DNA from: Polyangia bacterium
GTDB taxonomy: Bacteria > Myxococcota_A > Polyangia > Fen-1088
DNA length: 64,000 nucleotides
Direction: 5' to 3'
NCBI GenBank assembly: GCA_036268875.1
Contig: DATATI010000079.1
Location: 186,001 to 250,000 of the forward strand
Positions 1 to 64,000 of the stretch are shown here, one piece after another. The notes below the pieces were generated by a model, which was given only the letters and a program-made list of their open reading frames with translations, was not told the DNA's origin and made no database searches. Each line of letters starts with the position of its first letter. Position 1 is the stretch's first letter. The translations under genes and the position numbers were made by a program.

Positions 1-792
1 ATCGTCCTTTTCGATCGCGGCAAGGCCCCGGCGACGAAAGCGCAGGAGCACTTCCAGACCGCGATCAAGATCTGGGCGAAGGGTGAGGCCGCGAAGCGCA
101 TCACCGGCAAGGACGTCGAGGCGCGGGCTAACTCGGCGGCGTACGCCTCGGCGGGCGCGGCGTTCTATCTGGCCGAGAAGCAATACGAGGACTTCCTGCG
201 CATCAAGTTCCCCGAGGGCCTGGACTTCCAGACCCCCAGCCAGTACGACAGCGCGCGCAAGCAGGCGGCGACGAAGAAGAAGATGGAAGAGTCGGCGAAG
301 AAGTTCACCGCCTACCTGGATCTGAAGGCGAAAGCCTTGGACAAGGCACGCACTACGTACCTGGACGTCTTCGGGATGAAGCAGGCGCAGTGGACCATCG
401 CCTCGGCGGCGCGGGTCGGGCAGATTTACTCGGACTTTGCCGGTCAGCTTTACACCGCGGAGATCCCCAAGGACCTGAAAGAGATCGATCAGTGGGGCAA
501 CCAGCCGCGCCAGATCTACTGCGATCAGCTGGAAGACAAGGCTGAACCTATCGAGGCCAAGGCGGTCGAGGGCTTCGAGAAGTGTCTGAAGGCGGCCACC
601 GATCAATCCTGGTACAACGAATGGTCGCGCCTGTGTGAGCGAGAGCTGAACCAGATGAAGCCGTCGGATTATCCGTTGGCCTCCGAGGTGAAGCCCGAGG
701 CGGGCTATGTCTCGACCACCATGTCGCCGACGCCGGTCATTTCCGAGCTGAGTGAATCCGCGCCCGTGGCCGCCGCCGCGAGCAGCAAGTAA
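1..792 (+). CDS. gltD: GltD/AgmU-like TPR protein, C-terminal part only
   Basis: An open frame enters from the left edge and ends with TAA at 790-792, so only the last 263 residues are visible. The fragment is helical, rich in Ala, Lys, Glu and Tyr, without Cys pairs or membrane segments until an Ala/Ser/Pro-rich tail. The segment YNEWSRLCERELNQMKP (about residues 204-220 of the fragment) resembles what I recall of large myxobacterial TPR proteins of the GltD/AgmU type. Position is the main argument: the next genes match gltE, gltF and gltG in the order known from M. xanthus. GltD is described there as a large periplasmic TPR protein of the gliding machine. The N-terminal signal and most TPRs lie outside the window. 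A generic TPR protein cannot be excluded. Confidence 0.65.
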   Translation: MVLFDRGKAPATKAQEHFQTAIKIWAKGEAAKRITGKDVEARANSAAYASAGAAFYLAEKQYEDFLRIKFPEGLDFQTPSQYDSARKQAATKKKMEESAKKFTAYLDLKAKALDKARTTYLDVFGMKQAQWTIASAARVGQIYSDFAGQLYTAEIPKDLKEIDQWGNQPRQIYCDQLEDKAEPIEAKAVEGFEKCLKAATDQSWYNEWSRLCERELNQMKPSDYPLASEVKPEAGYVSTTMSPTPVISELSESAPVAAAASSK

Positions 793-804
793 GGAGCCCC
801 CGGA

Positions 805-2553
805 ATGAACACGCGAGTGAAAACGGGCACGGGCACGATGATCAGCGACTCGAAGACCGCGGGGCTTCGCTGGGCGGCGGGATTGACCGCCGGTTTGGGA
901 TTGGCGTTGCAGCTCGTCGGCTGCGGCGGCGCGCCCCCCCCGGCGGCAAAGAGCGGCAGCGATCTCATCGGCGAGAGCAAGCCGGGCGCCGAACAGATCA
1001 TCCCGAAGGAAAAAAAGCGCGACCTGACCGCCGACCAGAAAGCTGACTTCGCCGCGGCCATGGAACGGTATCAATCGGCCAAGAAGTCGGGAGGTCTCAG
1101 CGCTTCGGAGTGCAGCAGCGTGTCGGAAGCCTTCCGCGCGGCCGCCGACGCCAACCCGAACGTGCCCGAGGCCCGCTTTAATCAGGCGGCCGTTCTGCAG
1201 GAGTGCGGTCGTGAGGCGGAGGCCGTACGCATCTGGGAAGGCATGACCGAGGGCAAGAGCAAGTACGGTCCAGCCATGACCAATCTTGGGTACGTGGCCT
1301 GGAAGAACGGCGACATGCCCCGCGCCGAATCGCTGTTCACCAAGGCCATCGACGCCGATCCGCTGCACACCGTGGAGGCGCGCAATAACCTGGCGCAGAT
1401 CCTCCGCGACAAGGCCCGCAAGGCGTCCTCGCCCGAAGAAAAGCGGCAGTACGTGAACCAGGCGGTGAGCAACCTGCGCACGGTGCTGGCGCTGGACAGC
1501 AACAACCTGCAGGCGTTCTCGACGCTGTCGTTCATCTACTTCGATCTCGGCATGCTGGAGATGGCCAAGCTGGTTGGCAATCAGGCCATCCGCAAAGCCG
1601 ATGAGATCGCCACCGGCAAGTTCGAGGAAGAAAGAGCCGAGGACAACGCGGCGGCCAAGGCCAGCAAGAGCGGCAAGAAGGCCAAGCAGAAGGACAAAGA
1701 AAAGAAGGACGAAGAAAACGCCGCTCCTGGGTTGGCCCACGCGGTGGACGTGCGCGAGGTCGGCACCGGCGTGACCCCACAGATGAAGGTGCAGCTGGCG
1801 GTGGTGCACAACACGCTGGGCCTGGTCGAACTGCGCAAGCGCAACATCAGCCCAGCGATCAGCCAGTTCCGGCAGGCGGTGGAGCTGAACCCGGCCTTCA
1901 ACGAAGCGCGCCTGAACCTGGCAGCCCTGTCGCTGAACAACCGGGACTACAAGACCGCCGAGGAGAATTTCCAGGCGGTGCTGCAGGCGCAGCCGAAGAA
2001 CTACGAGGCGATGATCGGCCTTGGCGTCGCGTTGCGCGGCAACAAGAAGATCGACGATGCGGAAGCGCAGTACATCGCCGCGCAGAAGCTGGATCCGCAA
2101 AACCCTTCCAGCTATTTCAATCTGGGTTTGCTGTACCAGGATTACAAAGACGGGCAGAAGCCGGCCCTGCAGAAGGCGCAGGACTATTACCGGCAGTTTC
2201 TGGGCAAGGCCAACGGGTCAACGCCGGACGGCCTGCGCCGCGACGCTGAGAAGCGCATCAAGGACATCGACGAAATTTATGTCGCGCTGGCAGAGGCGGC
2301 CAAGCTGCAGGCCGAAGCGGAAGAGATGCAGCGCAAGGCCGAAGAGCAGCAAAAGCAGATGGAAGAGCAGATGAAGAAGCAAGAGGCCGACGAGGCCACG
2401 GCGGCCGGCAAAACCGGCGCAAAGCAGGCTGGGGCCAAACCGGCCGACGGTGCTGGCGTCACCAGCCCCCCGCCCGCTGACGGCTCGGCGGCACCGGCTG
2501 CCGCCGCCGCCGACGCCACCGCTCCCGGCGGCAAGAAAAAGAAGAAGAAATAG
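805..2553 (+). CDS. gltE: TPR lipoprotein, GltE/AglT-like gliding motility protein
   Basis: 582 aa. ATG 805 is preceded by AAGGAG at 791-796. The N-terminus is a lipoprotein signal with lipobox LVGC, lipid-attachment Cys about residue 40, so the protein should be membrane-anchored and exposed to the periplasm. TPRs run from about residue 75 to 265 and resume about 340-480; between them is a Lys/Glu/Ala-rich stretch (about 270-312). The C-terminus is a Glu/Gln/Lys coiled coil, an Ala/Pro-rich linker and a run of six Lys. It starts 12 bp after the GltD-like gene, so the two are co-transcribed. Length and TPR content fit AglT/GltE, which works with GltG and GltI in M. xanthus gliding. The assignment rests on gene order plus architecture; TPR sequences themselves are not diagnostic. 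Confidence 0.7.
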   Translation: MNTRVKTGTGTMISDSKTAGLRWAAGLTAGLGLALQLVGCGGAPPPAAKSGSDLIGESKPGAEQIIPKEKKRDLTADQKADFAAAMERYQSAKKSGGLSASECSSVSEAFRAAADANPNVPEARFNQAAVLQECGREAEAVRIWEGMTEGKSKYGPAMTNLGYVAWKNGDMPRAESLFTKAIDADPLHTVEARNNLAQILRDKARKASSPEEKRQYVNQAVSNLRTVLALDSNNLQAFSTLSFIYFDLGMLEMAKLVGNQAIRKADEIATGKFEEERAEDNAAAKASKSGKKAKQKDKEKKDEENAAPGLAHAVDVREVGTGVTPQMKVQLAVVHNTLGLVELRKRNISPAISQFRQAVELNPAFNEARLNLAALSLNNRDYKTAEENFQAVLQAQPKNYEAMIGLGVALRGNKKIDDAEAQYIAAQKLDPQNPSSYFNLGLLYQDYKDGQKPALQKAQDYYRQFLGKANGSTPDGLRRDAEKRIKDIDEIYVALAEAAKLQAEAEEMQRKAEEQQKQMEEQMKKQEADEATAAGKTGAKQAGAKPADGAGVTSPPPADGSAAPAAAAADATAPGGKKKKKK

Positions 2554-2655
2554 CCGGCATCCGGCCGCGGCTTTTTGCAAAATATTTGGGAACCCCGGAG
2601 CCAGGCGATTGTCTGAACAAGGCCCGCCGGACTCCCCAGAGCCAGGAGTATCAAC

Positions 2656-2922
2656 ATGAAGCTGCTGACATTGACCGCGTTACTAGGCCTTTTGGGCGCC
2701 TCCGGCACTGCCTTCGCTCAGGCGAAAGGTGGCGACGAAGGTGGCGACGCCAAGTACAAGGCGAAGACCGTCTACGACTTCGAGGACGACATGGTCGAAG
2801 GCGACCTGCAGCGTCCCGACGGCGAGCTGGTTAACTCTTTGAAGAAGACCGAGCACTCGAGCCTGATCGAAATTCGCAAGGACTTCATCCCCGAGATGCT
2901 GAAGTCGCTCGAAGACATTTAG
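2656..2922 (+). CDS. gltF: Small secreted protein in the GltF position
   Basis: 88 aa. ATG 2656 has AGGAG at 2644-2648. Residues 1-22 form a clear Sec signal peptide ending in TAFAQ, leaving about 66 mature residues, acidic and Lys-rich, with the segment YDFEDDMVEGDLQRPDGE near the middle and RKDFIPEMLKSLEDI at the end. There is no Cys and no second membrane segment, so it should be a small soluble periplasmic protein. It sits between the GltE-like and GltG-like genes, exactly where gltF lies in the M. xanthus G1 cluster. I recognise it mainly by position and size; biochemical function is unknown. It is clearly a gene (signal peptide, RBS, operon spacing) although short. Confidence 0.65.
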   Translation: MKLLTLTALLGLLGASGTAFAQAKGGDEGGDAKYKAKTVYDFEDDMVEGDLQRPDGELVNSLKKTEHSSLIEIRKDFIPEMLKSLEDI

Positions 2923-3004
2923 GCCGCGCGCCCCACATACGCCGGCCGCTCTTGCCGCATCTCGAACCGCGACGCTTGCCGAAACCGCAGACAGGAGAGA
3001 TTCA

Positions 3005-5149
3005 ATGGCCGACGTGAAGGTCCCCCTCAAGTTCCAGATCTATAAAGGGGACGCGCTGGTTCGCGAAGAGGTCCTGACCCAGGACGTGATCAAGGTCGGT
3101 AAGCTGCCGTCTTCGCACCTGCGGATCGATGACGAAACTGTCTCGCGTATGCACGCGGTCATCGAGATCACCGGGCCGGACGAGGTGCATATCATCGACC
3201 TCGGTTCGACGCGCGGGACGCTGGTAAACGGCGAACGCGTGACCAAGACCCGTCTGCAATCGGGCGACGAAGTGATGTTCGGCGAGAGCCGCGTGGTGGT
3301 GACGTTCCTGCCCGCCCAGTACGGCGACGCCCCCGCGGCGCCCGCGCCGGTCTCCGCCCGCACGGCACGCATGCCGCCCGGCTACCAGGCGCCACCACCG
3401 CCCACCGGTTTCGCGTCGGCCCCGCCGGCGTATCAGGCGCCGGCGCCTGCGCTCTTCGAAGGCGGCGCCAACCCGGCCGCCGCCGAGGTCGAGGTGCATG
3501 ACGGCTCGCGCGCGATGGAGGTGCAGACCCTCTATCACAACGTCGTCATCGGCACGCGCCACCTGTTCAATCCGGAAGGCAAGAGCACGCACAAGCAGGG
3601 GACGAACTTCCTGCTGGGCGGCGTCGCGCTCGCGGTCATCGCCTTGGCCGTGTTCGTCTACACCGCCATCGACGTCGGCCGCGAAAAGGTCGCTTACGAG
3701 GCGTGGCAGACCGCCGGCAACGAGGCCAAGAACTTCCCCTTTAAGCCGCGCACGGCCGGCAGCGACATTGTCGTGTTCGGCGGTTTGATCGTCGGCATGT
3801 CGCTGGCGTATATGGGTCTCAAACGGCGGGGCAAGACCAGCCCGAACTTCATCATTGGTTCAGACGCCGACGTCGACGCGCCGGTCTCGTCGGATTACGT
3901 ACCGTCGCCGTCGCACCCGCTGGTGGCGGCCAATGGGACCGACTATGTCGTCAACGTCACCCCGCGCATGTCGGGCGAGGTCTACGTCGACAATCAGAGC
4001 TACCCGTTGCAGCAGTTCATTCAACAACGCGGGTCCAGCTTTTCGTTGCCGCCGGGTGGCCGCGCCAAGCTGGATTGCGGCGAGACCACGTTCCTGGTCA
4101 GCGCCACCGCCAAGCCGCGCGCTCTGGAGGTGCCGTTCTTTATTTGGCGCTGGGAAGAGCAGGTCTACACCGTCGGCTCGGTGGTTGCGCTGGGTCTGTT
4201 CCTGCTGATGATCTTCTCGGTCCCGCCGGATCCGAAGTCGCTGTCGCTGGATCTCTTCAACTCGGACAACCGCTTCGTCAAATTCCTGATCAAGCCGCCC
4301 GAGGAAAAAGAGGAAGAAATTCCCGAGTGGCTGAAGAAGAAAGGCCCGGAGGAACAGGGCGGCAAGGGCAAGCGCCACAAGGGCGAAGAAGGCAAGATGG
4401 GCAAGAAGACCTCCAAGAACAAGGAGGGTCTCTACGGTCTCAAGGGTCCGAAGGACAACCCGGATCCGCACCTGGCGAAGAAGCTGGCCGAGGAAGAGGC
4501 GAAGAACGCCGGCATCCTCGGGGTCCTCAAGCAGTCGGAGGGTTCGCACATCGCTTCGATCTTCGGTCGCGACGCGGCGCTGGGCAACGACGCGGACAAC
4601 GTCCTCGGTGGTTTGATCGGCAACCAGATCGGCGAAGCTTACGGCGTCGGCGGTCTGGGTCTGGTCGGCACCGGCTCGGGCGGCGGCGGCACGGGTGAAG
4701 GGACCATCGGTCTTGGCAACCTGGGCACCATCGGCAAGGGTGGTGGCGGCGGCAACGGCTCGGGCTACGGCCGTGGCGCCGGCGGTTTGGGTGGTCGTCG
4801 AGCCAAGGCGCCGGACGTGATCCCCGGTCAGGCCAACGTGCGCGGTTCGCTGGATAAGGAAATCATCCGCCGCATCATTCGCCGCCACATCAACGAGGTG
4901 AAGTTCTGCTACGAGCAGGAGCTGACGAAGAAGCCGGAGCTTGGCGGCCGCATCATGGTGCAGTTCACCATCGCGGCGTCGGGTCAGGTCATCGCGTCGG
5001 TGCTGCAGAACTCGACCATGAGCAACCCGCGCGTCGAAAACTGCACCGTGCAGGCGGTGCGACGCTGGGAGTTCCCGAAGCCGCTCGGTGGCGGTATCGT
5101 CATCGTCTCGTACCCGTTCGTCCTTACCCCCGCCGGCGCCGGAGAGTGA
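3005..5149 (+). CDS. gltG: GltG/PglI-like FHA and AgmX-type inner-membrane protein
   Basis: 714 aa, ATG 3005 with AGGAGA just upstream. Residues about 30-100 are an FHA phosphothreonine-binding domain (core motifs SSHLRIDDETVSRMHA and GSTRGTLVNG). A Pro/Ala linker follows, then three hydrophobic segments at about 200-222, 256-275 and 387-408, a charged Lys/Glu region, a Gly-rich segment (about 545-600), and at about 608-714 the TonB-like AgmX/PglI C-terminal domain (start REIIRRIIRRHINEVKFCYE-like, with one Cys in that motif and one near NCTVQAVRRW). This is the layout of GltG/PglI, which links cytoplasmic motor regulators to the periplasmic machine. The FHA domain implies response to Thr phosphorylation by a Ser/Thr kinase. 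Its stop codon nearly touches the next gene, implying translational coupling. Confidence 0.85.
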   Translation: MADVKVPLKFQIYKGDALVREEVLTQDVIKVGKLPSSHLRIDDETVSRMHAVIEITGPDEVHIIDLGSTRGTLVNGERVTKTRLQSGDEVMFGESRVVVTFLPAQYGDAPAAPAPVSARTARMPPGYQAPPPPTGFASAPPAYQAPAPALFEGGANPAAAEVEVHDGSRAMEVQTLYHNVVIGTRHLFNPEGKSTHKQGTNFLLGGVALAVIALAVFVYTAIDVGREKVAYEAWQTAGNEAKNFPFKPRTAGSDIVVFGGLIVGMSLAYMGLKRRGKTSPNFIIGSDADVDAPVSSDYVPSPSHPLVAANGTDYVVNVTPRMSGEVYVDNQSYPLQQFIQQRGSSFSLPPGGRAKLDCGETTFLVSATAKPRALEVPFFIWRWEEQVYTVGSVVALGLFLLMIFSVPPDPKSLSLDLFNSDNRFVKFLIKPPEEKEEEIPEWLKKKGPEEQGGKGKRHKGEEGKMGKKTSKNKEGLYGLKGPKDNPDPHLAKKLAEEEAKNAGILGVLKQSEGSHIASIFGRDAALGNDADNVLGGLIGNQIGEAYGVGGLGLVGTGSGGGGTGEGTIGLGNLGTIGKGGGGGNGSGYGRGAGGLGGRRAKAPDVIPGQANVRGSLDKEIIRRIIRRHINEVKFCYEQELTKKPELGGRIMVQFTIAASGQVIASVLQNSTMSNPRVENCTVQAVRRWEFPKPLGGGIVIVSYPFVLTPAGAGE

Positions 5150-5154
5150 AGCCA

Positions 5155-6054
5155 ATGTTGAGACTGGGAACGTTCGTCAACGCACGAACCGTGGTTTTCC
5201 TGCTGGGACTGGGACTGCCCGCCTGTGAAGGCTTCGTCTGCAGCCAGGAACGCATCAAGGCCATCGAGTTGGCCAACCGCGGCGCCGAGGAGTTCAAGAA
5301 CAACCTCTACGATTCGTCCGAAAAAGACCTGAAGCAGGCCATCCAGGTCGACCCGTCCTACGAGATCGCCCACTACAACCTGGGCAAGGTCTATCAAAAG
5401 CAGCGCAAGTGGGACAAAGCCGCCGAGTCGTTCGAGGCGGCCGTCCAGCGCGCGCCCAACAACGGCAATTACAGCTATGACCTCGGTGAGGCCTACCTGG
5501 AAGCGAAAGAGGTCGACAAGGCCGAGAAGGCGTTGATCGCGGCGACCAAGGCCGACCCGAAGTTGTTCAAGGCGTGGTGGCGTCTCGGCCTGGTGTACAA
5601 GATGCTCGACCGCCCGAAGGAGGCGGACGATGCCCTTCGACACGCCATCGAGGCCAACACGCGCTTTTCAAAATCATACGTCGCCCTCGGCTATCTGTAC
5701 CTGGACTACGACTTCAACAAAGAGGCGGCGCAGGTGTTTCAAGGCTGCGTCACGGCCAAGGACGACGACGGCGAGTGCCACAACGGGTACGGCCTGGCTT
5801 TGAAGAATCTGAAACAGTACGAGCAAGCCACCGGCGAGTTCAAGAAGGCTATCAATCTTGACCCCGACCTGATCGACGCGCTTTACAACGCGGGGATGGC
5901 CTACGCCGACTGGTACGACGATGCTCACGGCAACGATCAGAAGGAAAACGCCCGCACGTACCTGCAGAAGTTCGTCGCCGCCGGCGGCAAGAACACCGAC
6001 GCCAACTACGTCAAGGCAGCCAACGACAAGCTGTACGCGCTGTCGGGGCCCTAG
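5155..6054 (+). CDS. TPR lipoprotein downstream of gltG
   Basis: 299 aa from ATG 5155. An in-frame GTG at 5146 overlaps the gltG stop, but GGAGAG at 5141-5146 is well spaced for ATG 5155, so I prefer that start. The N-terminus is a lipoprotein signal with lipobox LPAC, Cys about residue 24. The rest is a continuous array of about six TPRs (recurring A-Y-L and W-L-G-L-V patterns), ending with ANDKLYALSGP. It is the last gene before an intrinsic terminator, so the operon gltD-E-F-G-this gene ends here. In M. xanthus the position after gltG is held by gltH, which I recall as a predicted beta-barrel; this protein is not a barrel, so I give no symbol. It resembles GltE/AglT or Tgl/PilF-type TPR lipoproteins. 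Confidence 0.8.
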   Translation: MLRLGTFVNARTVVFLLGLGLPACEGFVCSQERIKAIELANRGAEEFKNNLYDSSEKDLKQAIQVDPSYEIAHYNLGKVYQKQRKWDKAAESFEAAVQRAPNNGNYSYDLGEAYLEAKEVDKAEKALIAATKADPKLFKAWWRLGLVYKMLDRPKEADDALRHAIEANTRFSKSYVALGYLYLDYDFNKEAAQVFQGCVTAKDDDGECHNGYGLALKNLKQYEQATGEFKKAINLDPDLIDALYNAGMAYADWYDDAHGNDQKENARTYLQKFVAAGGKNTDANYVKAANDKLYALSGP

Positions 6055-6107
6055 CGCCGGTCACCCACCTAGGCCGACCATCGCGTTCACTCGCGACTCG
6101 CCCAACC

Positions 6108-6156
6108 AAAGCGACCGCCGCGCGCACCAGCGCCGACGGTCGCTTTGCTGTTTTTT
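6108..6156 (+). terminator. Intrinsic terminator after the gltD-G operon
   Basis: A perfect 10-bp stem, AAAGCGACCG at 6108-6117 pairing with CGGTCGCTTT at 6137-6146, encloses a 19-nt loop. It is followed after four bases by TTTTTT at 6151-6156. It lies 54 bp after the TPR lipoprotein stop, so it should end most transcripts from the gltD side and separate gltI transcription from them. Confidence 0.75.
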
Positions 6157-6170
6157 GCCACGCCCCAGCG

Positions 6171-6179
6171 TGCTATAAA
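6171..6179 (+). promoter_or_regulatory. Candidate extended -10 promoter for gltI
   Basis: TGCTATAAA at 6171-6179 matches the extended -10 form TGnTATAAT at 8 of 9 positions. It stands out in GC-rich DNA and lies just after the terminator and about 120 bp before the gltI start. No good -35 box at 17-bp spacing is visible (TTGCCA at 6155-6160 is only 13 bp away), as expected for an extended -10 promoter. Prediction only. Confidence 0.45.
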
Positions 6180-6301
6180 ACACTCCCGATTTTCTACTCG
6201 GTTTCGCACAGTTAGGCCGGCGAGGGGGGAGGGGCCGCAGAGCTTTGGCGGGTCTTCCCAACGCGTGATCGCCGATCTCGATCGGATCTGGAGGGGACGC
6301 A

Positions 6302-9300
6302 GTGGACCAGCAGTCGAAGCAAGGCTCGGAGCCGGGCAAGGATGCCAAGCGCAAGAAGGACGCAGAGGACGGCGTGCCTTCTGGCGGTAACGGCTCGCAC
6401 AATGGTCAAGACGACTTTCCACCAGAGCTTGCCACCCAGGCTACCGCTGCGCTTGAAGCGGAGAAGCTGTCGGTCGAAAAAGGGATCGATGCGTGGAAGA
6501 AACTCGTCGCTTCCTCGCCGGGGGCGTGGGCCCCGCGCCGCGAGCTGGCCCGCGTTTACCGCAAGGCGGAGCGCTGGAACGCCTTCGTCGAGGTGATGAA
6601 AGACGCCGTCGACAAAGCCAATTGGTCCAAGCCCGAAGACAAGATCCCCGTCCTTTTCGAGATGATCGAGATCTATCGCGACCGGCTGAAGCTGGACGTG
6701 ATGGTGGTGAACGCCTTTAACCAGATCCTGAACATCCAGCCCGCCAATGTCACGGCGTCCGACGCGCTGGCCACGCAGTACGAGAACATGAAACGCTGGC
6801 CGGATCTGATCTCGCTGCTGCGCAAAAAGGCCGGCGTGGTCACCGAACCAGAAGAAAAAGTCGCGCTGCACCTGCGCGTGGCCAATTTGTTTTTGGAGAA
6901 GTTCTCCAATCAGGCCGAGGCGATCAAGTCGTTCGAGGTGATCCTCGATCTCGCGCCGGAGAACCCGGAGGCGCTGTCGTTTCTCAAGCAGATGTACGAG
7001 AAGCGGCGCGACTGGGACAAGCTGGTCGCCATTCATCAGCGTGAGATCGAGAAGATCGCTGACGCTGATTCACGCAAGATGCGGCGGATCGAAGTGGCCA
7101 AGCTGGCCTCCGAGAAGCTGAAAAAGCCGGGAATTTCCATCGATCTGTGGCGGCGCGTGCTGGCCGACGATCCGGACAACGCCGAAGCGCTGGGCGAGCT
7201 GGAAAAACTGTTCGAGCGCGAGAAGGCCTGGGGCGATCTCGGCGACGTCCTGCAAAAGCAGGTCGACGTGCTCAGCGATCCGGCGAAGAAGGCGGCCATC
7301 TTGGTCAAGCTCGGCGTGCTCTACACCGAGAAGGTGCAGGACACCGCGCGCGCTGTTTCCTCCTGGCAAGCGCTGCTCGCGGTCGAGCCAGAGAACCGCC
7401 GCGCCCAGGACGCGCTGAAGAAGCTGTACCTGCAGCAAAAGGACTGGAACGCGCTGGAGGGCTTCTACGCCTCGCAGGGCAAGTGGGACGAGCTGGTGCG
7501 GGTTTTGGAACGGCAGTCGGAGGCCGAGGACGATCCGGCGCGCGTCGGCCTGTGGAACAAGGTCGGCGAGCTTTACCGCGATCGATTGACCAAGCCGGAC
7601 CGCGCGCAGAAGGCCTTCGAAAAGGCGCTGCAGCTGGATAGCCAGAACCTGGTGGCAGCGGAAGCGCTGATTCCGCTTTACCTGAAGACGAAGGACGTTC
7701 GCCATTTGGCGGACGCGCTGATGGTGCAGCTCGGCCACACCTCGAACTTCGACCAGCGGCAAGAGCGCATGCAGGCCCTGCAAGAGCTGCTGGAAGGCGA
7801 AGCAGGCGAGAAAGCCAGTGCTTTGCGCATCACCTTGCAGGCCTTCAAAGAGAATCCCACCGGCGAATGGGCGCTGGAGACATCGCGCCGCCTGGCGGTG
7901 GCATGCAACGGCTGGGCGTTGCTGGTCGAAGCGTACGAGGCGGCGCTGCCGGCAGTGAAGGCCCCGAAGGCGCGGCTGGCGGTGTTGTCGACGCTGGCGG
8001 CGGCGTACGAAAAAGAGCTGGGCAATCCGGAAGCGGCCATCGAGCGCAACCAGACCATTCTGGAGATCGCGGCGAAGGATCCGACGGCGGTCGAGGCGTT
8101 GGAGCGCCTTTACATCGTCACCGGGCGTTTCTCGGATCTGCTGGCGATCTATGACAAGAAGCTGGAGCTGGCCAAGACGGCTGACGAGCAGCTGGAGATC
8201 CGTTTCAAGCTGGCCGGTCTTTACGAGGAAGAGATCCGCCAGCCGGAGAAAGCCATCGAGCTTTACAAGGCGATCTTGAAGCAGTCGCCGACGGAGCTGC
8301 AGGCTTTGAGCGCGCTGGATCGCTTGTACGTCAGCCTGGGCCGCTGGAAAGATCTGTCCGCCACCCTGCTGACCGAGATCGATCTGACCACGGACATGTC
8401 GGCGATCGCCGAGCTGAAGTTCCGGCACGGTGGTCTACTGGAAAAGCACCTCAAGGACGCCGCCGGCGCGGTCTCCGCGTACAAAGAAGCGCTGGCGCTG
8501 GAACCCGGGCACGCCAGCGCCAAGACGGCTCTGCAGGCGTATCTCAGCCATCCGCAACTGCAGATGGCCGCCGTCGACGTGCTGGAGCCGATCTACGAAC
8601 GGTCGGACGATGCCGCCCGTCTGGTCGAAGTTCAGCGCATTCGCCTCAATCAGGAAAAGAACGCCGGCAAGCGCGGCACCCTGTTGCTGCGCATCGGCGG
8701 CCTGGAAGCGAAGCTGGGCAACGCCGAGCAGGCATGGGACGCATACGCCAAAGCGGTCAGCGAGAATCCCGAGCTGACGCCGGCGCGCGAGGCGCTGGAA
8801 AATCTGGCCACCATCCTCGACAACTGGCCCGCCCTGGTGGCGCTGTACGAGGCGGCGCTGGCCAGCAAACAAAAGCTGCCCCCGCCGCTTGAGCGCGAGC
8901 TGTTGCTGGTGGTCGCGGTCGCTTACGACGAGAAGCTCGATCGGTCGGAAAAAGCGGTCGAATACTTCCGGCGCGCGCAGACCATCAAGCCGCAGGACGC
9001 CTCGGCGCTGGTGGCGCTGGAGCGTCTCTACACGCGCACCGAACGCTGGCCCGATCTGATCGACACGCTGAACAAGAAGGCCCAGTTGGTCACCGAAGCG
9101 GCAGAGCGCACGCAGATCCGCACCCGCATCGCCACCGTGTGGGAGGAAATGTTGGGGAACGCCGGCGATGCCATCGCCGCCTGGAACGTCGTCCTCAAAG
9201 ACAACGCTGACAATGTCCACGCCCTCCGCGCGCTGGATCGGCTTTACCTTCAGCGCGGGAGCTTCCGCGAGCTGGCGGACAACCTGCAACGACAGCTGGC

Positions 9301-12300
9301 GCTGAGCACGGAACAGGCCGACACGGTGGCCTTGCTGGGCCGCCTGGGCACGCTGCGCGAACAACGTCTGGGCGACGCCGGCGGTGCGGTGGACATTTAC
9401 CGCCAGATTTTGCAGGTCGAACCCGAGCACCCGCCCACGCTGGCCGCCCTGGAGCGCGTCCTGCCCGATCCGGAGCACGAGCTGACCGTCGCCGAGTTGC
9501 TGGAGCCCATTTACAAGATTCGCGGCGACTGGCCGCGCTTGATCGCGGTCTATGAAATCGAGGCCCGCCATGCCGCGGAGCCCGAGGAGCGGATCGCTCT
9601 TTACAAGCAAATCGCCGACGGATACGAGGTCGGCCTGGACGACCCGGAGCACGCCTACGAGGCGCTGGCCCGGGCGCTGAAGGAGGATCCGCAGAGCGCG
9701 GACATTCAAAGCACCATCGAACGGCTGGCCCGGGCGCTGGGCAAGCTGGACGATCTGGTGGCTCACTACGGGCGCCTGGTAGCGTCGGTCAACGATCCGA
9801 CGCTGCAGAACGCGCTTTATCACAAGATCGCCCGCCTCTGCGAAACCGAGCTGGGGCAAGACCAGCAGGCGGCGGCGGCGTACGCGGCGGCGCTGGAAGT
9901 GTCGCCCCGCGATCTGTCGGCGGCCAACGCGCTGGAGCAGCTTTACCTGCGCCGCGGCGACTACGCGAACCTGGTGGTGCTGCTGCTGCGCAAGGCAGAG
10001 ATCGTCGAGCGGCCCGAACAGAAGAAAGAGCTCTACTACAAGGCGGCTCAGCTTTACGAAGAGGTTCTGGAAGACATGGAGCGGGCGATCGGCGTTTACC
10101 GGCAAACGCTGACCGTCGACGAATCCGACGCCGTCGCGCTGGATCACCTGGAACGGCTGTACCTTCGTCTCGGACGCTGGGAGGACCTCAAGCACGTTTA
10201 CGCCAAGAAGGCGGAGCTGGCACAGACGCCGCAGCAGAAGAAGCAGATGCTGTTCGTGCTGGGTCAGGTTTACGACCGCGAGCTGCGCGATCCGGACCGG
10301 GCGATCGAGACTTACACGTCGATCATGGATTTGGATCCGGACGACTTCGACGCCGCCCAAGCGCTGGATCGCCTTTATCTGCAGACGCAGCGTTGGTATG
10401 ACCTTTTGGCGGTGCTGGAGCGCCAGACCGAGCTGGCGCCGTCGCCGGCCGAGGTGGCGTCGCTGCGCCATCGCATCGGCGAGCTATGGCGCGTGCACCT
10501 GAAAGACCTGACGCGCGCCGTGGAGGCCTATCGCCAGGTCCTGCAAATGGATCCTGGCCACGAGCAGACGCTGCGCGCGCTCGAAGAATTGATGGCCGGC
10601 CGCGAGGAGCCGGTGCTGGCGGCGGCGGTGCTGGAGCCGATCTACGAGAGCGCCGGCGAGTGGGATCGGGTGATCGCCGTCTACGAGGTCATGCAGGCCA
10701 ACAGCGAAGAAGCGCCTCGGCGGGTCGAGCTGCTCTCGCGCATCGCCGAGCTGGAAGAGCGCCGGCTGTCGCACCAGAACGCGGCGTTCGAAGCGTACGG
10801 GCGTGCGCTGCACGTTGATCCCTCGAACCAGGACGTGCTGTCGCACTTGCAACGATTGGCCGGTGAGACCGGACACTGGCCGAAGCTGGCGGCGCTGTAC
10901 TCGTCAGAGCTGGAGAAGATCGAGGACACCCGACGCCAGGTCGACATGCTGCTGCGTCTGGCGGCGGTCTATGAAGAAGAGACCGGTCAGGTCGACGAGG
11001 CCATCGACACCTATCGTCGGGTGGTCGAGGCCGAGCCCGACAACAGGCAGGCGTTGACCTCGCTGGATCGGTTGTACACGCGCGGTCAGCAATGGGAGCA
11101 GCTGGCCGAGGTGGTGCGGCGCGAGATCCGCATCGCAGCCACCGACCAGGACATCGTGGCGCTGACCTTCCGGCTGGCGCAGATCTACGAGCTGGCCCTT
11201 TCCGATCTGCCGAAGGCCATCGAAGCCTACCGCGACATCCTGACGGCTGATCCGGCGCACGGCGAGACGCGCGCGGCCCTGGAACGGATGTTCATGGGCG
11301 GCACGATGCAGTTCGAGATCGCCGAGGTCCTGGAGCCGCTTTATCGCGGTTCTGAAGAGTGGGAAAAGCTGCACCAGATCTACGAGGTTCAGCTGTCGCG
11401 CATCACCGACGTCGAAGAGCGCCAGAGCCTGCTGCGACGCTTGGCGGAGATCGCCGAGCAAAAGCTGGTCGATCAGGTCGCCGCCTTCGAGTGGTGGTCG
11501 CAAGCCGTGCGCGAGAACCCGGCGTCCGAGCAGGCGCTGGACGAATTGCTGCGCCTGGTGCGGTCGACGCATCAGTGGGACGCCTATGTGGCGACGATGT
11601 CGCAAGCGGCGTCGCCGGATCGTCCGCCGCGCGTGCGGCGTGACGTGCTGCTGCGCTTGGCGACGACGTTCGAGAGCGACCTTGGCGATCTGGAACGCGC
11701 CGAGCGGGCCCTCGTGCAGGTGCTGACCGAGAATCACGGTGACGTCGGCGCGCTGGCCTCGCTGGATCGCATCTACGACGCGCAGGGGATGTACGAGAAC
11801 CTGGCCAACGTTCTTAAGCAGCGCATCGCCGTCACCGACGACGGCGACGAGCTGGTGCCGCTGCACCTGCGTCTCGGTCGGGTGTTCGCCGACGCGCTGG
11901 AAGACACGGAAGGGGCCATTGGCAGTTACCTGGCGGTGCTGGAACACCAGCCGCGCGCTCGCGAGGCGCTGGAGGCGCTGGAGCGGCTTTACTTCCGCAC
12001 CGAACGCTGGTCCGAGCTTTACGGCGTCTACGAAAAGCTGGTCAGCGTGGCCGACGACGAAGCGACGGTCGCTTCCTGTTACGCGTGCATGGCCAAGCTG
12101 GCGGCGGAAGCCCTGGGCCAGCGGGCGCGCGCCGTCGAGCTGTGGGGCAAGGTGCTGGAGCTGCGTGGTCCCGACCCGACCGCGCTGGCCGGCCTGGCTG
12201 ACCTGCACGAGGCCGCGCAAGAGTGGCGCGAGCTGACCGAGGTGCTGGAGCGTCAGGTGGCGGCCACGCCCGATCCGGAAGCGAAGATTCCCATCTACAA

Positions 12301-15300
12301 GCGCCTCGGCCGCATCTGGGGCGAAAAGCTCGGGCGCGAGCGCAATTCGCTGGAGAGCTGGCAGAAAGTCCTGGAGCTGGATCCGCAGGACGCGGACGCC
12401 CTGCGCGCCATCGCGGCGAATTACCGTAGCGCCGGCGCCTGGGAAGAATTGTCGCAAGCGTTGCGGCGGCTGATCCAGGTCGGGCAGCTGGGCGGCAGCG
12501 GCATCGAGCCGGGCGAGTTGATGGAGCTTTACGCCCAGCTTGGCGAGCTGGAAGGCGACACCTTGATGCGCACCCAGGACGCCATCGATGCGTGGCGCGA
12601 GGTGCTGGAGATCGACGCGCATGACTTCCGCGCGCTGGCCGCGCTGGAAAAGCTGTTCATGCAGGAGGCGCGCTGGGAAGAGAGCGTCGACATCCTGGAG
12701 CGGCGCGCGCAGGCGCTGCAGAACCCCGCCGAGCAGGTGGACGTCCTCATGCAGGCGGCCAGCTTGTGGGCCGACAAGATCGGCGACGGCGGCTCGGCGG
12801 CGCAGGTGTACGAGCGCGTGCTGCAGCTGGATCCGGCGAACCTGCTGGCGTCGCAGGAGCTGGAGCAGCTTTACCGCCAGCGCAAGAGCTGGGTGAAGCT
12901 GATCGATCTGTTGCTGGCCCGCACGGAGTTCGTCGGCGACGCGCCGGCGCGCATCACTCTGCTGACCCAGGTGGCGGAGATCTACGAGCAGCAGCTCGGC
13001 GATCGCGACAGCGCGTTCGTCACGTTGCAGGCGGCGTTTCGCGAGGATTACTCCAACGACCACGTGGCCAAGGAGCTGGAACGTCTGGCCACGGCGACCG
13101 ACAAGTGGAACGACCTCATCACCGACTACACCCAGGTCGTCCAGGGGATCACCGAGACCAAACAAGCGGCGGATCTATGGGTGAAGATCGCCCGCTGGTA
13201 CGATTCGGCGCTGGGACACGTCGATTACGCCATCGCCTCGGCGCAGCAGGCGTTGCAGCTGGATGCGGTGCACGTCGGCGCGTTGCACGCGTTGGAGGAT
13301 TTCTACCGCAAGCAGAAACGCTGGCCCGATCTGGTGTCGGCGCTGGCCCGCCACGCCGAGGTGGAACCGGAGCCGACCCGCCGCGTGGACATCCTGCTGC
13401 AACTGGCGGACACCTACGAAACCCAGATCGGCGACGCCGCGCAGGCGATGTACGCGTACCAACGCGCGCTGGACGGCGATGAGCGCTGCATCGACGCGAT
13501 CAACGCCCTGGAACGTTTGTACCGGCGCACGCAGGCCTGGGATCGCCTGGTCGACGTGCTGGCCAAGAAGTCGCAGGTGGTCGACGACACCGAACTGGCG
13601 GTGCGGCTGAAGCTGCAAGTCGGCGAGCTGTGGGAGGATCGCCTGGGCGACAACGATCGTGCGGTCGACGCCTATAAAGAGGTGTTGATGGTCGACGCCC
13701 AGAATCCGGCGGCGTTGAAGGCGCTGGATTCGCTGTACCAGAAGACCGGGCGGATGGAGGACTACCTCGAGAACCTCGAGCACCAGCTGGAGATCTCGTC
13801 TCCCGAGCCGGAAGGCGAGCGCGCGGAGATTTACCAGCGCATGGCCACGGTGTGGGAAGAGCAGTTCGGCAAGCCCGATCGCGCCGCCGACGTGCTGGAG
13901 AAGATCCTGCTCATCGACGATCGCAACCAGAAGGCGTACCGCGATCTCGAGCGCATCTACCGGCAAGAGCGCAAGTGGGAAGCGCTGGTCGACACCTACC
14001 GCAAGCACATCCTGGTCACCAACGACACCAACGAGCGCATCGAGATCTATTCGAAGATGGGGCGGGTCTATGAACAGGACCTGCGCGATCTGGAACGCGC
14101 CATCGAGGCCTATAGCGACGTCCTGAACATCGACGCCGACCACGCCGAGGCCCTGTCCGGTCAGGCGCGTTTGTACGAGGAGACCGAGCGCTGGGACCTG
14201 GCGGTCGAGTCGATGCGGAAGCTCATCAGCCGCGCGACTGAACCCAAGCAAAAGGTCGATCTGAACTACCGCCTCGGACGCATCTTCGACGAGCACATGA
14301 AGGATCCGGAGCCCGCCCAGGAATACCTGGTCGAGGCGCTGTCGCTGGATCCGACGCACGTGCCGTCGATGTTGTCGCTGCTGGGCATTTACAAGCGGCG
14401 CGGCGATTGGCTGAAGGCGGCGCAGCTGATGGTGCGGGCCGAGGCCAACACCATCAACCCGCTGGAGAAGACGCGCCTGCTTTACGACGGCGGCAAGATC
14501 TTCCAAGACAAACTAGCCGACGAGGCGCAGGCGGCGACGCTGTTCGCCCGCGTCCTGCAACTGGATCCCGAGCACGTCGAGGCGGCCGAGCCGCTGTCCG
14601 AGATCTACTTTCGGCGCGAGGAGTGGGCGCCGCTGGTGCCGATCCTCGAAATGCTGGCGCGCAAGGCCGATCGCAAGACCAACCGCGAACTGACGCTGCT
14701 TTATCACCGCCTGGCCAAGGCCACCGATCGGCTGGGCGATAACGACAAGGCCATCAAGTACTACAAGCAGTCGTACGATCTCGATTCGACGTACCTGCCG
14801 ACGCTGGTGGATCGGGCGGCGCTGCTGTACCGCCTGGAACACTGGGACGACGCCTTCCGCATCTACCAGACCATCCTGGTTCACCACCGGGACGCGCAGA
14901 AGGACGACGAGATCGTCGACATCTTCTTCCGCCTGGGCCGCATCAAGCTGAAGCTGGGCGAGCGCACCAAAGCGGTGAATATGTTCGAGAAGGCGCTGGA
15001 GATTCAGCCTGGGCACAGGCAAACCTTGGGCGCGCTGACCGACCTTTACACCGACGCCGGTGACTTCGAGGCGGTGATCAAACAGAAGCGCGCGTTGCTG
15101 TCATCGCCAGCCACTGACAGCGACGAGAAGTTCAATTTGTCCGAGCAGATCGCCCAGATCTACAAAGACAAACTGAACAACCCGCAAAAGGCCATCGCCG
15201 CGCACCTGGAAGCGCTGAACCACAAGCCGACCGATCGTCAGCTTTTGCACAACCTCCTCGACCTCTTCAGCGACACCAAGCAGTGGAAGAAGGCGATGGA

Positions 15301-16792
15301 GATCTTGATGAAGCTGGCCGAGCTTGAGGACGGCAAGCTGAAGGCGCGGTACCTGGTGGCGGCCGGCAACATCGCCAACTACGAGCTGCACTCGACCGAC
15401 GACGCGGTCGAGCTTTACAACCAAGCGCTGGATCATGACCCCGACGACCTGAAGGCGTTCGAGCGCATCGACAAGATCATGACTGCCAAGAAGGATTGGC
15501 AGAACCAGGAGCGCAACTACCGCAAGATGATCAAGCGCATCGGGCAGGATCCGCCGGCCGACAAGAAGCCGACGCAGATCGCCTTGTGGCACGCCTTGGG
15601 CGAGATCTATCGCTCGCGCCAGAAGAACTACAAGGCGGCGGTGGCGGCCTTCGAGGTGTGCGTGCAGCTGGACCCGACCGCGATGGCGCGGCACCAGATC
15701 CTGGCCGAGCTTTACCAGCTGTCAGGCCCTGACACGTACGACAAGGCCGTCCAGGAATACCGGCACCTTGTGCGGTCAACGGACGACTTCGGCCAGATGA
15801 CCGTGCACATGAAGACGCTGCGCCGATTGTTTGTGGACATGCGGCAGTACGACCGCGCCTGGTGCGTGACGGCCGCCCTGGTGTTCCTGCGCAAGGCCGA
15901 TCCCGAGGAGCAACAGTTCTTCGAGCAGTACCGGGCCAAGGGCTTTGTGCGGGCCAAGGCCCGCCTGACCGAAGAGCTGTGGGTGAAGAACGTCTATCAC
16001 CCCAATGAAGACCGCTATATCTCGCACGTGTTCGCCACCGTCAGTCAGGGCGTGGCGTCGCTGCGGGCGCGTGAGCACAAAGAGTGGGGGCTCAAGCGCA
16101 AGGACAGGCGCGACGTCACCACCGACCAGCTCCTGTTCAGCAAGGTCTTCAACTATGTCAATCAGGTGCTCGGCGTGCCGCAGCCGGAGCTGTACCTGCG
16201 GCCGGAGATCCCCGGCGAGATCGACATGGCCAACGCGCGCGAGAAGAATCACATGATTCCTTCGTTCGTCATCGGCGCCAGCCTGCTGCAAGGGCGGCCA
16301 GAGAAGGAGCTCGCGTACGTCATCGGCAAGAAGCTGACCATGATGCGGCCGGATCACTTCGTGCGCTGGCCGATGGTGGTGCCGACCACCGCCGAGCTGA
16401 AGGTGGTGTTCCTGGCAGCGCTGCGCCTGGTGCAGCCGAAGTTCGAGGTGCGGGCCGACATGCAGCAGCCGGTGGGCCAGTATGTCGATCACCTGCGCAA
16501 GGTGATCCCGCCGCAGAACATGGAGCAGCTGGGCGTGGTGGTGCAGCGCTTTATTGCCGCCAAGGGCGAGGCCGATCTGCACAAGTGGTCGAACGCGGTG
16601 GACATGACGTCGACGCGCGCCGGTTACCTGATGTGCAACGATCTCGAGGTGGCCGTCCGCCTGGTGCAGTCCGAACCGGTGACCGTCGGCGTGGTCGAAC
16701 CGAAGGAGAAGATCAAGGACCTCATCAACTGGTCCATCTCCGACGAGTACTTCACGCTGCGCGAGCACCTCGGTCTTGTGATTGGTCAATAA
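6302..16792 (+). CDS. gltI: Giant TPR protein, GltI/AgmK-like
   Basis: 3,496 aa in one uninterrupted frame. GTG 6302 follows a purine-rich GGAGGGG at about 6289-6295. There is no signal peptide or membrane segment, so it is probably cytoplasmic. From about residue 45 to 3,100 it is built of units of about 72 residues, each two TPR-like helical hairpins with the pattern W..L...L at the front and A...LDRLY/LERLY at the end; roughly 40 units fit. Four variant units carry LEPIY or LEPLY. Residues about 3,220-3,496 are not TPR and resemble a degenerate M48 metallopeptidase (see findings). Size, repeat content and position match GltI/AgmK, about 3,800 aa in M. xanthus and needed for gliding. The cluster member GltJ is not found downstream; an RNase Y-like gene follows after 18 bp. 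Confidence 0.8.
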   Translation: MDQQSKQGSEPGKDAKRKKDAEDGVPSGGNGSHNGQDDFPPELATQATAALEAEKLSVEKGIDAWKKLVASSPGAWAPRRELARVYRKAERWNAFVEVMKDAVDKANWSKPEDKIPVLFEMIEIYRDRLKLDVMVVNAFNQILNIQPANVTASDALATQYENMKRWPDLISLLRKKAGVVTEPEEKVALHLRVANLFLEKFSNQAEAIKSFEVILDLAPENPEALSFLKQMYEKRRDWDKLVAIHQREIEKIADADSRKMRRIEVAKLASEKLKKPGISIDLWRRVLADDPDNAEALGELEKLFEREKAWGDLGDVLQKQVDVLSDPAKKAAILVKLGVLYTEKVQDTARAVSSWQALLAVEPENRRAQDALKKLYLQQKDWNALEGFYASQGKWDELVRVLERQSEAEDDPARVGLWNKVGELYRDRLTKPDRAQKAFEKALQLDSQNLVAAEALIPLYLKTKDVRHLADALMVQLGHTSNFDQRQERMQALQELLEGEAGEKASALRITLQAFKENPTGEWALETSRRLAVACNGWALLVEAYEAALPAVKAPKARLAVLSTLAAAYEKELGNPEAAIERNQTILEIAAKDPTAVEALERLYIVTGRFSDLLAIYDKKLELAKTADEQLEIRFKLAGLYEEEIRQPEKAIELYKAILKQSPTELQALSALDRLYVSLGRWKDLSATLLTEIDLTTDMSAIAELKFRHGGLLEKHLKDAAGAVSAYKEALALEPGHASAKTALQAYLSHPQLQMAAVDVLEPIYERSDDAARLVEVQRIRLNQEKNAGKRGTLLLRIGGLEAKLGNAEQAWDAYAKAVSENPELTPAREALENLATILDNWPALVALYEAALASKQKLPPPLERELLLVVAVAYDEKLDRSEKAVEYFRRAQTIKPQDASALVALERLYTRTERWPDLIDTLNKKAQLVTEAAERTQIRTRIATVWEEMLGNAGDAIAAWNVVLKDNADNVHALRALDRLYLQRGSFRELADNLQRQLALSTEQADTVALLGRLGTLREQRLGDAGGAVDIYRQILQVEPEHPPTLAALERVLPDPEHELTVAELLEPIYKIRGDWPRLIAVYEIEARHAAEPEERIALYKQIADGYEVGLDDPEHAYEALARALKEDPQSADIQSTIERLARALGKLDDLVAHYGRLVASVNDPTLQNALYHKIARLCETELGQDQQAAAAYAAALEVSPRDLSAANALEQLYLRRGDYANLVVLLLRKAEIVERPEQKKELYYKAAQLYEEVLEDMERAIGVYRQTLTVDESDAVALDHLERLYLRLGRWEDLKHVYAKKAELAQTPQQKKQMLFVLGQVYDRELRDPDRAIETYTSIMDLDPDDFDAAQALDRLYLQTQRWYDLLAVLERQTELAPSPAEVASLRHRIGELWRVHLKDLTRAVEAYRQVLQMDPGHEQTLRALEELMAGREEPVLAAAVLEPIYESAGEWDRVIAVYEVMQANSEEAPRRVELLSRIAELEERRLSHQNAAFEAYGRALHVDPSNQDVLSHLQRLAGETGHWPKLAALYSSELEKIEDTRRQVDMLLRLAAVYEEETGQVDEAIDTYRRVVEAEPDNRQALTSLDRLYTRGQQWEQLAEVVRREIRIAATDQDIVALTFRLAQIYELALSDLPKAIEAYRDILTADPAHGETRAALERMFMGGTMQFEIAEVLEPLYRGSEEWEKLHQIYEVQLSRITDVEERQSLLRRLAEIAEQKLVDQVAAFEWWSQAVRENPASEQALDELLRLVRSTHQWDAYVATMSQAASPDRPPRVRRDVLLRLATTFESDLGDLERAERALVQVLTENHGDVGALASLDRIYDAQGMYENLANVLKQRIAVTDDGDELVPLHLRLGRVFADALEDTEGAIGSYLAVLEHQPRAREALEALERLYFRTERWSELYGVYEKLVSVADDEATVASCYACMAKLAAEALGQRARAVELWGKVLELRGPDPTALAGLADLHEAAQEWRELTEVLERQVAATPDPEAKIPIYKRLGRIWGEKLGRERNSLESWQKVLELDPQDADALRAIAANYRSAGAWEELSQALRRLIQVGQLGGSGIEPGELMELYAQLGELEGDTLMRTQDAIDAWREVLEIDAHDFRALAALEKLFMQEARWEESVDILERRAQALQNPAEQVDVLMQAASLWADKIGDGGSAAQVYERVLQLDPANLLASQELEQLYRQRKSWVKLIDLLLARTEFVGDAPARITLLTQVAEIYEQQLGDRDSAFVTLQAAFREDYSNDHVAKELERLATATDKWNDLITDYTQVVQGITETKQAADLWVKIARWYDSALGHVDYAIASAQQALQLDAVHVGALHALEDFYRKQKRWPDLVSALARHAEVEPEPTRRVDILLQLADTYETQIGDAAQAMYAYQRALDGDERCIDAINALERLYRRTQAWDRLVDVLAKKSQVVDDTELAVRLKLQVGELWEDRLGDNDRAVDAYKEVLMVDAQNPAALKALDSLYQKTGRMEDYLENLEHQLEISSPEPEGERAEIYQRMATVWEEQFGKPDRAADVLEKILLIDDRNQKAYRDLERIYRQERKWEALVDTYRKHILVTNDTNERIEIYSKMGRVYEQDLRDLERAIEAYSDVLNIDADHAEALSGQARLYEETERWDLAVESMRKLISRATEPKQKVDLNYRLGRIFDEHMKDPEPAQEYLVEALSLDPTHVPSMLSLLGIYKRRGDWLKAAQLMVRAEANTINPLEKTRLLYDGGKIFQDKLADEAQAATLFARVLQLDPEHVEAAEPLSEIYFRREEWAPLVPILEMLARKADRKTNRELTLLYHRLAKATDRLGDNDKAIKYYKQSYDLDSTYLPTLVDRAALLYRLEHWDDAFRIYQTILVHHRDAQKDDEIVDIFFRLGRIKLKLGERTKAVNMFEKALEIQPGHRQTLGALTDLYTDAGDFEAVIKQKRALLSSPATDSDEKFNLSEQIAQIYKDKLNNPQKAIAAHLEALNHKPTDRQLLHNLLDLFSDTKQWKKAMEILMKLAELEDGKLKARYLVAAGNIANYELHSTDDAVELYNQALDHDPDDLKAFERIDKIMTAKKDWQNQERNYRKMIKRIGQDPPADKKPTQIALWHALGEIYRSRQKNYKAAVAAFEVCVQLDPTAMARHQILAELYQLSGPDTYDKAVQEYRHLVRSTDDFGQMTVHMKTLRRLFVDMRQYDRAWCVTAALVFLRKADPEEQQFFEQYRAKGFVRAKARLTEELWVKNVYHPNEDRYISHVFATVSQGVASLRAREHKEWGLKRKDRRDVTTDQLLFSKVFNYVNQVLGVPQPELYLRPEIPGEIDMANAREKNHMIPSFVIGASLLQGRPEKELAYVIGKKLTMMRPDHFVRWPMVVPTTAELKVVFLAALRLVQPKFEVRADMQQPVGQYVDHLRKVIPPQNMEQLGVVVQRFIAAKGEADLHKWSNAVDMTSTRAGYLMCNDLEVAVRLVQSEPVTVGVVEPKEKIKDLINWSISDEYFTLREHLGLVIGQ

Positions 16793-16810
16793 AGGGTCGT
16801 CCGGCGCCGC

Positions 16811-18382
16811 ATGTCTTTGGGCCTGCTGATCGCGCTTGGACTGGCCTTCGTCGCGGCGGGCGTTCTGCTGGGCCGGTTGGTGGCGCGGCGGCGGGCGGAG
16901 GCGTGGTCGGCGGGGGTGCGGCAGGTCTCGCAGGCCATCGCGGCAGCGGCGGCCACCGAGCGGGCAGAGATCTTGCGCACCGCCGAGATCTCCGCGCGTG
17001 ATGAAGCGCGCGGCTTGGGCGCGGCCTTCGAGACGTTCTGCCAGGTGCGCGAGGCCGAGCTGGCGACGGCACAAGCGCGCGTCGGCAAGCGGGTTGAAGA
17101 CCAGGCGGCGCGCACCGCCCAGATCGCGACCAGCCGTCAGGGCCAGGGCGAAGCCAAGGCCCGCGCTGAAGCGCGCGAGAAGGAAGCAGGGATCTCACGC
17201 GGCGAAGCCACCGCGCACGCCCGGGCCGCCCACGCCGCGCTGGAACAGCGGGCCGGCGAAACCAAAGCGGCGCTGCGCGCGGCGCTGGTGGACAGCGAAC
17301 TCGAGGACACCCGCCTCGTCGCCGCTCAGTCGTTGCGCGCCGTCGATCAAGTCCCTCCCGATGAACGCGCGCGCGACGCCCAGCGCATCATGGGCATCGC
17401 GGTGGGCCGCTTTTCCGGCCACTATCTGACCGAGCGTTTGCTGTCCACCATCCCGCTTCCCGTCGGTCCGGCGGCCGAGGCGATGGTGGGGCCCGACGAG
17501 GCGAACCTGCGGGCCATCGAATCGGTGGCGGGCGTGAAGCTGTCGCTGCTGGAATCGCGCGACGCCATTCGCTTGGAGGGCCTCGATGGCGTGGGGCGCG
17601 AGGTGGCGCGGCGCTGTCTTGGCCGCATGAGCCGCGCTCCCGTCGGAACGGTGATCGAAGCGGGGCGCGTCGCCGAAACCGCGCGCGAGATTGCCGTCCA
17701 CCTGGACCGTGAGCTTTTTGATCTGGGTCGCCGCGCCTTCGCCGATCTGGAAATTCCGGCAGCCCACGCCGAGATCGTCAAGCTGGTCGGCCGACTCAAT
17801 TACCGCACCAGCTTCACCCAGAACCAGTGGAAGCACGCCGTCGAGGCGGCGTTCCTGTGCGGGATGATGGCGGAGGAACTGGATCTGGATATCAAGCTGG
17901 CCCGCCGGGCTGCCCTGATGCACGACATCGGCAAGGCCTTGACGCACGAGCTCGATGGGTCGCACGCGGTGATCGGCGCCGACTATGCGCGCCGGCTGGG
18001 CGAGCAAGAGCTGGTGGCGAATGCCATCGGCGCCCATCACACCGACGAGCCTTTCAACAGCCCCTACGCCTATCTGGTCGCGGCGGCCGACGCCATGTCC
18101 GGCGCCCGCCCGGGGGCCCGTCGCCAGATGGAGGACAACTACGTCGCTCGCCTGGACGATCTGCAGCGCATCACCCGCGGTTTTCGCGGCATCGAGGAAG
18201 CCTTCGCCGTGCAGGGCGGCCGCGAGGTGCGCATCTACGTCAAGGAAGACAACGTCGACGATATGGGCGCGGTGAATCTGTCCGCCGAGGTGGCCAAGAA
18301 AATCTCGGCGGAGATGACCTTCCCCGGCCAGATTCGCGTCACCGTCATCCGCGAGTTCAAGGCCATCGAAACCGCGAACTGA
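16811..18382 (+). CDS. RNase Y-like membrane-anchored KH-HD protein
   Basis: 523 aa. The order of parts is that of RNase Y, the membrane-bound endoribonuclease that starts mRNA decay: an N-terminal membrane helix (about 3-22), a long Ala/Arg/Glu coiled coil (about 25-170), a KH-like region (about 215-290), and an HD domain with ALMHDIGKALTHELDGSH (His-Asp about 371-372), then AIGAHH and AADAMSGARPGARR. The C-terminus (MTFPGQIRVTVIREFKAIE) is close to the conserved RNase Y end. The KH loop reads GPDEANLR where RNase Y usually has GREGRNIR, so the GxxG signature is degraded and RNA binding may differ. It starts 18 bp after gltI and is probably co-transcribed with it. The HD catalytic residues look intact. 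Confidence 0.8.
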   Translation: MSLGLLIALGLAFVAAGVLLGRLVARRRAEAWSAGVRQVSQAIAAAAATERAEILRTAEISARDEARGLGAAFETFCQVREAELATAQARVGKRVEDQAARTAQIATSRQGQGEAKARAEAREKEAGISRGEATAHARAAHAALEQRAGETKAALRAALVDSELEDTRLVAAQSLRAVDQVPPDERARDAQRIMGIAVGRFSGHYLTERLLSTIPLPVGPAAEAMVGPDEANLRAIESVAGVKLSLLESRDAIRLEGLDGVGREVARRCLGRMSRAPVGTVIEAGRVAETAREIAVHLDRELFDLGRRAFADLEIPAAHAEIVKLVGRLNYRTSFTQNQWKHAVEAAFLCGMMAEELDLDIKLARRAALMHDIGKALTHELDGSHAVIGADYARRLGEQELVANAIGAHHTDEPFNSPYAYLVAAADAMSGARPGARRQMEDNYVARLDDLQRITRGFRGIEEAFAVQGGREVRIYVKEDNVDDMGAVNLSAEVAKKISAEMTFPGQIRVTVIREFKAIETAN

Positions 18383-18409
18383 AATGGGTAAACTCCCGGC
18401 GAGTCACCC

Positions 18410-18652
18410 ATGAACGTCGTCATTCCGCCGCTGTTTTTCTATGCCCTGGGCGCGATGCTGATCACCTTCGGCGCGTTGCGGGCGGTCACCTTTGGCCGGC
18501 GCAGGCCCGAGCGCGAACTGAATGAACAAGACAACGCCGCCCGCGCCGGCGAGCGCCGCCGTCATCTGCGCTTTGGCGTCATCTGGGTGCTGATGGGGTT
18601 GTTCTTGATCGCCTCGACGGCGGGCGTGCTCAAGATGCGCTCGCCGTTTTAG
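18410..18652 (+). CDS. Small two-helix membrane protein
   Basis: 80 aa, ATG 18410, 27 bp after the RNase Y-like stop. Two hydrophobic helices (about residues 5-26 and 55-73) flank a strongly charged loop rich in Arg and Glu (RRRPERELNEQDNAARAGERRR). This is typical of a small inner-membrane protein. I do not recognise a family. No strong ribosome-binding site is visible (GGCGAG at about 18397). Its last 23 bp overlap the convergently transcribed exporter gene. The two-helix pattern with a polar loop makes it a likely real gene rather than a chance frame. Confidence 0.6.
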   Translation: MNVVIPPLFFYALGAMLITFGALRAVTFGRRRPERELNEQDNAARAGERRRHLRFGVIWVLMGLFLIASTAGVLKMRSPF

Positions 18653-21086
18653 CCTTCGCCTTCGACCGGCGCGCCCGCAGCAGGATGATCGCCGGCAGCG
18701 CCGCGATGGCCGCCATCAGGCACGCCACCTCGCCCAGGATGGCCATCTCGCCGAAGCCCTGCAGCGCCTGGTTGCGCGCCGCCAGCAGCGACCCGTAGCC
18801 GACGATGGTCGTCCACGAACACAGGGCCACCGCCGCGCCGGTGGAGATCACCGCCTTGACGATGTTGCCCTCCTCGCGATAGCGGGTGACCACATTCAAG
18901 GCATATTCGGCCCCGATACCGAAGGTGATGGGCAAGGCGATGAAGTTCAGGAACGTCACCCGCACGCCCGCCCATCCCGCCGCGCCCACCATGATCAGCA
19001 CGCCCAACAAAAGCGTGCTCACCGCCGCCACGGCGGCCGACGGCGGGCGGATGATCATGAGGATGATCAGCACCACGGCGATCAGCGACGCTGCGGTGGC
19101 GATGGGCCCGTCGTGCAGGACCGAGCGAATCATGGCCCCGAAGACCACCGCCGAGCCGGAGGTCTCCAGCGTCTTTCCGTTGGGCAGGTGCAGGTACTGC
19201 AGAACCGCGGCGATGCGCAGCAGGTCGCGGCCGCTCCACACCGATACGCCTTTCTCGGGCGGATAAACCAGCACCACCCGTCCGACGGTGCCGTCGACCT
19301 CGGTGAAGGGCCGCCGCGCGATGGGCGGCAGATCCTGCGGGCCGACCTCGTGCAGCGCATCGGGGGGATCGACCTGCTTAATCTGGTCGCGCTCTTTTCC
19401 TTCCAGGACGTCCAGCGCCGGGTCGCGCGCCAGCTTGCGGATCTGGGCGATGATCTTCAGCTTGCGCTGCTGCTCCTCGGAGGTGCCGGGCAGGAGGTCG
19501 TAGATGGTGGCGATCTGTCCAATGACGTCGGGGCCGGGCAGTTCGGTGTCCTGCTTGCGGATGGTGGCTTTCACCGCCTCCACCTCGTCCAGCTGGTCGG
19601 CCAGGATGATGGTCGGCGAGGGCCAGCGTCCGAAGATCTTGTCGAAGCTTTTGTTGAACTGCTTGGCCTCTTCGCTGGTGTCGATCTTCGAGTTCAATTT
19701 GCGAAAGTCGTACTCGAACGGATCCTTCAGAAAGTGGGTCATTCCGAACAGCGCCAGCACCGTCGCGATGCCGAACAGCATCGCGGTGGGCTTCGGATTA
19801 CGGCCGATCCAGCGCGCCAGCGGCCCCAGATCCAGCGGCGGGCGCGTCGCGCCTTTGTCGCCGCCGTCTCGGCGGTCCAGCAGCGTCAGCAGCGCCGGCA
19901 GCACGGTGAAGGTGGCGATCCAGCAGGCCAGCGCCCCCACCGCGCCCATCAAGCCGAACTGATAGAAGCCGCGAAAGCTGGTGACCATCAACGACGCGTA
20001 CGCCGCCGACGCCGCGATCGATGCCACCAGGGTGCCGCGCCAGACGCCGCCGATGGCCGAGCGCAATGATTCGTCGGCCGACAGCCCCTGAGCGCGGTGC
20101 TCTTCATAACGTGACATCAGGACGATGGCGTAGTTGATGCCGTTGCCCACGATGATCGAGCCCAGGAACGCCGTCGACGAATTCAGGTAACCAAACGACA
20201 AATCAGCCACCGCGAAGGCGACGATGGCGCCCACGCCGGCCGGGATCCCGGTCAGCGGAATAGCGCGAAAACGCCTGAAATAAAGCCCGATCGACAGACC
20301 CACCAGACACAAGCAGGTGAGGGTGACGGACAGGATGTCGCGCTCGACGGCGTGGCGGGCCGCGATGGCGGTGGTGACCGGCCCGGCGATCTCGGCGGTC
20401 ATCTGTGGGTGGTAACGCGACGGCGGATCGGCGGCGATGAGCTCGCCGGCGGCCCTCCACAGCGCTTCGCCGGCGTTCTCCACGAACAGGCCGCCGGGCG
20501 GCAGGGCGGCGATCCACAGGTACTGCCCGTTGTTGCTGCTGAACAGACCGTCGGGGAAACGATCATCGATGTTGTTCTGGTGGCCGATGCGCTTTTGCAT
20601 CGAATCCAGCGGTTCGTCGTCACCCAGCGAGACAAACAGCGGGTTCTTGCGCTTGTTGATCTCGGTGCGCAGACGATCGCGGATACCTTCCAGGTCGTCT
20701 TCCGAAACGTACAGCCATTTGTTGCGCTGAAAGAAGTCGCGCACGTCGCGGACGTTGTACGCGGCCAGGGCCGCCACCGACGGCGGCAAGGCGCGCAGCT
20801 TGGCGGTCAGCGCCTCGGCATAACGCAGGTTGGCCGCCGGATCGGGCGAGCGAATGCCGATCAGCAGCAGCGACAGATCACCCAGCCGTTTTTGGGTCCG
20901 GGCCAGGGCCACCACGCCGGGGTCGTTGCTGGGCAAAAGCTCGGAAAAGGCCGTGCGCAGCTTCAGCCGCTTGGCCAGCAGCGTTCCGCCGGCGCCGATC
21001 AAGGCCGCCAGGATCAAGACCAGCATGGGATTGCTGGCCACCCATCGGTGGTAACGGGTCACCCCGCTCGACGGTGGCGAAGACAT
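18630..21086 (-). CDS. MMPL/RND-family membrane exporter
   Basis: 818 aa, read leftward from ATG at 21086. The two-fold RND layout is visible: an N-terminal helix (about 17-38), a large periplasmic loop, a block of five or six helices (about 245-410), a second helix with a second periplasmic loop, and a final helix block (about 665-808). The short segments GNGINYAIVLMSRYEE and GIGAEYALNVVTRYREE are the paired helix-4 regions typical of MMPL/HpnN-like exporters, which move lipids or hydrophobic compounds using the proton gradient. There is no adjacent membrane-fusion protein. A probable outer-membrane protein gene is divergent from it, so the two may serve one envelope transport task; that is inference. 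Substrate unknown; HpnN-like hopanoid transport is one possibility. Confidence 0.8.
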   Translation of the reverse strand: MSSPPSSGVTRYHRWVASNPMLVLILAALIGAGGTLLAKRLKLRTAFSELLPSNDPGVVALARTQKRLGDLSLLLIGIRSPDPAANLRYAEALTAKLRALPPSVAALAAYNVRDVRDFFQRNKWLYVSEDDLEGIRDRLRTEINKRKNPLFVSLGDDEPLDSMQKRIGHQNNIDDRFPDGLFSSNNGQYLWIAALPPGGLFVENAGEALWRAAGELIAADPPSRYHPQMTAEIAGPVTTAIAARHAVERDILSVTLTCLCLVGLSIGLYFRRFRAIPLTGIPAGVGAIVAFAVADLSFGYLNSSTAFLGSIIVGNGINYAIVLMSRYEEHRAQGLSADESLRSAIGGVWRGTLVASIAASAAYASLMVTSFRGFYQFGLMGAVGALACWIATFTVLPALLTLLDRRDGGDKGATRPPLDLGPLARWIGRNPKPTAMLFGIATVLALFGMTHFLKDPFEYDFRKLNSKIDTSEEAKQFNKSFDKIFGRWPSPTIILADQLDEVEAVKATIRKQDTELPGPDVIGQIATIYDLLPGTSEEQQRKLKIIAQIRKLARDPALDVLEGKERDQIKQVDPPDALHEVGPQDLPPIARRPFTEVDGTVGRVVLVYPPEKGVSVWSGRDLLRIAAVLQYLHLPNGKTLETSGSAVVFGAMIRSVLHDGPIATAASLIAVVLIILMIIRPPSAAVAAVSTLLLGVLIMVGAAGWAGVRVTFLNFIALPITFGIGAEYALNVVTRYREEGNIVKAVISTGAAVALCSWTTIVGYGSLLAARNQALQGFGEMAILGEVACLMAAIAALPAIILLRARRSKAKAKTASAS

Positions 21087-21155
21087 GGGGGCTGAAAGCT
21101 ACCAGGGATTGCGGTCGATCGGGAGTTTCGACCGTCGGAGAGGGCGCTGCCTACA

Positions 21156-22595
21156 GTGTCGGTCAGCCCGATAGGTTTACGTGCTGTTGTTCTCGATCGT
21201 ATGCTTCGATGGATGCGCCTATTTAGCTTGGATTGGTTCAGGCGCGCGGTTCCCCCCGCCGCGACCCTGTTCCTGCTTCTATGCTCGACTCGCGCCTTCG
21301 CTGTGGGCGAGGTGATCACCGACGTGCGCGTCTTGGATAATCAGCGCACGGAAGAAGACACCATTCGCTCGATCGCCGGGGTGAAGATCGGCGACACGCT
21401 GGAGCTGGACACGCTGGAGGCGGTGCGCGAACGCCTGAACAGCTCGGGCCTTTTCGCCGACACCAACGTCTGGTGGGAACAGGCTGGCGCCGGCGTGCGC
21501 ATCAACATCGCGGTCAAGGACAAGTTCCCTTGGGCGCCGGTGCCGACGGCCAGCTGGTCGGCGAACAACAGAGCGATCGGCATTCTGTTCGTGCACGGCA
21601 ACCTGTTCGGGCGCGGCAAGCAGATGGTGATTGGCGGCCGTCTGGCCGATCTCGACTCAGGCGCCGTGCTGGCCTACCGCGATCCCGCGTCGTTCGGAAG
21701 CTGGATCTACTGGCAGCTCCAGGGCAGTTACAAACGTGAGATTTTACCCGAGTACAACCCGGTGGTGCCGAAGCCCGACAACCCGATCCGGCAGACCACC
21801 CTCACCACCTTCGCCGTCGAGCCGCAGATCGGCGTCGCCTGGTTGCGACGGGTGAAGACGCAGGTGGCGTGGCGACTGTCGAAGGTCGAGGTGGGCGACA
21901 ACGCGTCGGTCGACGCCGCGGGCCAGCCGACTCAGCTGGCGACCCGCGGCGCCGTGGTGGGCATGGGCCGCGCCGGCGTCACCTTCGATTTTCGCGCCCG
22001 CGAATTTGCCGTGATGACCGGCTCCGCGCTGAGCGGCGGGATCGACGTCGCCAGTCCCGGGTTCAAGAGTGACCTGACTTTCTGGCGTATCGGCGCCAGT
22101 TACGAACAAGGGGTGAAGTTTTTTCGCAGCCAGAACTTCATCTACAACGTCGGCGGCACAATCGGCGGCAACCTGCCATTGTGGATGGAGAACACTGCCG
22201 GCGGCCCCGATTTGCGCGGGTATCTTACGCAGCAGTTCCGCGGTGACAGCCAGCTGACCGCGAAGGTCGAGTACCATTTCCCGTTGTTCTCCATCGGGTC
22301 GATGGACTTCCGGGCGCTGGGCTTTTATGACGCCACGGCGATCTGGTTCCGTTCGCTGCCGGACATGTACCCCGCAGGTGACGCCTTCGGATATCGCATT
22401 CGCGACACGCCCGACCAGCGCACGTTCCCGGAGCAGGTGAAACAGGGGCTCGACCTGAGCCGCGACATCCATACCGACGTGGGCGCCGGCTTGCGTTTCT
22501 TCTTACGCTCGGTGGCGGTGCCGCTGGTCGGCTTCGACGCCGGCTACGGAATCGAGGCTCGAAAATGGCGTTTTCTCCTGATTGTCGGGGCGTGA
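21156..22595 (+). CDS. Omp85/BamA-superfamily outer-membrane protein with one POTRA
   Basis: 479 aa from GTG 21156 (GGAGAGGG at about 21137-21143); ATG 21213 would give a more ordinary signal peptide and is the main alternative. The signal ends near STRAFA|VGEV. Residues about 50-125 are POTRA-like (EVITDVRVLDNQRTEEDTI, then GDTLELD and LNSSGLFADTNVWWE). The remainder, about 350 residues, alternates aromatic and polar residues in short strands as in a 16-strand barrel. With a single POTRA it resembles the smaller Omp85-related surface-antigen proteins rather than full BamA, and the C-terminal residue is Ala rather than the usual aromatic. Likely role is insertion or passage of a protein or lipid at the outer membrane. 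Confidence 0.7.
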   Translation: MSVSPIGLRAVVLDRMLRWMRLFSLDWFRRAVPPAATLFLLLCSTRAFAVGEVITDVRVLDNQRTEEDTIRSIAGVKIGDTLELDTLEAVRERLNSSGLFADTNVWWEQAGAGVRINIAVKDKFPWAPVPTASWSANNRAIGILFVHGNLFGRGKQMVIGGRLADLDSGAVLAYRDPASFGSWIYWQLQGSYKREILPEYNPVVPKPDNPIRQTTLTTFAVEPQIGVAWLRRVKTQVAWRLSKVEVGDNASVDAAGQPTQLATRGAVVGMGRAGVTFDFRAREFAVMTGSALSGGIDVASPGFKSDLTFWRIGASYEQGVKFFRSQNFIYNVGGTIGGNLPLWMENTAGGPDLRGYLTQQFRGDSQLTAKVEYHFPLFSIGSMDFRALGFYDATAIWFRSLPDMYPAGDAFGYRIRDTPDQRTFPEQVKQGLDLSRDIHTDVGAGLRFFLRSVAVPLVGFDAGYGIEARKWRFLLIVGA

Positions 22596-22734
22596 CAGGG
22601 TGACCAGCCAGTGACAACCACATCACCGGTTGGTGTCGGAAAGTAAACTCTATGGGTGGTGAAGGTTCACCACTGGCAGACCCTTCCCCGAAACGGGGGC
22701 GAGGAATATCCGCTGCTTAGCGCTGGGCAAGGTC

Positions 22735-23475
22735 GTGGCGTGTGGGTTGCTTTTGTTAACGCCAACGATGTCAGTGCTTCCTTTGTCCGTTCTGGGCTCG
22801 GCCGCCCGCGAGGCCGTTTCGTTTCGTCAACTGGCGCCGCTGCCGCTACCGAAGGTGCTGCTGTGCGATCTCGACGGGACGCTGGTGGACAGCATGCCGA
22901 CCCTGGCGGACCTGGCCACCGACGTGATGGAAGAGACCTTCGGCACGCCCCGCATTCTGGCGCGCGAGCTGTACCTGGCCACCTGCGGCCTGCCCTTCAT
23001 CAAGCAACTGGAAGAGATCTTCCCGGGCGACACGCGCAACACCGGCGCTTCCGACGTCTTCGAGGGCCGCAAGCCCGCCCGCTGCAGCAGCATCGGGATG
23101 CCGGTTGACACCCGCCGAGCGCTTGAGCGTTTGCGCGCCCGTGGCGTCCGCATCGCCGTCTCGTCCAACAACGGAGTCGAGAACGTGGCCACCTTCGCCC
23201 GTCAGGCCGACTTCAAATTCGATCTCGTGCTGGGGTTCGGCGGGGGCCTGGCCAAGGGCAAACCGCACCTGGACAGGTCCGCCCGCACCTTCAAGGTCGA
23301 TCGCCAGGAAATGCTTTTCGTCGGCGATTCGCTGCACGACGGTGAGATCGCCGAGCGCGAGGGCGTGCCCTTCGTCGGGGTGGCCGGCACGTTCTCGCCG
23401 GAGCGGTTCACCCTGCGTTTTCCGCACGTCCCCGTGATTCGCAGGTTCTCCGCGCTGCCTGACCTGTTCGTTTGA
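22735..23475 (+). CDS. HAD-superfamily phosphatase, PGP/Gph-like
   Basis: 246 aa. HAD motif I is LCDLDGTLVDS (nucleophile Asp and acid/base Asp two residues on), motif II the Ser in IAVSSNNG, motif III the Lys in GLAKGKPHLD, and motif IV VGDSLHDGEIA. A helical cap sits between motifs I and II. GTG 22735 is the longest start; ATG 22768 is equally possible, since homology can only be argued from PKVLLCDLDG on. Its stop lies within 30 bp of the nucleotidyltransferase start, the first of four close junctions, so it probably opens the five-gene operon. In that setting it may dephosphorylate a phosphorylated polyol or phosphodiester intermediate; the substrate cannot be read from sequence. Confidence 0.75.
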   Translation: MACGLLLLTPTMSVLPLSVLGSAAREAVSFRQLAPLPLPKVLLCDLDGTLVDSMPTLADLATDVMEETFGTPRILARELYLATCGLPFIKQLEEIFPGDTRNTGASDVFEGRKPARCSSIGMPVDTRRALERLRARGVRIAVSSNNGVENVATFARQADFKFDLVLGFGGGLAKGKPHLDRSARTFKVDRQEMLFVGDSLHDGEIAEREGVPFVGVAGTFSPERFTLRFPHVPVIRRFSALPDLFV

Positions 23476-23501
23476 GCGTGCGCGCAGTACCCTCGTCAGC
23501 G

Positions 23502-24257
23502 ATGACCCACCAGGCGGGGCGTGGGTTCGACCGATCGGACGCGCCGGTGATCCTGATGGCCGCTGGCCTGGGCAGCCGGTTGGGGGCGCTGACCGCGCAG
23601 TTGCCCAAGGCGCTGATCACCGTCGCCGGCAAGCCGTTGCTGGCCTACGCCGTGGCCTTCGCCCAGGCCGTCACCAGCGGCGAGGTGATCGTCGTCGGAG
23701 GGTTTCAATACGAACGTGTGGCCGCCGAGATCGCCGACCGCGCGCTGCCGGTGACCCTGGTGCAGAACCCGCATTTTCGTGACGGCAACTTGATCTCGCT
23801 GCTGGCGGCGCGAGCGGCGGTGGGAGCGCGGGGTTTTCTGCTGATGAACGTCGACCACATTTACCGGCCGGCCATTGCCCGCCTGGCCGCGCTGCCGGCC
23901 GACGAGATCACCGCCTTCGTCGACCACGATCGCACCCTCGGCACCGACGATATGAAGGTGGCCCGCGACGACGACGGACGGGTGCGCCTCATCTCCAAGC
24001 AGCTCACCACATTCGACCGCGGTTACGTCGGCATGACCCGCGTCCCGTCGTCGGCGACGGCGCGCTACTGGGCCGAGGCGGAAGCGGCGTTGGCCGCCGA
24101 GGGCCGGGCCATCGCCGTCGAACGCGTGCTGGCCCGGCTGGCCGCGGCCGGGCAGCCGCCGCAGTGCCGCGACATCAGCGGCCACGGCTGGCTGGAGGTC
24201 GACCTGCCCGACGAGCGCGACCACGCCGAGCGCGTGCTGGCGTCGGGGAGCTGGTGA
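23502..24257 (+). CDS. Nucleotidyltransferase, sugar- or inositol-phosphate type
   Basis: 251 aa from ATG 23502; a TTG at 23472 overlapping the previous stop would add ten residues. The GT-A-like nucleotidyltransferase signature is clear: ILMAAGLGSRLGALT, then the Lys of LPKALITVAGKPLL, and the metal-binding Asp in LLMNVDHIY. These enzymes condense CTP, UTP or another NTP with a phosphorylated sugar or alcohol, releasing pyrophosphate. The sequence HFRDGNLISLLAAR with DFD-type DHDRTLGTDDMKV resembles MobA-like and inositol-1-phosphate cytidylyltransferases. It stands beside a CDP-alcohol phosphotransferase gene, so a CDP-activated alcohol is the most economical product. The stop overlaps the next start in GTGA. 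Confidence 0.75.
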   Translation: MTHQAGRGFDRSDAPVILMAAGLGSRLGALTAQLPKALITVAGKPLLAYAVAFAQAVTSGEVIVVGGFQYERVAAEIADRALPVTLVQNPHFRDGNLISLLAARAAVGARGFLLMNVDHIYRPAIARLAALPADEITAFVDHDRTLGTDDMKVARDDDGRVRLISKQLTTFDRGYVGMTRVPSSATARYWAEAEAALAAEGRAIAVERVLARLAAAGQPPQCRDISGHGWLEVDLPDERDHAERVLASGSW

Positions 24258-25078
24258 CCGCCGCCTACGCGCGCGAGCTGGACGTCGCCCGCGCCGCGGC
24301 GCAGGCGGCAGCGGCGGTGATCCTGGAGCACTACTCCAAGGGCGGGATCGCCGTCGACACCAAGGCCGACGAATCGCCGGTCACCGCCGCCGACCGCGAC
24401 GCCAACACGGTGATCGTCAAACAGCTGCAAGCGGCGTTTCCCGATGATGGCATCCTCAGCGAGGAGTCACCGGATGATGGCCAGCGCCTGTCCAAGCGGC
24501 GAGTGTGGATCATCGATCCGCTGGACGGCACGCGGGATTTCGTGGCCCGCACCGGCGAGTTCGCGGTGCACATCGCCCTGGCCGTCGCCGGCGCCGCCGT
24601 GCTGGGCGTGGTGGCGCGGCCGGTGACGGCGTCCGTCTTCTTCGCGGTGGCGGGCGCCGGTGCTTTTGTGGCGCGCGACGGTCAGACGGCGTCGTTGGCG
24701 GTGTCGGAGACGGCCACCCTGGCCGACCTGCGTATCGGCGTCAGCCGCTTGAACCTCAGCAGCCGGGTCGGGGCGTGCTTGCAGGCGGCCGGTCTTGACG
24801 GACGCGCGGTGGCCATGGGCGCGTCGGTGAAATACATGGCGGTGGCGGGCGGCACGCTGGACGCCGCCATCAACCTCAGCCCGGGCGAATGCGAATGGGA
24901 CACCGCCGCGCCCGAGGTGATCGTGCGCGAAGCGGGCGGGCGCTTCACCGACGCCGACGGTCGGCCGTTCCGCTACAACCAGCCGAGCCCGTCGCACAAG
25001 CGCGGCAGCATCGTCAGCAACGGCCGCTGCCACGACGCCCTGGCGGCGCTGGTGGCGCCGTATGCTGACAACTTGTGA
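24254..25078 (+). CDS. Inositol-monophosphatase/CysQ-family phosphatase
   Basis: 274 aa from GTG 24254, preceded by GGGGAG at 24245-24250 and overlapping the previous stop as GTGA. The family signatures are present: ADESPVTAADRDAN with the metal-binding Glu region following at LSEESPDDG, WIIDPLDGTRDF (the DPxDGT metal site), and near the end WDTAAPEVIVREAGG, the second family motif. Members are Mg-dependent, lithium-sensitive phosphatases acting on myo-inositol monophosphate, 3'-phosphoadenosine 5'-phosphate or fructose bisphosphate. CysQ-like PAP hydrolysis is the generic guess; the operon context (CDP-alcohol chemistry) makes inositol or another polyol phosphate attractive. No sulfur-assimilation gene is near. 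Confidence 0.8.
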   Translation: MTAAYARELDVARAAAQAAAAVILEHYSKGGIAVDTKADESPVTAADRDANTVIVKQLQAAFPDDGILSEESPDDGQRLSKRRVWIIDPLDGTRDFVARTGEFAVHIALAVAGAAVLGVVARPVTASVFFAVAGAGAFVARDGQTASLAVSETATLADLRIGVSRLNLSSRVGACLQAAGLDGRAVAMGASVKYMAVAGGTLDAAINLSPGECEWDTAAPEVIVREAGGRFTDADGRPFRYNQPSPSHKRGSIVSNGRCHDALAALVAPYADNL

Positions 25079-25080
25079 CG

Positions 25081-25764
25081 ATGGCAGAAGACCCTTCGCC
25101 GCCGCGGATCCTGGTGGCCATCGACGGCATTGACGGCAGCGGCAAGTCGATCTTCGCTCAACGGTTTTCCCTGGCGCTGGACGCCGACGGGGTGCGCACG
25201 GTTTTATTTCACGTCGACGATTTTCGCCGCCCCATCGATTGGTCGCGCACCGATCGCGCCGCGCTGGATCTTTATTACGACGACTATTATGACCTGCCGG
25301 TGCTGGACGATTGCCTGCGAGCCTTCAGCGGCGGCCAGCCGTCGGTCGACGTGCGGCTGATCGATCTGCCGTCGGGCGTGGCGCAGCCAGCGCGACGGAT
25401 CGACTTCGCCGGTGTCGGTGTGGCCATCGTCGAAGGGGTCTTCGTGCGCCGGCTGGCGACCGTCGGGGCGGCGGCGACGGTGATCGTCATCGAGACCACG
25501 CCGGCGGAGGCGCGCCGACGCCTTCTCTCGCGCGACATTGCCAAGGGGCGCAGCCAGGCGGAGATCGCCCACCGTATCGCCGCTCGTTATTTTCCCGCCC
25601 AGGATCGCTATCGGGCGTTCACAGACGGGCAGCCGGCTCCGGCGGTGTCGATCGACAACGAAACGCCGAGCGCGGCCCGCCTGGCCTCGCTGGACCAGCG
25701 GCGCGTCCCGGCGGTGGTGCGGCGGGCTTTGCGCCGGCTTTTTCCCGACGGGACACCGCCGTGA
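25081..25764 (+). CDS. P-loop kinase of the uridine kinase/phosphoribulokinase family
   Basis: 227 aa from ATG 25081 (a GTG at 25075 overlaps the previous stop). The P-loop is AIDGIDGSGKSIFAQ, followed by the Asp-rich VLFHVDDFRRP typical of uridine kinase and related small-molecule kinases, and YYDDYYDLPVL, which corresponds to the substrate lid region. Later VAIVEGVFVRR matches the family's second strand (EG-F). The family phosphorylates nucleosides, ribulose phosphate, pantothenate or similar alcohols. It is the fourth member of the close-packed operon, so a polyol or inositol kinase role is possible, but a plain uridine kinase cannot be excluded. Confidence 0.7.
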   Translation: MAEDPSPPRILVAIDGIDGSGKSIFAQRFSLALDADGVRTVLFHVDDFRRPIDWSRTDRAALDLYYDDYYDLPVLDDCLRAFSGGQPSVDVRLIDLPSGVAQPARRIDFAGVGVAIVEGVFVRRLATVGAAATVIVIETTPAEARRRLLSRDIAKGRSQAEIAHRIAARYFPAQDRYRAFTDGQPAPAVSIDNETPSAARLASLDQRRVPAVVRRALRRLFPDGTPP

Positions 25765-25810
25765 TAGACCAAACCGCGTGTCGCACAGCCAAGGCAAAGA
25801 TCCGGAGGCG

Positions 25811-26881
25811 GTGATCCTGAAGGTGACCGGTGACGAGGCCGCGGGCGCGCGCCGGGTGGTCGCTGGTTTGCCGGTCGTCGAACGAGCGATCAAGCAGTTG
25901 GGGCGCCTCCCCACCACGCGGGTGACGGTGGCCAGCGACGGAACCATCGCCTTGCCGGCGTCGTTGCCCGCCAACACCAGCGTGCGTTCGTTGGCCGGCG
26001 ATCCGGGCGCGGCCCTGGCGGCCCTGCAGGCCGAACTGGGACAACCGCTGTTGCTGATGGGCGACGTGGTACGACCCCAGGCGCGAAAGTTTGATCAAGG
26101 TATCCGCGTGGTCGACGAAGCCACCCGGCGAAAGGCGGAGGACGCGGTGTTCGCCGATCTGCTGCGCGGCGACCTTGGCTTCGTCGCCCGCCACATCAAC
26201 AAGAAGGTTTCGTTCTGGTTCACGCGCCACGTGCTCTGCCGTCTGCCGGTGACACCCAACCAGGTCACCTTGGGCGCCGGCCTGCTGGGCCTGGGTGGCT
26301 GTGCGCTCATCGCCAGCGGTTGCCGACTGGCGATGGTGGCCGGATTCTTCCTGGCCCAGTTGCAGTCCATTCTCGACGGCTGCGACGGCGAGCTGGCCCG
26401 GGTCCGTTTTCAGCAGACCGACATCGGCGAATGGCTGGACACCATCGTCGACGATGTCTTGAATCTGGCGCTGGTCGGGGCCATCGGCGTGGGCCTGGGC
26501 CGGTGGGAAGGGCGCGCGGCGCCGATGTGGTGGGGCCTTTGCGGCTGCGCGATGTTGCTGACCTACAACGTCATCGCCTACCGCGAGCTGGTCAAGCAAG
26601 GCGAGGGCGGCGAGGTCCTGAAGATCCGCTGGTGGTGGGCCCGCGGTCAGGACTTCGCCGAGGTTCTCTCAGATGGAAAACCAACCAGCGGGTTCAACCT
26701 GCTGGTGGCGCTGGGCAAGCGCGATTTCTTCGTTTTCGCCTGGCTGGTGCTGGCGGCGCTGGGCTTCCTGAAGGTCGTGCTGGTTTACGCGGTGGTCATC
26801 GCGGCGATCTACTTTGTCGTCGCCATCATTCAGCTCGTCGCCTCGCCGCGCCCGCGGCCGCGCGCGCCCAACCCGGGCTGA
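25811..26881 (+). CDS. CDP-alcohol phosphotransferase with nucleotidyltransferase-like N-terminus
   Basis: About 356 aa if GTG 25811 is the start (GTG 25778 and 25823 are alternatives; GGAGG lies at 25804-25808). The diagnostic CDP-alcohol phosphotransferase motif DGxxARx8GxxxDxxxD is complete: DGELARVRFQQTDIG, then EWLD and TIVDD, in the first half of a domain with about six membrane helices. The preceding 120 residues resemble a nucleotidyltransferase fold that has lost its N-terminal glycine loop (GLPVVERAIKQLG, LLMGDVVRP). The combination is close to archaeal bifunctional IPCT/DIPPS, which makes di-myo-inositol phosphate phosphate. The enzyme should join a CDP-alcohol to a second alcohol at the membrane. 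It follows the kinase by about 46 bp. Confidence 0.75.
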   Translation: MILKVTGDEAAGARRVVAGLPVVERAIKQLGRLPTTRVTVASDGTIALPASLPANTSVRSLAGDPGAALAALQAELGQPLLLMGDVVRPQARKFDQGIRVVDEATRRKAEDAVFADLLRGDLGFVARHINKKVSFWFTRHVLCRLPVTPNQVTLGAGLLGLGGCALIASGCRLAMVAGFFLAQLQSILDGCDGELARVRFQQTDIGEWLDTIVDDVLNLALVGAIGVGLGRWEGRAAPMWWGLCGCAMLLTYNVIAYRELVKQGEGGEVLKIRWWWARGQDFAEVLSDGKPTSGFNLLVALGKRDFFVFAWLVLAALGFLKVVLVYAVVIAAIYFVVAIIQLVASPRPRPRAPNPG

Positions 26882-26918
26882 CTCGACTTGCGCCAGGTCC
26901 TTCCGCGCAATAAGGTGA

Positions 26919-26942
26919 ATCGCCCCGACAAACCGGGGCGAT
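26919..26942 (+). promoter_or_regulatory. Hairpin directly upstream of secA start
   Basis: ATCGCCCCG at 26919-26927 pairs perfectly with CGGGGCGAT at 26934-26942, a 9-bp stem with a 6-nt loop ACAAAC. It ends 6 nt before the secA ATG at 26949, and the only purine-rich ribosome-binding candidate (GGGGCG) lies inside the 3' arm. No T-run follows, so it is not a normal intrinsic terminator. A role in secA translation control is inference. Confidence 0.5.
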
Positions 26943-26948
26943 CACCCC

Positions 26949-29986
<3,038 letters not shown>

Positions 29987-29990
<4 letters not shown>

Positions 29991-31207
29991 GTCGCGCCGC
30001 CGCCCTCCGCAGGTCACTGTTTTGGGCCGGGCTCGGCGGGGTGGTCGCATCGTTGGGGGGCAGCGGCTGTCAGTCGGGCACGCCGGCCAGCACATGCTCG
30101 CTGGCCGAGGTGGCGTCCTACGCCGGCAGCCCCCTGATGTCGCTGGCCGACGCGCGCCTGGATCGCATCGGCGACGGGTTTCTCCTGCTGGGCGCGGACA
30201 AGGACGTCGTACGCTGGGTATCGATCGATGGCCAGCGCAACGCCGGCAAGGAGCAAAGCGCGGCGGTCCCCGCCGCCCGCAAACTGGGTCCCTGGTTCGC
30301 CGCCGCCGGCCGCAATACCCCCGGTGACACGATCTTGATCGTCTACGGGACCGTGGCGGCGAACGGCACCGACCTGGACCTTATGGTGGTGGCCGCCGTC
30401 GCTGACGGTTCAGCGGCGCCTGGCCCTGCCGTCGCGGTGACGACCATCGTCGGAGGGGCAAAGATCGGCGCCGCGCCGCAGATCGCGCTTGGTACATCGC
30501 AGTCGGGAATGCGCGCGGGCCTGGCCTGGACCGCGCCCGGCAGCGACGCGCTGACCGCGCTGATGCTGGGCGGCGACGCTCAGGGGGTGGGCGCGTCGTT
30601 CCCGGTCGATACGGCCACCGCTCGCGTCGGTTGCGTTGGTTTTGTGCCGGGCAAGGACGACCTTTCGCTGGCGTACTATCGCTATCAATCGGACAGCGAC
30701 ACCCAGCCCGTGTGGGTCATCGCCGAGACCCACGAGAGCGGAATGATCACCTCAACGCTGGCGCTTGATTTGCTCGATCAGTCGCCTTCGTGCCCGCTCT
30801 TGGTCAGCACCAGCGGTGGCTATGCTCTGGCCTGGCAAAATGCCGCCGGCAGCACTTTGGGCACCTATGTTTTTGTCGGTAACAGCTTCGCGGCTCACCT
30901 GTTCGCTGGCGCGGTCGAGTTCGGTGGGCCGACCCTGCAACCGCCCCTGGCGGGTCTGGGGCTGGCCGGCAATGACTTCGCGGTGGTCGTGGCGCGCGTC
31001 GGCGCCGGCCAAGTCTGGCGGGTCTCGGCCGAGGGTGCGCGCGTGTCCGGGGCGCTGGTCTTTCCGTCCGAAAGCGGGAACCTGGGGACCATCTCATCGG
31101 TGCCGGTGACGGGCGCGCTTTTCTCGACCTACGCCGACTATCCTGCCGGGGCGACTACCAGCGCTTCCTCGGGCCAACGTTATCTGGTTGAAACTACATG
31201 TCTTTAG
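29987..31207 (+). CDS. Predicted lipoprotein of unknown function
   Basis: 406 aa from GTG 29987, overlapping the secA stop by 4 bp. After a basic N-terminus (RAAALRRS) comes a hydrophobic stretch with lipobox-like GGSGC, Cys about residue 28, so export and lipid attachment are likely. The mature part is rich in Gly, Ala, Val and Thr with repeated strand-like segments such as [14 protein letters not shown] and [12 protein letters not shown], suggesting a beta-propeller or similar all-beta fold of about six blades. I cannot name a family. A few Cys residues (CSLAE near the start, CVGF, SCPLL, TTCL at the end) might form disulfides in the periplasm. Confidence 0.6.
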
Positions 31208-31305
31208 TCGGCTCGGGCGGCGCGTTGGAAGCGGCGTGCGCCGGTCTGGTTCGCGGAATAAGATCAATGACGGCCCGGTTGCATTGCATATAGGCGACCA
31301 CCACC

Positions 31306-31955
<650 letters not shown>

Positions 31956-31959
<4 letters not shown>

Positions 31960-32729
31960 ACTGTCTGGAAGCCAAGCCCTTCGTGCAGGCCTACGTCGAC
32001 GGCGAGTTGACCGGCACGGAACGCGAGACCTTCCAGCGCCACCTGGTGACGTGCGACGCCTGCGGCCAGACCTGTCGCTTGCAGGCCCGATTCAAGGCGG
32101 CCGTTCGCGCCCACCTGCCTCGCCCGTCGGTGCCGCCCGAGCTGCGCGGCCGGCTGCGCCTTGCGCTGGGCGCGGCGCCGATCGCCCCGCGCCGCTGGCC
32201 CTGGCTGACCCACCCGCGGCTGGTGCCGGCGACGGTGGCGGCGGTGCTGCTCTTGGGAATCACCGGAACAGTTCGGCGCTCGCAGTCGATGGTGTTGCAG
32301 CAATCGCTGCGCAGCTATCACGCCGAGATGCCGATGGACGTGACCGGTTCGGACTGCGGGTCGATCGCCTCCTGGTTCCGGGGGCGCGTGGATTTCCCGT
32401 TGCACGCGCCATCGCTGGGGGGGCAGGCGACGTGCAAGGGCGGGCGGCTGGTGAACGTCGGTGAGCGTCCGGCCGCTTATCTGGTCTATCAGATGGCGAA
32501 CAACCATCGGGTGGCATTCCTGGTGTTCGCTCCCGGTGACGAGAGCATCGAATCGCCGCACCATCGGGTCATCAACGGCCGCGAGGTTTACCTGGACGGC
32601 GGCCCGGGGACATCGACGGCGGCGTACTGGGACCGCGGGATTGGCTATGTCGCCACCGCCGACGTGGACGAGGACGCCTTGACCCGTCTGGTGACCGCGG
32701 CGTTCGTGCCAGAAGCCCTGCCACGCTGA
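31956..32729 (+). CDS. Membrane anti-sigma factor with ZAS zinc motif
   Basis: 257 aa from ATG 31956, overlapping the sigma gene stop by 4 bp. The N-terminus has the zinc anti-sigma motif HxxxCxxC as HLVTCDAC (His 29, Cys 33, Cys 36), preceded by an acidic helix as in ChrR/RsrA-type domains. A single membrane helix about residues 82-100 ([17 protein letters not shown]) separates it from a periplasmic domain of about 155 residues that includes two Cys ([13 protein letters not shown]). It should hold the partner sigma factor at the membrane and release it on an envelope or redox signal. The signal is not known. Confidence 0.85.
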
Positions 32730-32812
32730 AGTCGTCCGCCAGATCGTGCGGAAAAGGCCTGCGCCCCGGCCCGGTGGTCCTCTGATAGGATACCGCCCCT
32801 AGGAGGCCCCGA

Positions 32813-35197
32813 GTGGACCGAACGCTCCTTTGCATTGAACCCGATAGCGCCACGGTGGCGGAGATCCGTACCGCACTGTCCCCATACGGGTTCGTTGTGG
32901 AGAGCATCCCCACCGGCGAAGACGCTTTGGAATGGGGCCAGAACAACCTGCCGGCCCTGATCATCCTGTCCGTCGAGCCGCGCAAGGTCGGGTACGCGAT
33001 CTGCAACAAGCTCAAGCGCAACGCCCGCTTGCGTGACGTGCCCCTGATCTTGATCTCCGGCGAGGAGACCCAGGCCACCTTCGAGCAGCACAAAAAGCTG
33101 AAGTCGCACGCCGACGAATACTTGCTGAAGCCACTGGACACTCAGGAGCTGCTTTCCAAGGTCGACAAGCTGGTCCCTCTGGGCGCATCGGAGGTGCTGG
33201 AAGAGATCGAGGAAGCGGACTCCGGCGATATCATGCTGGCCGAAGAGGACGGCGACGAACTGGCGATGGAGATCAACCCGCCGGACGGCAACGGCACGGC
33301 GCGGTCTCAGCCGCCGCTGCCGCCCACCGATCACGAGATGCGGGCCGACACCTCCGAACAGGCAGTCCTGGAAGACGAGAACCCGTTCCGCACCGAAACG
33401 TTCGACCGCGAGACCCAGGCTGCCTTCGCCGCCCTGGAGAGCGCGGGGCCGTCCGAGAGGCTACCGGCGACCGGCGGTGGCGACGTGGTCGATCTGCAGT
33501 CGTTGTGGTCAGAGGTCGATCTGCCGCCGGTGATGGAGTGGGAGAAGGCGCCCAAGACCGAGCCGCCGGTGCCAACGCCCGCCGCGCTGAACGAAGACTC
33601 GCACGACACGATGGTGCCGCCGGGTCCGGACGAGATTCACTTCGACGAGGCACACGACACCGGGCGCAGCTTCGGCGGCTCGGGTGGGTTCTCATCCGGC
33701 ATCGGCAACCCGCAGATTCAAGAGCTGCAAGCGCGGGCGTCCGAAGCGCAGGCCAAAAGCGCCGAGCTGCAGTCGCGCATCGATTGGCTAGAAAATGAAC
33801 GCCAGACACTGCGCAAGGAGATGGAAGAAGCGCGCGAGCGGTACACCCAGACCGCATCGTTTTCCAAGGAACGCGAGTTCCTTGGTCTGCGCGAGATCAT
33901 CAACAAGAAAGAAAAAGACATTCTGGATCTGCGCGACCAGCTTGACGCCAAGGAACGCCAGGTCCTGGATCACAAGGACAAGATCCGCGAGCTCGAGCGG
34001 GCGCGGCGCGATCTGGAAGAGAACACCCTGGGCTTCGAGCGCAGCCTGGTGGCGGCCAACGAGAAGGTCTCGGAGCTGTTGCAGGATCGGGATAAATCGG
34101 GCGAGCGCGAAAAAGGCTTCAAGGTTCGCCTCGACGACGCCCACGAGGAGCTGCGCAAATCGCGCGATGAGATCGAAGGCCTGCGCAAGCGGCTGACCCA
34201 GGACGACCAGCGGGCGCGCGCCGAGCTTGAACGCGTGCGGTCCGAGCTGGAGAACCGCATCGTCGAGGCCGACGAGCAGCACCGGCGCGAGCTGGCCCGG
34301 CTGGCCGACGAGCGCGCCACGGCCGAAGCGGCGACGGCTGCGTTGAACCAGGCCGAGGCGATTCGCCAGGAAGCCGCCCACCGCGGGGAGATCGAAGCCT
34401 TGCAGCGTCGGATGGCCGACGAGCAGAGCGCGTCAGGCGAGCGTCTGCAAAGCGAGGTGCAAAAGATCCGCCGCGATCAGGAGAAGGCCATCGCCGCCCT
34501 GCGCGACGAGCAGGCCACGCAGCTGGCGTCCGAACGCCAGGCCTACGAGGCTCTGACCGAGGCCAAAGAGCGCGACCACCGCAACGAGATCTTGGGTATG
34601 CGGCGGCGCCACGAGGAAGAGCTGGCGGCCGCCGAGGAGCGCCGGCAACGCGACATCGCCGAGCAGGAAGCACGCCGTATCTCCGAGCTGGAGGTCGCCG
34701 AGGGCCGCCGCCGGGCCGAACTGGCCCAGCGCGACGAGGAGCAGCACAACCGCATCACCGAGATCGAGCGCCGCTACCTGACCGAGAAGACCGATCTCTC
34801 CGAACGCCACCGCGCCGAGCACGATCAAGCGGTGGGCCGGGCCGCCCGCGCCGAGGGCGAGCTGGCCGCGCGCATTCAGGAGCTGGATCAAGCGTATCGG
34901 CGCGTGGCCGGCATGGAAGCCGATCTGGACGCCGCGCGGGTGGAGCTGGGTAACCGCGAGGTGCGCCTGTCCCAGAACCGTGATCGCATCGCCGAGACGG
35001 AGGCGAAGATCACCGACTACGAAGATCAGATCCTGCGCGCCTATCAGCGCATCCGCACCGACGAGAAGACCACCGAGAAGACCCGGCGCGCGCTGTCGGT
35101 GGCGCTGGCCTTGCTGGACGAGCGCAGCGGCGGCGCGCCGGCGGCGGGACCGGGCGGGGGCAAGCCGGCCTCGGAAGATACGGACCTCAAGACTTGA
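32813..35197 (+). CDS. Pseudo-receiver coiled-coil protein, FrzS/AglZ-like
   Basis: 794 aa; GTG 32813 follows a perfect AGGAGG at 32801-32806. Residues about 3-125 are a response-regulator receiver fold ([49 protein letters not shown]), but the position of the usual phospho-Asp reads LIILSVEP, with Ser, so phosphotransfer is unlikely. A Pro/acidic linker (about 130-290) leads to a coiled coil from about 300 to 765 with heptads rich in Glu, Arg and Ala. This is the layout of FrzS and AglZ, which scaffold motility complexes in M. xanthus; AglZ (about 1,400 aa) is longer, FrzS (about 550) shorter. I give no symbol because family members cannot be separated by eye. Confidence 0.8.
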
Positions 35198-35246
35198 TCA
35201 GGCACGGCAGCAACGGCGGCACCATCGCCGCCTCGGCGGCAACCGT

Positions 35247-36915
<1,669 letters not shown>

Positions 36916-36935
<20 letters not shown>

Positions 36936-37572
36936 CCGTCGGCACCGCCACCGACGGCGGCAGCTTGTACAAAGCCAGCGCCCGTGCCCCGAAGGCCAGC
37001 GCGTAGCCTGCGATGACATCGACGATGAAGTGCTGCTTGGTGGTCAGGGTCGACAGCGCCAGGAGCGCTCCCATCACCACCGTCACCACGCCCAAGCGCG
37101 GGCGATCGCGGCACAGCAGGAACGCCAGCGTCGACGTCTGAGCCACGTGCAGCGACGGAAAGACGTTGCCGGGCCGATCGACCCTTTGCACCCAGGCCAT
37201 GAACGCCGCCGACAGATCGGGGTAGGGCGGGTGCAAGACCGGGCGCGGGTACTCGGCCCGGATCAGCAGGTGGCAGATCGCGCCGACGATCATCACCGCC
37301 ACCACTGACAAAAGGCCGCGGTTGAAAAGCCGCCGCGAACGAAAGCTGACGATGCAGATGATGAAGATGCCGGCGTAAAACGGCAGATAGAACCACGACG
37401 TCCACGGCCAGAAGGGAATGGCGTCATCAAGGCGGGTGCGCAGCATCTCCGTCGAGCGCGGGAAGCTGGCGTGCCCGATGCCGAAGTAGACCAGCGATTG
37501 CACCGCCGCCATGCCGAGGCCGCGCGTCCAGCGATAGAACGCGGTGGTGCGATCGTCGACGGCGGCGGTCAT
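36916..37572 (-). CDS. PAP2-family membrane phosphatase
   Basis: 218 aa from ATG at 37572; the longer frame upstream lies in the methyltransferase gene and is not used. About six hydrophobic helices are visible. The acid-phosphatase signature appears as [15 protein letters not shown] (motif II, PSxH-like) and [17 protein letters not shown] (motif III, with catalytic-type His); motif I (KxxxxxxRP) is weak but RAEYPRPV may supply it. Members dephosphorylate undecaprenyl diphosphate, phosphatidate or ceramide phosphate at the outer face of the inner membrane; some are inositol phosphoceramide synthases. It is the last gene of a leftward set that begins at 41008. Confidence 0.75.
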
Positions 37573-37591
37573 GACGGCGATTTGCCGCGCA

Positions 37592-38821
37592 TCATAACCG
37601 GCCGACGGCGAACTTAAGATAACCGCCTTCCGGAAAGTGCGGCACCACCGGGTGGTCGGCGGCGGCGCCGTGGAACGAATCCAGCACGAAGCGCCGGCCG
37701 GCGTCACGGGCGCCTTCTGTGACCGTGCCCAGGAAGGCGGCTTTGTCGACGTGGCTGGAACAGGAGGCAACACAGAAAATTCCACCCGGCGCCGTCACCG
37801 CCGCCGCCATTCGGTGCAGCCGGCGATAGGCGCCCAGCGCCTTGGGCAAAGAACGGCTGCTGGGCGCGAAGCTGGGCGGATCGGAGATGACCAGCTCCCA
37901 TTGCCGGCCGGCGCGGGCGGCGCTTTCCAGGAAGACGAAGGCGTCCTCGGCGGCGAACGTGGCGCGGTCGATATCGAACCCGTTGCGTTGAAAGTTGCGG
38001 CGGGCGGCGGCGATGGCTTGCCGGCCGACGTCGACGGTGGTGGTGTCGCGCGCTCCGCCGGCGGCGGCGTAGATGGAAAAGCCGCCGGTGTACCCGAACA
38101 GGTTCAAGACGCGGCGGCCGTCGGCCAGCGTACGCACCAGCGCGCGGTTGTCGCGCTGATCGAGGAAAAGCCCACCTTTTTGGCCGTGGGCGAGATCGAC
38201 GCCGAAGAGTAGATCATTTTCGCGCACCACGGTCTCGTCGCCTGGGAGCTGGCCGCGCAAGGCGATCGCGGCTTCGCCGGCGTCAGTCTGGTCGTTGCTT
38301 TTGTCGCCGCTCTTGTCGCCGCCGCGTGGACCGCGCCGGCGTTCAATGACGGCGCCAAGCTCGATCCCTTGCGCGCGGGCGGCGGTCTCCAGCACCGCCG
38401 GCAAATTCCGATAGAACGCCTGCGCGCCGCCGCCGTCGAAACGCAGCGCCACAGCGTCGCCATACAAATCGGCGTGCACGCCGGGAAGGCCATCGGCCTC
38501 GCCGTGGATCCAACGGAAGGCGTCAGTGCGCGCGCGATCGATCACCGCCAGCCGTCGCGCCAGCGCGTCAGCCACGCGTTTGTCGACGGCGGCCAGCAGA
38601 TCGCCGACGCGCGGTTCGGCGACCAGAATGCGCACGGCGATGGGTGAGGCGCTGTCCCAGAAGCCGCGCGCCAGCGGCCGGCCACTGGGCGCCAGCACCT
38701 CGACGATGGCGCCGTCGGGCAGCGGCGGCGACGGGCGAAGGGCGTCGCGATAAAGCCACGGGTGACCCTGGGCAATGGCGCGCGCCAGGTTCTTGCGCAA
38801 CCTGAGCTGCGCGGCAGCCAT
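37592..38821 (-). CDS. RlmI-like 23S rRNA methyltransferase
   Basis: 409 aa from ATG at 38821 (the frame extends to 38920 but that part overlaps the preceding gene). A PUA-like N-terminus (NLARAIAQGHPWLYRDAL) precedes a class I SAM-dependent domain: motif I FGYTGGFSIYAAAGG, motif IV DPPSFAPSSRSL, with Cys in VASCSSHVD near the end, as in COG1092 RNA (cytosine-5) methyltransferases of the RlmI/RlmK-L group. A charged Lys/Asp-rich insertion (GGDKSGDKSNDQ, about residue 185) is unusual. Likely target is a C of 23S rRNA. Follows the zinc-ribbon gene within 4 bp, so both are on one message. Confidence 0.85.
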   Translation of the reverse strand: MAAAQLRLRKNLARAIAQGHPWLYRDALRPSPPLPDGAIVEVLAPSGRPLARGFWDSASPIAVRILVAEPRVGDLLAAVDKRVADALARRLAVIDRARTDAFRWIHGEADGLPGVHADLYGDAVALRFDGGGAQAFYRNLPAVLETAARAQGIELGAVIERRRGPRGGDKSGDKSNDQTDAGEAAIALRGQLPGDETVVRENDLLFGVDLAHGQKGGLFLDQRDNRALVRTLADGRRVLNLFGYTGGFSIYAAAGGARDTTTVDVGRQAIAAARRNFQRNGFDIDRATFAAEDAFVFLESAARAGRQWELVISDPPSFAPSSRSLPKALGAYRRLHRMAAAVTAPGGIFCVASCSSHVDKAAFLGTVTEGARDAGRRFVLDSFHGAAADHPVVPHFPEGGYLKFAVGRL

Positions 38822-38825
38822 CGGG

Positions 38826-39332
38826 TCAGGCGCCGGGCTTGTCGGGCGGGCGATCGGAGATGGGGACGTTGGCGGCGAAGTGCGGGCGCTCCAGCGTCGA
38901 CGTGGCTTTGGCGCAGGCAAGGACGCGCACGCCCGAAGGGAAGGCGATCTCCACCTTGCCGGGGCCGGGGCTGGCAGTGACCACGCCGGTGCCGAACGTC
39001 GGATGGGTGACCCGTTCGCCGGCGGCGAAGCCTTCCTTGGCGGTATAACCGCGCGGCGGCTTCGACGGATCGAACGCCGGCACCACGAGCGGCGCCACCG
39101 GCCCGCTGGAGCGACGCATGCGCCGCGGGGCCGAGCGGCGCGCCGATTCTCCGCCGCTGCCGCTGCTCACCGCCACCTCGCCGTTTTCGGTGCGATAAAG
39201 GTGGTGCCCGCCGCAGCGCTTGCACACCACCTTGGCGATCTTTTCGCCCATCTTGGCCATTACCACGTGCCACACCTGGCCGCAGCGTCCACACAGTGCC
39301 TCGATGTCCTCACCAACCGCCGGGGTCGTCAT
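38826..39332 (-). CDS. Zinc-ribbon plus Tudor-like domain protein
   Basis: 168 aa. Two CxxC knuckles (LCGRCGQVW and VCKRCGGHH) within the first 45 residues form a zinc ribbon. After a basic, Ser/Arg-rich linker comes a C-terminal domain with GERVTHPTFGTGVV and KVEIAFPSGVRVLACA. That pattern resembles the small Tudor/SH3-like domain at the UvrD/PcrA C-terminus, which binds RNA polymerase, and CarD-type domains. A nucleic-acid or polymerase-binding regulator is a reasonable guess, not established. It lies immediately before the RlmI-like gene and 38 bp after the mutase gene. Confidence 0.65.
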   Translation of the reverse strand: MTTPAVGEDIEALCGRCGQVWHVVMAKMGEKIAKVVCKRCGGHHLYRTENGEVAVSSGSGGESARRSAPRRMRRSSGPVAPLVVPAFDPSKPPRGYTAKEGFAAGERVTHPTFGTGVVTASPGPGKVEIAFPSGVRVLACAKATSTLERPHFAANVPISDRPPDKPGA

Positions 39333-39370
39333 GCGTTCCTCTCGTTGCTCGGGCTCGTCAACATTGGCGC

Positions 39371-41008
39371 CTAAAGATGCGCCGGATCTCGGTACTCACC
39401 AAACACTTCTCGAAAGACCTGACAGATTTCGCCCAGGGTGGCGTCACGACGGGCCGCCTCCAGCACCGCCTCCATGACGTTCGCGGTGCCGCGGCAGGCG
39501 CGGCGCACGCCGTCCAGACCGACTTTCGCCGCGGCGCCGTCGCGCGCAGCGCGGACGGCGCGCGTGCGGAGGATCTGTTCGCGTTCGGGACCGTCGTCGA
39601 TTTTCAGCGTGGGGACGGTCTCGGCGCCGCCCGTGACAAAGCGGTTGACGCCGACGACGGTGCGCGCGCCGCTGTCCACCGCGCGCTGAAACGCATACGC
39701 CGAGTTGGCGATTTCGCGCTGCGGATAGCCCTCCTCGACGGCGGCCACGATGCCGCCCATTTGATCGATGCGCTCGATGATGCGCAGGGCCTCCGCCTCC
39801 ATCCGGTCGGTCAGCTCCTCGAGGAAATAGCTGCCGCCCAGCGGATCGGCGATGTCGGCCAGGCCTGATTCCTCGGCAATGATCTGCTGCGTGCGCAGGG
39901 CCAGCGTGGCGGCTTGTTCCGTGGGCAGGGCGTATGTTTCGTCAAAGCTGTTGGTGTGCAGCGACTGGGTCCCGCCCAGGACTGCGGCCAGCGCTTGCAG
40001 CGTCGTGCGCACGACGTTGTTCAGCGGCTGCTGCGCCATCAGCGACACGCCGGCCGTCTGGGCGTGCGTACGCAGCATCCAAGAGCGCGGGTTGGTGGCG
40101 CCGAAGCGATCGCGCATCAGGCGTGCCCACATCCGTCGGGCGGCGCGGAACTTGGCGATCTCCTCGAACAGATCGGTGTGCACGTCCCAGACGAACGACA
40201 GTCGCGGGGCGAAGGCGTCGACGGCCAACCCGGCGTCGATGCCCAGTTGCACATACCCGATGCCGTCGGCGATGGTGAAGGCCAGCTCTTGCACCGCGGT
40301 CGCGCCGGCCTCGCGGATGTGATAGCCGCTGACGCTGATGGTGTTCCAGCGCGGCATGTGGACCGTGCAGTAGACCAGCATGTCGCCGATGATCCGCATG
40401 TGCGGGCGGATGTCGCAGATCCATTCCTTCTGGGCGATGAACTCCTTCAGCATGTCGTTCTGGATGGTGCCGGCCAGCTGCGCGGGGGCCACGTCACGCC
40501 GTTCGGCGGCCACGACATAAAACGCCAGCAGCACCACCGCCGGCGCATTGATGGTCATCGACGTGGTGACCTGGTCGAGCGGGATGCCCTCGAAGAGGTG
40601 TTCCATGTCGGCCACCGTCGCCACGGCGACGCCTTCGCGTCCGACCTCGCCGCGCGAGCGTGGATCGTCGGGATCGAACCCCATCAGCGTCGGCATGTCG
40701 AACGCTGTTGAGAGGCCGGTCTGGCCGTGCTCGAGCAGAAATTTGAACCGGCGGTTGGTGTCGGCCGGCGTGCCGAATCCGGAGAACATCCGCATTGTCC
40801 ACGGTTTGCCCCGGTACATGGTGGCATGCGGCCCGCGGGTGAAAGGGAACTGGCCCGGATCGCCGAGGGCCGCCTCGTACGACCACCCGGGCGGCCGTTC
40901 ATTCGGGCCGTACACCGCCTTCAACGGCAGGCCCGACATGGTGCGCGCGCCGTCGGTATCGGACTCGGCCGCCGGGACGGGCGCCGCATTTTTGGCGACT
41001 GACGACAT
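39371..41008 (-). CDS. Acyl-CoA mutase large subunit, methylmalonyl-CoA mutase family
   Basis: 545 aa from ATG at 41008 (SD-like CAGGGA just upstream on this strand). The TIM-barrel substrate domain is complete: [20 protein letters not shown] near residue 59, [22 protein letters not shown] and SLHTNSFDE are conserved in the family. The C-terminal cobalamin-binding domain (DxHxxG) is absent, so a separate small subunit gene must exist elsewhere, as in two-subunit mutases. These interconvert methylmalonyl-CoA and succinyl-CoA, or act on isobutyryl- and hydroxyisobutyryl-CoA, using adenosylcobalamin. The adenosyltransferase for the cofactor is at 55.7 kb. Which acyl-CoA is used cannot be read from the sequence. 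Confidence 0.9.
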
Positions 41009-41026
41009 GGCGTCCCTGCCAGTTCA

Positions 41027-41034
41027 AGTTTACT
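41027..41034. promoter_or_regulatory. Candidate overlapping divergent -10 elements
   Basis: AGTTTACT at 41027-41034 reads TAAACT leftward (41032 to 41027) and TTTACT rightward (41029-41034). Both resemble -10 hexamers, one toward the mutase gene (ATG at 41008) and the other toward the phosphatase gene (ATG 41064). The shared element lies in the only 55 bp between the two genes. No clear -35 boxes. Prediction from sequence only. Confidence 0.35.
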
Positions 41035-41063
41035 CTGGAAAACCGGAGTGGGGAGTCAGATTG

Positions 41064-41726
41064 ATGCCGCGTTTTTCCCTGCTGCTCTTCGATCTCGACG
41101 GCACGCTGGTTGACACCGCCGAGGACATCGCCACTGCCTTGAACGCCACGCTGGCCGAAGCCGGGGTTGCACCCTTGCCGACGGAACGGGTGATCGGATT
41201 CATCGGCAACGGCGCCACCCGATTGATCGAGCGCGCGCTGCCTGCGGAAGCGGCGGGGAAATTGACGCCGGCCGCGCTGGTGCCGCGGTTCAAGGCGCAC
41301 TATGCCGCCCACGTCTGCCAGCGCTCGCGGGTCTATCCGGGCGTGGTTGAACTGCTGGGGCGCGCCGCCGCGGCGGGCATCCCATTGGCGGTGCTGACGA
41401 ACAAACCGGGAGACCTGGCGCGGGCGCTGCTTGCCGCGCTGGGGATCGGGGAATGGTTTCGCCACATCATCGGCGACGGCGACGGCTTCGCGCGCAAGCC
41501 GGCACCCGAGGCCGTTCACTGGTTATGCACCCAGCACCAGTTGCCACCGTCGTCCGCGCTGTTCGTCGGTGATGGTGTTCCCGATGTGCAGGTGGCTCGC
41601 GCTGCGGGGTGTTCAGTGGCGGCCGCGACGTGGGGCTACTCGGCGCGAGAAGCGTTGGCCGCCGAAGCCCCCACCTTCGTCGTCGACGACCTCACCGCCG
41701 TCGCTGCGTTGTTGTTTGACCGCTAG
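41064..41726 (+). CDS. Phosphoglycolate phosphatase-like HAD hydrolase
   Basis: 220 aa from ATG 41064 with GGGGAG at about 41050-41055; the open frame continues upstream into the mutase gene but that is spurious. Motif I LFDLDGTLVDTAEDI, motif II VLTNKPGD, motif III with RKPAPE, motif IV VGDGVPDVQVA. The cap sequence GFIGNGATRLIERAL is typical of Gph, which removes 2-phosphoglycolate formed during DNA repair or oxygenation; pyrophosphatase PpaX is an alternative. In Gph the motif IV Asp-Ser is usually GDSxxD; here GDGVPD, a Gly instead of Ser. Ends 8 bp before the convergent lon gene. Confidence 0.8.
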   Translation: MPRFSLLLFDLDGTLVDTAEDIATALNATLAEAGVAPLPTERVIGFIGNGATRLIERALPAEAAGKLTPAALVPRFKAHYAAHVCQRSRVYPGVVELLGRAAAAGIPLAVLTNKPGDLARALLAALGIGEWFRHIIGDGDGFARKPAPEAVHWLCTQHQLPPSSALFVGDGVPDVQVARAAGCSVAAATWGYSAREALAAEAPTFVVDDLTAVAALLFDR

Positions 41727-41734
41727 CCCGTGCG

Positions 41735-44104
41735 CTAGGCCCGCGCGGTTGATTCGGTGCTGGCAGGCGTGTCAGGACCGGGGGCGACGACCGGCACGGC
41801 TTCCAGGGTCACTTCCAGCACGTCGTCAATCTTCTTGGCGAAGGAGATCTCCAGCTCTTGCCGAATGGTCTCGGGGATGTCGACGATGTCCTTGCGGTTG
41901 CGCTCGGGCAGGATGACGCGCTTGATGCCGGCGCGGTGAGCGGCCAGGACCTTTTCTTTGATGCCACCCACCGGCAGCACCGTGCCACGCAGGGTGATCT
42001 CGCCGGTCATTGCCACGTCGCCGCGCACGCGCCGTCCGGTCAGCAGCGACGTGAGCGCCACGGTGATGGCCACGCCCGCCGACGGGCCGTCTTTCGACAC
42101 GCCACCAGCCGGAACGTGCAGGTGGATGTCCGTCTTTTCGAAGTCGACGTTGATGCCCAGCTCGTCAACGTGGGTGCGCACCCACGACAGAGCCGCCCGG
42201 GCTGATTCTTTCATCACGTCGCCCAGCTGGCCGGTCAGGATGAGCGTCCCTTTGCCCAGCATGCTGGACGCCTCGATGAACAGAATATCGCCGCCGGCGG
42301 GCGTCCAGGCCAGGCCCGTGGCCACACCCGGGATCTCCGTGCGCTCGGCCGCTTCCGAGTAGTATTTCTGCGGCCCCAGCATGTCGCCCACGGCCTCGGC
42401 CGAGATGATCGGCTCGTACGGCTGCGACTCGGCGATCTTCACCGCCACGGCGCGGATGACGTTGGCGATCTCGCGCTCGAGATTACGAACGCCCGCCTCG
42501 CGTGTGTACTGTTCGATGATCGTCGTCAGCGCCTCGTTCGGCAGCACGATCTGCGCGTCGCTCAGGCCGTGTTCGGCGATCTGCTTGGGCACCAGGTGGC
42601 GCAGGGCGATCTCCAGCTTTTCCTCGCGGGTGTAGCCGGGGATCTCGAGGATCTCCATGCGATCGAGCAGTGCTGGCGGGATCGGGTCCAGCATATTGGC
42701 GGTGGCGATGAAGATGACGTTCGACAAATCGAAGTTCACCTCCAGGTAATGGTCCGAGAAGGTGGCGTTCTGCTCGGGGTCCAGCACCTCCAGCAAGGCG
42801 GCCGACGGGTCGCCGCGAAAATCGGCGCCCAGCTTGTCGATCTCGTCGAGCATGAAGACGGGATTCTTGCTGCCCACGCGCCGCATGCCTTGAACAATGC
42901 GGCCCGGGAGCGCGCCGATGTACGTGCGGCGGTGGCCGCGGATCTCCGCCTCGTCGCGCACGCCGCCCAGCGAGACGCGGATGAACTCGCGGCCCAGCGA
43001 ACGGGCGATCGACTTGCCGAGCGACGTCTTGCCCACGCCGGGAGGGCCGGCCAGACACAGAATCGGCCCTTTTTTCCCGGGCGCCAGCTTGCGAACGGCC
43101 AGGTATTCCAGGATGCGTTTTTTGACCTTCTTCAGATCGTAGTGGTCGGCATCCAGAATTTCGCGCGCCTTGTCCAGATCCAGACGGTCTTCCGTCTGCT
43201 TGGCCCACGGCAGCTCGACCAGCCATTCCAGGTAGGTCCGCTGCACGGTGTATTCGGCCGACGATTGGGCCATCTGTTTCAGACGGTCCAATTGCTTGCG
43301 CGCAGTTTTGGCTACTTCTTCCGGCATTTGCGCCGCCTTGATCTTCTCTTCGAAGGCGTCCAGGTCGCTGGCGTCTTCGCCTTCGCCCAGTTCGTCCTGG
43401 ATCGCTTTCAGCTTCTGACGCAGCACCGCCTCGCGCTGGTGCTTGGAGAACTCCTCGCGGACCTGGGAATCGATCTTTTGCTTGACCTTGATAAGCTCGA
43501 CCTTGCGCTGCAGAAGCACCAGCAGGCGGCGCAGGCGCTCGGCCACGTCGATCTCCACCAGCAGCGAGGCCCGCTCTTCCGGCGACAGGTCCACGGTGGC
43601 CGCCACGATGTCGCCCAGGCGGGCCGGATCTTTGTGCTGATCAAGAACCTGCGCCGTCTCGTCCGGAATGTCCGGCGAGATGGCGATGAGCTGTTTGGCC
43701 ACGTCATAAACCGCCATGCCCAGGCCGTCGATCTCGATCGGATCCTTGCGCAGCTCGTTCAGCGCTTCGAACGACGCCGTCAGGTACGGGCGTTCCTGAA
43801 CAAAGCCGGTCACCCGGCGGCGTTCCAGGCCCCGGAGCACGGCAGTGACGCGATTCTCCGCCGCCTTGACGATGCGGACGATCTCGCCTTCAACGCAGAT
43901 GGTGTAAAGGTCGGCGCCCGCCGGTTCTTCGATGTCGGCATCTTTCTGCGTGCCCACCAGAACGTGCGCGCCTTTGCCGCCCAGCGCGTCGATCAGACGC
44001 AGCGAGCTTGGCCGTCCTATTTCCACCGGCATCACGGCGCCGGGAAAAAGGACCAGGTTGCGGAGGGACAGAAGTGGCAGGGTCTTGGTTTCAGGGCTGG
44101 TCAT
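41735..44104 (-). CDS. lon: ATP-dependent protease Lon
   Basis: 789 aa from ATG at 44104, preceded on this strand by GAGAGGG. The N-terminal substrate domain (LPLLSLRNLVLFPGAVMPVEI) leads to an AAA+ module with Walker A GPPGVGKTS and FMLDEIDKLG, then the proteolytic domain with catalytic Ser in KDGPSAGVAI and Lys in GGIKEKVLAAHRAG. Lon degrades damaged and regulatory proteins in the cytoplasm. It follows dnaJ by 59 bp and lies downstream of clpB on the same strand, forming a quality-control block. M. xanthus has two Lon proteins (LonV and BsgA/LonD); which this is cannot be told by eye. Confidence 0.96.
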   Translation of the reverse strand: MTSPETKTLPLLSLRNLVLFPGAVMPVEIGRPSSLRLIDALGGKGAHVLVGTQKDADIEEPAGADLYTICVEGEIVRIVKAAENRVTAVLRGLERRRVTGFVQERPYLTASFEALNELRKDPIEIDGLGMAVYDVAKQLIAISPDIPDETAQVLDQHKDPARLGDIVAATVDLSPEERASLLVEIDVAERLRRLLVLLQRKVELIKVKQKIDSQVREEFSKHQREAVLRQKLKAIQDELGEGEDASDLDAFEEKIKAAQMPEEVAKTARKQLDRLKQMAQSSAEYTVQRTYLEWLVELPWAKQTEDRLDLDKAREILDADHYDLKKVKKRILEYLAVRKLAPGKKGPILCLAGPPGVGKTSLGKSIARSLGREFIRVSLGGVRDEAEIRGHRRTYIGALPGRIVQGMRRVGSKNPVFMLDEIDKLGADFRGDPSAALLEVLDPEQNATFSDHYLEVNFDLSNVIFIATANMLDPIPPALLDRMEILEIPGYTREEKLEIALRHLVPKQIAEHGLSDAQIVLPNEALTTIIEQYTREAGVRNLEREIANVIRAVAVKIAESQPYEPIISAEAVGDMLGPQKYYSEAAERTEIPGVATGLAWTPAGGDILFIEASSMLGKGTLILTGQLGDVMKESARAALSWVRTHVDELGINVDFEKTDIHLHVPAGGVSKDGPSAGVAITVALTSLLTGRRVRGDVAMTGEITLRGTVLPVGGIKEKVLAAHRAGIKRVILPERNRKDIVDIPETIRQELEISFAKKIDDVLEVTLEAVPVVAPGPDTPASTESTARA

Positions 44105-44163
44105 CTATTTTTTCCCTCTCACTATGATGCCGCTGTTGCCGAAAAGGAGGTGGCAAATCGACG

Positions 44164-45135
44164 TCAGAAGATCCTCACTGCGGTGTCCGCTGTACGTTTG
44201 CCGATTTCTTCGAAAAGGCGCTTCAGTTCTGCGTCGGTGCCGACGTTCTTGGGGACCACCACCTCGACGCGGCAGAACTGGTCGCCGCGGGTGCCATCGG
44301 ACTTTTTGGCGCCGCGACCACGCAGGCGCAGCCGCGCGCCGCTGGAGGTGCCCGCCGGCACCGTCACGGTCACCTGGCCGTCGACGGTGGGGACGCCGAT
44401 CTTGGCGCCCAGCGCCGCCTCGCTGACTGACACCGGCAGGTCCATCTCGACGTCGCTGCCGTTGCGGCGCAGGTAGGGATCAGCGCGCACGACGATCTCC
44501 AGGTACAGATCGCCGGCCACGCCGCCTTTGCCGGGCGCCGGCGCGCCCTGGTTGGCCATGCGCAGCCGCCCCCCTGTCTCCACGCCCGGAGGGACCGCCA
44601 CCTCCAGTTGGCTGCCACTGCCGACGCGAACCGTGCGTCGCGTGCCCAGCGCCGCCTCGGAAAAAGAAATCTCCAGCTGGCCTTCCATGTCGGCGCCCCG
44701 GGCCGGCCGCTGGCGGCCCCGTCCAAATGGATCGCCACCGCCCGCCCGTCCACGCTGCCCGCCCGGGCCGGCGTCGCCGAACAAGGTGGAGAAGATGTCG
44801 CCCAAATCACCAAAATCGCCGGAGAAATTCACGCTGCCGCCGGCTCCGGCCCTGGCGTTGCCGCCGAAGGCGCGCGCGAAAGCATCGGCGTCGAATCCTT
44901 CCGGCATGCCGTCGGGACGAACCGGCGCGTGCTTCAGGCGGTCGTACTCGGCGCGCTTCTGGGCGTCGCCCAGGACGCCGTACGCTTCGTTGATCTCCTT
45001 GAACCGTTCGGTCTTCTTCTTGTCGCCGCCGGTGACGTCGGGATGAAACTCCTTGGCCAGCTTGCGATAAGTCTTCTTGATCGTGGCATCGTCAGCGTTC
45101 TCAGGAACGCCGAGGGTTTTGTAGAGGTCTTTCAT
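44164..45135 (-). CDS. DnaJ/CbpA-type co-chaperone without zinc finger
   Basis: 323 aa from ATG at 45135; GTG at 45156 would only add a proline run. The J domain (KDLYKTLGVPENADDATI; HPD motif in EFHPDVTGGD) occupies about 1-70. A Gly/Phe-poor, Gly/Arg-rich linker follows, then the two beta-sandwich substrate domains (LEISFSEAALGTRRTVRVGSG; GDLYLEIVVRADPYLRRNG). The four CxxCxGxG repeats of DnaJ are missing, so it is the CbpA/type II class. It should deliver clients to DnaK; no dnaK is in the window. Neighbours are clpB upstream and lon downstream. Confidence 0.9.
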   Translation of the reverse strand: MKDLYKTLGVPENADDATIKKTYRKLAKEFHPDVTGGDKKKTERFKEINEAYGVLGDAQKRAEYDRLKHAPVRPDGMPEGFDADAFARAFGGNARAGAGGSVNFSGDFGDLGDIFSTLFGDAGPGGQRGRAGGGDPFGRGRQRPARGADMEGQLEISFSEAALGTRRTVRVGSGSQLEVAVPPGVETGGRLRMANQGAPAPGKGGVAGDLYLEIVVRADPYLRRNGSDVEMDLPVSVSEAALGAKIGVPTVDGQVTVTVPAGTSSGARLRLRGRGAKKSDGTRGDQFCRVEVVVPKNVGTDAELKRLFEEIGKRTADTAVRIF

Positions 45136-45182
45136 GGGCGGTGGTGGGGGGGGCACCGCGGTCCGGTGCGCGGGAGATCATG

Positions 45183-47828
<2,646 letters not shown>

Positions 47829-47956
47829 GCGTGGTTCCTGTACCGGGCAAGCGTAAGCACCACGACATCGTCGACAAGAACGGCCCAGTCCTTGACCTTG
47901 GAGGTCCGGCGCGGTTCGTGGCTGCGCCGGCGCGCCGTTCGAAGTAGATTGCGTCG

Positions 47957-49735
47957 ATGTCCTACCTGGTGCTGGCGCGTAAGTACCGGCCGCAACGATT
48001 CGGCGAGCTGGTCGGCCAGGAGCACATCGCCCGCACCCTGACCAACGCCATCGAGCAGGACCGCGTCCACCACGCGTTCTTGTTCACCGGCGCCCGCGGC
48101 GTGGGCAAAACCAGCGCTGCCCGCATCCTGGCCAAGGCGCTGTGCTGCGCCAAGGGCCCCACCGCTACTCCCTGTGGTGAGTGCGATTTCTGCCTGGAGA
48201 TCGCCAGCGGCCGTTCGGTCGATGTCATGGAGATCGACGGCGCCTCCAACACCGGCGTCGACGACGTCCGCACCCTGCGCGAAGGCGTGCGGTACATGCC
48301 GTCCCGGGGCAAACGCAAGATCTACATCATCGACGAGGTGCACATGCTGTCGACCAGCGCCTTCAATGCGCTGCTCAAGACGCTGGAAGAGCCACCACCG
48401 CATGTCGTCTTTATCTTCGCAACCACGGAAGTCCACAAGATTCCGACCACCATACTTTCGCGTTGTCAGCGGTACGACTTCAAGCTGATCCCGACCGGGC
48501 GACTGACCGAGCATTTGCAGGCGATCCTGGCCACGGAATCCATCACCGCCGACGCCGAGGCGGTGCGTCTCATCGCCCGCCAGGCGGCGGGTTCTGTGCG
48601 CGATGGGCTGTCGTTGCTGGATCAGGTGATCGCTTACGTCGGCACCGGCGCCTTGACCCGCGACGTGGTGGCGGAGGTTCTGGGGATCGCCGATCGCCGC
48701 CTGCTGGTCGAGCTGACGGCGGCGGTGCTGGGCCACGACGCCGGCGCGACGCTGCGGGGCCTGGCTCGGGCCGCGGACCGCGGCGTGGATCTTGGGCAGA
48801 TGGCGCGCGCGCTGCTGGGATTTCTGCGCGATCTGGAAGTGGTCGGCCGGATCAAGGACGCCGCCGATCTGGTCGACGCCACGCCTGATGAGCTGGCGGA
48901 GATGAAGGCGCTCGTCGGGCAGGCGCCGGCAGGGTTGCTGGGCGTGCTGTTCGATCGCTGGGCGCGCGCCGTTGACGAGGCGTCGAAGTCGCAGTCGCCG
49001 CGGCTGATCTTGGAGATGGCGGCGGTGGATCTGTGCTTCTCTGAACCGCTGGAACCGATCGGCGATTTGCTCGACCGGTTCGAGGCTCTGGAGAACCGGC
49101 TGCAGCCGGGCGGCGCGGCCGGAGGTGGTGGCACCGGTCCGTCGGGGACGCGGCCTCGTCTGCAGGCAGCGTCGGTCGCTTCGGCAGCGGCGCCTCAGCC
49201 GGCGGTGGTCCCCCCTCCCCTGCGCCGCGAGTCGACCGCCAGCGCTGCGCCCGTGGTTGCGGTCGCGCCGGCTCTGGCAGCGGCCCCCACCGTCGCGGCG
49301 TCGCCGCCAGCGTCCGTCGCGCCTGTCGAGACCACGCCGGCTTCGCCTGCCGAGACCTGGCGCCGCATCCTCGGCACCTTCGAGGCATCCCGACCGCGCC
49401 TGGCCGGCATGCTGGCGCACGCGGCGGTGGGCGAGCTTTTGCCCGGCCGCCTGTCGCTGCTATTTCCGGATCGGTTCACGCTGGAGCAAGCGGAGAAAGC
49501 GCGTGTCGACATTGAGACGGCCCTGACGGCGGCATTCGGCCAGCCGTCGCGGGTGACGCTGTCGCTGGGTGGCGGCGGTTCGTCAGCGCCGCCGGTCTTG
49601 CGGTCCGAGGTGAAGGCCGAAAGCGACATCCTCGCCGCCGACCGCAAGAACCGCGAGACCGAGGCCCGCCAGCATCCGATCATCCGCAAGGCGCAGGACG
49701 TTTTCGGGGCGTCGCTGAAGGAGATCAAGACATGA
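47957..49735 (+). CDS. dnaX: DNA polymerase III subunit tau/gamma
   Basis: 592 aa from ATG 47957. The clamp-loader ATPase is intact: [18 protein letters not shown], Walker [13 protein letters not shown], a zinc module with Cys in [34 protein letters not shown], and sensor SRCQRYDF. Beyond about residue 370 is a Pro/Ala-rich linker and a C-terminal tau-like domain. It loads sliding clamps and couples polymerases at the fork. The stop overlaps the ybaB start by 4 bp. I see no evident A-run for the programmed frameshift that makes gamma in E. coli, but a search was not done. Confidence 0.95.
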
Positions 49736-50052
49736 GCGTCCCCGACCTCAAGGACCTCATCGAGACCGCGCAGCGCCTGCAAGCCGAGGTGGTGCGTGTG
49801 CGCGAGCAGCTGGGTGCCAAGACGGTGCAGGGCGAGACCGGCGGTGGCCTGGTCCAGTGCGTGGCCTCCGGGCGCGGTGAGATCGTCTCACTGACCATCG
49901 ACCCGGCGGTGCTGGGCGACAAGAAGATGGTCGAAGATCTGGTGGTCGGCGCGGTCAACCTCGCCCTCGACCGCGCGCGCGAGCTGGCGCAGACCGAGCT
50001 TGGCCGGGTCACCGGCGGCCTGCCGTTGCCGCCCGGGATGTTCGGCAGCTAG
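49732..50052 (+). CDS. YbaB/EbfC nucleoid-associated protein
   Basis: 106 aa from ATG 49732, which overlaps the dnaX stop in ATGA. It has the features of YbaB/EbfC proteins: a helical N-terminus rich in Leu, Glu and Gln (AQRLQAEVVRVREQL), a beta stretch with GGGLVQCVASGRGEIVSLTID, and a C-terminal helix ending GGLPLPPGMFG, close to the conserved family ending. These small dimeric proteins bind DNA and are usually encoded between dnaX and recR, exactly as here. Confidence 0.93.
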   Translation: MSVPDLKDLIETAQRLQAEVVRVREQLGAKTVQGETGGGLVQCVASGRGEIVSLTIDPAVLGDKKMVEDLVVGAVNLALDRARELAQTELGRVTGGLPLPPGMFGS

Positions 50053-50055
50053 TTC

Positions 50056-50670
50056 ATGTACGCATCGCCCATCGCCCGCCTGGTGCAGCAGCTGGCCAAG
50101 CTGCCCGGCATCGGCGAGAAAACGGCCGCGCGGCTGGCCTTCCACATCGTGCGCGCCGGGCCCGAAGACGCCGCGGCGCTAGCCGCCGCCATCACCGACG
50201 TCAAGCAGCGCATCCGGTTTTGCGGCGTGTGCTTTGACCTGACCGAGAAGGATCCGTGCGCCATCTGCGCCGATGTCCGCCGCGACGCCGGCCTGGTCTG
50301 CGTGGTCGCGCACCCGCAGGACGTCGCCGCCATCGAACGCGCCGGCGGCTATCGCGGGCGATACCACGTCTTGCACGGGTTGCTGTCGCCCCTGGACGGC
50401 ATTGGCCCCGACGACCTGCGCGTCGCCGAGCTGATCCGGCGCTGTGGTGCAGGCGGCGGCAGCGACGGCGCCGACGCTGTCCGCGAGGTCATCCTGGCCA
50501 GCAGCCCGAACGTCGAGGGCGAAGCCACCGCCGTCTACATCGCCAAGCTATTGCGGCCGCTCGGCGTGCGCACCTCGCGCATTGCCACCGGCGTTCCGAT
50601 CGGCGGCGAGCTGGAGTATGCCGATCAGTTGACGCTCGCCCGCGCCATCGACGGTCGGCGCGACATGTAG
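50056..50670 (+). CDS. recR: Recombination mediator RecR
   Basis: 204 aa from ATG 50056, 3 bp after ybaB. RecR helps load RecA at gaps together with RecF and RecO. The helix-hairpin-helix (LAKLPGIGEKTAARLAFHIV) opens the protein, followed by a C4 zinc finger (CGVCFDLTEKDPCAIC) and a Toprim domain (VVAHPQDVAAIERAG; EGEATAVYIAKLL). C-terminal Walker B-like VPIGGELEYADQLTLARAI is conserved in the family. Forms a dnaX-ybaB-recR operon. Confidence 0.95.
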   Translation: MYASPIARLVQQLAKLPGIGEKTAARLAFHIVRAGPEDAAALAAAITDVKQRIRFCGVCFDLTEKDPCAICADVRRDAGLVCVVAHPQDVAAIERAGGYRGRYHVLHGLLSPLDGIGPDDLRVAELIRRCGAGGGSDGADAVREVILASSPNVEGEATAVYIAKLLRPLGVRTSRIATGVPIGGELEYADQLTLARAIDGRRDM

Positions 50671-50708
50671 GGAAGCGAGCAGCGGCAGGCACCCGTCGGT
50701 CGCGAAGC

Positions 50709-50735
50709 TTGAAACCCCCCGAATCGGGTGATAAT
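50709..50735 (+). promoter_or_regulatory. Candidate promoter for mglBA
   Basis: TTGAAA at 50709-50714 and GATAAT at 50730-50735, 15 bp apart (two short of ideal), lie 48 bp upstream of the mglB start. A T precedes the -10 so it reads TGATAAT. They are the best sigma-70-like boxes in the 113-bp gap between recR and mglB. Prediction only. Confidence 0.4.
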
Positions 50736-50783
50736 TGTGAACGGTCCGTCAGCCCTTGCGTTGCGCACCTGATAAGGAGAGTC

Positions 50784-51263
50784 ATGAGCGGCCCCGATGT
50801 CATGTTTCCCGAGGAGCAGCAGCAGATCTCAACGGTCTGCGCCCGGCTGCAGCGGGATGCCAACGCCAAGGCGGTTCTGCTGATTGGGCGCGATGGCCAG
50901 CCCATCGCCGAAGCGGGTGACGTCGACGAGCTGGACGTGACGTCGCTGTCGTCGCTGACGGCCGGCAACGTCGCCGCCACCGGCGGCATCTCGAAGATCC
51001 TGCGCGAGAAGGACTTTACCAGCCAGTTTCACGAGGGCGAAAAGACCCACGTGCACATCACGCTGGTGGGCGGGCGGGCCATCCTGGTCGTCCTGTTCGA
51101 CGAGCGATCGTCGCTGGGGCTGGTTCGCCTGCGGGTAAGAAAGTCGTCCGACGAGATGGCCCGGCTGTTCGAGCAGGTGGCCAAGAAAGCGGCGGCCAAA
51201 AGCCAGCCCTCCATCCTCACCGAGATCACCGACAGCGACATCGACAACCTCTTCAATGACTGA
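50784..51263 (+). CDS. mglB: MglB, GTPase-activating protein of the Roadblock/LC7 fold
   Basis: 159 aa from ATG 50784 with AAGGAG at about 50774-50779; the long frame upstream overlaps recR and is spurious. The Roadblock/LC7 pattern is clear: [42 protein letters not shown], and [21 protein letters not shown] recall M. xanthus MglB also at 159 aa. MglB dimers accelerate GTP hydrolysis by MglA and mark the lagging pole, so the front-rear axis of gliding depends on it. The C-terminal tail [21 protein letters not shown] is the region known in M. xanthus to contact MglA. It lies 20 bp before mglA, in the usual order. Confidence 0.95.
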
Positions 51264-51283
51264 CACGCGCACTTGATGAATCC

Positions 51284-51871
51284 ATGAGTTTCATCAATTA
51301 CTCGTCTCGGGAGATCAACTGCAAGTTGGTCTATTACGGCCCGGGTCTGTGTGGGAAGACAACAAACCTGCAATACATTTATGCGAAGACCAGCCCCGAC
51401 GCCAAAGGCAAGATGATCTCGCTGGCGACGGAGACGGAACGGACGCTGTTCTTTGATTTTCTCCCGCTGTCTCTGGGTGAAATTCGCGGCTTCAAGACCC
51501 GCTTTCATCTCTACACCGTCCCTGGGCAGGTCTTCTACGACGCCAGCCGGAAGCTGATCCTGAAGGGCGTCGACGGGGTGGTCTTCGTCGCCGATTCGCA
51601 GATCGAACGCATGGAAGCGAACATCGAATCGCTGGACAATCTGCGCTTGAACCTGACCGAGCAAGGCTACGACCTGGACAAGCTTCCATACGTCATCCAG
51701 TACAACAAGCGCGACCTGCCCAACGCCGCACCGATGGATCAGCTGCGCAACGTGCTGAACCCGACCAAGGTACAAGAGTTCGAAGCCTGCGCCACCAGCG
51801 GCGTCGGTGTGTTCGACACGCTGAAGGCCGTCGCCAAGTCGGTCTTGACCGAACTCAAGCGCGGAAGCTGA
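51284..51871 (+). CDS. mglA: MglA, small Ras-like GTPase for motility and polarity
   Basis: 195 aa from ATG 51284, the length I recall for M. xanthus MglA. PM1 is GPGLCGKTT (19-27), the switch region has [10 protein letters not shown] with Arg 53, PM3 is TVPGQ with Thr 78 in place of the usual Asp, and NKRD (141-144) is the base-recognition motif. Gln 82 and Arg 53 are the catalytic pair activated by MglB. In M. xanthus, MglA-GTP at the leading pole recruits the gliding machine and AglZ, and the FrzS system for pili. Its presence with glt genes in the same window supports a motile myxobacterium. It ends about 20 bp before a convergent subtilase gene. Confidence 0.97.
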
Positions 51872-51892
51872 GCGAGCGCACGCGGCGCTCGC

Positions 51893-53764
51893 TCACTTAC
51901 GAATCACGGCGGTGGCGAAGATGGCTGACACGGCAGCGTGCGCGCCCAGCCAGAAGCGGTCCAGGAAATCAGGAACGTAGCGAACGTCGACGACTCCGGC
52001 CAGCGCGGCGAACAGCAGGGTGCCGGCGATGCCGAAGCCGAAGCCGGCCAGAAGCGGGCGCAGCCGGCCGGCGCCGTAGAACAGCACCGTCAACACCAGC
52101 GGCGCAATGGCGCTCCAGAGCAGCGGGTTGCCGTACGCGGTCGGCCCCAGCAGGTTGGAGATGTTCATGGTGAACCCGGCCGACAGGATCGACACCACCG
52201 GGTGCGACGCCGCGCTGAAGAAGAACGGCAGCAAGAACAAACCCGACGATCCGGCCACCAACGCGGCCACGAAACCCAGGCCCAGCTTGTCGGTCGGCCG
52301 CCCGCGCCGGCGCAAAAGGCAGATGCCCAGCATGGCCAGGCTGCAGCCGATGCCCAGCTCGCCGGCGCCGCGGCCGGCGCGCACCTTGCGTAAAGCCGCC
52401 GCCGCGTCGACCACGCCGGCACCGTAGTGGTCGTCGACCCGGTTGTCACTTGCGCCATCGGCGCCGGCTTTCGCTCGCGGCTTGCGGGCGGTGTCGAGGA
52501 GGATCTGCTCGACCGCTTCCGGTTTGCTGATGCCGGCACCAATGATCAGCGCCGCCACGCCCGCCACGTGGGGCGACGCCATCGACGTGCCCATGAACCA
52601 AAGGTAGTCGGTGCGCGCGGTGTCGCCCGGCACGATGGTGTGTTGAAGGACGCCGTCCGGTTGGCCGTCGCCGTTCTGGTCGACGCGCACATTGCCGCCC
52701 GGCGCGGCGATGTCGATTTCCTTGCCCCAGTTCGAATAGAAGGTCGTGGTTTCGTCGAACTGGGTGGCGGCCACGGCGATCACGCCGGGATAGCGGGCGG
52801 GGTAGCTGACCCGTCCGCTGCCGTCGTTGCCGGCCGCCGCCACCACCGTCACGCCGTGGGCGCGGGCGTATTTCACCGCGCTGCCGATGGTGCCGACGGG
52901 GATCGGCCCGCCCAGGCTCATATTGATGACCTGCGCGCCGTGATCGGCGGCCCAGCGGATGCCTTGGGCGATGCCGGCCATCGAGCCTGACCCGCGCGCC
53001 GACAGCACCTTGATGGGCATGATGGTGGCGCCGAAGGCCACACCGGCGACGCCGCGGCCATTGTTGGTCGACTGGGCGATGGTCCCGGCGACATGGGTGC
53101 CGTGGCCGTGGTCATCGTCAGCGTTGGGGTTGTTGCTTATGAAGTTGAACCCCGGAGCGAAGGTGGTCTCAGCCAGATCGCCGACCCGGCTGACGCCGGT
53201 GTCGATCACCGCGACCACCACGCCCTTGCCTTGGCCCAGCTTCCACGCCTCGGGCAGCCCGACCTGGCGCAGATGCCACTGATAGCGGAAGCAGGGATCG
53301 TTGGGGAAAGCGGCCGGGTCAGCGCCGTCGGTGGCCTTGCCATCCGCTCTGTTGCACTCCGCTTCCAGCGAGCCGGTGCCGACGGCGATGGCTTCGTTGG
53401 GGGGAATGAACGCGTCGGCGTCGTAGTCGACGCTTTCCACGTGCGAATCGTGCGAAAGCGTTCGCAGGGCGGCGGCGGCTTCGTCGGCGCTCGAAAAGTC
53501 GATCCGGTACAGGCGATCGACGGTCGAATAATCGCTGATTGGCTCTTCCTTATAAGGCGTGGCGGCCAGGAACTGCGTCGAGATATCGTCTCGGTAGTCG
53601 ACGATGAGACGCGTCGGGTGCAGCCCAGCCGCCAAGGCGCGCTCCTCCGCCGTCGGTTCGGGTCGTGGTGCCGGCTCGGCTGATTTGAAACCGTGCCAAA
53701 GCGCGCCGGTACCGGCCAGAACCGCCGCGAACAACCCCCAGGGAACGACCCGTGGCATCGCCAT
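51893..53764 (-). CDS. Subtilisin-family (S8) protease with polytopic C-terminus
   Basis: 623 aa from ATG at 53764; ATG at 53758 is an alternative, while the frame continues to 53791 without a better start. An N-terminal hydrophobic segment (VPWGLFAAVLAGTGALW) acts as a signal or anchor, then an inhibitor-like propeptide, and the catalytic domain with the triad visible: Asp in VIDTGVS, His in HGHGTHVAG, Ser in GTSMASPH. After residue about 470 the protein continues with four or five hydrophobic helices (LGIGCSLAMLGICLLRR; LGFVAALVAGSSGLFLLPF; LLWSAIAPLVLTVLFYGAG; others), which is not usual for secreted subtilases. The protease domain should face the periplasm. It runs convergent to mglA and divergent from the TPR/barrel gene. 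Confidence 0.85.
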   Translation of the reverse strand: MAMPRVVPWGLFAAVLAGTGALWHGFKSAEPAPRPEPTAEERALAAGLHPTRLIVDYRDDISTQFLAATPYKEEPISDYSTVDRLYRIDFSSADEAAAALRTLSHDSHVESVDYDADAFIPPNEAIAVGTGSLEAECNRADGKATDGADPAAFPNDPCFRYQWHLRQVGLPEAWKLGQGKGVVVAVIDTGVSRVGDLAETTFAPGFNFISNNPNADDDHGHGTHVAGTIAQSTNNGRGVAGVAFGATIMPIKVLSARGSGSMAGIAQGIRWAADHGAQVINMSLGGPIPVGTIGSAVKYARAHGVTVVAAAGNDGSGRVSYPARYPGVIAVAATQFDETTTFYSNWGKEIDIAAPGGNVRVDQNGDGQPDGVLQHTIVPGDTARTDYLWFMGTSMASPHVAGVAALIIGAGISKPEAVEQILLDTARKPRAKAGADGASDNRVDDHYGAGVVDAAAALRKVRAGRGAGELGIGCSLAMLGICLLRRRGRPTDKLGLGFVAALVAGSSGLFLLPFFFSAASHPVVSILSAGFTMNISNLLGPTAYGNPLLWSAIAPLVLTVLFYGAGRLRPLLAGFGFGIAGTLLFAALAGVVDVRYVPDFLDRFWLGAHAAVSAIFATAVIRK

Positions 53765-53770
53765 GGCGAC

Positions 53771-53776
53771 AGTATA
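53771..53776 (-). promoter_or_regulatory. Candidate -10 for a leaderless subtilase transcript
   Basis: Read leftward, TATACT lies at 53776-53771, six bases from the subtilase ATG (53764). This spacing would put the transcription start at or next to the ATG, and no Shine-Dalgarno sequence is visible before it. No -35 box is obvious. A second spacing of the same kind is at 56.2 kb. Confidence 0.4.
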
Positions 53777-53958
53777 CGGCGGCGCCGGCAATTGCGCTTC
53801 TCGCGCCGCGCCGCTGAAGGTCGCGCCCGGCGACGATGGCAGCTCGGCTGGCAGGTTTGATTTCCGCCGGCCACTCGCCTACAGTGGCCAGCAGTTTTCT
53901 GCACGTGCGCGCCAAGTTCATCAAAAATCTTGTGCGGTTGGCAGGAGTGCCTGGAACA

Positions 53959-55443
53959 ATGCGAAACGATCAAGCGGCTCGAGTGATTCGGTTGGTCGTT
54001 CCTTTCTTGGTTGTCGGTTGTTTGGTCGCCTTTTCTGTTCCGGCCCGGGCCGACGAGGCGGAGGCCATCGCCCGCGTCACGAAGATGAACAAGAAGGCCA
54101 TCGAGGAGTACGAGAACCTCAACTTCGAAGAAGCACGGAAGATTTTGAAGGACGCGCTGGACGTCTGCACCGCTTCGGGCCTGGACAAACATCCGATCAA
54201 GGCCCGCACGCACATTCACATGGGCATCGTCATCTTCGCCGGCTTCAAACAGAAAGAGCTGGCGTTGAAACAATTTCGAAAGGCGCTGGATATCCAGCCG
54301 GACATTCGCCTGACCAAGAGCCTGGCGAATCCGGAAATTCAGGCCGCCTTCGACGAAGCGTTGGCCGGTGCCGGCTCGGACAGGCCTGACACGGGCGCGC
54401 CGACCGAGAAGAAGCCGAACCTGTCGGCCGTCCCCCCGCCGTCCGATCTGAAGACGCTGGGGCACGAACCGGTCACGCAAGGCCAGCAGGGCAACGCCAT
54501 CACCATCACCGCCACCGTCGATGCGTCGCTGGGCGCGGAGAAGGTGGTGCTGGCCTATCGGCCCGACGGCGCGTCCGATTTTCTTGGGCGCGAGATGAAG
54601 CCGACCGCGGATGGGCTTTATTCGGCGGACATTCCGGTTTCGGCGACGGCCGGGAACCTGGTGGCCTACTACATCGAGGCGCAGGGCAAGGACGGGCAGC
54701 CCATCGCCGCCAAAGGTTCCGTGGCCGATCCGATCATCGTCACCCTGCAAGGCGCCGGCGCCCCCGAGCGGCCGCGCCGGCACGCCGAAGACGAAGGAGA
54801 AGAGGGAAACGGCTCGCGGTTCTATATCGGTCTGCAGCTTGGCACCGGCTTTGGCTGGACGACCGGCAACGGCGAGGTCAACGTCGACGACAAGATCAAT
54901 CCGCCGGGCTTCGCGCTGGCGCAGCTTGGTCACCTGGCGCCGGAACTGGGGTACTTCATTCGGCCGAACCTCCTGCTGTCGGTGCAAGGACGATTGCAGC
55001 TGGTCACCGGGACCACGGCGCTTGACCTGCCGAGGAACGTGGACCAATCAACGGATGCGGGGAAGATGGAGGCCGCGAAGCTGGCTGCCGCTTGCGGCGG
55101 CGACTATGTCTGCTCGCCAGCGAACGGCGCCATCGCGGTGATGGCGCGGCTGACCTGGTATTTCGGCACCCTGCCGGTGCGGCCCTTCGCGGGAATCGCC
55201 GCGGGTGGCGGCTATATCCGCCACGTGGCGGCCTTCGACCAGCAGAAGAAGTGCGGCTCGAACATGACGCAGACGTGCGTGGACACCGTCGCCGCCGGTC
55301 CGGTGCTGTTCGGGCCCGACGGTGGCATTCTTTACAATCTGACCAAGAACATCGGTTTGGTCCTGGGCGTGAACACGCAGCTCGGCTTCGGACACTTCAC
55401 GTTCAACGTCGACGTGAACGCGGGCATGGCCGTGCAGTTGTGA
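53959..55443 (+). CDS. Outer-membrane protein with TPR-like N-terminus and beta-barrel
   Basis: 494 aa from ATG 53959 (GGAG at about 53944). The signal is MRNDQAARVIRLVVPFLVVG to VPARA, cleaved near residue 31. Residues about 33-130 are TPR-like helical (NKKAIEEYENLNFEEARKIL; FKQKELALKQFRKALDIQP). A Pro-rich linker and an all-beta segment (ITITATVDASLGAEKVVLAY) follow. The last 200 or so residues look like a small beta-barrel (FYIGLQLGTGFGWTTGNGEV; ALAQLGHLAPELGYFIRPNL; LGFGHFTFNVDVNAGMAVQL). I do not recognise a named family. Proximity to mglBA invites the idea of a motility-associated outer-membrane component, but only position supports this. Confidence 0.7.
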   Translation: MRNDQAARVIRLVVPFLVVGCLVAFSVPARADEAEAIARVTKMNKKAIEEYENLNFEEARKILKDALDVCTASGLDKHPIKARTHIHMGIVIFAGFKQKELALKQFRKALDIQPDIRLTKSLANPEIQAAFDEALAGAGSDRPDTGAPTEKKPNLSAVPPPSDLKTLGHEPVTQGQQGNAITITATVDASLGAEKVVLAYRPDGASDFLGREMKPTADGLYSADIPVSATAGNLVAYYIEAQGKDGQPIAAKGSVADPIIVTLQGAGAPERPRRHAEDEGEEGNGSRFYIGLQLGTGFGWTTGNGEVNVDDKINPPGFALAQLGHLAPELGYFIRPNLLLSVQGRLQLVTGTTALDLPRNVDQSTDAGKMEAAKLAAACGGDYVCSPANGAIAVMARLTWYFGTLPVRPFAGIAAGGGYIRHVAAFDQQKKCGSNMTQTCVDTVAAGPVLFGPDGGILYNLTKNIGLVLGVNTQLGFGHFTFNVDVNAGMAVQL

Positions 55444-55470
55444 CCGCTCGCTGACGCTCGCTGCGCGGAA

Positions 55471-55640
55471 GGGGCTGCTGGCCCCTCCCGCGGGCCCACC
55501 CCAGCGCTTCTCGCAAGGTGAGCCGGCGCGGCGGAGCCGCGCCTCCTGAACTGAAATAGCCGCGCACGCGGCCGGGAAACGAAAGAGACTGATCCCATGC
55601 CTCTCCCTTTGGGAGAGGCCCCCGGCCGAAGGCCGCGGGT
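55471..55640. repeat. Hairpin-rich REP-like intergenic repeat
   Basis: In the 217-bp convergent gap after the TPR/barrel gene are a 6-bp inverted repeat around 55470-55486 (AGGGGC TGCTG GCCCCT), the palindrome CCCGCGGG (55487-55494), and a perfect 8-bp hairpin CCTCTCCC TTT GGGAGAGG at 55600-55618, then further C/G-rich pairing to about 55640. The CCTCTCCC..GGGAGAGG form is a common bacterial extragenic repeat. No T-run follows, so it is not a typical intrinsic terminator, though it may end transcription from both sides. Confidence 0.5.
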
Positions 55641-55660
55641 GAGGGGCGGGCGCGGCGCCT

Positions 55661-56245
55661 TTACGTCTTCTCGGGCTCCCACAGCGGTTCGGGTTCGCCG
55701 TACAGGCGGGAGGCGTGGCGGCTCATCACGAACAGGGCGTCGGAAAGCCGGTTCAAATACGGCAGCGCCTGCGGGTTGATCTCGTCGGTGCTGATCAGCG
55801 TGACCAGCAGGCGCTCAGCGCGGCGGCACACGGTGCGAGCGAGGTGCAGGTACGACGCCACCCAGCCGCCACCAGGAAGAATGAAGCTGCGCAGCTCGGG
55901 CAGCGATTCGTTCCATTGATCGATCTCACGCTCCAGCGCCTCGACGTGGCGCGCTTCGATCACCGGCTGCTTCGGGTGGCGGTGGGCGGGCGTGGTGGCG
56001 AGATCGCTGCCGAGATTGAAAAGCTCGTTCTGAATGCGGCGTAAGACCGCGTCCAATTCGCGGGCGCCGGCGGGCGCGACCGGCGTCTGCAGCGCCGTGC
56101 GAGCCAGACCCAGACACGACGACAGTTCGTCGACGGTGCCATAGGTTTCGATGCGCCCGCTGTTTTTTCCTACCTTCTCGCCACTGGCCAGGCGGGTCTG
56201 TCCACCGTCGCCGGCCTTGGTGTAGATCCGATTGAGCCTCACCAT
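55661..56245 (-). CDS. Cob(I)alamin adenosyltransferase, PduO type
   Basis: 194 aa from ATG at 56245. The PduO/MMAB family signature is complete: RIYTKAGDGGQTRLASGEKV at the N-terminus (ATP-binding Lys, Gly-Asp-Gly), KNSGRIETYGTVDELSS, and near the C-terminus FILPGGGWVASYLHLARTVCRRAER with the helix that holds cobalamin and ATP. It adds the adenosyl group to cob(I)alamin, producing coenzyme B12. The acyl-CoA mutase at 39.4-41.0 kb needs this cofactor. Its start is only 15 bp from the divergent HAD gene's GTG. Confidence 0.93.
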   Translation of the reverse strand: MVRLNRIYTKAGDGGQTRLASGEKVGKNSGRIETYGTVDELSSCLGLARTALQTPVAPAGARELDAVLRRIQNELFNLGSDLATTPAHRHPKQPVIEARHVEALEREIDQWNESLPELRSFILPGGGWVASYLHLARTVCRRAERLLVTLISTDEINPQALPYLNRLSDALFVMSRHASRLYGEPEPLWEPEKT

Positions 56246-56251
56246 GCCGAC

Positions 56252-56259
56252 GTATATAC
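56252..56259. promoter_or_regulatory. Palindromic TATA box between divergent genes
   Basis: GTATATAC at 56252-56259 is a perfect 8-bp palindrome in the 15-bp space between the adenosyltransferase ATG (56245, leftward) and the HAD GTG (56261, rightward). TATATA at 56253-56258 could serve as -10 in both directions, and its distance to the leftward ATG (7 bp) fits leaderless transcription. No Shine-Dalgarno sequence stands before either gene. Confidence 0.5.
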
Positions 56260-56260
56260 C

Positions 56261-56986
56261 GTGGATCGCATGCTGTTCGATCCTCTACCGCGCGCGATTC
56301 TTCTCGACGTCGGTTTCACGCTGACCTTTTGCGACGGCCGGGCCATCGCCTCGCACGCCGCGCGCGCCGGCGTGATCGTCGATCCGCTGGCCATCGAAGG
56401 CGCCGAGGGCGCCTTGCGCGCCGAGCTGCGCGAGACGCTGGGCACCGTCCACCGCACGCACGACGACGGCGGCAAACGCTATCTCGGCCGCATCTTTCGC
56501 CGCACGCTGGAGCTGGCCGGCCAAGCCGGGCCACCCGATTCTTTGCAGCGCGCGGTGGAGATCGTCCTCGGCGAGCACCTGCGACGCAACGTCTGGTGTC
56601 GCGTCGGCGCGGGCGTGCCGACGTCGCTGCAGCGCCTGCGCGCCGCCGGCTGTCGCCTGGCCGTGGTCTCGAACAGCGAGGGCACCGTCGAGGCGATGCT
56701 GGAGACGGTCGGCCTGCGGCCGCTGCTGGACACCGTGGTCGACTCTGCCGTGGTCGGTCTGGTCAAACCCGATCCGCGCATCTTTCAGGTGGCGCTGGAC
56801 CGTCTGGGGATTGCGTCGTCGCAAGCGGTGATGGTCGGCGATTCTCCTTCAGCGGATGTGGTGGGCGCGCGCGCTGTGGGCGCGCGCGCCGCCCTGTTGG
56901 ATCCGTTCGATCTGTACCTATCGGTGGACGCCCCGCGCTTTCGCGACCTGGCGGCGTTCACCGACGCGCTATTGGGAACTGATTAG
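56261..56986 (+). CDS. HAD-superfamily hydrolase
   Basis: 241 aa from GTG 56261, or 238 aa from ATG 56270. Motif I is ILLDVGFTLTF, with Asp nucleophile but Gly where the usual acid/base Asp (DxD) sits two residues later; such DxG forms are seen in some HAD dehalogenase-like and phosphatase-like groups with altered activity. Motif II VVSNSEGT, motif III Lys in GLVKPDPRIF, motif IV VGDSPSADVVGA. The C1-type cap lies between motif I and II. The altered motif I suggests either a changed mechanism or a non-phosphatase role. Its last 4 bp overlap the convergent HU gene. Confidence 0.75.
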   Translation: MDRMLFDPLPRAILLDVGFTLTFCDGRAIASHAARAGVIVDPLAIEGAEGALRAELRETLGTVHRTHDDGGKRYLGRIFRRTLELAGQAGPPDSLQRAVEIVLGEHLRRNVWCRVGAGVPTSLQRLRAAGCRLAVVSNSEGTVEAMLETVGLRPLLDTVVDSAVVGLVKPDPRIFQVALDRLGIASSQAVMVGDSPSADVVGARAVGARAALLDPFDLYLSVDAPRFRDLAAFTDALLGTD

Positions 56987-57291
56987 GCCAGCGAATCCTT
57001 GGCCGCCTTGAGTGGGCGCGCCTTCAAGACCTTGCGAGCGGGCTTGGCCTTGATGGTGATCGGTTCCTTGGTGAACGGGTTGATGCCAGGGCGTTCTTTG
57101 GTGGCCGGTTTTTTCACGACGACAAACTTGGCGAAGCCGGGCAGCACGAAGAGACCATTCTTCTTGAGCTCTTTGTGTCCAACATTGGCCAGCGACTCGA
57201 TCACGCGGGCGACGTCTTTGCGCGCAAGCTTTTCCTTGTGAGCATCCGCGATCGCCTGGATTATCTGGGACTTCGTGAGGACCTTTGCCAT
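56983..57291 (-). CDS. HU/IHF-family DNA-binding protein
   Basis: 102 aa from ATG at 57291, preceded on this strand by AAGGAGA. The HU fold is evident: a helical N-terminus (TKSQIIQAIADAHKEKLARK), then LPGFAKFVVVKKPATKERPG, INPFTKEPITIKAKPARKV with the conserved beta-arm residues and Pro, and a Lys/Ala-rich tail of about 10 residues beyond the usual 90, which is common in high-GC deltaproteobacteria. HU bends and compacts DNA. It may be one of several HU copies. Confidence 0.92.
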   Translation of the reverse strand: MAKVLTKSQIIQAIADAHKEKLARKDVARVIESLANVGHKELKKNGLFVLPGFAKFVVVKKPATKERPGINPFTKEPITIKAKPARKVLKARPLKAAKDSLA

Positions 57292-57504
57292 CTCGCTCTC
57301 CTTTTGTTCAACGCCATCCGCTCAGTGACCCGCTGCTTCATCAGCGCGGTGATCGTCACCGCCCATGAAAGTGGTGTGACACTTTAGGCAGAAAGATTTC
57401 CCCTGAAAACAAAAAAAGAACAAAAAACCGCGGAAAAACCAGGGCGCCACGCGTTTGTTCCGTCGGAGAAAGCGAATCGCCGCGCGCGCACGGCGCGCAA
57501 GACA

Positions 57505-58371
57505 GTGGCGGCGCTGGTGTCGCCATCGTCGTCGGTGAAGGCGTCCTCACCGACGGAGACGGCGCCGTTTTTGAAATGGGCCGGCGGCAAACGACAGCTT
57601 TTGCCGGCGATCATGCGGGTGGTTCCTCCTGCGATAGGCACCTACTACGAACCGTTCGTCGGCGCCGGCGCGCTGTTCTTCGCCTTGGCGGCCGCCCGAA
57701 AATTTAAACGCGCCGTCATCGCCGACACCAACAGCGACCTGATTGACTGTTATCTCGCCGTCCGCGATCAACTGAATGATGTCATCGACGAGCTGCGCCG
57801 CTATCGATACGAACGCGACGCTTACTACGCGGTGCGGGCGCTAGACCCGGAAAAACTGTCGCCGGCCGAACGAGCGGCGCGGGTCATCTATCTCAATCGC
57901 TGCGGGTACAACGGCCTTTATCGGGTGAACAGCGCCGGCCACTTCAACGTGCCGTTCGGTCGTCATCGCTCGGTACTGATCTGCGATGTCGATCGGCTGC
58001 AAGCGGCGTCGGCCGCGTTGCAAGGCGTGGACATCCGCCGCCAAGACTTCGACGCCACCGTGACCGACGCCAGGCCGGGTGATTTCGTCTACCTCGATCC
58101 GCCGTATGTCCCACTGTCGCGCACGTCGTCGTTCACGGCGTACGCGCAAGGGCGGTTCGGGGCGGAGGAGCAGTCACGATTGGCGGCGACATTGCGGCGT
58201 CTGGGGGCGGCGGGCGTGGCGACGGTGCTGTCGAATTCGGATTGTCCGACGACGCGCAAGCTGTATCGCCATCTGCCGCGGCAAAAGATCGCCGTGCGGC
58301 GGGCGATCAACTCGGTGGCCACCGCGCGCGGTCCCGTCGCCGAGTTGCTGGTGCGCAGCTTCGATTTCTGA
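57505..58371 (+). CDS. DNA adenine methyltransferase, Dam/D12 class
   Basis: 288 aa from GTG 57505 (start uncertain by some residues; homology begins at about residue 21). The SAM-binding motif I is PFLKWAGGKRQLLPA, the family segment YLNRCGYNGLYRVNSAGHFN follows, and catalytic motif IV is DPPY at about 198-201, in the order (motif I first) seen in Dam and DpnM, which methylate the A of GATC. No restriction endonuclease gene is adjacent; flanking genes are HU and a small hypothetical gene. It may be an orphan regulator of transcription or repair. An intrinsic terminator follows about 130 bp after the stop. Confidence 0.87.
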   Translation: MAALVSPSSSVKASSPTETAPFLKWAGGKRQLLPAIMRVVPPAIGTYYEPFVGAGALFFALAAARKFKRAVIADTNSDLIDCYLAVRDQLNDVIDELRRYRYERDAYYAVRALDPEKLSPAERAARVIYLNRCGYNGLYRVNSAGHFNVPFGRHRSVLICDVDRLQAASAALQGVDIRRQDFDATVTDARPGDFVYLDPPYVPLSRTSSFTAYAQGRFGAEEQSRLAATLRRLGAAGVATVLSNSDCPTTRKLYRHLPRQKIAVRRAINSVATARGPVAELLVRSFDF

Positions 58372-58500
58372 GTGTCCTGTCGCCGCAGCGCTTGCGATCG
58401 AGCAATCGATGGTTAGATCTGATTGGAACGAGTTGGATTTGGGTAGGGCGCGGTCGTCGCAGGTGTGGGTTGGTGTTGGTGGGGGGACGACCGGCAGTGG

Positions 58501-58538
58501 AGGGTCGAAGGTGCCAGACACCGTCGACCCTCTTTTTT
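58501..58538 (+). terminator. Intrinsic terminator after the Dam-type gene
   Basis: AGGGTCGAAGGTG at 58501-58513 pairs with CACCGTCGACCCT at 58519-58531 with a single mismatch (A opposite G at stem position 9), leaving a loop CCAGA, followed by TTTTTT at 58533-58538. It is 130 bp downstream of the methylase stop. The core GGTGCCAGACACC resembles short extragenic repeats often seen in these bacteria, so it may be a repeat serving as terminator. Confidence 0.75.
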
Positions 58539-58618
58539 CATTATGGACGTAACTTCTTCGTCTTGAGCGCAACCATGAATCGCGTGCTGCTGTCGGGGTG
58601 ATCTGCTAAGCAGCGGAG

Positions 58619-58879
58619 ATGGCGAAGGTCGATGAGCTGCAGAAGGAGCATGAGGCGCGGGTGACGGCGCTGGTGGCGGAGCTGGCGGGGCGAGGGGCAG
58701 AGTCGGACTGGGCGTTGGTGCGCGCCCTCGTTCACCAGGCGGTGCACGCGGCGGCGGCGCGAAAGGCGGCGGAGTTTTGCGCGCTGTCGACCTATCTGGC
58801 GGAGATGATCGGGCACGCGCACCAGTTGGTCCACGGTGGCTCTGAAACGCCGGCAGCGCATCGAGACATCGTCCATTGA
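58619..58879 (+). CDS. Small hypothetical protein
   Basis: 86 aa from ATG 58619, with GCGGAG just upstream. It is helical, rich in Ala, Glu and His ([51 protein letters not shown]) with one Cys, and has no signal peptide or membrane helix. I do not recognise a family. It stands 20 bp before the FKBP lipoprotein gene and 80 bp after a terminator, so it likely opens its own transcript. The ORF is short but has an RBS-like sequence and no better overlapping gene. Confidence 0.5.
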
Positions 58880-58899
58880 CGTGTTATCTTTCGCCGCCG

Positions 58900-59340
58900 A
58901 TGCGTCAGCTGGCGGTCATCGCACTTGTCATCACCACTGCTGCGGGCGTTCCGGCCTGCAAGAAAACGAAAGAGGCCAACCCCGTGTCTTCATCGCAACC
59001 AACCAATGCTTCCGCTGGATTGATGGTCGAAGAGGTGCAGGTGGGAACCGGCGACGTGGCCAGCAAAGGCAAGGTGGTGTCGGTCCACTACACCGGCCGG
59101 CTGACCGACGGCACCAAGTTCGATAGCTCGCTGGATCACGGGCGGCCGATCGAATTTGCGCTTGGCACCGGGCGGGTGATCAAAGGTTGGGACCAAGGTA
59201 TCGACGGCATGAAGGTCGGCGGCAAGCGCAAGCTGACCATCCCGCCTGATCTGGCCTATGGCGCGCGCGGCACACCGGGCGGGCCGATTCCCCCGAATGC
59301 CACGCTGGTTTTCGACGTCGAGCTGGTCGGCGTCAAGTAG
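58900..59340 (+). CDS. FKBP-type peptidyl-prolyl isomerase lipoprotein
   Basis: 146 aa from ATG 58900; an ATG-less extension to 58876 is not needed. A lipoprotein signal with lipobox VPAC (Cys about residue 20) precedes a Ser/Gln-rich spacer and a single FKBP domain: [51 protein letters not shown], and the final VFDVELVGV. All are conserved in FKBP proteins, which isomerise Xaa-Pro bonds. Exposed at the membrane in the periplasm, it should assist folding of exported proteins. Confidence 0.9.
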
Positions 59341-59404
59341 CCGCGGCGTAACCAGATAGCGCTGGCAAACATCGCGGCATTGAGTAGACTCCGCCGCCGG
59401 GTGG

Positions 59405-59426
59405 GGTGGCCGCTTTGTCGGCCACC
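59405..59426 (+). promoter_or_regulatory. Hairpin in the fusA leader
   Basis: GGTGGCCG at 59405-59412 pairs with CGGCCACC at 59419-59426 across the loop CTTTGT, an 8-bp perfect stem, 54 bp before the fusA ATG. There is no T-run. It lies downstream of TAGACT (near 59386), a possible -10, so it would be in the untranslated leader. Function unknown. Confidence 0.35.
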
Positions 59427-59480
59427 TCATGCGCGTTTTCACCAGGCCAGACCGGGTCAGCACAGCGAGAAGGAAAAGTC

Positions 59481-61582
<2,102 letters not shown>

Positions 61583-61586
<4 letters not shown>

Positions 61587-62020
61587 GGCGCGACGGCGGA
61601 ACGGGCAAACGGCTTTCGGCCAGCGTGCCGGAAGCCGGCGCCCGCGGCTCGCGCACGCTGCGCCTGCTGCTGGGCGAGCTGGGCGCGGCCAAGCACCGCT
61701 TGCTGGTCGAGACCGAGGCCCTGCGCGACATCGAGACGCGAGTTCGTGGTTGGGATCTGAGCGAGGCTTTTCAAGCGCGGCGTGGCCACACCCTGCGCGT
61801 CGAGGCGACGGTCCGCTTCAGCGGCGCGCTGGATGAGCTGCACGACTTGCTGGCGCGGCTGTCAGACGCGCGCCTGTCGCCGGCGTTCGCCCTGCGACCG
61901 ATCTCGCCCGGCCGGCGGCGCCTGCTGACCGAGATCCGCAGCGAGCTGCGCTACCTGCAGCGCGCCTTCGACGGCGGCAACCTATTGCTGGCGAACACGC
62001 TCGAAACGTTCAGCAGTTAA
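61583..62020 (+). CDS. Hypothetical protein coupled to fusA
   Basis: 145 aa from TTG 61583, which overlaps the fusA stop as TTGA. It is basic and helical ([42 protein letters not shown]), with no signal or membrane segment. I do not recognise it. It could be a real gene translationally coupled to fusA; codon third positions look as GC-rich as those of neighbouring genes. A terminator with T7 lies 20 bp after the stop, which supports it being the end of the fusA transcript. Confidence 0.55.
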
Positions 62021-62042
62021 AGCGAGCGGCAGCGCGCCCTCC

Positions 62043-62088
62043 GGCGCTCATGATTGGTCACGTCTCCCTGGCGGAGCGCCCTTTTTTT
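62043..62088 (+). terminator. Candidate intrinsic terminator of the fusA transcript
   Basis: GGCGCTC at 62043-62049 pairs with GAGCGCC at 62074-62080 over a 24-nt loop, followed by C and seven T (62082-62088). It lies 22 bp after the stop of the fusA-coupled gene. The long loop makes it moderate in strength. Confidence 0.55.
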
Positions 62089-62103
62089 GGGATCGGTTAA
62101 AGA

Positions 62104-62125
62104 GCGCTCCTCGTCAGAGGAGCGC
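62104..62125. repeat. Perfect 9-bp inverted repeat
   Basis: GCGCTCCTC at 62104-62112 pairs with GAGGAGCGC at 62117-62125, loop GTCA. It lies 16 bp after the T-run of the terminator in the 277-bp gap before the methyltransferase gene. Possibly an operator or a second hairpin; no function shown. The rest of the gap shows no ORF I would support. Confidence 0.4.
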
Positions 62126-62297
62126 AAACGCGCGCAAGCCGCCTTCCAGTCGGTTGTTCACCTTCGCCCCGCGCGTAACGGGCTTGCCTCCGAAAATGTG
62201 ACCGATGGTGAGCTCCCGCGGGGCCCGCCGGTACTTCGCAAAGTGGGCCGGTCGGCGGCGCTCGCCAGGCTGACGCGGAGTGGCGTATTGTTCGCCC

Positions 62298-63119
62298 ATG
62301 GACCTTCTTCGACAGCTGGTTCGGGTGCCGGGGGTGCAGGCGATCTGGGCCAAGTTGGGTCTGGGATCGCTGGCGACGCGGATGCGCTTTGACATCACCG
62401 AGCGCCCCGCCTACGCCTACGGCGTCTACTCTGCCGCCATGCTGGCCAAGCGTCTTGGTCTGGACGCCATCTCGGTGGTCGAGTTCGGTGTCGCCGGCGG
62501 CCGGGGCCTGCTGGCTCTCGAGCGCGTGGCGGCGGAGATCGAGCGCGCTCTGTCCATTCGCATCGCCGTGTTCGGATTCGATTCCGGCACGGGCATGCCG
62601 GCGCCTGTTGACTACCGCGACCTGCCGTACGTGTGGAGCGAGGGGTTTTATCAGATGGACGTGGAGGCCCTGCGCAGCAAGCTCACGCGCGCTCGGCTGG
62701 TCCTGGGCGACCTCGGCGAGACGGTGCGGCGCACGATGGGCGACAGTGGGACGCCGCCGGTTGGTTTTGTGTCTTTCGATCTCGACTACTACAGCTCGAC
62801 CAAGACCGCTTTCAGCATCTTCGACAATGAATCGGATCGCTGTCTGCCCCGCGTGTACTGCTACTTCGACGACATCACCGGTCCAGAGATCGCCTGCATG
62901 AACGATTACGTGGGCGAGCTGCTGGCGATCCGCGAGTTCAACGATCGACACCCACGACGGAAGCTGGCGAAGCTGGCTTACCTCTGGACCGAGCGGGAAA
63001 AACGGTCCATCTGGAATGAGAAGATTTACGTCTTCCACGACTTTGACCACCCGCTGTACACGAAGAACGTCATGCCCGCAGGCGTCGCGTTCCGGCAGCT
63101 GCCCCTGTCGGCGGGCTGA
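62298..63119 (+). CDS. TylF/MycF-like SAM-dependent methyltransferase
   Basis: 273 aa from ATG 62298; TATTGT six bases upstream (62286-62291) may be a -10 for a leaderless transcript, since no ribosome-binding site is visible. The SAM motif is VVEFGVAGGRGLLALER, then VFGFDSGTGMP, and FVSFDLDYYSSTKTAF, in the order of the TylF/macrocin O-methyltransferase and related hydrolase-like families that methylate sugar or polyketide hydroxyls. The C-terminus has several conserved Asp and Tyr residues but I cannot identify the substrate. Surroundings give no biosynthetic cluster. Confidence 0.65.
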   Translation: MDLLRQLVRVPGVQAIWAKLGLGSLATRMRFDITERPAYAYGVYSAAMLAKRLGLDAISVVEFGVAGGRGLLALERVAAEIERALSIRIAVFGFDSGTGMPAPVDYRDLPYVWSEGFYQMDVEALRSKLTRARLVLGDLGETVRRTMGDSGTPPVGFVSFDLDYYSSTKTAFSIFDNESDRCLPRVYCYFDDITGPEIACMNDYVGELLAIREFNDRHPRRKLAKLAYLWTEREKRSIWNEKIYVFHDFDHPLYTKNVMPAGVAFRQLPLSAG

Positions 63120-63477
63120 AAAAACGGCCGCGGCCGGCCTGCGGTCAGAGCGGCGCCGGGGCGAGCGATCTATTCGGTGTTGTCAGGCGGCGGGCTGGCG
63201 ATGGTGGGGCCACCGTCGTCGCGCGGTGGCGGCGGCGGTGGCGTCCAGGTACGAGCGCGAGAGGTCCGCTTCGTCGAGGAGGCCGACAGTCTGGCCGGTG
63301 TCCCCAGCCGTCGGGCAGCCAGCGTGATCCGCTGATGGCATGTGGACCGCGGCCAAACATGGGAAAGGAACTCCCGATTGACGACCCGCCGCCTGCTGAA
63401 GTGCCGACATTTTGGGCCTTCAAAGGTCGGTCGGTTAGAAAACCGCCGGATCCTGGTGTAGCCTGCCCGCCTCAGGC
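63120..63477. other. Intergenic region without a supported gene
   Basis: 358 bp between the methyltransferase stop and the HAD-IB start. It begins with the perfect palindrome CGGCCGCGGCCG at 63125-63136, and near the end holds a short inverted repeat CGGTT AGAA AACCG (63432-63445). Several small frames exist but are mutually overlapping and lack RBS or recognisable motifs. I see no promoter I would support. Confidence 0.5.
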
Positions 63478-64000
63478 ATGGGCGCGGCCGCTTTTTACGA
63501 CATGGACGGGACGTTGGTGCGGACCAACCTGGTTCACGCCTTCGCCTACAACGCCAAGAACCAGCAGGGCCTGCTGCGCAGCGTGTTCAAGACGGCGGCG
63601 ACGTTCGCCAGCGTGCCGCTGTTCATGGCCGCCGATTTCTATAATCGGCGCCTCTTCAACGACATCTTCTTCGTCCGCTACCGTGGCGAATCGGAAGATC
63701 GCCTGCGCTATCTCGCCGATGAGCTGTTCGAGAGCACCATCAAGCCGTCGATTTTTCCCGGCGCCTATGAGCTGATCGCCAAATCCAAGGAACTGGGCCT
63801 GCGCCAGGTGCTGGTCACCGGCGCCCTGGACATCACGGTCGAGCCGCTGGCCAGGCACCTCAAGATCGACGACTATGTGACGAACCGCCTGGAATTCGTC
63901 GACGGATACGCCACCGGCCGCCTTTTGCCGCCGGTGATGGCGGCCGCCACCAAGGCCAGCTGGATTCGCATCTACGCCGAGAAAGAGAGCTTGAACCTGT
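63478..64000 (+). CDS. HAD-IB (SerB-like) phosphatase, truncated by the window end
   Basis: 174 codons are visible from ATG 63478 and the frame is still open at 64000. Motif I is FYDMDGTLVRTN, with both catalytic Asp; the motif II region is VLVTGALDITVEPLA. A helical cap of about 70 residues (FNDIFFVRYRGESEDRLRYL) is typical of the HAD-IB group that includes phosphoserine phosphatase and related lipid-phosphate phosphatases. Proteins of this class in these bacteria are sometimes fused to an acyltransferase, which would lie beyond the edge. No good Shine-Dalgarno is visible. Confidence 0.8.
   Translation, partial: MGAAAFYDMDGTLVRTNLVHAFAYNAKNQQGLLRSVFKTAATFASVPLFMAADFYNRRLFNDIFFVRYRGESEDRLRYLADELFESTIKPSIFPGAYELIAKSKELGLRQVLVTGALDITVEPLARHLKIDDYVTNRLEFVDGYATGRLLPPVMAAATKASWIRIYAEKESLNL

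Follow-up and report, generated by a model that had tools for sequence, protein, structure and literature searches.

A conserved glt gene cluster of a Polyangia bacterium with an unlinked gltJ and a TPR lipoprotein gene beside gltI

Gene content and order of the glt cluster

The DNA analysed here, referred to as the window, is a stretch of 64,000 nt on contig C79 of the genome of a Polyangia bacterium (6.15 Mb in 95 contigs, 96.8% complete). At its beginning lie, in order on the plus strand, the 3' end of gltD, gltE, gltF, gltG, a TPR lipoprotein gene, gltI and an RNase Y-like gene (Table 1). A preliminary description of this DNA had proposed a colinear gltD-E-F-G...gltI string; the ORFs, their order and their coordinates hold, and GltE, CglF (GltF) and GltG were assigned by profile. 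As to cluster content the description was only partly right: gltD is present in the window as a 3' end cut by the window edge, and the cluster also includes gltC directly upstream. The gltD frame runs on continuously from a start at about C79:183256, and gltC lies directly 5' of it, outside the window (window coordinates about -4574 to -2883).

Table 1. Features of the glt locus and of the mglBA locus in the window
Feature	Position	Strand	Evidence and remarks
gltD, 3' end	1..792	+	frame runs on from upstream; 263-aa ORF; whole protein about 1178 aa
gltE, TPR lipoprotein, 582 aa	805..2553	+	NF033758 gliding_GltE, 135 bits, E 3.5e-39, cut-off 225
gltF (CglF), 88-aa secreted protein	2656..2922	+	NF033764 gliding_CglF, 87.3 bits, whole model, cut-off 90
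gltG	3005..5149	+	NF033760 gliding_GltG, 425 bits, E 5e-127, cut-off 650; NF033768, 109.7 bits; PF00498
TPR lipoprotein, 302 aa, unnamed	5146..6054	+	leave-one-family-out profile, 279 bits vs 65 for GltE
gltI, 3496-aa TPR protein	6302..16792	+	synteny and identity to relatives
GltI C-terminal domain, 331 aa	15797..16789	+	alignments, predicted structure
RNase Y-like gene	16811..18382	+	TIGR03319, 383.7 bits, cut-off 454.35
80-aa putative membrane protein	18410..18652	+	follows the RNase Y-like gene throughout the window's family
mglB, GAP of MglA	50784..51263	+	M. xanthus MglB PDB 6h5b chain B, E 1.9e-49; start codon inferred
mglA, polarity GTPase, 195 aa	51284..51871	+	MglA PDB 6hjh and 6h17, E about 5e-107, residues 1-194

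The gltD product shows TPR/YbgF-like profile matches and is 44-82% identical to the product of the same-position gene in relatives from its own family and from family f3. For GltE, CglF and GltG, the best-matching model in the profile search was in each case the glt model. GltG does combine an FHA domain with an AgmX/PglI C-terminal domain, as had been described, both being matched by profile; the protein also has three predicted TM segments and a G-rich linker, and its C-terminus is TonB-like. The scores of GltC (298 bits to NF033756, curated cut-off 450), of GltE, CglF and GltG (Table 1) and of the GltJ protein described below (116 against 450) are all lower than the NCBIfam equivalog cut-offs, which are an annotation convention. 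Since none of 190 genomes of the phylum passed the GltG cut-off in a profile search, the shortfall probably reflects where the cut-off was placed and not a defect of the locus. With neither the GltJ nor the GltG profile did any genome in the phylum sets searched score above the respective cut-off.

The giant TPR protein noted earlier after the TPR lipoprotein is GltI, which shares 27-77% identity over about 3500 aa with the product of the same-position gene in relatives and in which no signal peptide was seen. Alignments showed that its C-terminal part of about 330 aa is conserved, and searches of this part against Pfam and PDB sequences returned nothing. When the AF2 model of the domain (pLDDT 94) was searched with Foldseek, M48 proteases (ZMPSTE24, BepA) came up as weak matches, and the HExxH motif is absent; the model suggests that the domain is possibly an inactive M48-like fold. 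Related GltI-type C-termini were also observed in other proteins of the genome, encoded on contigs C14, C89 and C31.

The intergenic gaps in the cluster range from -4 to 138 bp, apart from the 247 bp preceding gltI, where this gene could be under control of its own; no promoter signal exceeding chance emerged from a scan. The RNase Y-like gene next to gltI, which had been noticed before, starts 18 bp after it. This gene follows gltI directly throughout the window's family, where a gene for an 80-aa putative membrane protein without a Pfam match comes next, and in other families the neighbours are unrelated and the 80-aa gene does not follow. The RNase Y-like gene was considered as a machine part and rejected, because its position after gltI is limited to the window's family; it is kept as a neighbour.

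The same gene string was found in regions representing at least 10 families, and given this recurrence the agreement with the gene order of M. xanthus goes far beyond coincidence. Like the window, the M. xanthus G1 cluster (gltD-E-F-G-H-[agmV]-I-J, MXAN_4870-4862) has gltD, gltE, gltF, gltG and gltI ordered on one strand, and the architectures match among the proteins compared. The two differ in that gltC heads the window cluster whereas it belongs to G2 in M. xanthus, in that the window cluster has no gltH-family gene, and in that gltJ is unlinked, at purA, and an RNase Y-like gene stands after gltI. The layout typical of the class is gltC-gltD-gltE-gltF-gltG-[TPR lipoprotein]-gltI. It is also seen, with no gltJ beside gltI, in Sorangium cellulosum So0157-2 and So ceGT47 (the gene finder called gltF only in the latter), which is more divergent from the window (GltI 38% identity) and has a Ser/Thr kinase gene after gltI in both of its complete genomes. 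We concluded that the locus, an ordinary and well-conserved one with gltJ unlinked, is orthologous to the G1 (glt) cluster of M. xanthus.

Location of gltJ and of other machine parts

It had been pointed out in the preliminary description that a GltJ-like gene does not follow gltI, and this is correct: there is none in the window, and the sole match to the GltJ profile on C79 is the tail of GltG. The implication that GltJ is lacking altogether did not survive a genome-wide search, which located an unlinked GltJ-type protein of 584 aa on contig C83 (C83:86402-88156); a missing GltJ was therefore rejected. The protein consists of a zinc ribbon, a GYF domain, one TM helix and a PglI-type C-terminus, and matches NF033761 with 115.8 bits in three stretches. 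Its zinc ribbon matches PDB 7zok (E 3.8e-9) and its GYF domain matches PDB 7z3c (E 1.5e-7). Both entries carry the name adventurous gliding motility protein X and are solved domains of M. xanthus AgmX. The second of the two GltJ-type proteins in the genome, a paralogue with the same zinc ribbon-GYF-TM-PglI order, is encoded at C74:83153-84925 (L019), beside a Ser/Thr kinase gene.

Homologues of GltJ were found in 16 of the 18 searched genomes of the window's family, always on a different contig from gltI, most of these genomes being fragmented. One of them, G002, consists of 20 contigs and carries gltI and gltJ on separate contigs of 1.8 and 0.8 Mb. Directly upstream of gltJ lies purA (adenylosuccinate synthase) in the genome studied here and in G002, G003, G006 and G016; the same linkage occurs in G027, which belongs to another family, making two families in all. 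A motif scan for a zinc-ribbon GltJ-like gene downstream of gltI-type C-termini found none at 73 loci, which include a few gltI paralogues and some short flanks. In G030, the sole genome of its class in the sample, a GltJ-like gene follows gltI directly, as in M. xanthus. Thus the absence of gltJ beside gltI does not mark a variant, as had been supposed: the unlinked gene sits stably at purA, a gltJ-free neighbourhood is usual in the class, and the gltI-gltJ linkage, which M. xanthus shares with G030, is a local arrangement that is not known to be required for function.

The genome shares with the M. xanthus Agl-Glt system, besides a GltJ-type protein, an AglRQS-like motor and mglBA. One AglRQS-like motor set, at C74:47476-49245, comprises one TolQ-type and two TolR-type genes, and a second, at C21:65796-68275 (L260), is a row of four genes, two of TolQ type and two of TolR type. 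The mglB-mglA pair sits in the window at a distance of 34 kb from gltI, preceded by dnaX-, ybaB- and recR-like genes; in G002 no linkage of mglBA to gltI was found within about 55 kb downstream. Pairs of OMP_myx_plus barrels, which are candidates for GltA/GltB, are encoded on C74 and C88.

No gene for a CglE-family barrel (CglE is taken here to be GltH) was found in the glt cluster of the window, nor was one detected in several genera within the window's family that retain the glt cluster. The only CglE-family gene found in the genome, at C88:31510-31992, lies in a third core cluster that forms one string (C88:31500-43300, L270) and encodes two OMP_myx_plus barrels, a 215-aa protein, GltC-, GltD- and GltE-like proteins, a 148-aa protein, a GltG-like protein, a putative lipoprotein and the CglE-family protein. 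A second Glt-type core with GltC, GltD and GltG paralogues was observed on C20 (L020 1425-18391). The genes directly after it encode a barrel (weak prediction), a polysaccharide export protein of the Wza type, a protein of the O-antigen ligase type and a glycosyltransferase. The C20 cluster might transport polymer in the manner of Nfs.

The TPR lipoprotein between gltG and gltI

The protein between gltG and gltI had been described as a TPR lipoprotein, not a barrel, in the gltH position. It is indeed a TPR lipoprotein, but to speak of a gltH position is misleading, since it belongs to a conserved family of its own. A member of this family directly precedes gltI in 23 of 23 regions, that is, in all those examined that have the glt cluster or the lipoprotein-gltI pair, and these regions span several classes and no fewer than 10 families. 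When profiles were built leaving one family out, the protein in this slot ranked first in every region, with 146-337 bits against 45-124 for the next-best TPR protein, in most cases GltE. A stretch that follows the lipid Cys is conserved among the slot lipoproteins, with R before N-x-G.

In G024, the lipoprotein-gltI pair stands without gltC-gltG (loci L087 and L086), homologues of which are on other contigs of that genome; the pair on its own suggests that the lipoprotein is tied to GltI. One more GltI-type locus, that of G021, is not directly preceded by a lipoprotein gene, and the other genes of the cluster are missing there too. Three other identities were considered and discarded. The lipoprotein is not a replacement of GltH, as it forms a conserved orthologous family and several of the genomes that have it also carry a CglE-family gene; it is neither Tgl nor PilW, to which it scored 45 bits (cut-off 225) and 98.6 bits (cut-off 154), respectively; and it is not a copy of GltE, because the leave-one-family-out profiles separate the two in all regions.

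In M. xanthus, the interval between gltH and gltI holds the annotated ORFs agmV (MXAN_4864/65), which were hit in transposon screens for motility and were discarded by Luciano et al. 2011 as likely pseudogenes (PMC3169522). AgmV (MXAN_4865) is also among the listed proteins of outer-membrane vesicles (PMC4158809). The TPR lipoprotein gene likewise lies between gltG and gltI and is likened to agmV by this position; the position, screen phenotype and vesicle location of agmV would fit a real lipoprotein. We tentatively suggest, while holding it somewhat short of probable, that the TPR lipoprotein may be an unrecognised core Glt subunit throughout the Myxococcota and M. xanthus agmV its orthologue. 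If this is true, machines that contain GltI would have in it a membrane-anchored TPR partner. Across the phylum the lipoprotein gene occupies this slot, and it is absent from the accepted GltA-K set, which points to a gap in the parts list of the M. xanthus gliding machine, the best studied among myxobacteria, and the conserved lipoprotein beside gltI is the part of the locus most worth following.

Proposed function and alternative readings

While homology, gene order and the presence of the parts were seen directly, assembly, force transmission and gliding are drawn here by homology with M. xanthus (PMC3169522, PMC3858216). On this basis, the cluster would encode the transducer of an Agl-Glt envelope machine, which probably serves gliding or surface transport of a directly related kind. 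The inner membrane would house a proton-driven AglRQS-like motor acting on GltG, the TonB-like arm of which would reach into the periplasm; GltC, GltD, GltE and GltF would pass the force on to outer-membrane barrels. In M. xanthus, GltJ acts from the cytoplasm alongside MglA-GTP. In the machine proposed here, the TPR scaffold GltI together with GltJ, through its cytoplasmic zinc ribbon and GYF domain, may couple the complex to MglA-GTP. Gliding is favoured because GltF, GltI, a GltG of the FHA type, GltJ and MglA/MglB are all present. It counts against this reading that the only CglE-family (probably GltH) gene sits in a paralogous cluster, that several genera of the family keep the glt cluster with no such gene detected, and that the glt scores fall below the cut-offs.

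The Agl-Nfs machine of M. xanthus moves spore-coat polymer, and a Glt-type machine might similarly serve directed transport of a surface polymer or another envelope task without gliding. Homologues of the gltC-D-E-G core occur in non-gliding bacteria as well (PMC3169522), which speaks against gliding, and Glt paralogues can be repurposed (PMC3858216). The genome itself holds two paralogous core clusters, one of them beside polysaccharide export and glycosyltransferase genes, and the CglE-family barrel is not in the window cluster. A likeness to nfsA-H is found in the paralogous clusters: those on C88 and C20 have the paralogous core and are, like nfsA-H, without gltI, and that on C20 also shares the polysaccharide-export setting. 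Nfs has no paralogues of GltI, GltJ and GltK (PMC3858216). What sets the window cluster apart from nfsA-H and from the two paralogous clusters is that it contains GltI and a GltG with an FHA domain; it also holds the sole match to the CglF profile; moreover, the genome encodes a GltJ-type protein and M. xanthus-like MglA/MglB, which are parts tied to gliding in M. xanthus. We consider a non-gliding output unlikely, although it is the more serious of the two alternatives weighed here, and gliding or a related surface transport is preferred.

The preliminary description had also raised a variant or ancestral machine. A stepwise origin of the system, with gltH and gltK as late additions, was proposed by Luciano et al. 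2011 (PMC3169522), and in this light the word ancestral is partly fair; a variant is unsupported. A reduced machine truly without GltJ, in which the RNase Y-like protein or the TPR lipoprotein would be the substitute, could be read from gltI having no adjoining gltJ and the RNase Y-like gene following so closely, but is most improbable given the complete GltJ architectures on C83 and C74, the GltJ homologues in most of the searched genomes of the family, the restriction of the RNase Y-like neighbour to that family, and the joint occurrence of the TPR lipoprotein and a GltJ-like gene in one cluster of G030. With this, the false lead of a gltJ-free gliding variant is removed.
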